The notes under the pieces are model-generated. The model saw only the letters and a list, made by a program, of their open reading frames with translations, was not told the DNA's origin and made no database searches. This document shows positions 1 through 64,000 of a DNA stretch of 64,000 bases, piece after piece (within the stretch, counting starts at the first letter, position 1; each line of letters begins with the position of its first letter). This stretch comes from Tomocerus qinae (taxonomy: Eukaryota > Arthropoda > Collembola > Entomobryomorpha > Tomoceridae): positions 2,232,001 through 2,296,000 of the forward strand of contig CM034546.1 of assembly GCA_020055645.1 (NCBI GenBank). The letters are read 5' to 3'. The position numbers and the translations under genes are program-made.

Positions 1-187
1 GCAATATTCATGTGAATATATCTACTCTAGTTTGTACTTTTGAAACTCACAAACTATCGAAACCTTGAATTTGAATATTGTATGTTCGGTCTGAGAATAA
101 GATGTTATATAAATAATTGTACTCGTAACTAGTAGTCATGAATATTATCGTAGTAAACTAAGAACTAAGATAGTAGGTCAAATAATT

Positions 188-480
188 GTTCACACCATCG
201 AAAAACAGAGAGTATATGTGTAGATTTTTTACGCGTCCTGACAGCCAAACTAATATGAAGCAGGTGTATAGAGTTTTCGGTTTTTTCGTATTTCTTTTAC
301 CCGTTAATATTATGGAGATTTTACAGGTGGCATACTTGGTTGCCCGGTTATCAACGGAGTTACATTGAAAATTGACTACATTATTGTACAATATGATGTT
401 CCACAATCATCTGCTCCATTTTAGTTTGGCTGTCGAGACGCGTAAAAACCCTATAGCTTTTGTTTTTCGATGGTTCACAC
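188..480. repeat. Foldback element with long inverted arms
   Basis: The stretch at 188-262 and the reverse complement of 410-480 match closely. Both carry CCATCGAAAAACA, then TTTTTACGCGTC, then GACAGCCAAACTAA, about 70 bp per arm around a spacer of about 150 bp. This is the shape of a MITE or foldback transposon. I see no coding sequence in it; the short ORFs here simply read through the arms. I could not define a target duplication, so the superfamily is open. Confidence 0.6.
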
Positions 481-1030
481 GTGTTGTTTAAAGGCTTTGT
501 ATTGTATTTTATATGTCTGAAACTTACTAAATAGGAGAGAACTTGAAATCAGAATATCTAATTATATTATCTATCTAAGTTTGTATCCCACAGAAAACTG
601 TAGTTTTTCCGCAGATAATGATGTAGAAAATATACATCTTATTTCAGTTACGTATTACGTAACAAAGTTTCTAAATAACTATGGTTTTACGTTGTTATTC
701 TGCAATTGTGCCAAAAACGTCATTGGAGAATAAATATATTTCTTGGCTAATTCTTGGCTATTTTATTCGTATTGTGCTTGTAAAAGGATCGTATGGGAAG
801 CAGTAATGTTCAAGGTTGTCTTCGACAAATTTCAGGCAAAGTAATTGTGGGTGTACGGCTATTAATATTTACTGCTCGTGTGAAAGAAAACGTCCATAGA
901 AAATTCTACATTCATATTCTTGAAATCTTGACTGAATCTTCATTTAGAATAACTCAATGTATTCAAGTTAATGCGGGTGCTATAAATAAGCTTAGGCCCA
1001 AGAGAAAATAGCCCACGTCGAAGACAGATT

Positions 1031-1635
1031 TTATTTGACATAGGTAAATGTTCAGCCCGATGGCTCTCAAAATGTCATCTCCTTTTCTGTACATGTGGGG
1101 ATTGGGAAAACCAACAAACCACTTTTAGGAAAAAAATCATTTTTAACCCTGTCAGGGGCTATACGAAAAAAACTTCTTAAAAAGGAAAGCAAAATCTCTT
1201 TTGAACCCCTGGACAGATTTTGATGAATGATTGGCATGGGGACAACGTCATTAGTATATCTCCAGACGTATTTTGAAACAGCATATAATTCTCAGTTTTT
1301 CGATTTCAAAAGGCCCGGCAAATTTTAAAAAAGTGAATTTTTTTTCAAATTATTTTTTTTCGAAAATCTGCTGTTATAATTACGAGATTATAAAACTAAA
1401 CTCTGGGGCATATCAAGTATTTTGCTTTTGGCGACCCCTGCCTGGTATCCAAGGTCAAAACTTGGTATTCGTAAGAATTTTTCCGTCTGAGGTATCAACC
1501 AACTGCTAACAAGGACCCTGATGTCGCTTAAGGTATCAGTTTGGCTAATATTAACCTCTTAAAGAGTTCAAAGGTCATATTATTATAATGCAATTAATAA
1601 ACAACGTTAATGAATATGAACAGTCACAAAATAAA
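1031..1635 (+). repeat. Dispersed ~600-bp repeat, copy 1
   Basis: This stretch matches 19503-20125 in the same orientation along its whole length. Shared landmarks, in order, are CTGTACATGTGGGGA, TTTTTGACCCTGTCAG-like, CCAGACGTATTTTGAAA, ATATCAAGTATTT, CAAAACTTGGTATT and TATAATGCAAT. Several indels separate the copies, so it is an old interspersed repeat. Neither copy has a convincing ORF. Ends and class are unknown. Confidence 0.65.
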
Positions 1636-2995
1636 TCGCTAAATAATTCCGATCATCAATCACCATCGTTTTCTCCAAACAATTTCGATAAAAGTGTCTA
1701 TTTCTGCATGCTAATGTAGTCAAATTGTATATTCCAACATGTTTTGGATGTCATTCGGACATCAGAAAAGCACATAATCTATTAAGCGTTTCAACAATAA
1801 TTTAAATCTATACACATATTAAGCATTTTCTTGCATTAAACATTATAACATTTTTGACCTTCTTCAAGAGAAGCATTTATTGTATGATTTAATTAAGAAA
1901 GCGACGACTCGTGAGAATTAAAGCGTTGACAAAACTTCTGCAATATGCATCCCTACCTTCCTGTGACTATCGTTACCACAAAACGTTCCATTTAAGACAG
2001 AAAAAATGATTTCTGAAGTTTGAAAAAAATATGCAAAAATAAAAAAGAAAAGAAAATGGCGTCAAGAAGGAGGTGCATAAATATTTGTATTTTTGTTTTT
2101 TGTAAGTTGTACCAAAAATTAAAATAATATATTTTTTCTACGTGTATCAAAACTTAGAATTTAATTCGATTTTAAAGTTGAATTTTCGATGCCTTAAAAA
2201 TGCTTATCGGGCTTTCCTGATTTTAAATATCTTGATAAATTCTGAAAATGAAAACCCTGTTGCTGTACGTTCAGCAGGTTTCATTATATGGGTCCAAGGT
2301 CAAACACACAACCCTATATATACTTCAGACTTCCTAACAAACCCTTTCAATTGAGTTTTAATTAATTATAATTTACTGTGCGTAACAATAATTCACACAA
2401 ATGTAAAACCATTGTGTGAATAGAATTTCCTAAGCAAATTATTACAAAATCCCATCGGTTCTGGAAATATTACTTTTTATAAACACAAAGTCAATGCTTC
2501 CCAATGCTTATATAAGTCCACCACAAACAGGAAATATGTTCAATTGTGGTTCTTAGTTTCAGGTTTATAGATAGATGTACAGTTCCATAGTTCCATGCAC
2601 ATCTATTTAAAATTTTTCAACTAAACAAAGAATCAATATCTGCACATTGTCGGTAGTCGGCACATCATGTGGGGTAAGCAGAAGTTTGTGGTTACTCATG
2701 TCTAATTTTTTAATTTTATAACTTTCTTATAAAAATCCCAAAGATAATTGGAAACGCCAAAAATCAAAGGAAATTTTTATCGTGCCAATATGATTTTTCC
2801 TAAAAATTGGGGAAAATGGTATATCTGTTGGTTCAATTAAATTTTACCCTTTTGTTTTTGATTTTCACTACCTTCAACCTGTGAAATATCTTGCCTTTAT
2901 AAGAAGGCAAATTTAAAAAAAATTGATTTTATTAAAGAATGTTAACGCGCATAGTAAATTGTGAAAAATGTCCTGTAGATTTCCATACCGTCCTT
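1636..2995. other. Gene-free AT-rich sequence
   Basis: I see no credible exon, RNA gene or tandem array here. The ORF at 2142-2354 has no recognisable motif. The stretch may contain the promoter of the downstream fusion gene, but no TATA box stands out. Confidence 0.4.
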
Positions 2996-3139
2996 GGTTG
3001 AAGTAAGTCAGAGGTTGCACATTTAAAAAATTGATGAAACACACAAAGCATACCAGGACCCCCTTTCGAGGGACCTACCTAACCTAACTAAAACAATAGC
3101 ATTGATTGATGTTTGATCAACCTCTGCCTTACTTCAACC
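2996..3139. mobile_element. 144-bp MITE, copy 1
   Basis: The ends are inverted repeats. It begins GGTTGAAGTAAG(T)CAGAGGTTG and finishes with the complement, CAACCTCTGCCTTACTTCAACC, seen here as two sub-blocks. A second copy with the same ends and a similar interior (GCATACCAGGA, CTTTCGAGGG, AAAACAATA) lies at 47900-48048. No transposase is encoded, so it is non-autonomous. It sits about 120 bp upstream of the first ATG of the fusion gene. Confidence 0.75.
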
Positions 3140-3256
3140 CCGCCATTTCCTCAAATATTCTCGAAAATTTTTTGATACTTTCTATACGAGAAATAGTACT
3201 ACGACTAATTAATGCTCATGCCTGTTTTCCAATGCGTCATTTAATATTCGTTGAAA

Positions 3257-5242
3257 ATGTGTACAGGTAACAGGAAAATTGCCTGGGTTACAGCAGCGGT
3301 GGACGAGGACACGGCTCTGCAGGCAATTGTGTTGGCGAAATCACTCTCTGGAGTTGTCTCGGAAGCGGATAAAATAGTTTTGGTATCTGAGGATGTTCCT
3401 GATGGTGTTGGGTGAGTTATTTCTAATTGCAATTAAAATGTCAATAATGTAGTTTAGAAACGGACAAATTGGTACAAACTATCCACAGCAGTACTAAACG
3501 TTGTATTCAAAACTAACGCGTCATGAAATGACATCTTTATATCCTTGGTTCAATTTTGTACATTTAAATGTTCAATGGTTATACATTTTTGTATCGTTTT
3601 TGTCAAATTGTAGAAACCTGGCAGTCTGATTAACTAGTAAGTTAGTTGTTGCCAATTGACTTAAGGATTGATAAAATCACTTCAATTGGTAAAATAGAAA
3701 ACAATTACTTCATTATACAAAAATACTTTTGTTTTACCAACTGGCCCAATGTGAAATAGCTTAACACTGTTAAGACGTACATAATAAATAATACATTGCA
3801 AACAAATTGTAGAAAGACTGAGCACAGTTCCTGTTGTACACACATAGATTTACAAGATACCCACAGTCTCAAAATATTCCCATACAAGCTGCCAATTAGC
3901 CCGACCGTGTGCACCGCTCCAATTATGGCATTGAATACCACATATGAATAGAATATTAATGAGAAATTTGCAAACGGCATGAAAAGATTATTTGATAAGT
4001 TGTGTACCAACTACAATATAGTCTAAGATTTGTATCTTAATGCGTTCAACATTTCCAACATCTCCACTAAAGCAAAATTGATTTACTATATAACTAATGT
4101 GTGTACATGAGATGAGTCCGTTAATAAGAAGTTCAACTATATGCTAATTTTCTTTCTATTTTAGTGGGCTTCTGTCCAAATTTTTCGACTCCGTCATTTT
4201 AATTGACCTGCGATTCAAAACGTCGAAACTGCTGAAAATGGAATTGCTTATTACACATGCCTGGAATATGACCGGATATGTCAAATGTGTCGTCCTCCAT
4301 CCGAATAAAACGGTATATAATTTTGATCTTGGTTTATTATGCAACAAAAAGTTTATAGACTGCCCTACTTTTGAAAATGGTGAACGGTAACTGTGAACAT
4401 AAAGTAATTTAATAATTTTCATTCATTCATTTAGGTCATCAAAAACTGCGATGAATTGTTTGATACAAAAGAAGTATTTTCAGTAGTGAAGAATGGTGAC
4501 TCTGAAAAGCAGATTGATGTGTCAATCATGGTCATCGAACCTGGATTTGGAGATTTCAAAAGTATCAATAATTTGGCCACGGATGGTCAATTTATTTCAC
4601 GTAAGTTTGTTCTGTGGTGTCCATTATTCGGGACATTTTTGTATACGGTCTGTTGCCCAAATTATTTTCAAATATTAAGTCTAATAGCAATAATGAGTAT
4701 ATTTGACTTTTAGTATCGGACCTCTTACATTTTCATTTTCTTCACGCAAAAAAGGGGGAACTGCAAAAAGTCTATAATTTTGATGCCGAAAGCCCGTTTT
4801 CGATGGAAACGTAAGTAAATGTCTTTAGTATTCGGTTCCATTTCGACTATCTACTGTTCTCTACAGTATCTCCCACATCCAAATGAATTTGACATTAGGT
4901 CTCAAACAATTTTCATTAGTTAAAAACGTGCAATAAACTCGATGGATTTCCAAGAAAATCATAGAAAACTGAATTAGGGGCAATGCGATTTGAAAAGTCA
5001 TCTTTCAAGCGCTCAAAAAGGACGACCTCTTAATTTAAGAAAATTGTTTTCAGAATTAGTTTTTGCCTTTTGCATATTTTCAATCTACATGTACCGGTAC
5101 GGTACACGACAAATCGTGTTTAGCTCTTTAAGTAGTAAAAATATGAATGAATGTCGTTTTTTTTAGATTTGGCGTCAAGATTGTTTCTGGTTTAGATAAA
5201 CCTTGGCCACAAAACCCGCGAGTGTCGCAAGAAATTTTTCAG
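3257..5242 (+). other. Glycogenin-like GT8 module, metal site lost
   Basis: The five short exons align end to end with glycogenin. The N-terminal strand is KIAWVTAAVDEDTALQAIVL; VKCVVLHPNKTV...NCDELFD lies where glycogenin has its DxD loop followed by (N/I)DDLFD; and FGVKIVSGLDKPWP lies where glycogenin has VVHFLGRVKPW. Glycogenin self-glucosylates using Mn2+ and UDP-glucose. Its DAD is HPN here and its later metal-binding His is not conserved, so catalysis is unlikely. The domain is also shorter than usual. It probably serves as a structural or binding appendage. No stop codon separates it from the PKS. Confidence 0.75.
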
Positions 5243-8200
5243 GTAAGAAAGTGCAGACCAACTACTATTGTCATTCACTTTAAAAACATTGGCTTTTTCT
5301 ATTGTGTTTGATTTATATCACACAATCCGTTTAAATATCTGTTTTTGAACCATAACCATTTATTGGCAAACAAAGAGTCCTGTAGTTAGCAATAAACTAC
5401 CGAAACCGAATAAGCGACCTCATGTGTATTGTTCTCTAAAAACTTTTGTTGCACTGTTTTCGGATAGTTAGTATCAAATGTACATGTTTGGATGAATTAA
5501 ACAACAATTTCTAAACGATAATGATCAGTAACAGTATGTTCATGGTCGTGTCGTATAATAAAACAAATACATAAATAAAACATTTGGCAAAATGCTTGAT
5601 TGGATGACGCAATAGGGAGGGTAGGACTGAGCAAATTGCTTATACAGAATAATAAAATCCAATATATAAAATGTAATAAGTAAAATATAATAAGAGATGT
5701 CTTTCGGGGTAAGAGTGAATCAAAAAAATGTGAGAAGATTAAAAGATGTTACAAACAACATAAAATGATAACATTTTTAACCACTGCGATGTTAGTTACT
5801 ACATACTATTCGATAATGAATAAAAATTTTCTATTCAGTGAGCTTCAGCTAGCTCATCATTATTATGTAGTTAAAGAATTTTAATAAAATAGTCTCCCGT
5901 CTTAAAAATATGCTAAACCAATATTAATATTTAGCAGGGAGCGTACACCAAGTTGTTAACATGGAGACAACAGACAGAAGAACAATTGAGTGCAATGGCA
6001 TCAAGCAAAAATATTTTTGATACAGAAAAAAGTACACATTATAAAGACTCCATTGCCATTGTCGGACACAGTTGCCGATTTCCTGGAGCCAACAACATTG
6101 ACGAGTTTTGGGAGCTGATAAAAAATGGTGGTGATGCAATCCGATCCGTACCCGTTGAAAGACTTTTCGAAAGCCAACTCAACGATTCCAGATTTACAGA
6201 ATCAAAAGCTGGATTTCTGAAATGTCCGATAGACGAGTTCGATGCCAAGTTTTTCGGAATCAGTCCTCGAGAGGCGGCTTTTATGGATCCACAGCAGAGG
6301 CTTGTGGCTGAAGTGGCTTGGGAAGCGTTGGAAAATGCGGCAATCGATCCACATTCTTTGAAAGGGAGTAACACGGGAGTATTTACTGGAGTGTGGACAC
6401 ACGACTACGAAAGAGTGATTGCCGAAAACTCAACTGCACAAGATTTCCACCATGTGATCCTTGGAAACGCCTTTTCTGCAACATCCGCGAGAGTTTCTTA
6501 CTTCTTGGGTCTCAATGGACCGAATGTGGCTACAGAGAGCGGCTGTTCCTCTTCGATGGTGGCTCTTCACCTGGCTTGCGACAGTCTCAGGAAAAGGGAA
6601 ACCAATTTGGGTTTGGTGTTGGGGGCTAACATAATTATTCTGCAATTGCCACTCGGGGATATTCCAATTCTGGCCAAAGATGGTCACTGTAAAACTTTCG
6701 ATGAATCGGCGGATGGGTTTGGCCGAGCAGAAGGAGTGGCCGCAATTGTTTTGAAAAGATTGCCAGATGCAATTAAAAATGGTGACAGGATTATGGGCAT
6801 TATTAGAGGGACAGCAGTGAGTAACGAAGGAACATCTTCCAATTTCGGAACTCCGAGTAAACTCTGTCAGCAAATTGCTATAAATCATGCTTTGAATAAT
6901 GCACGAGTCAAGCCAGGAGATGTTGATTATGTAGAGGCACATGGAACTGGAACCCCCATTGGGGATCCCATTGAATTCGCCGCCATTTCCGCTGGCTACA
7001 CTGGAGAAAGGGAAAAACCACTTTTAATTGGGTCGGTTAAAACAAATATAGGTCATACTGAGTCAGCTGCAGGGTTAGCTGGACTAATGAAAGTTATTCT
7101 GGCGATGGAGCATGAAGAGATCCCTCCCCATAGAAATTTCACGAAATTAAATCCAAGTATTGACTTGGATGTTGTTCCCGCTGTAATTCCACTTGAAGCT
7201 ACACCCTGGTTGAAAAACCCTGAAAGAACTCGAATTGCAGGTGTGAGTTCATTTGGGATTAGTGGGACCAATGTCCATGTAATTGTAGAAGAGCCTCCGT
7301 GTGATATAAAAACACGGCCTCTAGAACTAAATGTTCTAGAGTCTGAAAAATCTCATCATGTTCTTACGCTATCAGCAAAATCAGAAAATGCTCTCAAAGA
7401 TTTGTGTAATATATATTGTAAATATTTGAACAAAAACCCATCCGTTAATATCACAGACCTCACTCACACCTGTAATACTGGACGGGCACACCACAAATAC
7501 CGTCTTGCAGTTACTGGGAAATCGGTTGCTGATTTTCAGAGAGCCTTAGAAAGTGATATACATATTCCACCGACACTTAACGATAAACCCAAAGTGGCCT
7601 TTCTGTTCACTGGACAAGGTTCGCAATATGCGGGAATGGCAAAGTCTCTCTTTCAGTCCAATTATATTTTTAATTTAGCGTTTAGTGAGTGCGAAAATAT
7701 TATTAAAAATAGTATCGGGATTTCGTTAAAAGATTCTTTGTGGCATGACTCAGTTGGTAATTTGTTAGATCAAACAGTTTGCAGCCAACTTTCCATTTTT
7801 TCTGTAGAGTACGGTCTTTTGAAACTGTGGGAAAGTGTAGGGATTGTTCCCAATGTCGTTCTAGGGCACAGTGTCGGTGAATTTGCTGCTGCGGTGGCTG
7901 CTGGGATAATTAATCTAGAAGACGCTTTAAATTTACTTGCTGAACGAAGTAGGTTAATTCAGAGTCTTCCGCCAGGTGGAATGATTGCTGTTCGTTCACC
8001 CAAGGAAAAAGTGTCCAAATTAATTGCGGAATTTTCCAATGTTCATTCGAATATGTGGTTGGATATTGCTGTTATCAATTCCGAGGACGAAGTGGTAGTA
8101 GCTGGCAACAAAAATTCAATTGAAACTTTTAAAATATTTTGTGAAAATAATAGTGTGAAGATTCAGGTTCTCGCAGCTTCTCATGCCTTCCACAGCCGAG

Positions 8201-11200
8201 ATATGGAGAAAATTAGTGAAAAATTCGAAAAAATTTCAAGTAAATTGTCTTACAAATCTCCAAAATGTCATTATGTATCAGGAACAACAGGTGCACATCT
8301 TTCTAATAACGAGATGGAGGATGGAAGTTATTGGGTTAGACATGCAAAGGAATCAGTCAATTTCCAAAAGGGAATATACACACTGGGTGATTTAGGCTAT
8401 AATGTTTTTGTTGAAATTGGAGCACATCCGGTATTGTTGGCATTAGGAATGAATAACTTAAATACTTCTGGAAACGAATTGTGGATTCCTTCTATAAGAC
8501 GAAACAAAGATGACTGGGAAACAATTTTAAGTAGTATGGGGACATTATACACCAACGGTATAAATATTAATTGGAAATCTTTAGATAAATCATGGCAAAG
8601 GAAAAAGTTGCAGTTGCCAAATTATCCATTTCAAAGGCAAAAATATTGGGCAGAATTGTCTGGAGATGTTAGTGACAAAATAATTCATCCTCTTCTTGGA
8701 AAGAAGGTTTCAGTAGCTGATGTACCCCATTATGTTTACGAACACGTTTGGAATTTACGAGATCTGCAATATATTAAAGACCACCAAGTTGCACATGTCA
8801 CCGTTTTACCGGGTGCAGGATTTTTAGAAATTATTTTAGCTGCAGGAAAGGACATCCTCCTAAAAAATAATGAACATGATTTTGGTTTGTTAACTGTCAA
8901 AGATTTTGTGGTGGAATCACCATTGGAGATGGAAGAAGGAAGAAAATACAAAATTCAAGTAGTTGCATCTCCTGTAGAAAATGAGGACGCCACTTTCCAT
9001 GTCAAGGTGTATATGTTTAGAAAATTGAATGGATACAATGACGAGAAAGGTTGGAAACGATATTCAAGTGCAAACGTCACTCTTAGCGAATCTGTAATTT
9101 TACCATTCAAGGATAAATCGGTAGAAACAAATATTTCTGAAAAAGATAAAGAAATCAAATCTGAGACTAGATATTTGACTGAAGAAATTGATCTTGTTAA
9201 AAGTCGTTGTCCTAATACAATGGACTCCAAAGAATTCTATAAATTGGCTCCGGAAATTGGAATATTTTTTGGCGAGACTTTTCAAAGCATAGAATCAGTT
9301 TGGGTGGGAGAAAAAGAAGCTTTGGCTTTAATTCCAGCACCAAAAAAAGCGGGCAATATAGCTGATTATGTTTATCATCCAATAGTTTTAGACGCCATGA
9401 TTCAACTATTTGGGTTGAGCATTGGAACTGATAACTTGGACCTTTATTTACCAGTTGGCGTTGATCGAGTTTTTCTTGTAGACGATTCTGTTTCATCGGA
9501 GATATTTGCTCATGCAAAATGGTGCGAAGATAAATCTCAGGGAACTGTTGCTCTATATAATGAAAAAAACGTCTTACTTGCAGTTATGGTGGGTATCCGG
9601 TTGATGAAGACATCCGTCAGTTCATTTCTGAATGTGATTAATGCTCACAAGAATATGTTGCCCGGCATGTATCAGGAAGTGTGGAGACAGCGAGTGGGGC
9701 CAGTGCAAGCACGAATTGATGTTAAGAAAATAGTTGACACCGAAGATATCATTGAACCACTTGCAGCCAATATGGAACAGCATATGCATTTGTTTGTACT
9801 GGAATGCCAAAGAAAGTCTGATGAGGGTGTAAGGTGGGGCATAATGAAAATGTTTAGACAAAACGGATTTTCGCCTAAGGTAGGAACTGTTTATTGCATC
9901 GAAGAATTTCTTCAAAACTACTTAATACATCCCGACCATCGTCTGTTTATAAAGCGGTTGTTTGAATTTTTATGCGAAGATGGTTACGGTCACGAAATTG
10001 ACAACGAATCTGGATTTATGGATAAGTGGAAATGCACTAAAGAATTTCCAACTCTTGAGGAAATTGAAAAAAGAATTTCAGAGATTGACGTTTTTGTTTA
10101 CATCGAGGGTGCAACAGTAGGGCGAACTAGAGTTCCTGAAATTCTTAAAAAATGTTTGTCCCACACCTGGGATGTTTTGCTAGGGAAGAGAACGGCTGTG
10201 TCTGCTTTATTCGGAACAGAGGATCTAAATCCATTAGATGTTTACACAATAAGTAATGAATGTGTTATAGCAAATAAGCGGGCGGGACGATTTCTTGGAT
10301 TGGCACTAAGAGAGTTTAAATCAGTGCCAAAAAAAGAAGATTATATTGTTAGGATAATTGAAATAGGAGCTGGCAGTGGAGCTACGACGAAGGAAATTTT
10401 AAATATTCTACAAAAAGATGAAATCCCATTTCGTTACACTTTCACTGATATTTCTCCTCATTTCTTTGAGAGAGCCAAAGAGCAATTTTCAGCATTCAAT
10501 GGAGTTGACTATAAGGTATTGGATATAGAAAAAGATCCATCGGGACAGGGATTTTGTCCAAATCATTATGATATTGTCGTGGCTGCTAATGTTATTCACG
10601 CAACTGCAGATTTAAAAAGATCTATGACCAATATTCGTAAATTGATTTGCACTGACGGTATTTTGGTATTGGAGGAGATTACTGATCCAAGTAGAGCAAT
10701 TGATTTCATTTTTGGTATTCTAGAAGGATATTGGAAATTTACGGATTACGATGTTCGGTCTCGTCATTCAATGGTGTCTCCACAAGTTTGGAGTAAAGTA
10801 TTGGTTGAAACTGGATTTACAGAGGCTATTAATGTTTCATCCAAAGATGAATTTATCACTGTTCTGTCGTCTCGAGCTGTAGATGTAACATGTGAAACTA
10901 AGAATTCTGTAGATACTTTGAATACAAAAAGTCACAAGAAATCGGTTTGGCTTATTTTTGGAGAGGATTATGATTTGTCAATCCATATTAGAGAAAGGGT
11001 TTTAGCTATTTGCGATGATGTAATACTAATTCAAAATGAAGCAAAGGAATTCAAAGACTATGGTCAGCACATATTGTCTTGTAAACTAACCGACATTGAT
11101 TCCCTTAAAGTAATTACATCAGCATTATTAGATAAATATCAAGTTAATGGTATAATGTATTTAGCTACCAATACTGATAATGACAATAGCCATTTGGTAT

Positions 11201-14200
11201 TTAAATCTATATTAAATGTTTTTAAATTCACATCCGAAGCTGCACATCACAATTTACGTTTTGTAATTGTTACTAGAGGCGTATATTACTTACAAAATCA
11301 GAAGACAATGTTTCCGCTCAATGCCGTCCTTTGGGGAATGGCAAAAAGCCTTGTGAACGAAGTTTCAAAATTGCAGTGGAAAATGATTGATTTAGATCCA
11401 GATGAGTCTGACAATGCAGTTGATAGTCAACAAATATTTTTTGAAGTCTTTGAGCAGAAAGAACTTTTAGTTTCGTTTAGAAATAAAAAAAAGTTTGTGT
11501 CGAGAATAACTACTCTGCCGAAGTCATTGGCTCCTTTGACACTTCCTAAAGGACGTTTTACAATCGACATTCCTAAAACGAAGAAAATTAACGACGTCAG
11601 TTTTTCTTCTATGGAGAAGGAGCCTCTTGATTCAAAAAATATTGAAGTAATGGTAAAGGCTGTAGCATTGAATTTTAGAGATATTTTTGTCATTCTTAAG
11701 CCACCTATGTACACTACACTAAAGGAGACAATTGGCTCTGACTTTGCAGGAATCGTTACTAATATTGGTTCAGAAGTCACTAAATTTAATGTTGGAGACG
11801 AGGTTTACGGAGTTACCTTAAGCAGCAGTGTAGCCAGTCATGCCGTTACTCACGAAGACATAGTTATGTTAAAACCAAAAGATGTTACATTTAAAGATGC
11901 TTCAACTCTCCCTTCTGTACTAATGACCGCATTTTATTGCATGGTAACTGTTGCAGATTTAAAAAAAGATGAAACTATTCTGATTCACGTTGCTTCAGGC
12001 GGTGTTGGATTAATTGCTATCCAAATAGCCAAAAATATCGGGGCTAAAATAATTGCGACTGCTGGATCCCACCGGAAAAGAAACTATCTGCGCACTTTGG
12101 GGATTGAGCATGTTTTTCATTCCCGAGATTTGACGTTTGGAGATGAAATAGATAGAGTGACGAATGGACGAGGTGTAGACATGGTTCTCAATTCTCTGAC
12201 TGGTCACGGATTCAAAGAAACAACTCTCAAGGCTTGTGCACTAAATGCACGTTTTGTGGAAATAGGAAAAGTAAACATTTGGAAAGCGGAAGACGTTTTG
12301 GGATTGAGACCTGATGTTGACTACACCATTGTTGATTTAGAGAAGTTGACAAGTACACAAATGGGAGAGTTAATAGATCAAATGAAAATTGACAGGAAAG
12401 AGGATTACAAGGCCTTGCCTTATTCCTGTTATGATGTAGTGAATATCAGAGATGCATTAAATTATTTTTTGAAAGCAAATCACATTGGAAAAATTGTAAT
12501 AACATTGCCTGATATAATCGAAATAGGAAATCAAGTGGCCAAAAAAAATGTGTTATTTAGTTCAAATGCTACATATTTAGTTACTGGAGGTTTAGGCGGA
12601 ATAGGACTTGAAGTTGCTAAATGGATGACAGACTGTGGCTGTAAGTGTCTAGTTTTGGTTGGAAGATCTGCACCGACAGAAGCTGTTTCTCAAGTACTGA
12701 ATAATTTGAGGGCAAAGGGTTGCAAAATATTTTCATTCCAAGTAGACATTGGAAATTGGAGTCAATGTAGTTCCCTATTTGAGACGATCTCATCTTCCGA
12801 TCTTCGTCTTCCTCCTCTTAGAGGAGTGGTTCATTCTGCTGGTGTTATATCCGATGCCATTTACATGAACCAAACTTGGGAGAAATATCAAACCGTTTTC
12901 AATGCTAAAATCGAAGGATGTATCAATTTGCACAAATTAACGCAAGATTTACATTTGGAACATTTTGTTCTATTTTCATCCATGGCTGGATTGGTCGGTC
13001 CAATGGGACAAAGCAATCACGCAGGGGCAAACGCTTTCCTAGATTCATTTGCCAACTATCGTCACTCTATTGGTCTTCCAGCTCAGACAATAAATTGGGG
13101 TGGATGGGCAGAGATTGGTGCGGCTTCAAACACAGCCTATGGCAAAGAAGGTTTATTTGGTGTCAAGCCATTTACACCCAATCAAGGCATTGCGTCTTTA
13201 AATTTTATCATGAGTCGGCCAGACTTGCTACAAGTTGGTGTCGTTCAGATAGATGTAGATGAATTTAAACAGCATTTTAGCATGGGGAGTGTATTATCAG
13301 AATTGGAGGTATACGACAATAAAGACTCTACGGATTCGGCTGCTGCCATTCAATCAGAAAAGTTTTGGGCTGAAATTGGACCACTTAGTGCTGAGGATAA
13401 ACATTCTTATATTAAAACCAAAATCAGTGCAATCATCAGAAAAACGTTAAAACTGCCGGAATCAGAGGCCATTGACGAATTTCAAACATTCCAAGAAATG
13501 GGATTAGATTCTTTGATGGCTGTTGAAATGAAAAATAAACTTCAAAATATTGTAGGGAAAAGAATAACTTTGAATGTCTCAGCAATGATGGATCATCCAA
13601 CTATAAACTCACTTAGTAAATATTTAGTGGAACAAGCAATAGCTTCAGAAGTTCAAGGTGACACTGAGAATCAGGGAAAAGTAGTACAAAATGTGGATTA
13701 TGGAATAGAGGATATGTTAAAATTGGTAAGACAGGATTCTAAGCTATCAGAGGAAATTCAGGTATCATTTGTGTATGATGGAAAATCTAAAATAAAAAAC
13801 ATATTACTAACAGGTTCAACCAGTCACCTAGGAGCATATTTGTTACAAAATTTAGCTCAAATTGTGGGATTGAAAATTTATTGCCTGGTTAGAGGAAAAT
13901 CAATAGAACAAGCACGGAAAAAATTAATCGCCAACTTGAAAAAACTTGAATTGCTGCAGAATATGGATGTAAATGTGATTTCTATCATCACCGGAGATAT
14001 TACAAGCGATAATTTTGGACTTGCCATGGATGAATACGTTAGACTTTCCACGGCAATTGACATGGTTATTCATCTTGCAGCCAAAGCAAATCACGTAGAA
14101 AAATATGAACTCAATAAGAGCAATAAAAATGATATTCGGTCAGTAAATGTTCTAGGTACGGTAAACATTCTTAAATTTGCCTCGAATATCAGAACAAAGA

Positions 14201-14961
14201 GAGTTGTATTTCCATCTTCGTTTTCATCTATTAATCGTCTTACAGATGAGGGATTCATTTACGAAGATTTTCCTGATGATGAAAATAACGCTGACTGCAT
14301 TACAATGGGCTACTCATTGTCCAAATTTGTTTGTGAAAAGTTATTAAGACAAGCAAGCGAGCGAGGAATTCCTTGTACGGTAATTAGATATTCAAGTATT
14401 TTAGGGCACAGCGAGACGGGGCTTTATATGACAAACAAAAATTCGGTGGTAAATCAACTTCTCTTTTGCCTTCGACTTGGAGCAATTCCGAATGTTGAAG
14501 GTTGTTGGTTCGGAATTCCAGTTGACGTGGCCAGTAAGCTAACATTAGAGCTGATTTTCAACGATAAAGTCCAATCTGCTGTTTATAATATTGTTCAACC
14601 AGTGCCCATGTATACCAAGGATTATATTATGGTAGCTGAAAGACTTGGTTTTCACTTGAAACTGGTAAGTGTGGAAGAATATACAGGAATGCTTCAAAAA
14701 GAAATTGAGGGTAGCAGCTTTCTAACAATTTTTAACGATGGTTATGGTAGAGATCTGTCCCATACAGAACTTTCGCGGAATCATCCCAAATTCCGTGAGT
14801 TTTTAGAGAAGGGAGTCAATACAAACAAAATTAGTGACAAGTGTAGGGAACTAATACCGGATATAAACGAAAGGATTCCGCATCCTCACGATATTTTGTA
14901 CGCTTGTTTGCAATTTGCGCATCGAACTGGTGTTTTTGAAAAGTTTGGAATTGTGCGCTAA
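3257..14961 (+). CDS. GT8 (glycogenin-like)-highly reducing polyketide synthase-thioester reductase fusion
   Basis: Six exons fit in phase: 3257-3411, 4165-4312, 4435-4600, 4714-4810, 5167-5242 and 5935 (or 5938)-14961; about 3,220 residues. Exons 1-5 (214 aa) are a GT8 domain. Exon 6, numbered from the codon at 5953, holds: KS with C198, H330 and H368; AT with GHSVGE (S640) and HAFH (744-747), the malonyl-CoA pattern; DH with H944 and D1147; C-methyltransferase with EIGAGSGATT at about 1470; ER with an NADPH loop at about 2012; KR with GGLGGIG at about 2211; ACP with GLDSL (S2520); and a Lys2-type thioester reductase, TGSTSHLG at about 2619 and Y2787/K2791. The expected product is a reduced, C-methylated polyketide released as aldehyde or alcohol. 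In KR the usual Tyr of YxxxN is His (2356). A poly(A) signal AATAAA lies at 15159. An alternative start, ATG 5995, would give a plain PKS. Confidence 0.85.
5935..5940 (+). promoter_or_regulatory. NAGNAG tandem splice acceptor at the fusion joint
   Basis: The intron that joins the GT8 exons to the PKS exon ends TTTAGCAG. Splicing after the first or the second AG keeps the frame and differs by one Gln codon. The donor at 5243 is GTAAGA. Confidence 0.6.
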
Positions 14962-14989
14962 CCAAATAATTAATTGACTTCTATTGTCC

Positions 14990-15566
14990 CGTAAATTGCA
15001 CATTACATCATGTTCTAATTGTTTTGCAAAATTCGAATTAGTATTACTATATTAGTAAAAACATTCTTGTTACTGATGCAATATTGATATTACTATACCG
15101 TAATCTATATTCCACTCTTTAAATTTTTGCCTGTTGCCAAATTCGTTCTCGAACTGGCAATAAATACTAAAATTTACATTTTGTTTTCAAAAGTTTTTTA
15201 ATTAAAATTCATATTTCCTAAAACCTATTATTAAATAAGACTATTATGATTTTTTGGTTCATTATTATTAACTATAAGGTTAGCATTTCTTGATCGACCA
15301 TATGTGGCAGATACAATTTGGCTAATATTGCAATAAAAAGTAGCACCTGCTAAATTAATTTAACCATTTTCTTTTACTGGAGCATACAATCATTAATACG
15401 TAGAAATAAGGTTAAAGTAAGGTAGATTGCACAAATGCCTGTAGCAATTGGAGCAATCCTATTATTATTATTATGTCATAGTGGGTTGCTTAAAGGTATA
15501 TACTATTTAGCTATTTTATTGTTTTTATCGTGTACAAAGTGTACATCAATATGTTTCAATTTAGGT
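14990..15566. other. 3' flank of the PKS gene
   Basis: AT-rich sequence with a poly(A) signal at 15159-15164 and no further exon. The similarity to the block-B CRAL-TRIO gene begins near 15567, inside what is its intron 3. Confidence 0.5.
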
Positions 15567-16823
15567 TTGCAATTTAAATAAAACTATATAATGTATTATT
15601 TGTTGTTTTACCCAATAGCTAATAAATGGAGTCTGGTTCCAGCTTCAAAAATGCTTAAAAGGGTTAAAAATAAAAAAATTATATACAGCAATTGACTTCG
15701 CAAAGTTTTATTATTATGTCCAGTATGATACCATTTGTGCGTCTTTTAGGTATTAAACTGGCGGATTAGAAATAAATTTGATGAACTTAATTATGTCGAA
15801 CCTGATTCAGACTTAATCAAGCGATTCCCATGGAGCGTAAATTCCAAAACCAGAGATGGCTGCCAAGGTAATTATTATTCAAATAATAATAACTGCTAAG
15901 ATAAAATTTCTCAATAGCAGAGTTTAAACTAAGCTAAAGGCTGCATGGGCAAATTTTAGAAGCTAACAAAGGTTAAAATGGCGTCCTGGAACTGGCTGGC
16001 TAATGTGGCTATAATATAATAAAGCCCGCTAAAAAATAAAACTGCTCGATACTAATAGAATGTATTAGGAATTGATGTTTTGAAACCTTTTTAAGTGTCG
16101 TATTCATAAAAACCACGCTTTTATAGCTCCGTGCAAGTATACAGAATTGATTTTATAAAACTTGATTGATAGTTCTATTTTTTACATTGATAAATAATTA
16201 TGCTATGCTAGATAAACAACATCTTCATAATACGTAATAACTCCACCCCTAGAAAACCAAGCTGGTTATCTTGTAGTTAATTATCCTGGTAGACAAACAC
16301 CTATATGTACATGATGTGCTTTAATTAAAATTATGTGACTCAACATGAGCTTTGACCTTACACATCGTTAATTTTATATCCAAGTTCGTTATGATAAAAA
16401 CCTGGTGAATCTTTATATGCATGTATAAAGAACTGCCTGTTCGCATTTGGGGGCCAGATTTTTTGTAGCCCATCTAGCTCTTTCCCACATTTGATCACAG
16501 CGTCTATTATACGCCCTTAAACCTTCACGAATAAATTCTTTCGAATCTGCTACCAGCCATCGTCCCCATCCAATTTCCAACACTAAACAAAATTGACATA
16601 TATAGCTGACATCAAAGGCTTTGCTATGAAAAATGTGGCTAAGGCATATAGTACGCACCATCCAAAATAATAATTTACAATTTTATTTAATGTATCAAAT
16701 TGTTGACTAAAATTTAGTATTTTTAATTTATGGCCTATTTAGCTCTTAATACGGTGATCAGAATGGCTTTGACTCTCAATGATAAGTATTCCAACTTGTA
16801 CGAAAGCATTATTTGTGTAAATG
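15567..16823 (+). pseudogene. Truncated CRAL-TRIO copy with an inverted internal exon
   Basis: This is a partial duplicate of the gene at 25208-28538. Exon 4 (15619-15662), exon 5 (15750-15867) and exon 7 (16743-16823) are recognisable with identical lengths (44, 118 and 81 nt), conserved splice sites and open frames, encoding ANKWSLVPASKMLKR and VLNWRIRNKFDEL for example. Exons 1-3 and the terminal exon are absent. In exon 6 the first two thirds, including its acceptor, lies on the minus strand (about 16431-16600). The remaining third (ADIKGFAMKNVA) stays on the plus strand. The gene cannot be spliced into a working protein. It belongs to the decayed copy of a three-gene block. Confidence 0.85.
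16431..16600 (-). other. Micro-inverted exon segment
   Basis: Read on the minus strand this gives an acceptor TTTTGTTTAG followed by VLEIGWGRWLVAD...RARWATKNLAPKCEQAVL. This is the part of exon 6 that is on the plus strand in the intact gene (27880 onward). The right breakpoint falls inside the exon, just before ADIKGF. The left junction lies in a TATA-rich palindromic stretch (TATATGCATGTATA). Confidence 0.85.
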
Positions 16824-17055
16824 GTAAGTATAAAACTACAGTTATACTCGTCTAAATGTTAAATGAGTACAAATGTTAAAGAATCACATGGCATTAATTT
16901 CTTATTTCAAGGAATTTTTCTTGAAAAATAAAATTTATTGACATAAATGCCATGTACCCTATTTATTTAATTTATTTCAAATATTTCATTTTTCAAGGAA
17001 GTTGGGAGTGAAATATTTCGCGAAATATTTCAAAAATTACCACTTGTACATGTAT

Positions 17056-17100
17056 ACGCTATTCGATCCATGTATAATGTATACATGAATCGAATAGCGT
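17056..17100. repeat. 45-bp near-perfect palindrome
   Basis: Arms ACGCTATTCGATCCATGTATA and its complement match at 20 of 21 positions around a 3-base centre. The neighbourhood (16830-17257) holds no gene. It could be a cruciform-prone site or the remnant of a small element. Confidence 0.6.
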
Positions 17101-17257
17101 GTATTACCCTTGCTTCAGCATGCTTTACAAGTACTTGTTAACGTGCCGGTACAATGGCAACCTTTCCAGTCACCCACCCTGAAGGAATAAAAGTACACCA
17201 ATTCGTCGACAGCGCGAGCTTTCGTTAAGGAAATTCTCAGTAAAACAACCTAATGAA

Positions 17258-19486
17258 TTATAATGGATCCACATCATCATATTTCAAAAACATTTTGCGC
17301 TTACGTCGTCGCATAGTGGACGCTTTAGAATATTTTTTGACCCCGAATTTAAAGTTAATCCTTGAGCATACAGCCAAAATCAGGGCCTTAATTCTAATTC
17401 GGCAGAAAATTTTAGTTTTATGGTAAAAAGAAATTATGAGTTGAATTAAAATTGAAATAGCCCGTTTTAGGTACCATAGCAAAAGACTCCTACATTCAAT
17501 AGCTATAGCTGCAATAAATGCCATCACAGCAGCCAGGGACAAATAAAATACGGTCGTGATGTTAGAATTTTTAAAGGATAATGGACGAGGTTCTTGTTTT
17601 CCAAAACAATGTTTGCATTTAATAAAATTTTTGTTTTTCTCGTATTCCAGCCATTTGTGGTACATGCCTGATTGATCCATCCACAATAGTCCATTTCTAA
17701 AGTGACGATATAATTGTTGAACACCATTTGTAGAAGGATTGATATATATACCCAGAGGCCTTGGGACGAACGCATTTTTTGGGGTTCCTTGATATAGTGG
17801 ATGTTGGGGTGTTACACCTTCCCAGTGAGAAGCATTAAGAAAAGTCTGGATTAAATGTTCCTCTTCGATATAAACTGAATCCTTGCATTCTGAAATCTAA
17901 TTTTGAGGTGTAACGTAGGGATATCCAGGAGGAAAATGATGTTTGTCCATAATTGCTTTAGATTTAGTAGTTAGCTTCCCTTCAGTAGCATAAACATAAT
18001 TCATAAATTTGAAAAAGGAATTGCTAGAATTACATTTAGATACCATTTTTTTGCACATTTGAAACGCCTTTTGAATCTCTTGTTTTGATTTATTGAAAGT
18101 TGAAGTGTAAGACTCAGGAGCGTAGCCATCAACAATACAGAACTCTGCCCCCATTTTTATGTGGAGACTTAAATCTGGGGTATTGTTAAGGTAACAATCG
18201 TACCTGTAACTGATTAATTTGAGAAATGTGCTATCTTCATTAAAATGTAGGCCAGCAAGACCAGTAGGACTGTATGAAAGGATGTTGGTGTGGTTGGCTA
18301 ATTCGTCTATAGATTCCAATCTTTTGACAGGGCGTGGTTCGGTCAAATCTGACACAATAATTCCCTTGTAGCAATTTGTTAGTACAATAAACATCAGGAG
18401 CAGAGGACCGATTACCAATTTCAGCCACAGCTGCTTTTGTTGTTGACTGCTGAGGGAGTAACTGATCTCCAAGATGTAGGCGTAGCAAATCAACAGAAAC
18501 GGAATTGTCTCCATCTCTTTCCATCGACTCACCAAGTACACAAATACAATTACCGAAAAGAGGGAGCAAATAATGGCAATCCACGCATGAACTTCGTAAG
18601 GTCTTACGTATCCGTAGAAGGACAAACGCTCATCTTCTAAAATGATGCAGGAAACGAAGGTATACCCGCTAGTTGTAGTCGGTATATATAGAGTACTACT
18701 TGAGTGTATTTGTTTAGTTTCAAAATCAACATTCACACTCTTACAAAGTTGGCATACATTTGGGCAAGTATTCCAACTATCATTGATAGTGAAATTTGGG
18801 AAGTTGCGAAGTATTAACTTCACTGCAGCGTTATGAAATCCTAAATGTTTTTGGTTGAAATATCTTCCAAAATAATCGAATTGTTTTGGTAGTACTCCAC
18901 AATATTTTTGGGTATATTTTCCTCGAGGAAAGTTAATTACCAGTGGACTTTCTATCGGCGTTTTAATAAATATTTCCAAGGACTTATCAATCAATTCTTC
19001 TCGGTTTTGATCGTCATTCAACTGCAGTGGGACCAGATCGTGGGTCGAATATTGATTTACCCCTACCCAATATGTCAGACATCCGGAGCAAATAAAATAG
19101 ACGAGACTGCTGTATGCAGAATGGAAATAAGTCATTTTATTTGTTTTGGAATACCATTTCAGAAGACGGCGTAAATATTTCTGATCAGTAATAATGGATT
19201 CCCTTAGAGCACTACGTGATGTCTTGTGAATTCTGTATTTCGCATTTCTTCAAGTACAATTTGTAGATCGGATTGAATATAAGCCGCGAAAATGTTATTT
19301 TCAAGATACAAGTCTACATTTTTGCTTGTGTTCAGATTTAATGAAATGTAGGCCAAACAATTGTATCTGGCCACTTCACGATGGTGGGGAAGCCTCAATC
19401 TCCGCGTGTATCTCTTCAAGAAACAGGTGAAATCAATGTAGTGGACATCGTTGTAGTTCACATTCTAAAAGTCAATTAAAGATCAA
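17258..19486 (-). pseudogene. Ionotropic-receptor-like chemoreceptor with stop and frameshift
   Basis: It encodes a divergent IR (ligand-gated channel of chemosensory neurons) related to the intact gene at 29077-31488. The first part (19486-19204) begins after an acceptor-like TTTTAG and runs out of frame near 19205. The main frame continues through SFYGYVRPY, TM1, the pore region, TM2 with GPLLLMFIVLTN and the TEPRPVKRLES motif. It stops at an in-frame TAG (17896-17898) exactly where paralogs have the Trp of PQKWIAEC. Beyond the stop the frame stays open through the S2 lobe, Cys motif and TM3 to 17258. There are two lesions, and no exon 1 was found. Most likely a pseudogene; stop-codon readthrough is known for an IR in Drosophila but would not repair the frameshift. 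Confidence 0.8.
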
Positions 19487-19502
19487 AATTAATATTATAG
19501 TC

Positions 19503-20125
19503 ATATTTTATTTGATATAGGTAAATGGTTTTCCCGATAGCTTCTAAAATATCATTTCCTTGTCTGTACATGTGGGGAATGGCAATAGGAGCAAACAACT
19601 TGCCGGTAAAAAATCATTTTTGACCCTGTCAGTAGTTAAATGAAAAGCAACTCTTAAGAAAGCAAATAACTTTTGAATCCCTGGACGAATTTTGATTGAA
19701 AGTTAGTATGGAGACCCGTCATAAGTGTATTTCCAGACGTATTTTGAAAGAGCTGTAAATTCTCAGTTTTACGATTTCAAACGGCCGGGCAAAGTTTGAA
19801 AAAATGGGTTTTTTCGATTTTTTCCAAAAAGAAAGTTTTTTTTCGAACATCTGCTCGGTTCAAATTAAAGAGATTATAAAACTACACTTTAAGGGTATAT
19901 CAAGTATTTCACTTTCGGTGACCCCTACTCGGTGTCAAAGGTCAAAACTTGGTATTAAGAAGATTTTCATCGTCTGAGGTGTCAATCTAAAGATGACAAG
20001 AGCCTCGATGTCGCTATAGGGATTATTTTGGCTATTAATAACCTCCTGTACGGTTTAAGGGTGTTATAATGCAATAATATTCTTCAACTACTTCAACATT
20101 GATGTATATGAACATTCACAAAATC
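19503..20125 (+). repeat. Dispersed ~600-bp repeat, copy 2
   Basis: Same repeat as at 1031-1635, same orientation. It lies between the truncated astacin and the IR pseudogene, where the missing 3' exons of that astacin or the first IR exon would be expected. It may therefore mark the deletion or insertion that broke them. Confidence 0.65.
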
Positions 20126-20210
20126 GCGAGATAATTAATGTTAATTTATGATTTCTCCAATTATGAATAACATACATTTTTAATAAAATCAAACGGCAAA
20201 TAACATTCAC

Positions 20211-21469
20211 CTGATTACTCCCTGCCCGTACATCATAGCCAACAGTAGATGAGCAAACATCAAAACTGCGGCTGCGGTAAATTGTCGTATAATGCTTCCC
20301 TTTATCAGCAATAAAAGAGTACTCTTTAAATTTTAAACAGCTTTCATTTGGATTCTTTTTGAGTCTGAAGGCATTTATAAGATCTGTCATTCCTTGGTAC
20401 ACTCTGTTCTTGAGCTGATCTAGAAGATTGGCAATTAAAATAAATTATACGTATGTGACGAGCTGATGGCAGCGCTTTCATTTACATATAGATTCATAGT
20501 CTAAGAATAGCCACTAGCCACTGGGTACTAATTATAATTCTAGTCTTTCTAGTGCCTAAAATTGCCCAGTTGCTGTTTAAAATCTTAGTTGGCCAATACC
20601 CAAGGATTAAATTGGCCTAAAACGGCTAAAAATGATTTGTTTTCCATAAAATCTAATTATTGAAATTATTGCAGTAAAATTACATTGTAACAATTAAAGG
20701 GTTGATCTTAATCTATTTTGGATTCATAAAAGCATTTTACATTTGAAGGTAATCAGCAGGGACACTAAGGATAAAATAATATGATGGTTGGTTAAAGGAC
20801 GAATTCAATTACTTCCTGGACAAAATTATTTTCGTCCTTGATAATAGTGAACAAAATTCATTTCATTGTGGATAGCACACATTTCTACCAGACAATATAC
20901 AAGACTAGTAATTAGGTTTTGCTTTATTAGGAGGAATATTGACAGAATGCAAAGAACAACTAAATAGACTATCTTCAACTGTATAAAATTGTGCTTTGTC
21001 TTACCTGGTACCAATAGTGCGAAGGAAAAAATTACTGTGTTGTTAGGCCATAACAAACTTTCAGCTACATTAAAGCGATTTAAGGCTCCTGCCCTAGTAT
21101 AGCTTCTTCTGTTGACATAATATACCATATCATCCTCATTGATTTCCACGTACTCTGCATTATAAACAAAATTGTATTTGAAATAGGTCACTATTACAAT
21201 TTTAACATTATGAAACTGTAAATAGCATTTCAGTGTAAAATTAAACTTGACACTTTTGAATGACTATGACAAAATTATTTTTTTAAGGTTTTTATAAATA
21301 ATAAGTCTATCATCAAGAGTAAATTTACTGGATAAGAAAGGCTAAGTAAAAGTTCCATGCAGAAAAACGTGTATTTACCGGGGTCATCGACCTCATCGAC
21401 GTCCACGCAAGTCACACTTGAAAAATAAATTTGTAGGATTAGAAATAGCCACAACGAAAATAACTGCAT
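20211..21469 (-). pseudogene. Astacin metalloprotease, truncated before the zinc-site exon
   Basis: Three exons match the intact gene at 33312-36826 in order, phase and nearly in length: 21379-21469 (signal peptide MQLFSLWLFLILQIYFSSV), 21005-21154 (VNRRSYTRAGALNRF and LLWPNNTV) and 20211-20419 (SSTVGYDVRAG). All splice sites are GT-AG. After the last donor (GTGAATG) no exon with HExxHxxGxxH can be found before the IR gene. Without it the product cannot be a protease. A TATA box remains upstream, so a short secreted fragment could still be transcribed. Confidence 0.8.
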
Positions 21470-21591
21470 TTTTACCTTTACAATTTTGATAAATAATATT
21501 TTCAAGTGTAGTATTCTCTTTACGGGCAATAAATAACTCTCGCATTTAATTTTACTGTGAGTAAACATAATTTATCAATACTTCTTCTCCA

Positions 21592-21599
21592 TTTATATA
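21592..21599 (-). promoter_or_regulatory. TATA box of the truncated astacin
   Basis: TATATAAA on the minus strand lies about 125 bp before the ATG at 21469. The same motif at a similar distance precedes the intact astacin, so the promoter was duplicated with the gene. Confidence 0.55.
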
Positions 21600-24500
21600 C
21601 AAAATAAACTATGTCAAATGCATGTAAAAAAGTAGCGGAGATAACCGTGCTTTGTGATGTTAAAAGACGTTTTGAGTGAAATTTTTCAATGACTTTTGAC
21701 ATTTTGACCCATATAACTTCACCTTGGCCTGACCAAACAAATAACCTTTCGAACGAGCTATCTCATGACGCTTTAAAATGTCGATAACTAAAGTTACACC
21801 AATTATTTTTTCACCACGCCGACAGGCAAGAGAATTGGAGATGTTTTCTTCCGATGTTATCTATATTCAAACTTGACCTTAGTTTTTATTCCTAGATTAC
21901 ATTCAAAAAGTTTGAACTGATTATCTCAAATCGTTCTTGAATTATTGTGCTAACAGACAGCAAGTAGGGACAGATCGACAGACAGATCGGTCAATCCTAT
22001 AAAGCAGCTCCATTAGTAAATTGACGGAAAATAAAATATTGTACATGTTGCACAAATCAATAAAAAGACCAAAATGAGGCCATAATTCGGGGTGTATCTA
22101 TTGGGAACACGACATACCATTTGTGTGTTAATATCTGATTCCGATACTCAGATTGTTATCAAATTTACTTTATTGAACTGTCAAATGTATTTAAGAATAG
22201 CAGAAGAATGGCACAGATTTACATTGACAATTTCCTCATATCTAATTCACTTGATGGAAAATGTGTCTAACCAAAGAGATGAAGAACAGTGAATGAAAGA
22301 AGTGCTGCATTTTACATCGAAAGAAAATGTAGTTAGTTCGTGTTAAATCGTATGCGTTGTTTTGTGTACATGATACAATTATTTCTCAATAAAATTCGAT
22401 AGACAGCATATAGAATGAATATAAAAGAAATGATAATTTATTCCAATTAAAGTTTGTTTACCTACTGTGCATAGGTTGCCTACTAAAGTTTGACGAATTG
22501 GGCAGGCCAATACAGTCATAGAGATTTAACATGAATGCCGAAGGATACATTTTGTTGTTACTATGGAAATAGAAAATCACGATAGGCAAATAACAGATAG
22601 CCTAGGCACTATGAATGTGGTCCGAAATGCCTCCCTAAGGTAGAATAGTCATGAAAATTATAGTCATAATATTGATTTGCCTTTTGCTGTCAATGGTAAA
22701 ATCATACGAATGAGCCCACACTTAATGGTTTTTTAATTAAAAGCGCTTGAAATGAAAACATTTGACTTTTTGAAGGGTTCAGAAAGCATTTTGCATTAAG
22801 GTTAATCGTGTTAGCTAAATATAGGCCGAAATCAGAATAATATATGATGTACTAAAACGCACCCATGGTAGTAAGTACAAATTACTTGTAACTCAGGTAT
22901 CTTTAATATTGTATGGACATTTAGATTAAAAAATACGTAAAAGTAAAGTTCTAAGCAGATGGAAAGTTTGACAGAATATGTTTTGTTATGCACGTTATGC
23001 ATATGAAAACAGTTTAATTTGTACAATGCTTTTTTATCATATAGCGCATTTTCGGTGTCCATCTTAGCCTTAGCTTAAGATGGGTGCATAGTGGACATTT
23101 GATAACATAGAGGATTATGGGCGTGTTGTAGTAATTTTATATAAATACATACAAATAATGTACTAAATACACTTTCGAAGCAGGGCTCAGTTTTAATCTG
23201 CTATTTTGACATTTCCTTAGCCACCCGGGCAAAATGGGCAAAGAGTATACCGAGTGGGAAAAAGTCTTATTCGTAATTATTTAGATTTTTTTTTTCTAAA
23301 TTTGAAATTTCAAGTTTTACTTTTGTTAATTTTTCTCTTTCTGCCCTACAACCGCTTGAGATTTTGCCCATCTAGTAGTCACTTTTGCCCCTAGTCAGTT
23401 TACCTAGCCAGTGGTTGAATACTGTTTGGAATCCATTCCTTATCAGCAATACAAAACAAAAGATATATTGGATATATTATTAAGTGCTTCCAGTTCTGGA
23501 AACAATAACTTGATGCGTATAGCTAAGCAGTATTGTGGTTGCTCATGTAAGTCGAGGGAGTAAAAATAAGACAAACAAGAACTTGGAACGCAGTTGATGG
23601 ATGTAGAGTGGATCTATAATATGGCCTATTCATGGCAATAAATATGTAAATAACATTTTCATGTTATTATGGGATAGGAGATGTAAGGAAGCACAGGCAA
23701 TACATAAATGCATACCAGAATGTTTGATTCGCTGATCATAATTATTTCAATAATGCAACTAGATGCAACTAGAAGTTAATGCTGGGTGGCCTCAGAGTCT
23801 TGCACGAAAACCTCAAAACCCCTATTTCTGCTACTTTAATTTTGAAGAGATTTTCAAAAACAGTTGAATTTCGGTAATTAAATACTTTCCGTTATGAAAT
23901 TCTAAGCTAAGCCAGCATTTATTTTTCTCTAAATATTTTTTTATATTTAATATCCGATTTCGTTTTTTGAATATCGATTTATTCCTTTTTTGAGAAGAGT
24001 TGAAGAGTCAGATGAATAGTAACTAAATACATTGATGCAAGAAAATTTTTAGTTTGTAGCAAAAATTTTTACCACTAAAGAAAAACAAAACTTACTTCAA
24101 TACGGTTCTGTACATATTGCAAGTGCAGTAAAATTTTAAATTCCCCGCAAGAGCGAAGCATTGTGTGTAAAGTTTCGTTATTCTTTTATAATCTCAAAAT
24201 TGGAGAGACTATAATATCAAATGCTTGCCACAAATTTATTGTCCATGGTTATTCATAGACTTAGGTAGGTACTTGAAGCAGAATTAGAGAAGCAGAAATA
24301 AACCAAACCTAGGCCAGGCATGAAAAGTAGATCAACCGTAAGCCGGTGCCATTAGTAAGCCTGTTACATATACCTCACAATGTCAGCAAACTTGAACTTG
24401 AAAATCAATGTCACAATGACTGTATTGTGCCAATAAGTATATTTCTACCTATTTATCAGATCTTTCACCTCTCAACCTTGTTTATACATATAGGCACTGC

Positions 24501-25085
24501 TTCTTCAATGTTTCTATGATTTTATTGAAAGTTATTTTGTTATGCACTTGCCTATATTTCTTGGCTTAATCACAATAAAAAGGTATCAATTCTTAAATGA
24601 AGAAGTTAGCTATTTATTTTAGAAAATAAACCATCTATAGCTCAACGATTGCATTTTACTTTACTGTTTCTGGTTATTATTGTATAGTTGTAAAATTTGA
24701 ATCTGTTTGAAAATAAAATCGCCTTACCATTAACGGTGAAGTTAACCACGAAATAAAATTAACTATACAATTTTTCGTGCTAATTTTGAAAGTAAAAAGA
24801 AGGACTTTTATGTTAGTTACTAAATTTTGTGTTAATTACTAAATAATAGTTATTCTATCAAATATTTAACCCGCTCCGAAATGGAAAAGTACGTATTATA
24901 CACCAAAACGTTTAAAATAATCATGCAAAACACTGTGTACAACTTACAAGTGACTACACTCTCTAGAAATTGACCTATACCTATATCTAAACATGTTTGC
25001 GACTTGTGATTTTTGGCCGTGAAATCGTTCTTAAATTATGTGCAAGGCGAAAACAAGTTTTTGTTACACTGCTTAGCATTTATTA
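21600..25085. other. Gene-free interval between the two blocks
   Basis: About 3.5 kb of AT-rich sequence with only short ORFs lacking motifs, splice context or composition bias. I find no tRNA, tandem array or recognisable element. Confidence 0.4.
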
Positions 25086-25091
25086 TTGCTG

Positions 25092-25099
25092 TATAAAAG
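25092..25099 (+). promoter_or_regulatory. TATA box of the CRAL-TRIO gene
   Basis: TATAAAAG lies about 115 bp before the ATG at 25208, with a purine-rich stretch downstream where the transcription start would be expected. Confidence 0.6.
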
Positions 25100-25207
25100 A
25101 AGCGAGAAATCCAGCAAACTAACTATTGAGTGTCACATAATCACAAAACACAATCGCAATCAGAAATACAGTTCACGAAAATTTCGGCGATTTTTAAGAC
25201 AACTACA

Positions 25208-28200
25208 ATGAGGGCGATAGTCTTCATCTTGTTCTTTTTAGGTTCAATTGCTCCGTTTTTTGCAGAAGCAGCAACTTTCGACGAATTTAGTAAGAAAATA
25301 AATTTCGTTTTAAACAATCATTAGCAGTTATTAATTAATCATAGAATTTGTAACTAGAAATTCTAATATTTTTATATTTTTGAAAATTCTCTCCATTTAT
25401 TTGCAGCCTCAAAAGGAAATGGTACCTCCGTTGTTATTGACAAACCCACTAAGCATCAATTGACAGCGCAACAAAAATCCCTGGTCCAACAGGTATGAAG
25501 AAGTTAATCGATTTTAATTACGTTAAATAATTCTGGTACTGCTATCTGATTTAACATTTATGACTTTAATAGAAAATCATGTATCCAGGAATTTAACCAA
25601 GAGGGGCAACGGGAAAATATTTAAGCAATAATATGACATTTTTGGGCGAAATATATTTTTAAATTTTTAACATTTTTCGACAAATAAATCCTCATTTTTT
25701 CGAAATACCCCTTGGCCCCCTTTAAACGTGGTTTATGGTAGAGTTGATCGAATTTATTGATAGTCGGACCCATCGCAAATTCAAATCAAACATTGTTTCA
25801 CAGATTTTTTGATTACCTAGTTCCGGATTCAATACCGAAATTTATTAACTGACGACTATTTACGGTCCGAAAGCCATATTGGTGGAATACTTGAAGGTAT
25901 CTGGTTTATTGCATTACCATTTAATTAATTTGCAATTTAAATAAAACTAAATTCTTTGATGTTTTATCCAACAGCTAATAAATGGAATCTGGTTCCTGCT
26001 TCAAAAATGCTTAAAAGGGTAAAACAATCATATCCATAACTTTACTTCGTCAGTTGTATATGAATAAGTCAGGCATTTTTGTAGTTTCTTGAAAATAATT
26101 ACAATACCGACACAGATATCTATTTGTGGCAAATCAGAAGTTAGTAAAAGGTTTGATTATACCCAAAGTATGATATCAATTGTGCGTATATTAGGTATTA
26201 AACTGGCGGCGTAGAACTAAAGTTGACGAACTTAATAATGTCGAACCCGATTCAGATTTAATCAAACGTTTCCCATGGAGAGTAAATGCCAAAACCAGAG
26301 ATGGCTGCCCAGGTAATTATTATTCAAATAATACCTGCTTTGTTCATTAGATACAATTTCTCATTACTCATTAGCAGTGCTTAAACTTTAAACTAAGTTG
26401 AATTCTATGCCAATTTTACCCCCTGACCATTGGCCCACTGGCAGTTGGTTTGGTTACTGGCAGTTTTTACTAAATTGTAAAAAAAATCACCCTAAAATAA
26501 AACAGTCCTGATTAGTATTAGTACTATAATTTATTCGGAATTAGAGCCTTAATAACATTTTTAATCGATAACATAAAAACCTACAGCAAGCCGTAACAGA
26601 AGTTCGCCTGAGTAAAGGGGACGTGTGCACATTTATGGTAGAATAATACTGGAAAAGATACATTAACAAATTAATGCTGGCTATCAAAATCAACAGAAAA
26701 TTAAAATAGGTTAATGTTGGCTATCAAAATCAGCAGAAAATCAAAATAGATTAATGTTGACTATTAAAATCAGCAGAAAATCAAAATAGATAAATGCTGA
26801 CTATTAATATCAACAGAAAATCAAAATAAATTAATGCTGACTATTAAAATCAACAGAGAATCAAAATAGATTTATGTTGACTATTACAATCAACATTATT
26901 GCTGACTATTAAAATCAACAGAAAAACAAAATAGATTTATGTTGAATATTACAATCAACATTAATGTTAACTATTAAAATCAACAGAAAATTAAAATAGG
27001 TTAATGTTGACTATCAAAATCAGTAGAAAATGAAAATAGATTAATGCTGACTATTAAAATCAACAGACAATCAAAATAGAGTAATGTGATTATTAAAATC
27101 AACAGAAAATCAAATTAGATTAATGTTGACTATTAAAATCAAAAGAAAATCAAAATTGATTAATATTAACTATCAAAGTTAAAATAAAATCAAAATTGAT
27201 TAATAATAACTATCAAAATTAAAAGGAAATGAAAATCGGTTATAGTTGCTTTACTATGAAATCTAAAGTCCGTTAGAAGCGGTATGAAATATTTTATACT
27301 ATTATGGTAACAATTTATAGGAAACGCAATTGAAATTTTCTTTGCCCATTTTCTACTTTCACTATCAAAATTAAGAGAAAGTGAGCACGCGGTATCTTGG
27401 TAACCAGTTGACCAATGTGGCCTATTTTCAATAGGGGTTGTCAGTGGTCTATAGGCATTGTTTTCGCCAAGTTTGGTCAAAATCTATTAATGCGTTCGAA
27501 AGTTATCGTGTTCACTAACGGACGAACGGACGGACTGTGCTAAAACTACGCTTTTTAAGTTGTGCAATTAGCAGAAATGATTTTATAGTTCTACTTTTTT
27601 AGGATATAAATAATCAACATTTTGATAATACGTCAAACGTACATGAGTCTAGGCCACTAATATGCTTATCTTGTAAGATAATATCTTGGTAGGCAACTTT
27701 GCATCTGAGATTGTTTAATGACAAAAAATGAAAGTTGTTGTGCGTAGAAATTATAGCTTTGGATTTTACTAACCATGAATTAACAACAACTGCGAGCTTG
27801 TAGATCATAAATTTTGATATCCAAGGTTGATTTACTGGAAACCTGTTGTTACTTATTATGCGTGTATTGTGTATCAAAGTTTTGGAAATTGGATGGGGAC
27901 GATGGCTTGTAGCCGATTATATCCAGTCGAAGGAATTTGTCCGCGACGCCGTGAGGACATACAATAGACATAGTGATCAAATGTGGGAAAGAGCTAGATG
28001 GGCTACAAAAAATCTGGCCCCCAAATGCGAACAGGCAGTTCTTGTAGCTGACATCAAAGGATTTGCCATGAAAAATGTGGCTGAGGCAAATGGTACACAT
28101 CTTAAGAAATAATTTTTAACAAGTTTAGTTATTGTTATAAATAGTCGCCTCAAATTCAGTATTTTTTTATTTATGACCTATTTAGCTCTAAATACGGTAA

Positions 28201-28538
28201 TCAGAATGGCTTTGACTCTCAATGATAAATATTCCAACTTGTACCAAAGCATTATTTGTGTAAATGGTAAGTGTGAAACCACATTGACTACCATATATAG
28301 CATTAAATGGCAACAAATGTCGGCGTTGCACAAGTTTAGTTTAAATTATTCTACAATTTCAGCTCCTCCAGATTTCATTACACTTATGAAGACTCTGCAA
28401 CCTTCATTAGGAGTTACAGCCAAAGCGTTTAGTATTTACTCAGAAAAAGAAGTCGATAAAGCAAAGAAACACGTCAGTGCCTATATAGACCCTGCTCAAT
28501 TGACAGCCCCTTACTTAGGTACAAAAAAGTCTTTTTAA
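25208..28538 (+). CDS. Secreted CRAL-TRIO/Sec14-like lipid-binding protein
   Basis: Eight exons with matching phases: 25208-25289, 25407-25492, 25821-25896, 25975-26018, 26195-26312, 27880-28092, 28186-28266, 28363-28538; 291 aa. Exon 1 gives a clear signal peptide (MRAIVFILFFLGSIAPFFAEA). The CRAL-TRIO N domain follows (LTAQQKSLVQQ..., ANKWNLVPASKMLKRVLNWR). The lipid-binding domain has VLVADIKGFAMKNV, a YSNLYQSIICVNAP strand like the YPE...VNAP of Sec14, and ends KKHVSAYIDPAQLTAPYLG. Family members carry hydrophobic ligands such as retinoids, tocopherol or phosphatidylinositol, usually in the cytosol, so the signal peptide is unusual. Intron 5 contains a minisatellite-bearing mobile element. 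The start at 25208 is chosen because the signal peptide begins there. Ligand unknown. Confidence 0.85.
26581..27545 (+). mobile_element. Minisatellite-bearing element, copy 1 (Helentron/DINE-like?)
   Basis: It begins CTACAGCAAGCCGTAACAGAAG followed by TTCGCCTGAGTAAAG, the same as copy 2 at 38321. Its core is an array of a unit of about 38-40 bp built on TTAATGTTGACTATTAAAATCAACAGAAAATC (two blocks), followed by GGACGGACGGAC. Block A shows the empty site: its intron runs CATAAAAACCACGC straight through, so this copy inserted after the block duplicated. The right end is eroded. There is no coding capacity. A 5' subterminal repeat, central tandem array and 3' complementary repeat recall non-autonomous Helentrons; the class is inferred. 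Confidence 0.65.
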
Positions 28539-29076
28539 TAATAATAAGATGCGTTCATAACCATAAAATTCTTAACACATTGTCCATTCTGATTAACAAT
28601 TCGCAAGAAATGTTATTTTTGTGCGTACCAATGTTAATCCCGTTGTGTTTGATGAATTAAAAAGTATTTATATCGTACACATCTCGATCTTGATCCTACA
28701 TTTCAAAACGTTCACCTATTTAATTCCGTAAAATATTTAAAGTGCCATGTCTGCTCTGCATTTTATCATGCGATTCTATTCATTATCATTCTTATTGATA
28801 AAGCTCTGTTGTTTTTAAGTGCATCTATGTAAGTTTGGTTGAACATGTAGCGAATACATAGTAGTAAACAACCAACCATGTCCAATCCTAGATAGATATG
28901 TATAGGAAAATCGTTCTTATCATAATATGGATATCAATCACCCATTTTGTTTTTATTAATTCTTGTTAAAATGCAGTCCATTTCAACAAATATTCCTTGC
29001 TTACGAATAAATAGGATTGCACAAAATAAAGGTTAAATATTTTACCAAATGCATCCAAACAGATCTATAAGTCAAG

Positions 29077-31488
29077 TCAGTATGCAATCTTGTTTCTCAA
29101 AACTTTGCTTGCTTCCACCAAAACTGTAATAAATGTAATTGTCTTTTGTTTAAAAAGTGTTTTGTTTTCCCAAAAAAATGCCACAGCATAGAGAAATGTA
29201 AGGGAAGCACAAATGTAAAATATTGTTGAAATATTGGAATTATACATTGTAATAGCCCTTACAGGACTTCTTTTCCAGCATGTTTTGCATTCGGTAAAGT
29301 TCCATCTGCTGTAATGATCTTGCCATATTTGTAATATTCCTGAATGAATTAACATATGTAATCGTTTTCTTAGAAAATAAGTTAGCATAGGAAATTGCCA
29401 ACTGTAGAATCCCGAATAAATAGGAAATGAGAGAAATGACTTTTCTTCAGCTCCTCGATATAATTGGTGAATTGGTTGGACTCCGCCACTCTGAGGATTC
29501 CAATGTGAATCATTAAGAAGCCGATGGAGATTGGAACTTGAGAGAATGAGGACGGAATTATTGCATTCTGCTATCCACTTTTGAGGAGTGACCGTGTAAG
29601 GAAATCCTGGAGGAAATTGAACCTTTTCACTAAGCTTTAACATAGTTTCTTTATTATTTGTAATTTGAAAATCTTGGGAAGACTCTAAAAGTCGGTAGAT
29701 TATAAACCGAAATTTAAAGTTCATAATTAACTGACTATTATCATATTCCTGAATGTGTGTCTGAATTATCTTTATATCTGAGCTATCAATTTTGAAATCT
29801 GGGCTTTCCAATTTTTGTCTACAATAAGATAAGTTATGCGAATCTGTGCCATTAGTTTTAATACATTCTTGGTAGTAGATTTTTAGTAAATCTTTTTCCC
29901 ATTGTAACTGGAAAGGATCCAAGTCGTTTGCATATTTAATTTCCCCAAGAGCAGTTACATCTGAGAGATTTGCTATCTGTTCTATAGATTCAATTTGTTT
30001 GACTGGACGTGGCTCCACTAAATCCGTAATTACAATTCCTTTGTATCCGTTGGTCAATACGATGAACATTAGCAACAAGGGACCAATGACCAATCTGATC
30101 CAGAGGGTTTGTTCTGCTTTTGTTGGAAGAGAGTAACTGACTTCTATTATATATGCATAGCAAATCATCATAAATGGAACACTTTCCTCTCCTTTGTAAT
30201 ATGTTACTCCATGAACAAAGAGAATTACAGGGATAATTGTGGTAATGATACCCAGCCAAGCGAAAGGTTGAAAAGGTCGGACGTACCCATAAAAAGAGAG
30301 ATTTTCATCTTCTAAAACGACACAGGAGATAAAATTGAAGGATTCTTCCATTATGGGAATTATAGTCAAGTAAGGGTCATACCGATAATCAATTATACTC
30401 TGTTGGTCTTCGTCATAAAAATTCATTTGTCCATAAAATAAGATAGAATATTCATGCTCAACAATATCAGAGGTATACGCTTCTTTTGTTGACATTGTAA
30501 TATTTGAAGAACCTTCTAAAATGATTGAAAGGATCGGAAGGGAAATTTTATTGTTTCCGTTAAAATTGTACGTTGTAAAATGCACATTGAGTAGCGGTGG
30601 TCCATTATATGGCTTATACACATGCTGTTGAAATCGATCATTCTCTACTATTGATGTATGGTCGGCAACAATAAATTTCCGAACGAAACTGCTTTCTTTC
30701 ATGACATAATTTGTCACTAATTCACGCAGTGGTCTATTATTTAGACAATGTTCATGTGGACATATCGGCCACATGGCAAACGATATGTGAGTATTAGGCT
30801 CAATCTGTGGCCAAATCAAATACACATTTTGTGCATCGTCATCTGATAAAGACAATACAAACCAAGATTTTTTCCAAAAATAAACATACTCGTGGTCAAT
30901 TTTAGCAAAATTGGAATATGACTTTGCACGCTCAAAACTTTCTTTGTTAACGAACATGTACACAGAAGAATATTCCACCAAGTTGTACATTAACTCGATA
31001 TTAAAATGGTCATATTTGTCCACAGTTTTATATCCTTCTTCTTTTGCCGCTCGCTTAGTGATGTAATCAATTACTAAAGTATCAGCAATAATAGTTGGAT
31101 CTAAATTAAATGCAATATTCACCACACAAACTAAACGGCTAAGCAGACGTGGGGTCGATAATTTGAAGGAATCTTTTGTAGTTAAATTTCGTTTACATTT
31201 AGAGTAATGACTTCTTGAAATTGAATGGCGGTAAAATGGTTCTAATAACGATAAATGTTTTAAATTGCAATATTTTTCTTCCTCGTCAAATTTTAATTTT
31301 GTAAATGCGAATGGTAAGTCAATTTCCTGCAATTCGTTACTTGACAGCTCTTCTGATAATGTTTTATAAGACTTGGGTTGAAAAATCAAATTAATGTAGC
31401 ATTCTTTTTCACGATGAACTACATCTTTCAATTTCCACCCAAAACACAATTGAACTACTACAAGTAAATGACACAAAATATTTGACAT
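29077..31488 (-). CDS. Ionotropic-receptor-like chemoreceptor, intact
   Basis: Single-exon gene of about 803 aa. The open frame runs to 31506, but MSNILCHLLVVVQLCFG at 31488 is the better start because it opens a signal peptide. Numbered from 31506: extracellular N-terminal and S1 region, SFYGYVRPFQPFAW before TM1 (about 414-437), pore segment about 445-460, TM2 (468-487), LVEPRPVKQIES after it, the S2 lobe with PQKWIAECNNSVLI, a CKTCW motif near 740 and TM3 (about 758-779). This is the topology of IRs, iGluR-derived cation channels used for smell and taste. The family is divergent, and no classic glutamate-binding triad was recognised. It has three damaged paralogs in the window. It lies tail-to-tail with the CRAL-TRIO gene. 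Confidence 0.85.
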   Translation of the reverse strand: MSNILCHLLVVVQLCFGWKLKDVVHREKECYINLIFQPKSYKTLSEELSSNELQEIDLPFAFTKLKFDEEEKYCNLKHLSLLEPFYRHSISRSHYSKCKRNLTTKDSFKLSTPRLLSRLVCVVNIAFNLDPTIIADTLVIDYITKRAAKEEGYKTVDKYDHFNIELMYNLVEYSSVYMFVNKESFERAKSYSNFAKIDHEYVYFWKKSWFVLSLSDDDAQNVYLIWPQIEPNTHISFAMWPICPHEHCLNNRPLRELVTNYVMKESSFVRKFIVADHTSIVENDRFQQHVYKPYNGPPLLNVHFTTYNFNGNNKISLPILSIILEGSSNITMSTKEAYTSDIVEHEYSILFYGQMNFYDEDQQSIIDYRYDPYLTIIPIMEESFNFISCVVLEDENLSFYGYVRPFQPFAWLGIITTIIPVILFVHGVTYYKGEESVPFMMICYAYIIEVSYSLPTKAEQTLWIRLVIGPLLLMFIVLTNGYKGIVITDLVEPRPVKQIESIEQIANLSDVTALGEIKYANDLDPFQLQWEKDLLKIYYQECIKTNGTDSHNLSYCRQKLESPDFKIDSSDIKIIQTHIQEYDNSQLIMNFKFRFIIYRLLESSQDFQITNNKETMLKLSEKVQFPPGFPYTVTPQKWIAECNNSVLILSSSNLHRLLNDSHWNPQSGGVQPIHQLYRGAEEKSFLSFPIYSGFYSWQFPMLTYFLRKRLHMLIHSGILQIWQDHYSRWNFTECKTCWKRSPVRAITMYNSNISTIFYICASLTFLYAVAFFWENKTLFKQKTITFITVLVEASKVLRNKIAY

Positions 31489-31509
31489 TTTTAAGTCGTG
31501 CTGCAATTA

Positions 31510-33300
31510 TCGGTTATAAGTTAAATTGAACATTAAGAAAATGTACTGTCAACCGGGGCTACATTCGGCCGATTGTTTTGGGCTTTTCCAAAACTGCTAG
31601 GAGAAATTTCTTTGAAAACTATGCGTCCGTCACCTCGTCACTTCATAAGTCAACTCAGGGGTTGGATTTTCATTGGCAAAACGTTAATTATACTACATGA
31701 TGTCACGATTTCTACGACTGGGCAAACTAGGAAACCTAATGGATTAAAACTGCCAAGATTTTTATAACGTTTGATCGGCTACCTCTCATTCTGTAAAATA
31801 TTCACTTAGATGGACGAAAATTAACCTCTAAAAATTTTCAGCATGCAATAAACCTGCTCAAACATTATAAAAATTTAGATAAGAATCCTGACAGTTTTAA
31901 TTTTTATGCTTGACGAAAACACTTTTCCTGATGGGGATAATTTTCAATTTATGTGAGATAAGTGATACTGTTTCAGAGAGTTTTATATCTCATTTCGCTG
32001 AGGTGCGAAAGTTATCTCATGAAAAGTAACCCCAGTTGACCGTATATATGTTGTGCCAAAATAATCAAATTCTCTGATGTTATACTTAATAGGACAATCA
32101 ATAATAGTAATACATACCTAGCCCCAACTACCTCTATAATTGCCAGTTTATTGCTGTCGCCAAAATAGAAACATTTGAATATTTCATTGTGTTTAAATAC
32201 TGGGTGTCTGCAAAACCTTTCAGGATAGTCACAAAATTCTCAAGAAAACCTCAACTCACTATGTATTCAACAATCTATGACGCAAATAGATATAGGTTCA
32301 GCTTCGGCGATCCAAACTATACGTTGCTTCCATTAGTCGTTTATAATAGTAAAAACATCTCAAACTCTTGGGTTTGGCTAGCTGTGTCTAGATAGATTGA
32401 TTATCTAATTTTTATATCACGTCGCCCCGGTTAGACTTAAGTTCTTCGTGTCTCAGAATTCGGTTCGACTCGATGACCCAGAACTAGTCGTCGGGACGCA
32501 AACATAAAATCTATAGACTATCTTATTATAGATGGTTTTACATTCACGCTTGTCTATAGGATTAACTCTTTAAAAATACCTGTCCGCACTCCATGTATGT
32601 AGTATTTAGTTCAAAATTGCTGCCTGTATGTATCGTGTACCCTCCTTTTCTATCAACGTTGTTACTTACGACTACGACATAAACTTAACTGCGACCTGTA
32701 TAGAGAAATCCGCTGTGGGATTTATATTATGTAAATTATTAAACCACTTGTGTTAGAATTAGTTTTAACTTTTTAAATAAAATCAACCGATGTTATTAGA
32801 TTTGGTTAAAACATGTTGATTGAAACTAGAATATTTTATGTAACGATTGTTGTAATTTTTATTATAATCACAATACAGAAAAACATGACAAGTAAATAAA
32901 TAAATAAATAAATAATTTAAATCGCATTTTGTATGTTTATATACTCTTGGTTTTTGTTGGATACATAAAGGTATATTTTCAAAGGGTTTACTGCTCTTTC
33001 TGGGTTGCGTCGATGAAATGAATTGATCCACATTCTCATTTATCTGGACAATTTGAAACAGTACTAGATGTACAGGTCCCTAGAAAAATTTAATTATTTT
33101 TTTTAATTCAACCAATATATTTTACTAATTTTATTATTATAACTAAAGCAAAATATTTGCTGGATTTGATATTTAAAGAATCCTAAATTAGTTATTGTAG
33201 TATTAGTAGTTACTGTAAAAATTGGAGTGTATAATTCGTCAAAAAAATTCCACGCCAATTATTACAAGTATTGTTTTCTGGGTTAAATAGCTACTAAAAT
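31510..33300. other. Gene-free interval
   Basis: Upstream of the IR start and downstream of the astacin stop. AT-rich with no credible exon. A short TAAA microsatellite lies near 32897. IR promoter elements may lie in the first few hundred bases, but I see no clear TATA box. Confidence 0.4.
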
Positions 33301-33311
33301 TACAACAGCTA

Positions 33312-36300
33312 CTAACTTGTGGGTCCAGATTTTGGGCAGTCATTATTCTTTAGTGGAGTTCCAAAGTTTCCTGTAATAGTGCACTTTTCGTTTTTGGCGG
33401 GTTCAATGCCTACAATATAAATAATGTCCTGGATAAGTATTAGAGAGTTGCACGGGCACAGGCAGCCCGTACGGGCAGCTGCCCGGCCCGTGCCCGTACG
33501 GGCACGGGCGGGAACGGGCACGTTAAACGGATTTTTCACGGGCATGTACGGGCACCGGGCTAGCTAAGTATGCTCACGGGCAGGTACGGGCGGGCACAGG
33601 CTAATCAAGGATACTCACGGACGGGCACGGGCGGGTATGAGTCAACCAAGGATTCTCACGGGCAGGCACGGGCCCATCAAAGATGTTCACGGGCGGGCAC
33701 GGGCTGCCCGCGGGCGCCCGTAAGTGCCCGTAACTTTATAATAACAATAACAGTACACAACACAACATGTACAATACAATAATGAATGTTCCGTCCGTGA
33801 AACATTATATTATTATAACACAGATATTAGTCTTCTATAATATAATCGCACTAATACCAATACCTGATCTGACTTTCTATTTTTGGTAGGAGAGCCTAGG
33901 AAACCTGCATATTACATAACCTAAAACTTAAAACCCCTCTCTCAAGTGTAGCGCAAGTGCTAGCTGTAACTCTTTTGGACATCGCCTCCTCCCATCAACT
34001 ATAAACGTTCCTTGAAAGCACGAAAGCGCATGCCCCTCCCTCTAAACAAACGAAATGAGTTGTTTCATATTATTATAACCGCCACCTATCGGTATTCTAT
34101 GATTATAACATCAGAACAATCTTTACTCTACATAAAGATAAAGTGGGGCATGCGCATGGGATTCTTTCACTATTCCTGAATAAATGTTTGTATCTACTAT
34201 GTCCGTAATATTTTGTAATTAATGAGTAAGGGTAATATTTTGTAATTAATGAGCAAGGACTAGGCTATCAATACTGAGTCCAATCAACGGTCTATGAAAT
34301 TCGGGCCAATGCGCAGTCGCTAGAAATTTACTGATTTCAACATTTTCTAGCACACTTTATGTGTGCTAGGATTCAACTAGTAATACAAATTCACATAAGA
34401 TGATTAATAGTGATTGATTAGAAATAATTAGCTAAAGAAGACAATCCGTTTTCCAAAATCCCGGAATCCTATTTTTCTGATTTTAAAGGGTAATATTCTG
34501 GGGTGGTTATTAAAAATGGAGTATTTTATTATTCCCTGTATTGGACACTACGAAATAGTTATTATTTTGGTTTAGGAATTTTTCCATTTGACCCGGAATT
34601 GTTTTTATTACTGTGATGGGGGGCCTGCTTAATTTCTCTTGAGTGCCCCTTAGCTGGGTTGGGTTCACTAGTATTACATAAAAATCTACTGCGCACTACA
34701 CACTACACACACAGTACGTATAGCGTATTATAAAGTTTTTATAAAGATCTTTTGCGGGCACGGGCACATGTTACAGAATTTTCACGGGCACGGGCGGGCA
34801 CGGGCACATGCTACAGAATTTTCACGGGCACGGGCGGGCACGGGCACATGCTACAGAATTTTCACGGGCACGGGCGGGCACGGGTACGGAACACAGATTT
34901 TTTGCGGCCACGGGCGGGAACGGGCCAATGTAGGATGACCACGGGCGGGCTCGGGCAGCCCTGGAAAAATCAGGATGCTCACGGGCGGGTTTGGGCGGCC
35001 ACGGGCTCCTTTGTTACGGGCACGGGCGGGCACGGGCACTAAATTGCCTGCCCGTGCAACTCTCTAATAAGTATGTTAATTAATAGTATGCACAATTTCT
35101 AAGTTTATCTTTTGAAATTGGAATCAGTATTGATTATCAACATAGATTATAATGTATCTCGATTGCAGAAATTATAACTTACATCCGTATCTCCTGGCAA
35201 TCATCAACAGATCTCCGTAACTTAAATAACTGTAGTTTTGATCATGTGTGATATCATACTGCCATCCATATGCACGTCGATTGCACTGAAATAAAAGATG
35301 CGTACCACATTCAAATGTATAGTCAATTTAATCACAATGATAGCTAGAAGTATAGATGAAGGAGAGCCTTACTCGATGTGTCATTGCAGGGTCACTTTCA
35401 TTTAATGAGAAAGCGTCCAGACTGTACTGCATTATGCTTTCATAATTGTACGGCACGTTATAATAAGTAGTATTGTACCCACCATCTCCGTCTTTGACAA
35501 AATTGTGCTGAAGATCTAAAATTAATAGGTCATGTTAAAATATATTTACACCGACAGCTACTTTGATACATATTACAGTTGAAAAACACCATAAAACATT
35601 TGTCTAACACAGCCGATGAATTTCAATTTTGAAAAGGCATGGAAAATTCAAATGTTTCAAGGATTTGGATTTTAGCAATTAATTTTGGTACAAAAATGGC
35701 ACTTGAATAATAAAACTAGAATTTCAGTTTCTTACCACATTCAACTTTATTAATGTCGACACAGATATATTTATCCCGATCGTTTCTTGTTTGTTCGTGG
35801 AAGAAGCCAAGAACATGGGTAAGTTCATGAACAACAGTTGCCGGGTCACAACCGTCGCCGAGATTTACTGACTAGAAGGTTAATAATAATTCCAACCAAA
35901 TTATTAATAAATACAATTGAAACTAATGACATGGCAATATATTTGTAATAGAAGCAAAAATTTTGAACATGTTGTATTTACAAGACAATTTTAGTCATTA
36001 ATTTACCTGACTCTCTCCAGCCCGAGTATCATAACCCACAATAGCATTGCATTGCGCGTTTCTTGGACTACGGTTTATTTGAGCATAATGTGTTCCTGAA
36101 TCATCATCACTAGCGAGTTCCGTAAATGTTAAGCACTGTACTTGTTTATTTCCTTGTTGTTTCTTTAGACACCTCTGTAAATCATCCATCCCACTTCTGG
36201 CTCTCGTTTTGAGCTGATCTATAAAGGATTAGGCATAATTCAATAACAAAACATTGGTTTAAGCTATTTAGGCAATAACATTTTAAAACTTCGTGTGGCA

Positions 36301-36826
36301 ACACTAATTGTAGACGACATAGGCTGGCCGAATAGTTGAGATTCCTTGTTAGCCAGTGGCTAAAATGGGCAGAAATGATAAATTCGGACTTTGTAAACAA
36401 AATCATTTTGATTTTCCACAATGTTTATCCATTTTGGCCACTAGCTATTTCAGCCTACTTCTAGCACTGAATATTTGCATGTTTTGATTAAATTACCTGG
36501 TGAGCCGTCCGCATATTTGTAGTATATTGTGTTATTAGGCCACACTAAGCTTTCAGCTTCGTTAAATCGATTTATTGCTCCTGCTCTGACATAATTTCGT
36601 CTGTTGACATAGTATATCATGTCAGATTCCACGATTTGTACATAATCAGATTCTGAAACAAATGGTAATGTACATTTTATATAAAACCAAAATATCATTG
36701 AGAAATAAAAATATAAAATTATAATTCCCTTTTACCTTCTGAACTGTCTTCATAGTAATCGACGCAAATCACAGTGGACAAGTGAATTTGTAAAAGTAGA
36801 ATAAGCGAAAAATTCACAAACTGCAT
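33312..36826 (-). CDS. Astacin-family zinc metalloprotease (M12A), secreted
   Basis: Seven exons fit in phase: 36736-36826, 36497-36652, 36007-36218, 35736-35871, 35373-35515, 35183-35285, 33312-33409; 312 aa. A signal peptide (MQFVNFSLILLLQIHLSTVI) is followed by a short pro-region, then RAGAINRF and SLVWPNNTIYYKY at the start of the protease fold. The zinc signature HELTHVLGFFHE and the Met-turn region YESIMQYS are both present, so the enzyme should be active. Cysteines sit at astacin-like spacing, and a short C-terminal tail (CTITGNF...NNDCPKSG) replaces the CUB/EGF domains of larger family members. Astacins cleave extracellular proteins in digestion, hatching or matrix remodelling. The last intron carries a 1.6-kb hAT element. 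Two broken relatives lie at 20211-21469 and about 43427-43680. Confidence 0.88.
33441..35066. mobile_element. Non-autonomous hAT element packed with GC-rich minisatellite
   Basis: Both ends carry the inverted repeat TAGAGAGTTGCACGGGCA, and the 8-bp duplication ATAAGTAT flanks it at 33433-33440 and 35067-35074. TIRs starting TAGAG plus an 8-bp duplication are hAT hallmarks. Inside each end is an array of CGGGCACGGGCGGGCA-type units, at 33450-33733 (mixed spacers) and about 34755-35050, where a unit of about 43 bp with CATGCTACAGAATTTTCA repeats three times. The middle is AT-rich with no transposase. It sits in the last intron of the astacin gene. Confidence 0.88.
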
Positions 36827-36956
36827 CTTGTCAGCTGTCTTCTCCTTTTCGGAGTACAAAAAAGTTATTAATTTTGAGATTACAGTTTTTAACAAATAAT
36901 TATGTACTACTTATTATTGTCGAGAAGTAAGTGATAAGATTTGCTTCAGCTCGTGG

Positions 36957-36964
36957 TTTATATA
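36957..36964 (-). promoter_or_regulatory. TATA box of the astacin gene
   Basis: TATATAAA on the minus strand, about 130 bp before the ATG at 36826; conserved in the truncated duplicate. Confidence 0.6.
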
Positions 36965-36969
36965 CAGGA

Positions 36970-38320
36970 ATCAAAAGGCCAAAGTGAATTAAAACTGGAG
37001 TATAAATAAACAATTTGTGGAGAAATTAAGGTCCTATGCAAATTTTTCTCTGATTTTCTTCAATTTATTTCAAGAACAGTGGAGTAGAAATATGCATAAT
37101 ATGTGGTAGACTGGGAGAGATATCAGCCTGAGAGTGATACCATGGCTCTGGGTTGCTAGGTAGAGAGGTAAATCTGTGTTTATAATTACCTGATAATTGC
37201 TAACATGTAATCAATTATAAGTAGTCTAATTCGTTTGGCTTTGAAATACTATTAAAATAGGTATTTTATTCAAAAGATATAATATATTACATAAAATTCA
37301 TTCATCAAGTTTAGCTTTTATTACAATATCTTATGAATATGATGTCCGATTATAATAACATTTCAAAACTAAGCTAATTATACTACTTTTAATTATCTAT
37401 CTAACTACTACGGTTTAGTAATTCTCATGTAATTATAATCACAGACACAGATATCCCTTTCAGTCTAGCGGCCAAGACCCATGATATCCCTCAGCGCCCA
37501 CCACATATACGTGTATTGACATACCAAGGTACTGTTATTTCTTTTACATTGATATAACTTTGCCAATTGTATTTATTGTAACATTTACTACATAAAAGAC
37601 TCAATTTTATTATAGATAATGTACATAACCTACCTAGTTTACTGTTGTTTTTACATCTCTATTAATTAATTTCTTTCAAGTGTATTATAACGGGATCTAT
37701 ATGCGAAACCGATGCATGTATGGAATTAATATTTTATTTTATAAAGGCTGTACGTCTGAAATTACCTTCTGGATATTAATAAAAATGTTGTGTGGTGAGT
37801 GACGGTAGAGGAGACGTCCTTACAATGGGAGGGAGTGAGGATGTTGAAATGGGAAGTTTATGTGGATAACGGATTATCAAGGCAACATTTAAAGAATATA
37901 TCTTGAGCAAAAATATGTTATAGTTAGTCTTCCTATAGTTTTCTGTTGTTATACTTGAATGATACAAACAATCTCATTGACACCCATCACCAATATGTCG
38001 AGTGTGCCGTAAATAAATTTGCTTTTTTTATGCTAAGAAGGTGAAAGATGAACTTGGAATAACTGGGCCACTACTCTGGATGATGTTTGGAAACTTTTAC
38101 AGGAGGAGTGAAACCAAATATCGCTTTAAAAAATTCGAAACATTATGTATAGCTGGTGGAAATAAAGATTGTTCTTAGTCAAAGAGATGCATATGGACAT
38201 CACAGTAAGTCGTCTTCAAATGTGCAGATAAAAAATAGGTATTTGATAGTCAAATAAACAAAGAAACAGGCCAGTCCATATATAGTCCATACTTTGCGGC
38301 CCCTACTTAAATACAAAAAC
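36970..38320. other. Gene-free interval
   Basis: No exon or repeat structure recognised; short ORFs only. It ends where the second minisatellite-bearing element begins. Confidence 0.4.
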
Positions 38321-39417
38321 CTACAGCAAGCCGTAACAGAAGCTCGCCTGAGTAAAGTTTACCGTGTACACATTTTGGTAGCGAAAAGTTACACAAAACC
38401 GAGCGTACGGATTTTGATCAAACTTTCAGAATTGAGTCTTTATATATGTATCTACGACATATTAAAAATTCAGACATTGATATTATAAGGAAACGAAGCT
38501 ATATCATTTCAAATATCAACATAAAATCAAAATTGATGATTGTTGACCACGAAAATCAATCGAAAATCAAAATTGATTAATGTTGATAATCAAAATCAAC
38601 CGAAAATCAAAATTGATTAATGTTGACAATCAAAATCAACCAAAAATCAAAGTACATTAATGTTGACTATAAAATCAACATAAAATCAAAGTACATTAAT
38701 GTTGACTATAAAATTCAACAGAAAATCAAAGTACAATAATGTTGACTATGAAAATCAACAGAAAATCAAAATTGATTAATGTTGATTAAGAAAATCAACA
38801 GAAAATCAAAGCACATTAATGTTGACTATGAAAATCAACAGAAAATCAAAGCACATTAATGTTTACTATGAAAATCATCAGATATTCAACTTTGATTGAT
38901 TATGAGTATTAAAATCAACAGAAATTTAAATTCGGTTAATAATGACTATTAAAATTAAAAAGAAATCGCAAAATGGATATTTGACTATCAATTTGAATAT
39001 AAATGCGAAATTGATTTATTTTTGTCCTATGATGTTTATTTTGCAGTTTTATTTACGTTATTATAAAATTTTAAATATGGTCGAAGCAGAGTTAAATATT
39101 TTATACTATCACGCTAACAATTAATAGGAAACACAATTGAAATTTTTATGGCCCATTTTCTGCTTTGACTATCAAATAAGGACAAAGTGAGCGCGCGGTA
39201 TCTCAGCAACTTATGGACCGATTTGAACCAAAATCAATAGGGTTCGTCACCAGTCCATAGGCATAGTTTATGCCAAATTTGGTCAATATCCATCATTGCT
39301 TTCGAAAGTTATCGTGGGTACGGACGGACGGACGTACGGACGTACGGACGGACGTACGGACGGACGTACGGACAGACTGTGCGGTTCTATAAGCTGCCTT
39401 ATTCAGGCGAGCTAAAA
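38321..39417 (+). mobile_element. Minisatellite-bearing element, copy 2, more complete
   Basis: The left end is CTACAGCAAGCCGTAACAGAAG then CTCGCCTGAGTAAAG. Near the right end, CTTATTCAGGCGAGC is the complement of that subterminal block. The interior holds about ten units of the ATGTTGACTAT-AAAATCAACAGAAAATCAAA type, then a conserved GGTATCTCAGCAAC-like stretch, then tandem GGACGGACGTAC. No ORF. It lies immediately upstream of the retrotransposon at 39.7 kb. Confidence 0.68.
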
Positions 39418-39689
39418 AGTCTGTAATATTAACGAGATGCATTCATAATCATAAGTTCAAAGTATTTTATTCTGGCCTTGGAGACAGTCGCACTAATATC
39501 TCTCTCTCCAATAAAATTAAAAAATTTCATGTTAATTTTGGGAAATATAATTTGATTAATACATCATTTTTTTCGTTACGACCTCCACTTTATCATGATG
39601 ATTGAAGTTTTCATTTATATTGTTGGACTTGGAGGATTTTTTGAATTTAATGATGTGAAATTGGAACTTTTTGTCTTGGATAGTCATGA

Positions 39690-42677
39690 GTGTATTCTCG
39701 TCAATATTGTCAAACTTTAAATAATTACTCCATGGATACTACAACATTAACTAACACTCTTTCTCAATGTGTTACTGGAAGTACTTGTTTAAAATGTGGT
39801 AAATCATGCAAGGGAACTAAAGGTCTGAAAATTCATGAATCAAAAGCTCATAAAGATGTCCACCTTGATAATATTCAGTCTAAATATGATGATGAGGAAA
39901 ATTTGACTACAAATACGAGTATTTGTTCACAGAATTGGTTTAATGAAAACGATGAACAAGCAAGTGATGTAAATTTATTTCAAGATGTTAATGACAAACT
40001 TCAAGAACTAAGTAATGAAGCGGAATACTTTAAGGAAAACTTTGATCCAGCCTTATGCGATGAATTAGTTAATCAGACTATTAATATTCTTAAAACAGCG
40101 AATTCATTGTTACCTGGCCCTAAACATCCGGCAACTAAATTTTATGAAGCTAGAAAACGGAGCTCCCAATTTCGTCAAAGAGAAGCAGGGTATGATAAGT
40201 CTTCTAATCCTATCCGTTCTTCAGCTCGGGCAAGAAAACGACGTCAAGAAACTTATAATCATCAATTGATGCAACATTTATATTATAATCAAAGGAAGAA
40301 GTGTGTGAGAAAACTGTTAAATGATAATACTAACAGTTGTAAAATACCTATGGATCTACTTTATCAATCCTTTGTTGAAAGATGGAGTACAAAAAATGAC
40401 AATGTCAGGGATTACTACCATACTGTTCCTACAGAATTACAGATAGAAATTTATGATGATTTTAGCTGCATCATAACAAAAGAGGAATTGGAAAAAGGGA
40501 TCTCTGGAATGAAAACTGACTCCTCTCCGGGTCCTGATGGTATTTACCCTAGATGTTTAAAGCTGACCAAATGTGCTGATATCCTATCTAAGATTGCTAC
40601 ATTTATGTTGATACATAACTATGTTCCTGCTGCATTAAAAGAAGCAAAAACTGTGTTAACATACAAACTCAAAGGGGATAAAAACTTACCGGAAAATTGG
40701 CGACGGATTTCAATATGTTCTGTAATACGACGTGTGATAGAAAAGGTGTTGGATGCTAAAATTCGTAAATGGATTAAATTTAATCCGAGACAAAAAGGCT
40801 TCATTCATGAACCTGGATGTCACATAAATACTTCAATACTAGAAGGATGTCTTCGCAAAGGAATGAAAATGAAATCATCTTTAGTAGTACTGTTTCTTGA
40901 TATTAAACAAGCTTATGACAATATTGGACATTTGCATGCTAAATTCTGTCTTGATGAAATACTTATGCCATCTGCTCTACGGAATCTTGCTTTGTCATTA
41001 CAGACTAACAATTTCACAAGATTAAATGTTAATAATTCTGCATCTGCACCCATTTTCTTTAAACGTGGATTTTTCCAGGGGTCTCCGTTATCGCCAGTAT
41101 TATTTAATGCGGCAATTGATTACGTGATAAATGAGTTATCTGAACCTGAGATTTCGTTGCAATATGGATTTTCATTGGATCGATCTTTGCCTAACTTGTC
41201 TGTTCTTAGCTTTGTTGATGATACTGCCCCAATTGCAGGATCAAGATCAGCAGCTCGTGAATTATTTACTATTGCACAAAATGCATTTTCTAGAACTGGA
41301 ATGACTATAAGTGAAAGTAAATCATCTGCAATTCATATAGAAAATGGAGAACTTTCGGATGTTGATCTTATTGTCTCTGATAATATTACAATTCATGCGA
41401 TTAATTCCAATGAAGTTGTGAAATATCTTGGTGTAAATTATCAACAAAGACAAATTTTCAATGAGTCTTTGGTACTTGGAAAAATTAAGTTGTCATTGGA
41501 TAAGCTTTTATCATCCCAAATGCTCTTCCCAGACCAAAAGTTGAATATTATCAATCAGTATCTTTGGCCGGTGATGGTTTATCCTTTGCAAACGTGCCCA
41601 CTGTTAAAATTGAAGAAATCTTTTCTTTGTGACTTAAATACTATGATTCGTAGTACTATTAAGTCTATCTTGGCTCTGCCTGACGACCTACCATCATCTA
41701 TGTTGTACTCCCCAAAGAAGTGGAAAGGTTTACAAATACCGAATGCTGAATGGGAAGCATATATCCAACATTATAATATTTGTGAAACATTATTGTCTCA
41801 AAAGGATCCTTATGTTTTAGTCAGTAGACAGCTTGACATTGAACAGAAAAAATGTCTTGAAAAACTTGACATCAAGAATGAAGATATTCTACTTACTAAA
41901 ATGAATATGAAGAAATCTTCTAATACTAAAACTTCTAAAATACTGCGTACAATTCTACGTGAAAGAGAGTTTGTTAAATGGTCTGAATTAAAATCTAAAG
42001 GAAGAGGAGTATCATTATTTAAACAGACTCCGTATGCTAACGAGTGGATTATATCTCGTAAAGGATTGACTTCATCGGAGTGGACATCTGCTTTAAAATT
42101 GACTGGAGGTGTAGCCGCTGTTAATTCTGTTCCAGGACGAAATTTTAACACTAACCGTTGCCGTTTTCCAACGTGTAATGAGATTGAAACTATTGGACAT
42201 GTGTTAGGATTTTGCCCGAAGACTGAATTGATGCGTAATAACCGACATCATACAGTAAGAGCTTTGATAGCTGAAGCTTTAAGGAAAAAAGAATTCCAAG
42301 TTTATGAAGAAGTCCATTGTCAATCTGATGCTGATTCAAATAGGAGAGTAGATATTTTTGCCAAAATGGGTAGCAAAGGATATATTATTGATCCAACTAT
42401 TAGAATAGAATCCCATGAAAACCAACCTGAAGAGGTTCATATTGAGAAGAAGAGTATTTATGAACCGTGTATTAATTACTTCAAATTACAATATGGTGTC
42501 AAAAATGTAGAAGTAATAGGATTGATGATTGGATCACGAAGTACAATACCCTCGTTCTTTGAAAATTTGGGAAGTGAAAAAGAATTTTCACTTCCCAAAG
42601 AGTTGACTGTTAACATTGTATTATCCGTGATTCGAAATTCTACTCAAATACTGCATTATCATTTGTTTTCACCTTGA
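39690..42677 (+). CDS. R2-type non-LTR retrotransposon polyprotein (RLE clade), intact
   Basis: One uninterrupted frame of 995 codons; the first ATG is at 39732. The N-terminal C2H2 finger (C33, C36, H49, H54) is DNA-binding. The reverse transcriptase spans about 270-620, with SSPGPDGIYPRCLK, LFLDIKQAYDN, GFFQGSPLSPVLFN and the catalytic FVDD at about 508. The C-terminal part has a CCHC-like knuckle (CRFPTCN...GHVLGFC, about 824) and a restriction-like endonuclease (RRVDIF...GYIIDPT, about 885-902). This is the order found in R2, NeSL and related site-prone elements, which nick the target and prime reverse transcription from it. No stops or frameshifts suggest recent activity. A perfect 15-bp stem hairpin lies at 42566-42599. 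The 3' UTR probably ends near 42840 at a TATATATA tract. Confidence 0.88.
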   Translation: MYSRQYCQTLNNYSMDTTTLTNTLSQCVTGSTCLKCGKSCKGTKGLKIHESKAHKDVHLDNIQSKYDDEENLTTNTSICSQNWFNENDEQASDVNLFQDVNDKLQELSNEAEYFKENFDPALCDELVNQTINILKTANSLLPGPKHPATKFYEARKRSSQFRQREAGYDKSSNPIRSSARARKRRQETYNHQLMQHLYYNQRKKCVRKLLNDNTNSCKIPMDLLYQSFVERWSTKNDNVRDYYHTVPTELQIEIYDDFSCIITKEELEKGISGMKTDSSPGPDGIYPRCLKLTKCADILSKIATFMLIHNYVPAALKEAKTVLTYKLKGDKNLPENWRRISICSVIRRVIEKVLDAKIRKWIKFNPRQKGFIHEPGCHINTSILEGCLRKGMKMKSSLVVLFLDIKQAYDNIGHLHAKFCLDEILMPSALRNLALSLQTNNFTRLNVNNSASAPIFFKRGFFQGSPLSPVLFNAAIDYVINELSEPEISLQYGFSLDRSLPNLSVLSFVDDTAPIAGSRSAARELFTIAQNAFSRTGMTISESKSSAIHIENGELSDVDLIVSDNITIHAINSNEVVKYLGVNYQQRQIFNESLVLGKIKLSLDKLLSSQMLFPDQKLNIINQYLWPVMVYPLQTCPLLKLKKSFLCDLNTMIRSTIKSILALPDDLPSSMLYSPKKWKGLQIPNAEWEAYIQHYNICETLLSQKDPYVLVSRQLDIEQKKCLEKLDIKNEDILLTKMNMKKSSNTKTSKILRTILREREFVKWSELKSKGRGVSLFKQTPYANEWIISRKGLTSSEWTSALKLTGGVAAVNSVPGRNFNTNRCRFPTCNEIETIGHVLGFCPKTELMRNNRHHTVRALIAEALRKKEFQVYEEVHCQSDADSNRRVDIFAKMGSKGYIIDPTIRIESHENQPEEVHIEKKSIYEPCINYFKLQYGVKNVEVIGLMIGSRSTIPSFFENLGSEKEFSLPKELTVNIVLSVIRNSTQILHYHLFSP
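42566..42599 (+). repeat. Perfect 15-bp stem-loop in the retrotransposon ORF
   Basis: TTTGGGAAGTGAAAA, loop AGAA, then the exact complement. It lies 78 bases before the end of the ORF. RNA structures near the 3' end are used by R2-like reverse transcriptases for template recognition, so a role in RNA recognition is possible. Confidence 0.6.
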
Positions 42678-42849
42678 TTGTATAAATATTATGAAACATA
42701 ATATGTCTATAATATTATGTAACTTACTCATAATATGAAATTTGTCTTCTTTTGTGTTAAAATGGTTAATATTACTTATTACTGTGTTCTTTGTGGCAAA
42801 CCTTAGTTGTAAGGTCAGTGGGAATAAAGGCCTTTATATATATCCTATC

Positions 42850-43426
42850 CATATTGGTTAGCAGTTCACAATAAAAATGATTTTTGCACAATCTAAATAT
42901 GCGAAATCAAAATCTAAATTCCATCCCAATCAATTTTTATGACATTATAACATTTAATAAGAAGATTATGACCACAGTCTTTAATTACTTCAACCATGAC
43001 ATTCAATATTTGAAAATCATGACTAACACTAGAAATTGGCCCAAGCATTTAATCAAAATATATTATTTAGAAATAGTTTAAAAAGGTTTGATTGTTGTTA
43101 TTCGCACTTTATTTTATTTATGAAAAGGATAGGAAATTCGAAATTCCCTTGTGGTATATCTTTTGCTATACTTGCTATCTGCATTTAGTAAATCATGTAA
43201 CGGTCATTATCAAATTTTTAAATTACATTTCAATTTTGGAAAGAAATGAATTCAAAATGTCGAAGTTAATTAAAATATAGACAATAATTGAGAATATTTA
43301 TACATTATTTTAACATAGATACTTGTAATTCCTCTCCATTATTTCATGTTAATTTCTAATTTCCCCAATTATCAATACACATTTTTTTTAATAAATGCAA
43401 ACTGCATATAACATTTACCTGATTGT
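42850..43426. other. Gene-free interval
   Basis: AT-rich; the ORFs at 42884-43081 and 43092-43280 show no motif or splice context. Nothing recognised. Confidence 0.35.
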
Positions 43427-43680
43427 TTTTGCCCGTACATCATAGCCAACAGTAGATGAGCCAGCTTCAAAATTACAGCTGCTGTAAATTATCGTATAAT
43501 TGTGGTGCAAAGGCAAATAATACTGTGTTGTTAGGCCATAACAAACTTTTAGCTTCGTTAAAGCGATTTAAAGCTCCTGCCCTATTATAACTTCTTCTGT
43601 TGACATAATATTCTGTTATTCTGTTGACATGTCGCCCTCCTTGATTTCTACGTAATCTCTGCATTACAAAAAATTGAATT
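43427..43680 (-). pseudogene. Astacin scrap
   Basis: Reading on the minus strand gives YYVNRRSYNRAGALNRFNEAKSLLWPNNTV (seen in two pieces), matching astacin exon 2, and shortly after it SSTVGYDVRA, matching the end of exon 3. The intron and most of exon 3 are deleted between them. No signal peptide exon, zinc site or other exon is present. It is closer to the truncated copy at 20-21.5 kb than to the intact gene. Confidence 0.75.
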
Positions 43681-43841
43681 TGAAATTGATTATTATCATA
43701 GTGCAACTGTATAAAACTATTCTGCATCTAATTATAAAATGGAAGGGTAGTAGTAATGGCCAGGGCAACACCAGGTATCTTTTTGTTGAGTCTACAGTAA
43801 TTTATTTCTATTATTTTGTGAGAGTAATATAATATCAGTAC

Positions 43842-44026
43842 CAGGGTTACGGTATCCGGATAGGGAGGTGTGGACAAATTGGATAAAATGGTTTTTGTCC
43901 ACTGTAAAAATTGATTTTATCCGCATAAAATTAATTTCATCCGGACACAATCTGGTTATGTCTAGTGGACGAAATGGTTTTGTCCAGTGGACAAACCCAA
44001 TTTTATCCGGACAAAACGCAACCCTG
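43842..44026. mobile_element. 185-bp hAT-like MITE
   Basis: Ends are CAGGGTTACG and CGCAACCCTG, typical hAT-like termini. Flanks ATCAGTAC and ATTAGTAC form an 8-bp duplication with one mismatch. The interior repeats TGGACAAA/TTTTGTCCA and TTATCCGG motifs in both orientations. Confidence 0.75.
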
Positions 44027-44600
44027 ATTAGTACTGTGTAAAATTGAATAAAATGCTTCAGTGTAAAATTAAACTTGACATTCAAGAAATATCTGTTTAT
44101 TAAATGCTACTATACAGCAGTGAACATTATTTCTCAAAAAAGTAAATTTATGGGATAAGAATAGGTGAGTACAGGTTCCATTATTTCCAATATATTTTTA
44201 ATTATTTTTGGACACTTAAATTCCAAATGTATAAGCTCCAATGTGATAATTACTGTAACTTCTATACATCACAGCAATATTATCACAGGGTAATACTTTT
44301 GAACAAAATTAATTATGATTTTGAGACTTATTTTGGTCTTTATATTCGGAAACAAGACTACTAACGGTACTGGTAGCGGAACTCCTGGTATTTCCCGGTC
44401 CCGGTACTGAAGACTCTAAATTATGTATATACCCGATGAAAAATAAGTAATATATTATCTAAATACAAAAAGGTACGTCAATATTAAAAATTAATACAGA
44501 CTCACATTTACTTACACAACCTTATCTGATGGAATTGAATGTGACGCAATAGCTAAAATCCATTAAACCAGCATAGCTCCAGAATAGCTCCAGCCTAAAT

Positions 44601-46089
44601 TTGATGTCTGTAGTTAGTAAAATGGCCTCCACTGATATACTTCATTCTGTAGACACATTTTTTTCTATTTTTGGAGAAGAATTTCAGGCACAAATCTTTA
44701 CTTGGTGCAGCCTCACTAAAACTTTTCATTTAAACACAAGCAATATCAAATTAACCATTTGGGCCTTTTTTTTCACATGTGGTGTTTATTGTAATATATT
44801 TCTTTTAGCATGTTTGTTGATACAAATATTTAAACCGTTTTTATCAGTGGAACAAGTTATTGCTTTTATATTTTGTATGTTAATACTTTCATATTCCCAA
44901 CTCGTCAACGTAGTTCTGTTTGCTATATAGAAGAAGCCATTTCTGCTATAGGTTCAACTGCGCCTTTGGATTGGATGCATCACTTTATCGTAATATATTT
45001 TAAACATGTTCCAATAATCAATAATAGTCGTTTATAAAAAAAATTGCCTCCAGACTTCTAATTCTGATGAAAATCGATCAAAATATTTCTATTGTGATTC
45101 ATAGTATTAAGAAACATGCAATGCCTCGTAATTTTTTTGTAAATCATTCGTAACTTTGTTTCTCTAGCTAACGTTTTACTCATCAGCTATTTTATAACAA
45201 CCAGCCTGGAGTCAGGAGTTAATACGATGTAGGCCCAGTATACATTGCTTATTTCAATACTCAATAAATTATTTTTTAATCTGCAGGGAAATTTAAAGTC
45301 CAGGGAGAATCGTGGGATGTTCAAGAATATCGAATTTTAGCAACACTGCTAAAATTTCTGAGTGTATCGGGAATTGTAACATCTGCCCTAATTGCACTCT
45401 CAGGCGTCACAGTTCCATTCAGCCCTGCAGTTTATGCAATACAACTGTTTCAAATCGACTGCTTCGCGATTAGGCTTTTAGCTCTAAATTTCGGTTTTAT
45501 TTTATGCGTTCATTTATGGTCACCTGTTATTTTACTGTTTCATTGTGGTATAATTTATTCAGTAATTATTGTTTTTTGGATGGGATTGATCACAGCAAAG
45601 AAATCCAAAAGTTTAGCTAATTTCAAAACAAAGATTTATTTCCGAAAACACCCGTTAGCTGCACTGCATGTCTACAGAGCATTAAGAACTTTAAACATGG
45701 ACATAAATTATTCACTCGTGTACTGGTTAGGTCCACCAACTTTTTTCGTGCCTGGGTCACTAAATATCCTACTAAATTTTGCAACTGTGACACTGTACCG
45801 AATTATGCCTTTATACGGATATATCGCATGTCCCGTGTTGGCTGCCACCGTGCTCCTTTTCGAAGTAATGTTTGTCACAGCCATGACTGTAGTAAATACA
45901 AAATCTCTTGAATTTATACAAGAACGTAAACGGGAACAAGATCGGGTCGTAAGAAGGGCTGTTAGAAGCTGTCGAATGATGAGATTTGATATCGGCCCAT
46001 TTTTTATCACAAAGAAGTCAACAACGTTTACTTACTTGGAACTCATAATGCTGCATACAATGAATATGATATTGTCAATAAAAATTTAG
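44601..46089 (+). pseudogene. Multi-membrane-span chemoreceptor-like gene with one frameshift
   Basis: Exon 1 opens at 44601 (MMSVVSKMASTDILHSVDTF) and encodes two membrane spans, then hits TAG at 44928. One base out of frame the sequence continues IEEAISAIG to a possible donor (GTTCAACT) at 44952. Exon 2 starts after CTGCAG at 45287 and runs in frame to 46089 with about five more spans, a charged loop (RKHPLAALHVYRAL) and a C-terminal SCRMMRFDIGPFFITKKSTTFTYLELI block. The layout resembles insect gustatory/odorant-receptor-type proteins, whose conserved part is also C-terminal, but I cannot name the family. The frameshift could be real decay, an assembly error or a missed splice. Confidence 0.5.
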
Positions 46090-47899
46090 AGCAAACAATG
46101 CAAGTACAACCCATATAAATGACCCTTATCTTATGTAATCAAAATTGTAGCCTGCCAAACTAATATGCACCAAACTAAATTTAAATTAGTCAAAACATTG
46201 TCAGTAATAATGAAAATACATCCTCGCCACCTCGCCAGTCAAATTAAATCAGAACTTAAATCTTTGCGGTCTAATTAAACTCTTGCTAGTAAAATTAAAT
46301 CCTTGAATAAAATTAATTAAAAAGCATTTCTTCAAGATCTATCTAGATTTTTTGCTTTTATTACAGCCCTGTGCTGGAGGACTATCATATCAATCAAACC
46401 ATTATTTGGGGTCTGCTGTGGATAAGTAAAATAAGTTAAAATGCATTCAGGCATCAAACAATTAATTTACAACCTAATTTATAAAATTATTTAATAACGT
46501 TTCCATTCAAAATTATGCTAGTATAGAATTGTAATTAAAAAGACGAGTTGGTTATTCACAATGCAAGTTTCCTAACGTGAAGTTGGTACTCTTTTACATG
46601 GCTTATTTTTACTTCTCAATTCTAGGTTAAGTAAACGCAAGAGATGAATAGTCAACTCATTATTGTACTGACGCAATTGTACTTTTACATCACATACATT
46701 GTATGATACTGCCTGGTAGTTATCATATATAGAGTTTAATATAGTTGAGTGTTGTACTTTGTTTACCATTTCTTCGCATTTCGTAATGATTGTCATGTCT
46801 GGGCTTGGGGTTAAGGTTGGGTTATATGTAAATGATAATTTATTAATATGCAATTTCTATATAAGCTTAAAGTAAGGTGTATTCCAGGAACTGATAATAT
46901 CTAACAGAAAGTTCTACTTACTATAAATATAAATAGATAAATAGATAAAATATACCATACTTCGATTACATAGCCAAAGCCTTGATAAATAACTGTAAAA
47001 TTCCGCTGCTTTAACTATCACTGGTTTGAAACGAACAGAGTTCAGCTAGCGGGTATAAATCGTTATCAATATTCCCTCAGCTAGCATTGAAACATAATAT
47101 TAAAGAATACACGAGAATTGAATAGCTTTATCCGGCGGAAAGTAACCGGTTTTGCAATGTTGAAAACCGGGTTCGAGTTGCCTCGAACCCGGGTTATAAC
47201 CCGGGTTTTCAACCCGTCTGGAACCCGGTCTGGATGCCCTAGTACTGTTGGGTATTATCCCTTAGATGTATATTCCCTTACTAGGCTCCCAATAAAATTT
47301 GACTACATGTAGAAAGATAGGCATGGAGTGCAATTATTAGTTGAATTAATAAATTACAAAAATTCCACCACTCGATTCTTGAGCTTAAAAGTTTGTTTTC
47401 TCAGAATTTGGAGAAATGGCTGGGACTGGGTTGGTCAAACACAGCAGTGGGACATTTTTATCAACATTTTATTTACTGAAAAAATTCTTAAAGCTAAGTA
47501 CCGTAAGTCATTGAAATATTGTAGCTATCGGCATGATGCTAACATGTTTAAAAAATAATGAATTTTTTAGAATAAAACTTCATTCAGTCTCATTTTACCC
47601 TTTTGTCACAAACTGATTAAGAAAGTGGAGATAGTGGCACCTCTTGCATAGGGAAAATATTAATGAAAATCTACGTAGTGTTTGATGCTGAAATAAAAAT
47701 TTACTACTTCTTTGCGACCTTAAATAATGCTATGATTTGCCGGCCTTTAAGAATGAAATTGAAAATTAACTTTATCATTACCTACAGAATATGATTTATG
47801 AAATGAAACCTATTTAATATGAAGTTAGCACTCTTGGGTTTGATTGGGGCTCGTATGCATTTAGTATATTAGGAACCAATCCAGATGGTATGACCACTT
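46090..47899. other. Gene-free interval with a GC-rich palindromic patch
   Basis: No exon seen. At about 47150-47240 there is a run of AACCGGGTT, CTCGAACCCGGGTT and AACCCGGGTTTTCAACCCG palindromes unlike the AT-rich surroundings. It is probably the core of another small element, but I could not find its ends. Confidence 0.4.
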
Positions 47900-48048
47900 G
47901 ATTGAAGTAAGACAGTGGTTGTACATTTTAAAAATCCCGCCATGAAACACACATGGCATACCAGGAACCGCTTTCGAGGGTCCTAACTTGGCCTAATTAA
48001 AACAATAACATTGATAGGTATTTGTGTAACCTCTGCCTTACTTCAACC
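47900..48048. mobile_element. MITE, copy 2 of the GTTGAAGTAAG family
   Basis: Same inverted ends as 2996-3139 (ATTGAAGTAAGACAGTGGTT and complement of GGTTGAAGTAAGGCAGAGG) and the same internal landmarks, with scattered differences. Confidence 0.75.
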
Positions 48049-48254
48049 GACGATTTATAATTTACAATACAAAAACTTTACCATGCCTATTTCATTTGCC
48101 GTACTTACTTATAAACCGCCATACAAAGCTAGACTGCTATACAAAGTAAGGTGTGTGCCATACGAATTCCTATTTTCCTGTTAATACTATAACAGAGAAA
48201 GTGCTAACAAAGGATTTCTCGGGAACAAGCCACCACACGTAAAACTTTTTATTT

Positions 48255-51190
48255 CTACTTTCTACATACTAATTCTATTTTCCGCACTTTTGACATACTT
48301 CTACGAAATATTAACTGTATTACGTTTTTGACGTTTTTATATAAGATTACTGAATATTTACCTGTTGTATATTTCAGGAATTTTCTCATTTCCCAAGTAA
48401 ATATTAGAATTGCCATCAAGGCAATTGACGAACTGATGTGAAATATAGTGACAATGTTGGAGTTGTAAAATGCCAAAGGTCGTGGGAGTGCTCTATTCCA
48501 ACAAGTCCTGCATGTAGTAAAGTTCTGTCCCTTCCAATGATCCAACCAGACCTTGAGCAGTCCGGAGTGACTCAAGGCAAAGAGTCTTTGCCTTAGAAAG
48601 CGAGTCATAAGTGGGCATCTTTCTGATTTAATAAAAGTGTAAATAGGAATTGGCAAAAAAGATACTTCATCCTGACCTGTATATAATTTATTAATAGGTC
48701 TAATCCCCCCCACTGTCTGGATTCCAGTAAGAATCGTTGAGAAATCTATGCAGATTAGAACTTTCATGAATGAGGACAGAATTATTGCATTTTGCCATCC
48801 ATTTTTGAATACTAGTGTAAGGATATCCTCTAAGAAAGTCAAATTTGTTTTCTATTTTCTCTAGCAATTTGGCTTTCTTCGGAATAGTATTTTCGTACGA
48901 AATTTGAATACGTCCAATGACGAATGAAAATTTACAGAGGGTATTTTTAAAGCGATAAACCTGAACAGCTGCTTGTACGGTTCTTTGATTTTGGTTTGCA
49001 AAGACACAAAGATTACTGTCAGCACTGCTTCTACATTCATGGCATTTTTGGTAATAATGTGAGTAGACGGGAAAACTAAAATTCATATAACAGAAAAACG
49101 CTAAGATTATAGATTTTTGATAAGTCAGAGGAATAGTAAATGGATCAAATGTCTTAGATCCAAAAACGGGACCGAAGGCAGTAATTCTTGATAGATTTGC
49201 CAAATGTGCCATAGATTCAATTCTTTTGACGGGGCGTGGTTCAACCAAATCGGTGATGACGATTCCTTTATAGCAATTTGTCAACACGATTAACATGAGC
49301 AGCAACGGACCAATTACCAATTTGATCCAACATTTCTTTAGAAATTGTTTAGGTAACGAATAGCTGACTTCCAATAAATATGCATAACAAGTCATAAGAA
49401 ATGGAACGCATTTGTCTTTCTTGCAAAATAGCACTACATGAACAAAAGCAATAACAGGGATAACTGCAGAAATAATAGCCAACCAAGCTTTGGCTTGGAA
49501 AGGTCGAATATATCCATAGAAAGAAAGACTTTCATCTTCCAAAACGACACAAGAAATGAAATTGTAAGTCTCCTCAAAGGTAGGCACTCCAGAAGTCTCA
49601 GCATGATCAAATTCCCGTATATTTACACGCGACGCAAGCTCTATTTGAACGCTAAATTTAACTATATTCGGACTCGGCTTAAAATCCTTTGAATAAATTT
49701 TGCCAATTGTTACATTTGGAGAATTGTGGCAAATTAGAAATGAAATTATGAATGAAAGATCAATCTCTTCCTTTTGAAATGTATCCGTAAAATAAATATT
49801 TTGAATGGGATTTCCGAGATGGGGATTTACAGAATTTTGGACATTATCGCCCGCGTCTACATAAAGGTGAAATGTTTTGGGTATGCTACTTATTTTTATG
49901 AAGTAGTCTACTGCCATTTTAAGGAATGGAATACTGTAACAGTTATTTGATGAGCATAATGGGACTATAGTATACGTGTGGCGCAAGTTATAGGGTTGAC
50001 TGTTATCGAATTGTGGACAAACGAAGTAAATTGCTGGCTCAATTTCAATCTTCGACGATGACAACAGAAACCAGGCCTTAGACCAAAACACACGGTATAT
50101 TATACTAGCATTTACATTCGATCTTTCTTCCTCATCAAAAAGAAAATTGGTACGTGTCGTTGTCAACTCCGAAATATTTCTGTCCAACAGCAAATAAACA
50201 GAGGAATGTTCTCCAAAATTATACCATTTACACCTGGATTGAAAGCCGCCAAGGTCTACATTGCGACAATATCTTTTTTCCCCACGAAAAAATTCGCTCA
50301 CAAAATGAATCGGCATAATGTCGTTAAATTTAGGAATGAAATTGACTACAATGTTCACAATGCAGACAAAGCGATTCTTGGGATGGTATCCTCTGGTAAA
50401 AACACCTAAAACAAAAATTCAAATTTCAGGAAATAGAATTATGCAAATGCAAAGGATAACATCCAATAAAAAACGAAACACAACAAAAAATTAATAAATA
50501 GAATGGTATATGGTGAAAGCACGTAAAACAAAAACCCAAATAATGTAGACTTTGCAAATGCAACAGATAAAATGCAACTCTAGATATTGGCATTGGCACA
50601 GTGTTTGTAGTAGAAAACCCAAAGGTATCGAATACGATTTAAGCGCTCGATTTCTATTCAATTTCTGTATAAGCGATACTTAAAACAATATGTAGTAATA
50701 TTTACTTTCTATATTCTACACTATCGTTTCTGAATATCCTTATCATGTCGTAGTCCTAATCAACATTTGCATAATCCAAATATGTATATGTAAATTTGGG
50801 TTTTTGTTTTAGGTATTTTTTACGCCGAACCCCAAACGTAGTCGAATAAAGGTAGACGAGGAGACGAACTGCTGAAATTGGTGCCCATTAACGATTTGAT
50901 GCAATCGACGCCAAATTTGTCGTGAGTAGCCCAATGATACGGTTCATAAAGAACCTTTTGAGGACTGCAATTGCGTACTTTCATTTCTTTTAGTGTAGTT
51001 AATGCGAAAGGAATGTCAATTTTTGACAATTGGGCAGTTGGTGATTCTTGTGATGATAATTGGTCCAGACGCTTTTCTGTTGAAAAATTAGATTGATGTG
51101 GCAATTTTTTTGCAAGTGGACCACTTCATGTAACTCCCACCCACACGACACCACCGTCTTCAACACTAAATATGCCAAAATGTAAATCAT
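48255..51190 (-). pseudogene. Ionotropic-receptor-like chemoreceptor with frameshifts
   Basis: It carries an almost complete IR. The N-terminal exon (51190-50820) reads MIYILAYLVLKTVV...INLIFQQKS, then shifts frame near 51066 to RLDQLSSQESPTAQLSK. The second exon starts near 50407 after GTTTTAG (TRGYHPKNRFVCIVNIV) and includes SFYGYIRPFQ, TM1, pore, TM2, LVEPRPVKRIES and IQKWMAKCNNSVLI. The frame breaks again at a run of seven G (about 48710) inside NPDSGG; the remaining S2 lobe, CRTCW motif and TM3 follow one base out of frame to 48255. The exon 1-2 phases do not match cleanly. Homopolymer and N-terminal shifts could be sequencing errors, in which case this is a working receptor; otherwise it is a recent pseudogene. 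Confidence 0.75.
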
Positions 51191-52237
51191 GTTTACAAAT
51201 TATGGTAACGTAGTGTTACACTAGAAAGAAAGTAGAAAGTCAGCCATTTCTGCGCCGAAACTATCAATTTCTAATAGCATCCTTTGATATTTCTGCTAAA
51301 TAAATATTTGCTACATGAGAAGAAACCTAAAATTTTGGTCTACTTTGAAATACTATTTTAATTTTTACAAAATTCTAACTAAAATGTTCAGTTCGGTTCG
51401 GTAGAGAATTTGTATTTGCAAAAAACTGTTTTAAGTCGCATTGGTTACCTACCACTCGCTATGTATTTCTATTATTTACTCTCTCCTATTGCTTGTGTAT
51501 GAATCAATCCATAGGGACTAGGGACATCTGGATTTTATTTATTTACGAAATAAGTAAAATGCTTGAAGCAGAGGTAATGATTGATATCGGAAATGAACAC
51601 GCAAAGGACTTATAAAATGTTTTCCCTTTATTATTAATGAAGCCATAAGAAATAGTCAAGGATTTTAGATCTGCATACCTTCCGTTTTTTGTGTCCCTGA
51701 TGTGTCTTCTTTGCACGCAATGTCGCTTATATATTCTACAAAATCATGGGTTTGCATTGTATATTTAGAGGTTGCATGGAAGTGTCAGTAAATCATGTAT
51801 GAATAGGTTTTAAGTGGAATCGGTGGTTCTAGAAGTAGTTGACAGTCTTTCTTTATGTGCATTATAAAGCATCCTTGAATAAGCATTTGAGAATATAAAT
51901 TCTTAACATTGTGCATGTATTATGTAAATTTTCAATTTGTTTGAGATGAATATATTATGAGGTAGAGGCTGAGAGGCGTCTCCAGCTAGCTGGTGTCAGC
52001 CCATCACCCAGATTCGTTTATTATTTATAAGCTAGCAAGAAAATTCCTACAATTCCTAAATGCATAACATTCAATTTGATCGCCAATACTAAATAACATA
52101 ACCCTTATATGTTCAAAAATAAGTCCGTCCTCCATTAAAATGACCTATATTAGTATAATAAATGGTGGCTTTCGTGTTGAAAACAAAATTTGGTCATTTT
52201 TGTTTGTTTCTTCGAACTATATTTCATTTGTTGTAAG
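51191..52237. other. Gene-free interval
   Basis: Only motif-less short ORFs; no exon, RNA gene or repeat recognised before the hAT-like element. Confidence 0.35.
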
Positions 52238-52822
52238 CAGTGTACAAAATTTACCACTTTTTAGCCTTTTTTACCAACACAGTGGTAAAAATGCACTTAA
52301 TGGTAAAAATGCATTTAATGGTAAAAATGGTAAATTTTAGTGATAGATTAGACAGCTGAGTACAGATACAGTAGACTTCCTAAAATATAAGGTTTAAAAC
52401 TTTATTTTCTATGAAATATTTCCAATTAGCCCCTTAATCAATTAAATTAATCATATTTATTTGATTATATCCTAAAAGTTATAAAAAATGAAGAAAGATT
52501 GTATTTGGTATCGCCCATTTAAAATTGATGCTAATTTAATTGCAATTAATTTCTCAATAGGCAAATAACGGCTATTAGTGAATCCAATTCTGATTGTTGA
52601 ACACTTATCAATTTGTGACAACAATGATCATCTGCTAAGCTATTTCATACTTTGGCACCGAATTTTATTCAAAATTCAAACACGAAATTTAAATGAAACT
52701 ATTTTTTACCATTTTTACCATTTATACCACTTACCACTACTTTTTAGGTAGTGGTATTTAACGTTAAATACCAATAAAAACCACTTACCACTGGTAAGTG
52801 ATAAATGGTATTTTGTACACTG
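52238..52822. mobile_element. 585-bp hAT-like non-autonomous element
   Basis: Termini CAGTGTACAAAAT and its complement ATTTTGTACACTG are flanked by a perfect 8-bp duplication, GTTGTAAG, at 52230-52237 and 52823-52830. Subterminal regions are full of short TGGTAAAAATG / TTACCACT repeats in opposite orientations at the two ends. No transposase is encoded. Confidence 0.88.
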
Positions 52823-53392
52823 GTTGTAAGATGTAAAAGCGTATCGTGTCCTTCACTGAATGCGTTTGTAAAATATTATTATTTGTGTTGACGGCAGCTT
52901 GACGTACTCCAGTTCGTGTCCACATCGAAATATATTATTAGGTATTCCTGGCAAAAAAAAGCTTAACCTATTATGACCAAAAGTTCAAACTTGCATTGCA
53001 TTGTGAAACCGTACATTGCATGCTCTCTGGCATGAACATGAACTAGGGAAAATGGAATGATGCAATAGTGTCTTTTTTGTTGCACTAATTATTATCCATT
53101 TCTGCATTACTGTAGACTGACATTGACATCTTGTAATGTATTGGTAGCGAAGGTTTCAAACGTCAACTTTTTTATTGTATGTATTCTTTTTTCCAGGCAA
53201 ATTTTATTGGTAGAAAATGTTCTACCTTAATATATCGAATAAATAAAAGATTTTTTGCGTGATAATATTGTGACATTTCATGTTTTTCATCGTGAATTAT
53301 ATATTTCCAAAACTTTTAAAAATACATAATATTGAAGGATTTGAAATAATCAACATTTAGTCTAATATCATTGGCTAACATTATTTGAGGGG

Positions 53393-56300
53393 TCATTTTT
53401 TTGAAAATAACGTTTCGCATAAGCTTCGTCGTAGCAATACTATAAAAAATTTATAAACTATAGTAATTACTATTCCAATAGAAAATAATATAACGATACA
53501 AATATTTAAATTACTGACATCTTCCATGGCCGTATTTTCTAGTCCTTTGGTAATAAACTGGAAAATTTCACAGTACAATTTGATCTGCGTCAACTCATTT
53601 TTAGCTGTAGTGAACATTTGCACTAATTGCACAAATATAATAAAAATAGAACACTTAATAAGGTGGATAACGATAAATGTCTTTCAACAAATAAAATATT
53701 AAAATACAAAATTACCTGCTTCTGAGAAAGAAATGGTATAATTTTTGTTGATAGTTACTCCAAATCGTTTGGTCGACTTGACATCCTTGTATTTATCAAA
53801 GAGAAGGAGCAAATCGTTTCTAACGGATGAAGGAAATGCAGCAAACAACGATTTTTTAATCTCTTCTACATCGATTTTCAAAGCATCTGGTGAAGTCTGC
53901 AATTGTTTTATAATGCCTTACTTCTTATAGAGGAAATGAGTTTAGTTTTGAAAAATTTCGTTTTTTAATGTTGTAACTTGTAACTTACAAATGGAGATCC
54001 TGTTAACTTACAGGCGACCTCACACTGCAAAAAATAAGAAATATTTTTGTCGTTTCCTACTAATGCATGACTAGAGATAGAGTGAAGAATGTTACCATTT
54101 CCCACCCTTTTATGTTGGACCCCCGGAAATGCGGGAAATTGTGGGAAATGGGAAATAGTGGGAATCAATGGGAAAGATGGGAAATAGAGTCCAAAAATTT
54201 GAATTTTGGCGAAATTTTGGCTCTTTCTCACACTTCCCATTTCACACTTTCTGTTCTCAGTGGGAAAATGGGCAAGCACGTATTTAGTAGGGGACGGGGG
54301 GGCGCAGTGCCCCCCCTAAATCTGAGAAAAAGAGATTTTTTTCTCAAAAATGGCTTAAAATTGAAAAAAAATTTCCCGCTTCGCGCGAATATTATGTCTT
54401 ATTTTTAGTATAATTTTTGCTTCCGCCCCCCCTTGAACAAATTTCTAGATACGTGCCTGAAAATGGGGGTCCATTTCCGTTAGTGGTATTTCCCAGTCGA
54501 AACCTTGACTAGAAATAAATCCATGTGGGAATACTTTTGTAAGTTCATCAAGTTGCTTCAGTTTCTCTGGCTAAGTTCAATATGGGTGGCATAAAGGGTC
54601 GTGGTCTAACCAAATCAAAATATTTTTTTAACTGGTTGGAAAAGTATCAGTTTTCCAAATTTAAGAAAACGGTACTATAAATAGTTTTGAAGTAAACCAT
54701 TGCAAAATTAGCTTTCATTTAACAATGAAAGCTAATTTAGGCAAACTAATTTCAAATGTTAGCGATACAGAACCTTTCATTATTTATTTCATGATTTTCT
54801 ACGATGAAGATAATCGATAAATGCATTGATTTTTTAGATTTTTGTCCGGTCTTCAAATATTTACACGCCATTTTCCTTACAAACTCACCGTTTTTCCTTT
54901 CTTAAGATTTGGAGCTAATTCCTTTTGCCGATCAACGAATGACTGCATACACTTTTTAGTCTTCGAAATATCAATAGGGGCAGTTAGTCCAAAATCTGCA
55001 ACGAAAAGATAACTGGGATACGGTGTTGGGCTTCCTTTGCAGCATTGAGTACCAAATCCGGGAAAATCTTCATCGGGCTGACAATATTTCTTCGTTATGT
55101 TTTAAAAATGTAAATAAATTATATCTAATCGGTGATGTAAAACAAAATGTTATTGTCGGTTATTTAAAAAACATTACTTGCGTTTCCGCTGAAAACTTGA
55201 CAGCATCATCATTCAAATTTCCATAGGGCTGATGACAAACCTGACAAACAATCATGGATTCATTTTCTATTATACTTCGGATTTTTGCTTTATTATTACT
55301 TCGTCGAACATTGAGAATTTGCTATAATATATACTTTGTACGATTGCAGTTTACCTTTCGCTCTGATTTGTACATGCACAGATGAAACATTTTTAACCTT
55401 TTTGACTCATCCTTTTCCGATTCCGCTTCTGTTGCATAAAAGTGTTTTTGCAAAGTATAAAAAATATGTTATATTGTACATTGAACCAGCTCTGTCTGGT
55501 TAGTGATCTGTAATTATATGTATTATTATGAATGTATTAAGTATTGCATTATTGAACTAATAAATATTGCACCACTGCATTGCTCCATCGATTCCAAAAT
55601 TTTAGTTTTTATTGGCTCCGTATAGTTGCTGGTCATGTATTCCATAAACCCTTTAAAAGTGTTTAGGTCTTCGTCTTTCTAAAATGAAAATCCAAAAAAA
55701 ATTATTATAGGTACATTATATTCTGACAATTTTTATATTAAAGTGTACATTTAATGCTTACCATGCCTGCTATCTTCAGGATGCACAAGTGCTCTCTCCA
55801 CTTTGTTAATACACACCGAAAATTTAATTCAATAATATTAATTTAAATTTTCCTATAGCATTCTAATGGATAAAAATGTTTTAGTATGTTATTGCCGCTA
55901 ATAACAACCTAATTAATGTAGCTAGTTCTGATTCTGACTCATAATAAACTCTCATTTGTCTACCGATTTCAATATTTAGTCCATATGGGAGCAAAAATTA
56001 ATATTTCGCACAAATAATGATTCTCAAAGAAGAAGAGTTAGGCAGTATAATGTTTCAATATTTAGGATTTCAGAGAACGCTAGTCACAATTGCTATACAT
56101 TGAGTTATTTAAAAACAAATTATACATAATATTATTAATTTAGTCATAAAATGGGTAAAAAAAGGTCCTGGTAATTCAGATTTTGTGTATAATTGACAAC
56201 ATTTACAAAAATACTTGGCATATTAAACTGAGGCAATCGTAATTTACCATTGCAGTAGGAAAATCGTCGGAGTCAACTTTGTGTAACTCTTCTGCACATT

Positions 56301-56514
56301 GACTTAAATTAAACTCTTTGAAGTGGTAAGGATGGAAAAGAGTTTCATTTTGGCAACATGTTCCAGTATATTGTTTTACATAATTTCCGCTAAATTTTTG
56401 ACACACGTTTGAGGCAGATGATTGTTTTCCATGCTTTAGATTTTTTAATACGGCTTGATCTGCTTTTTGAAATCCTTCTGGAGGTGGTTGTTCGGCATCT
56501 TGGCCTGCTGATAT
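53393..56514 (-). CDS. Membrane-anchored Cys-rich protein with two OBP-like segments
   Basis: Nine exons link in phase: 56248-56514, 55762-55800, 55573-55678, 55355-55428, 55178-55228, 54889-55077, 53989-54024, 53716-53896, 53393-53622; about 390 aa, lacking the first exon, which I could not find. Segment 1 has TGTCC, SQCAEEL, HLCILKIAGMKDEDL, MEQC and HLCMYKSERK. Segment 2 has TQCCKG, KKCMQSF, CEVACKLTG and later YCEIF. In each, the Cys-then-LKxxGxxDED or CxxxC spacing resembles odorant-binding proteins, which carry small hydrophobic ligands. The last exon encodes a transmembrane helix (ICIVILFSIGIVITIVYKFFIV) and a short basic tail, so the pair would be tethered to the cell surface. The family call is by eye and tentative; the exon structure is well supported. 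Confidence 0.7.
54273..54459. mobile_element. 187-bp hAT-like MITE in an intron
   Basis: Ends CAAGCACGTATTTAG and CTAGATACGTGCCTG are imperfect inverted repeats flanked by a perfect 8-bp duplication, AAAATGGG (54265-54272 and 54460-54467). The interior has G/C runs (GGGGGGGCGCAGTGCCCCCCC). It inserted into a GGGAAATGGGAAA-rich repeat that itself lies in an intron of the OBP-like gene, so insertions are nested. Confidence 0.8.
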
Positions 56515-56519
56515 CTAAA

Positions 56520-57474
56520 ATATGAATTAAGATGAAATTTTGGAATGAATTTGAATATTTGGACTATTGGAAAATGAAAAAGATTATAAATTAATTTCAT
56601 TTGGTTTTATTTAATTTTTATTTGGATGTTTTGGTGTATATGTATACCAAAACTAGAACAGAAGAGTAAAACAGAGTTTCACAGATACGAAAAGTAAGTG
56701 ACTTCATTATTTCTCACTAACAGGAATATTCTATTACACGTCCGAATTTAAAGTGCATGTAAAAAGTAAATGTATTAACATTTGAAGCCCAAATTATGTG
56801 AAAAGAAATTGCATTTCAATTGAGAGGCTCAAAAGGATATTATCGTGTTGTCCACTGAATGAATCAACTAATACGTCAATAGCTCTCCTTTTGAAGTTAT
56901 ATCAATGATATATTATTATTGGTAACACGGTTCCTTTCACTCGCTAGTAGGCTCCAAATAGTTTTAACTTATATTATTATATCAAACTACATATTTTAAA
57001 AAGGTATCAGAATTTTGCTATGCACTGAGTTCCACAAAACATTTAACACAATATAACTGTGCAAGACAAAAAGATGCGTTTCCTAAAATGACACAATGTT
57101 AACCAAAATGGCATGCTGACATACCGCTGTTAAAACATTTATAGCATGTTTTACTACATGAACATAAACTGTGTGAAATGGAATGATTTTGTTTAATTTT
57201 TATACTGCATATCTCTATATTATAATCGTAGATTTGATAAAGCAATAATTTTATCTGTCTATATATAAATATATATCTGTACGTAGTACGCGTGGAAGGG
57301 CGACCTCAAATGCTAAATGCGCAAGTGCGTATGGCGTATGCGATGCATATTACATAAAATAATGAAATACACTGTGGGTTAAGATTAGCTTATTTCGAAA
57401 TTAAACCAAAAAATTATGACACGGAAATCTAATTTAAAAACAGTACTGGTGGCCTAGTATTATATTATTGTTCG
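56520..57474. other. Gene-free interval
   Basis: The missing first exon (signal peptide) of the OBP-like gene is expected here on the minus strand, but no candidate with a good donor stands out. A TGTATATGTATACC-type AT-rich patch lies near 56640. Confidence 0.35.
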
Positions 57475-58130
57475 TTCTACATAGTAATTATATTTTCCGC
57501 ACTTTTGACACCATTCTATGAAATATTAACTGCATTAGAGTTTTGAGGTTTTTATATAAGATTACTGAATATTTAACTATTGTATATTTCAGGAATTTTC
57601 TAATTTCCTAAGTAAATGCTAGAAAAGACAGCAAGACAATGGACGAGCTAATGTGAAATATAGTTCCAATGTTGGAGTTATAAAATGCTAAAGGCCGTGG
57701 GAGTGCTCTGTCCCAACAAGTTCTGCAGGTAGTAAAGTTCCGTGTCTTCCAATAGTCTAACCAGACTTTAAACAGTCCTGAGTGACTCAAAGCAAAGAGT
57801 CTTTGCCATAGAAAGCGAGTCATAAGTGGGCATCTATCCGAGTTAATAAAAGTGTAAACAGGGAAGGCGAAAATAGGTGTTTCACTCCCACCCGTATACA
57901 ACTTTTTATTAGGTTGAAATCCTCCACTGTGTGGATTCCACCAAGAGTCGTTGAGATATCTATGCAGATTGGAACTTTCGAGAATGAGTACAGAATTATT
58001 GCATTTTGCTATCCACTGCTGAGGGCTGGTGACGGGACAACCTTGAGGAACGTTAAACATATTTTCAATTTGTCGAATTAATTTTCCTTTTTTCCGATTA
58101 ATTCTGAAGTACGACCATCTTGTAATGGCT
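57475..58130 (-). pseudogene. 5'-truncated IR 3' end
   Basis: The frame 57608-58156 matches the C-terminal S2 lobe and TM3 of the IR at 48.2 kb: QQWIAKCNNSVLI, NPHSGG, LYTGG, RFLWQRLFALSHSGL and CRTCWDRALPRPLAFYNSN. Similarity starts near 58130, with no TM1, pore or TM2. It continues past the stop codon in TM3 through degraded coding and 3' flanking sequence to about 57475, so this is a genomic (not mRNA-derived) partial duplicate. Here the SGG region has no frameshift, which shows the ancestral frame for the 48-kb copy. Confidence 0.85.
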
Positions 58131-58139
58131 GAGTTTGCC

Positions 58140-60690
58140 CACACTGCAATCCTCATCCCTTACCGCCTTCACACCACCTCACAACGAATCCTAATCCACA
58201 ACTCCAAGAGTAACTGAAGCCAGTCTTCTCCAGCTCTCGAAACCTCACACATCCCTTTTCCTAAACTTCCCAATTGAATACGAGAACCTTCAGTCTAATT
58301 ATATTTTGCGGAACTCAATCTTATCCAGACAATAAAACCCAGTATTCTTGTCCTTTAATTATTGTTCCTCCTCGACAATTTATTCGCTCATCCCATGCAG
58401 ATTCCTAGGTTAGAGCATAGAGCATGAACTAGGAAGAGGCCAGAACTCGGAGTTATCCGGAAACCCCGACCACCGGCTTTACAAGTGCTGCCGAAACCCG
58501 CACCTGCTCTGTGGCGTAACAAGGATGGAAAGACGTATCGTTTTATTTTCTTTTCAAATATTATATGAATATATTTAAAGACACAAAGAGTAACTCGCTT
58601 CCGTTATAAGTCGTAGAATTGTCGAATTCGATACGCATTCGGTTTTGTCGAAAGGTCAAAAGAAAGAGTAAGATTTATATAATAAGTTGCTTTCGTTGTA
58701 AGTCGTAAAATTCACGAAATTTTACGCATTCGGTTTGAATAAAATACTACACAGTTGCCAGACAATCAATTGTAGAAGATTAAAAGCGACAATTATGATC
58801 ATGGAAGGAAAAGAAGTTCTTTTCGAGGTTATAAAGTACGCCAAGGTAAAAATATGAGGACTAGTACGAAAACAATGTTCTTATATTTAAGCCGTGAATT
58901 TCTTGTAACGATAGAGAGACTAACGGCAAACAATTAGATTGTGTAAAGTGTAGTATAATAAAGCAACAAAAGGGAAAAAAGGAATTGGGATTGGAAGTAA
59001 GTGTTGAGGGAGGCTGCAGAGACTCACCATTGGCAAGTACAATAGATGATAAAAATTCAATACACGATTGGTTATGATTAAGTAAACTATAAATTAAAAA
59101 ATTTTTTTTTAAAGGTAAAGAAACAACTGTTCTAGTTCAACTTTATTTTAATTTCAAATTCAATACAATAGTTATTTTAAATAAAGGAAAAATTCTAAAA
59201 ATTCTAATCAATAATTCATATATTTTGTGAACAAGAGATACCAATTGATTCAAAATTGTTTTATTTACGTTTAATATTAATGTTGAACTAAAAGCGATTG
59301 AGTTAATGAACAATGTTTTAAAACAATTGCAAGTTCTTGTTTTAATAAAATTCACATCTAAGTACTATTTTAAAATAAATTGTACATAATGTATATCATT
59401 GTAGACAGTGACAGTGCGAATAAAGTAAGCTCGTCATAGAATTTCTCTTGATAAGCAAAAGCCTATACGGCAGGAGGGTAAGAGAAATTACAAAGATTAA
59501 AAAGGAAATTCGTGTAGCTGTCCAGTCTAAGAAGTATACAACCATTAGTACTGCGTTTAAAAGTTGAGCGAGATAGCGCAATTTAAACGGCAGGAGGGTT
59601 GATACAATGTAAAAATTGTATATTATCAAGAAAGAATAGTATCGTTGAGGCGATACAGCTATAGTTTGCGAGGATTGTAACTTGCGGTTGAGCCGTAGAA
59701 GATACTACGGTTCAGAGAAACGTATCTTACGCAATAAAATAGCATGATATGGCACTATAGGAGATGCTATAGTCAATAATGCACATGCAAATTATAGAAG
59801 ATGGTTACCAATTGAAATTAGTATAGTTGCGATTATAACTAAAAGGTAACAAAAGATTATCAAGCTACCTGTAAGGCAGCCATAAAGAGCTTACAACTCT
59901 TAGAGTATAGCATAGGGAAATAGTTACAAGGATAATTCTGTAGTCGCGAATACATTGAATTTAGTAACTTGAGAAAAGCAGGCACAATAATGTATAGTAA
60001 TGACATGGTATAGGTATCATTTTAGAGTATCACTAGTAATAGGTATAACAATATCTGGCAATAGGGCAAGATATAATATAAGAAGGCAGAATTTTAAATA
60101 TTGAAAAATCATGCAAATTACATCAACTATTGTAGTTCCAGGACTTGATCACTCCAGGTACGAAGATAGAATACATTCAGAATAGTTATCAATATAAAAA
60201 GTTATAAATGAAACTAATGAAATAAAACTCAAAATGATATTTAACACTAATGTAAAAGCATAGTTATATAAACACAGAAAAGACAAAAATTGAAATAAAG
60301 GAATGTTAAAACTGGCAACATAGCACAGTTAGGTCAAGGTAAAACGCAATGATAGATAAAATAAAAATAGACTTAGTCAGTCCGAGTACAGCAACCATCG
60401 AGGAATCATCTCTCTCTAGCGTAAAGGATCATTTTCGTCATAGTGAACATCCAAGTTTTTCTTCTCTGAACATCTAGACGGTTGAATAAGGTACGTAAAG
60501 AAAATTTCATTTACAGTGTAAATTATAAATGTTAGGATATTATTACTGAAATTAGCAAAATAGAAACAACAATCATAAAATGATTATATTCCGAAAAGTT
60601 GAGTTAGTCCAGATATTTTCTTTTGAAATCAACACCTACAAAAATTAAATATTTTCAAAATTTAGTAAGTTCCTTAACTAAAATTTAATA
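58140..60690. other. Unassigned region with changed base texture
   Basis: No confident gene. A diverged direct duplication of a TAAGTCGTA...ACGCATTCGGTTT block lies at about 58601-58645 and 58690-58738. A short ORF at 58797 (MIMEGKEVLFEVIKYAK) ends exactly at a donor-like GTAAAA and could be a first exon. A donor-like GTACGTAAAG lies near 60490. CGGCAGGAGGGT occurs twice (about 59469 and 59588). The boundary with the truncated IR near 58130 is abrupt. Confidence 0.4.
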
Positions 60691-60701
60691 CTATACATTA
60701 G

Positions 60702-60971
60702 ATGAGTATCAACTCAGGAGTAGGATGCCAGCCAGTTATCCACGAGTTAGCGGATACGGCATGCAACCATGCATGGCACCCAACGCACCCAGCAGCGACC
60801 AAGTCGTACGAGTGGTGGACCATCAAACTACTTCGATTCTTTTCTTTCCACGAGGTTTACTACATAGCCAGAGATGGCAGATCAATTCAGTTGCGGTATG
60901 TTAACGAAGCAGAGCGTGACGAATTACGTGGAGACATTTATCGTCTGTATAAGGATATAGAGAACATCTAG
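60702..60971 (+). CDS. Small uncharacterised protein (89 aa)
   Basis: The ATG follows directly after an acceptor-like ACATTAG, and the frame is richer in G+C than its flanks, which suggests coding. The protein has no signal peptide or membrane span. It has a His/Trp-rich N-terminal half (CNHAWHPTHP) and an acidic, probably helical C-terminus (EAERDELRGDIYRLYKDIE). I do not recognise it. It may be the last exon of a gene whose earlier exons lie upstream. Confidence 0.4.
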   Translation: MSINSGVGCQPVIHELADTACNHAWHPTHPAATKSYEWWTIKLLRFFSFHEVYYIARDGRSIQLRYVNEAERDELRGDIYRLYKDIENI

Positions 60972-61460
60972 TGAAATAAACTAATATTTAGAACTACTAT
61001 GTAAGGTGTTATAGCATAAATCATTAATACTAATCATAACTAGTATTAGTATAGTTCATCATATTTAATAGTACCCAGCATATACGACTATTCAGTCACT
61101 TACAGAGAAAGAAAGCATGAGGAAACATTCACTAATAAAATAGAAAAATACAGGACTGCATAATTAATAGGCCAAGAAAATAATACAACATCAATTTAAC
61201 ATTATTTAAATAAAATGGGTATAACTAACAAATAACCTTAAGTTAGACTTACCATGATAGGTGCATAAAATCAGTGGATAATATTCCAATAAAACATAGG
61301 TAACGAGAGTATTATGTTTCCATCATTCAAAGGTCGCGAGTTGATACTTACCATCTATGATGATATTAATAGTCCATAGAGGGCGAACGAATTCAGTATG
61401 GGATTTGTATATGTATGGAAGATACCATACTTGTATGCAATACCTTTGACCATAACGTTA

Positions 61461-61720
61461 TAGAAATGCGGAGATCATCACTTACATGTATTAGAAATGC
61501 GGAGACCATCACTTACATGTATTAGAAATGCGGAGACCATCACTTACATGTATTAGAAATGCGGAGACCATCACTTATACATGTAATAGAAATGCGGAGA
61601 CCATCACTTACATGTATTAGAAATGCGGAGACCATCACTTACATGTAATAGAAATGCGGAGACCATCACTTACATGTAATAGAATGCGGAGACCATCATA
61701 TAGTGCGGAGACCATCTAAT
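61461..61720 (+). repeat. 31-bp tandem array, about 8 units
   Basis: Units read TAGAAATGCGGAGACCATCACTTACATGTAT (given here as one 31-base period; key core ATGCGGAGACCATC). Copies are nearly identical, with small indels in one middle unit and a shortened last unit. Units are directly repeated without spacers. Confidence 0.85.
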
Positions 61721-62032
61721 ACATACAAAGAATGAGGGACACATTCAGAAACCGCCACCCATTTAGACCATACCCGACATGCAACAAAAATTAGAACATA
61801 TAGAATAACAATAGTACAATAGAGAAATAACAGAAACAAACCCGAATGACATCAATGTAATGGACAAAACATAATTTGGAGAATTCCATCCACCACATGC
61901 GGTTAGAGTTGTCACATTCAATTGGAGCTGTAAAGAAGTTTCTGTAACAAGACAATAATATTAAAACAACCACATAACAAGTAAAATTAAACAATGATTA
62001 CACAATAATTAATTCAATAAACAAGTTTTATT

Positions 62033-63592
62033 TCAGTTGTCAAGACATCTATTATGCACACCTTTAAGATGTCGTTTCAGTATATCCTTCCGATTAAAAC
62101 TTTTGTCACAAATGGGGCAGGTGAACTTGATCCCAGCAGCAGCGTTTAAATCCTTCAATTTACATTGACTGCGAGTCTTCTTGTTGCATATGTGACGTCC
62201 TGTAAAGACATAAAGTAAATCAAAGAGAGATTAGGAAAATATGAATTGAGAGAGCGAAGGAACTACAAGAAAAATCAATCAAAACTGAACTCACCACAAC
62301 CGTCACAACGATGACATTCTAATTCACATTTAGACTTCAATAGTCTAGCTCCAAGCTGGATGGCAGGGATCAACTCAACGGAATTAGTTCCAACATCCCC
62401 AACAGTAGCGTTTACTTCGGCCGTCTTCACGTAACTCGTTTCCTGGAAAGAAACTTCAGACTCTTCTATTGGGGTACAAGTTGAAAGTCTACTAGGTCCA
62501 TCAAGTCTGCTAGAAGAATAACGAGCGGGTCGAGCTCCCCAAAAACCTTTGCCTGAATAACGGGTGTTAGAAGTGCTATCCCCTTGCTGATTAGGGAACC
62601 CGGAAAAATATTCCTTGACAAATTCAGGGGGGAAGCCAATTTCGGTCCTTTCGTAGCACGCAATTTTAAAAGATCTAATATTCAATCAAAGAAACCAAAT
62701 TAAATGATGCAAAAATACCAATAATTAATAATAATATGTAATAATCATTTCTTATATTCATTTACCAGGATAGTCACGTAAATTAAGCCGAGTCAGTTTT
62801 ACTTTCAAAGTCTTGGCAGTGCCCAACGTTTGCTGGTACAGGAATTCTTGACACCGAGCTAAAAACAAAATAAGAAGTCTTGAAGGAAGGATGTCAATAT
62901 TAAAATAAGGTTTCAAGGATAATGAAATCATATTTTAATAAACAATTACCATAAGACTCCAAGTAAGAACAGGAGACCGTGCCTCCATCAACATTGTCAT
63001 ATAAGACAACCTGGGAGTAAGACGCACCACAGTTGACGCAATATCGGCCAGAGCGAGGACGAATTGGCCGGCTGACACCACCTTCAATTTTCGGAGGCCC
63101 GAATAGAAGAAAGGGAAGCGACGGAGCACAAAGGAATAATTCCTTCCGAGTAAACTTCTCCATGACAGCAAAACATGCGGAATGCATAAGGCACCGACAA
63201 CCATCTGGATGCACAACAAAACTACCAACATCGGAGCCGGGACGTTGACATTCGACCACATGCTGAGGGCGTCGGCCACAGACAAGTACGGACGGCGGGT
63301 CCCGAACCGGTGCCAATTCCGACATATCGACGGAACGGGCTTTTTCCACTCGAAAATGACGAATTTCGGGCGGATCGTCAACAACCTCAGAGGCAACATC
63401 CTTCGCAGTGATGTGGGAAATGTCTTTGGCCACATAAAAACGACCGCGGACAGCCTTGAGAGTCATTTCACTCTACAAAAACCAAACCACGGTTTTATGC
63501 ATTTCAGCAAAGAAAACAAATATACACTAAGGTAATTATAAAATCTTAATTAAAATTATAGGAAGAATTAAATGACTTACCAGATCAGACAT
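62033..63592 (-). CDS. Cys-rich protein with a C-terminal C2H2 zinc finger
   Basis: Five exons in phase: 63581-63592, 62950-63472, 62766-62858, 62295-62552, 62033-62199; 350 aa. The first ATG (63592) gives MSDL, which splices to SEMTLKAVRGRF. The large exon has many Cys/His (VLVCGRRPQHVVEC, DGCRCLMHSAC, GRYCVNCGAS). Exon 4 is low-complexity Ser/Thr-rich. The last two exons give CELECHRCDGCGRHIC and a clear finger, CPICDKSFNRKDILKRH...H, which should bind DNA or RNA. For exon 4 only the acceptor at 62552 (GTTATTCAG) keeps the frame; one at 62674 would cause early termination. I do not recognise the full-length family. Exon 2 is more GC-rich than the surrounding DNA. An upstream coding exon is possible. 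Confidence 0.7.
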
Positions 63593-63599
63593 CGGGATG

Positions 63600-64000
63600 A
63601 CGAATTCGGTTCCACGGACACAAAAACACTTCAAAATTTGAAGAAAAGTCACACAGGTAAAAAAACTGACAACATAACCGGCAGGATACAAACTTGTGAT
63701 TTGAATTTCCCCACCAATAGCCAAGGATAGCAGATGTAGGAAAGCAGAGTTAAGACAGAGTTAACATCGTCTACAAATACTGAGACTTCAACAATTCTAT
63801 CGTATATACAATGTAAACATAGACTATAAAATCTCAAATATAAAATATGGGACAAACATTATAGATTCATAACAATGATTATGTAATAATGAAATAGATA
63901 AAATGTAATACAAAAATATGGCAAAATAATTAATATCATTTATTCTAAAGGTATTATATAACAAACATTTGAATACCAATTTATAATATTAAAAATTATT
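63600..64000. other. 5' flank of the zinc-finger gene
   Basis: The frame upstream of the chosen ATG stays open for a while (CVRGTEFVIP) and could be 5' coding sequence of a longer exon with an acceptor near 63630. Otherwise AT-rich with nothing recognised to the window end. Confidence 0.35.

Follow-up and report, generated by a model that had tools for sequence, protein, structure and literature searches.

Glycogenin and polyketide synthases (PKSs) are both dimers, and the highly reducing PKSs of fungi, LovB among them, have the domain order KS-AT-DH-MT-ER-KR-ACP. We know of no N-terminal GT8 domain in LovB-type fungal PKSs, and of no GT8 part in the bacterial mycocerosic acid synthase or CurL. 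The animal type I PKSs known as AFPKs include a few arthropod enzymes with an R domain for termination (PMC10764717), and 30 type I PKS clusters, most of them called horizontally acquired, have been reported from Folsomia candida (PMC5490193). No fusion of a GT8 or glycogenin domain to a PKS was found in the open-licence literature searched. In the portions of these papers that were available, "glycosyltransferase" has 0 occurrences in the AFPK paper (PMC10764717) and does not occur in a paper on animal NRPSs (PMC10531068), and the word "glycogenin" is absent from the main text on F. candida PKSs (PMC5490193), appears solely in the title of a reference in the text seen of PMC3188802, and stands for pullulan primers in that of PMC11905612. 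The open-licence literature searched on inactive glycosyltransferases and springtail lipids held no direct parallel to a GT8-PKS fusion; springtail cuticular cyclopropane hydrocarbons are mentioned in the accessible part of a 2026 paper (PMC13389473).

The window analysed here is a stretch of 64,000 nucleotides from the springtail Tomocerus qinae. With a probability of roughly two in three, we read its features in Table 1 as a seven-exon gene of about 3220 residues, in which a pseudo-glycogenin would form a non-catalytic N-terminal module in front of a one-module type I PKS. The PKS part was compared with PDB sequences, and the best matches were the bacterial mycocerosic acid synthase (1.7e-237) and CurL, over KS-AT. 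Similarity to LovB was lower (1.8e-163), and the window PKS is further from FAS (6.4e-135) and the AFPK EcPKS1 (2.3e-114) than from the bacterial enzyme. As in F. candida, an arthropod whose genome holds many type I PKS clusters (PMC5490193), the PKS repertoire of T. qinae is very large for an animal genome, with no fewer than 123 KS genes. Many of these are single-exon frames of about 3000 amino acids at C1:0.4-12.5 Mb, in tandem clusters.

Table 1. Features of the GT8-PKS gene, in window positions
Feature	Position	Strand	Basis
TATA box (TATATAAG) of conserved core promoter	2509..2516	+	island common to L034 and L042
First-exon coding part ATG TGG G with donor GTAAGC; probable start codon	2667..2673	+	12-mer ATGTGGGGTAAG
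Exon 2, GT8-like (NRKIAWVTAAVDE...)	3267..3411	+	145 nt in 14/14 loci modelled; acceptor conserved
Exon 3, GT8-like, degenerate DxD site (HPNKT)	4165..4312	+	148 nt in 15/17 loci modelled; glycogenin alignment
Exon 4, GT8-like (VIKNCDELFD...)	4435..4600	+	166 nt in 14/18 loci modelled
Exon 5, GT8-like	4714..4810	+	modelled in 19/21 loci; 97 nt in 12/19
Exon 6, GT8-like end (KIVSGLDKPW...), donor CAG/GTAAGA	5167..5242	+	modelled in 19/21 loci; length variable, 82 nt in 10/19
Exon 7, linker and complete PKS, stop codon included	5938..14961	+	open frame; acceptor
Ketosynthase (KS)	6046..7140	+	PF00109/PF02801
Acyltransferase (AT)	7600..8565	+	PF00698
Dehydratase (DH)	8686..9606	+	PF21089/PF14765
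C-methyltransferase core (MT)	10357..10665	+	PF08242
Enoyl reductase (ER)	11638..12501	+	PF08240/PF00107/PF13602
Ketoreductase (KR), His at the active-site Tyr position (GQSNHAGAN)	12568..13113	+	PF08659; alignment; pattern search
Acyl carrier protein (ACP)	13420..13626	+	PF00550
Terminal thioester reductase (R)	13807..14538	+	PF07993, E=1.2e-43

The initial annotation had called the five-exon domain glycogenin-like, and this identity is borne out by homology searches. A phmmer search of PDB sequences with the window's GT8 part alone gave glycogenin-2 and glycogenin-1 as best matches (E 2.5e-10), with 19 glycogenin sequences ranking first of the 24 matches, and exons 2-4 by themselves still match glycogenin at 3.6e-10. 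Every one of the 19 sequences with a match at E<=1e-6 is a glycogenin (glycogenin-1/-2 of family GT8; PDB 3t7m, 4ueg and 1ll2). A profile built from 12 spliced genome copies matched glycogenin-2 at E=9e-17 over profile positions 4-177 of 253, and its best non-glycogenin match was Skp1 galactosyltransferase, at 0.0083. The region CW..T.Y.KC...N.DELFD is common to the window domain and the glycogenins, and for the last quarter of the GT8 part the phmmer and profile searches returned no homology to glycogenin. Unlike glycogenin, the window domain has a broken DxD motif, is fused to a PKS, and has no match to Pfam PF01501, neither in the window at E<=10 nor in any of the 12 members, in a search whose HMMER filters discard most matches above 0.1.

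The DxD region reads KCVFMDADTLV in glycogenin and KCVVLHPNKTV in the window, so that DADTL is replaced by HPNKT. Of the 27 genome copies read at this site, the first Asp of the motif is present in 0 and the second in 4, in a set in which L021 and L022 are alike and L016 is the same place as L055. In the 17 close copies the first Asp never occurs and the second occurs once (L045); in the ten divergent copies (L020, L021, L022, L023, L028, L029, L054-L057) the figures are 0 and 3 (L054, L055, L056). The N-S-G stretch of glycogenin is altered in the window domain by reading of the alignments. Glycogenin has an autoglucosylated Tyr and a Mn-binding His in its C-terminal region; by eye neither was seen near the C-terminus of the window domain, and the profile alignment ends before that region.

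Since the DxD motif is broken in all 27 copies, sugar transfer and self-glucosylation are not supported, and glycogenin-type catalysis was rejected. Judged by these residues, the fused domain is a pseudo-glycogenin, a catalytically degenerate GT8 with a metal and UDP-sugar site that reads as lost. Binding of a nucleotide sugar, or a metal-free sugar transfer that decorates or primes the polyketide, would agree with the overall glycogenin family signature that has been kept and with the second Asp of L045, L054, L055 and L056, but the first Asp is missing in 27/27 copies, the second in 23/27, and the N-S-G stretch is changed, which makes such a function improbable.

The five GT8-like exons were all found as first described, phase-compatible and without a stop, and their joined reading is stop-free in the window. 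The donor after 5242 (CAG/GTAAGA) also joins as proposed, in phase 0, to the acceptor at 5934/5937, so that exon 7 starts at 5938, with 5935 also workable, in the PKS frame; counted from 5935, this frame is open for 3008 amino acids and reaches its stop at 14961. When 3257 was kept as the start and the donors and acceptors near each boundary were left free to vary, six boundary combinations ran stop-free into the PKS; the set used is the one that gives the glycogenin-like reading (Table 1, with 5935 as the other start of exon 7). A Trp is almost invariant at the GAYTKLLTWRQQTEEQ region across 12 sequences, and it is plausible that the GT8 fold ends here, within the PKS exon.

The related loci bear on whether the two parts form one polypeptide. 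All five GT8 exons were modelled in 12/21 loci by a script that accepted only stop-free models with GT/AG ends and the phases seen in the window, and the agreement among loci is therefore partly imposed. In 10/21 loci no ATG occurs in frame between the preceding stop and the KS, and those synthases must therefore start translation further upstream, in another exon. In the window itself one Met precedes the KS within the PKS exon, as in 10/20 paralogs, so the missing-ATG argument proves nothing for the window alone. This Met, near 5995, would be the start of the PKS if the locus were two separate genes, a short GT8-like gene followed by a PKS with its own ATG. The 10 loci that have no such ATG stand against this arrangement, as do the phase-0 donor that can be placed directly after the last GT8 exon in 19/21 loci (with the phase imposed by the script), the stop met in the window when the last GT8 exon is read through into its intron, and the absence of opposite-strand arrangements (0/123), and two genes seem very improbable. 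The single GT8 and PKS polypeptide of the initial annotation is strongly supported by sequence conservation across the loci.

The start of the gene differs from the one first given, the ATG at 3257. The 5' end of exon 2 could be aligned in 14/20 fetched paralog regions, and in all 14 an AG acceptor lies immediately 5' of the conserved part of the exon and none has an in-frame Met at the codon of the window's ATG. The start at 3257 was rejected on these grounds, and exon 2 begins at 3267 instead, with a likely start codon at 2667 in a small extra first exon behind a conserved TATA box. The window shares a promoter island with L034 and L042 at 71-72% identity over 125-128 bases (E 1.5e-7) with the TATA box aligned, and, more weakly, with L039. 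The 12-mer ATGTGGGGTAAG, which spans ATGTGGG and the donor GTAAG, is exact in the window and in 5/14 paralogs (L035, L042, L039, L044, L041), has one mismatch in L034 and L053 and two in L050, L040 and L049, and at up to two mismatches was not found in L037, L051, L052 and L048, for the last of which only about 266 bases upstream were covered. L034 has one additional match at two mismatches, taken as chance. Over the 51.6 kb scanned, this threshold gives 12 matches, and 20 single-base shuffles averaged 0.95. The phase fits as well, ATG TGG G joining GT AAC to read M-W-G-N-R-K, and the protein with this first exon is 3220 amino acids long (213 + 3007). A general shared-peptide scan for the first exon gave nothing useful.

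The PKS had been described as a complete reducing enzyme with reductive release. The Pfam matches agree with the domain order KS-AT-DH-MT-ER-KR-ACP-R, and the KS translation contains GCSSS, HGTGT and NIGHTE, the KS active-site motifs with the Cys-His-His residues. The catalytic Tyr of the KR of mycocerosic acid synthase, however, aligns with a His in the window (GQSNHAGAN, 13006-13032), so the words "complete reducing" are not proven. To our knowledge, His variants at this position occur in other PKSs. In the genome the GQSNH-type motif was found in 48 places, against 8 for the GQSNY type, which is confined to multi-KS clusters and contig C100. The gene has a single module, which is consistent with iterative use. 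The PKS would build, methylate and reduce a chain that the R domain would release: the MT and ER domains suggest a methyl-branched, reduced chain, and the R domain suggests release as an aldehyde or alcohol.

The multi-KS arrays are a separate observation. KS domains spaced about 7.6 kb apart at C1:34004020-34019998, C1:35263003-35286506 and on C100, some of them within long open frames (up to 3769 amino acids), resemble multi-module PKS genes carried on an animal chromosome. All three arrays are without GT8 matches and have the KR Tyr in the copies read, and the two on C1, near 34.0 and 35.3 Mb, fall outside the KS clade with GT8. Elsewhere in the window, three long frames on the minus strand (17897-19249, 29077-31506 and 48700-50418) share the motif LSFYGY[VI]RP and look similar to divergent ionotropic receptors, with a PF00060 match (8.4e-5) below the cut-off in one of them, and a 995-amino-acid frame on the plus strand (39690-42677) with a reverse transcriptase domain (RVT_1, 8.4e-26) is probably a non-LTR-like element.

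The GT8-PKS gene of the window belongs to a large family. A search with PF00109 found 127 KS places in the 334-Mb genome, or 123 KS genes after merging of fragments, and a GT8 match was counted for a KS gene when the two shared a strand and the match lay no more than 16 kb upstream, without another KS between them. The window's GT8 query alone (150 matches listed, all at E<=4.8e-5, with 6 in PKS exons removed) gave such a match in 67/123 KS genes. Adding a divergent query gave upstream GT8-like exons in 77/123 with its 34 matches at E<=0.01, and in 87/123 with all 79 matches to E 10. These KS and GT8 counts are lower bounds, because the search scores the best candidates only. An opposite-strand GT8-like match upstream was found for 0/123 KS genes, in the count at E<=0.01 and in that to E 10 alike. 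The 36 to 46 KS genes of 123 without a GT8 match suggest that some PKSs can do without the domain or have one that has diverged beyond recognition. In the wide count to E 10, 18 GT8 matches were not assigned to a KS gene: four lie 17-23 kb upstream of the L038 PKS, one (C10:114207) lies 10 kb before a KR motif, one is a candidate free glycogenin, three are weak and chance-like (E 1.8 to 8), and nine are others. In the same genome (TTAGG)6 has 400 occurrences, against 0 for a control.

A closer look was taken at the PKS exons of 20 paralogs, which all lie on C1 and were picked among frames of about 3000 amino acids, with about 8.4 kb upstream of each. GT8 exon matches at E<=0.01 lie on the coding strand in 18/20 of these upstream regions, as in the window, and on the opposite strand in 0/20; they are collinear in 17/17 paralogs with two or more matches. 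When 210 loci were shuffled in two-base blocks, 0 matches reached E<=0.01; the GT8 similarity is not due to chance. L038 and L046 have no GT8 exon match within about 8.4 kb upstream, and have matches further out, at 17-23 kb and 9-13 kb respectively. Directly upstream of the window, its tandem neighbour L034 (C1:2214683-2223000) is likewise a GT8-PKS gene; its exon 2 (from 5149) has no consensus donor and may be decaying or spliced otherwise.

A KS tree was built from 40 sequences, 31 from the genome including the window and 9 bacterial ones, with no animal FAS. L023, L025 and L031 (stops in the match), L010 and L011 (copies of L008 and L009), L067 (partial), L068 and L069 (not extracted) and 15/20 close paralogs (near-identical or partial) were left out. 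All 17 GT8-positive sequences fall inside one clade of 24 with support 100/100, on a tree that has long bacterial branches and a root drawn at the midpoint, and the same clade includes a GT8-negative subclade of 7 sequences at 53-57 Mb. The GT8 label changes 2 times on the tree, against a shuffled mean of 13.1. This fits one GT8 gain and one loss, and GT8 parts that have diverged beyond sight in the 7-sequence subclade would fit too. In flanks of 1.5 kb, GT8 pieces were found at 10/30 KS loci and at 0/16 loci without a match in the wide count; L014, L024, L032 and L033 have no piece in these flanks though they are positive in the wide 16-kb count. A scan for bacterial KS relatives with six peptide patterns, which may miss closer relatives that do not have those peptides, returned 12 distantly related loci of 26-39% identity, 10/12 of them 33-43% identical over the KS, and identified no bacterial donor of the PKS.

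On the host side, a possible free-standing glycogenin divided among exons lies at C1:83795880-83799661 (+), and no KS was found closer to it than 40 kb; it is made up, by coordinates only, of three weak pieces (E 3.3e-5, 0.14 and 0.23). The three best Pfam GT8 matches elsewhere in the genome gave at best a weak glycogenin alignment (best E 0.017). Altogether the tree fits one old fusion, amplification and one loss, in which a copy of a host-type, intron-bearing glycogenin, from which we infer the GT8 domain to descend, would have been joined once to an ancestral PKS and then amplified.

The GT8-like domain is under purifying selection. Among the 12 complete copies, 65 of the 66 pairs have a usable dS, and dN/dS of the GT8 part has a median of 0.26 and a maximum of 0.41; the KS start of these genes gives 0.03-0.14 in the 14 closest pairs listed. 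The rate of evolution of the GT8 part is several times that of the KS start, so that the domain is constrained, but less than the KS. A fused remnant without a role, copied along with the PKS duplications, could well have a GT8 part that evolves faster than the KS and a neighbour such as L034 whose exon 2 has no consensus donor, but dN/dS stays at or below 0.41 in all 65 usable pairs and the domain has been kept across divergent clades, so a mere passenger is hard to credit.

The same difference in rate could mean that the pseudo-GT8 is a variable part for specificity or localisation, with partners, starter units or membranes that differ by paralog, and not a common dimer cap. The KS starts of 20 paralogs are 89-97% identical to the window, against 50-71% for the GT8 parts with linker in 11 paralogs. 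In 65/66 pairs, however, dN/dS does not exceed 0.41, so that no pair-wide positive selection is seen, and surface changes alone could account for the rate of the GT8 part. This explanation is unlikely, though it deserves some weight.

The most likely reading is that a conserved pseudo-glycogenin forms the N-terminal part of the synthases in a large animal PKS family, as a non-catalytic structural or docking module. That dozens of related genes are built alike points to structural use of the dead domain. The domain would have kept its fold and, sitting N-terminal to the KS, would most likely act as a dimer cap or a platform for docking that helps the synthase to assemble as a dimer or to dock. 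For the GT8 part, the scaffolding or binding function first suggested is possible and is the preferred reading. By analogy with glycogenin, which holds the first sugars, the pseudo-glycogenin might instead be a protein primer for polyketides that holds or gates the starter unit or the growing acyl chain. This is a long shot; if true, such a primer module would have become fixed a single time, and copying would then have given rise to a very large family of fused pseudoglycosyltransferases.

Few multidomain enzymes have been studied as thoroughly as type I PKSs, and no fusion of one with GT8 or glycogenin was found described in the open-licence literature searched. With a dead metabolic enzyme retained in dozens of its members, the family provides a clean test of the structural recruitment of pseudoenzymes, and the fast-evolving domain offers a handle on why an animal needs at least 100 KS genes and on the products that they make.
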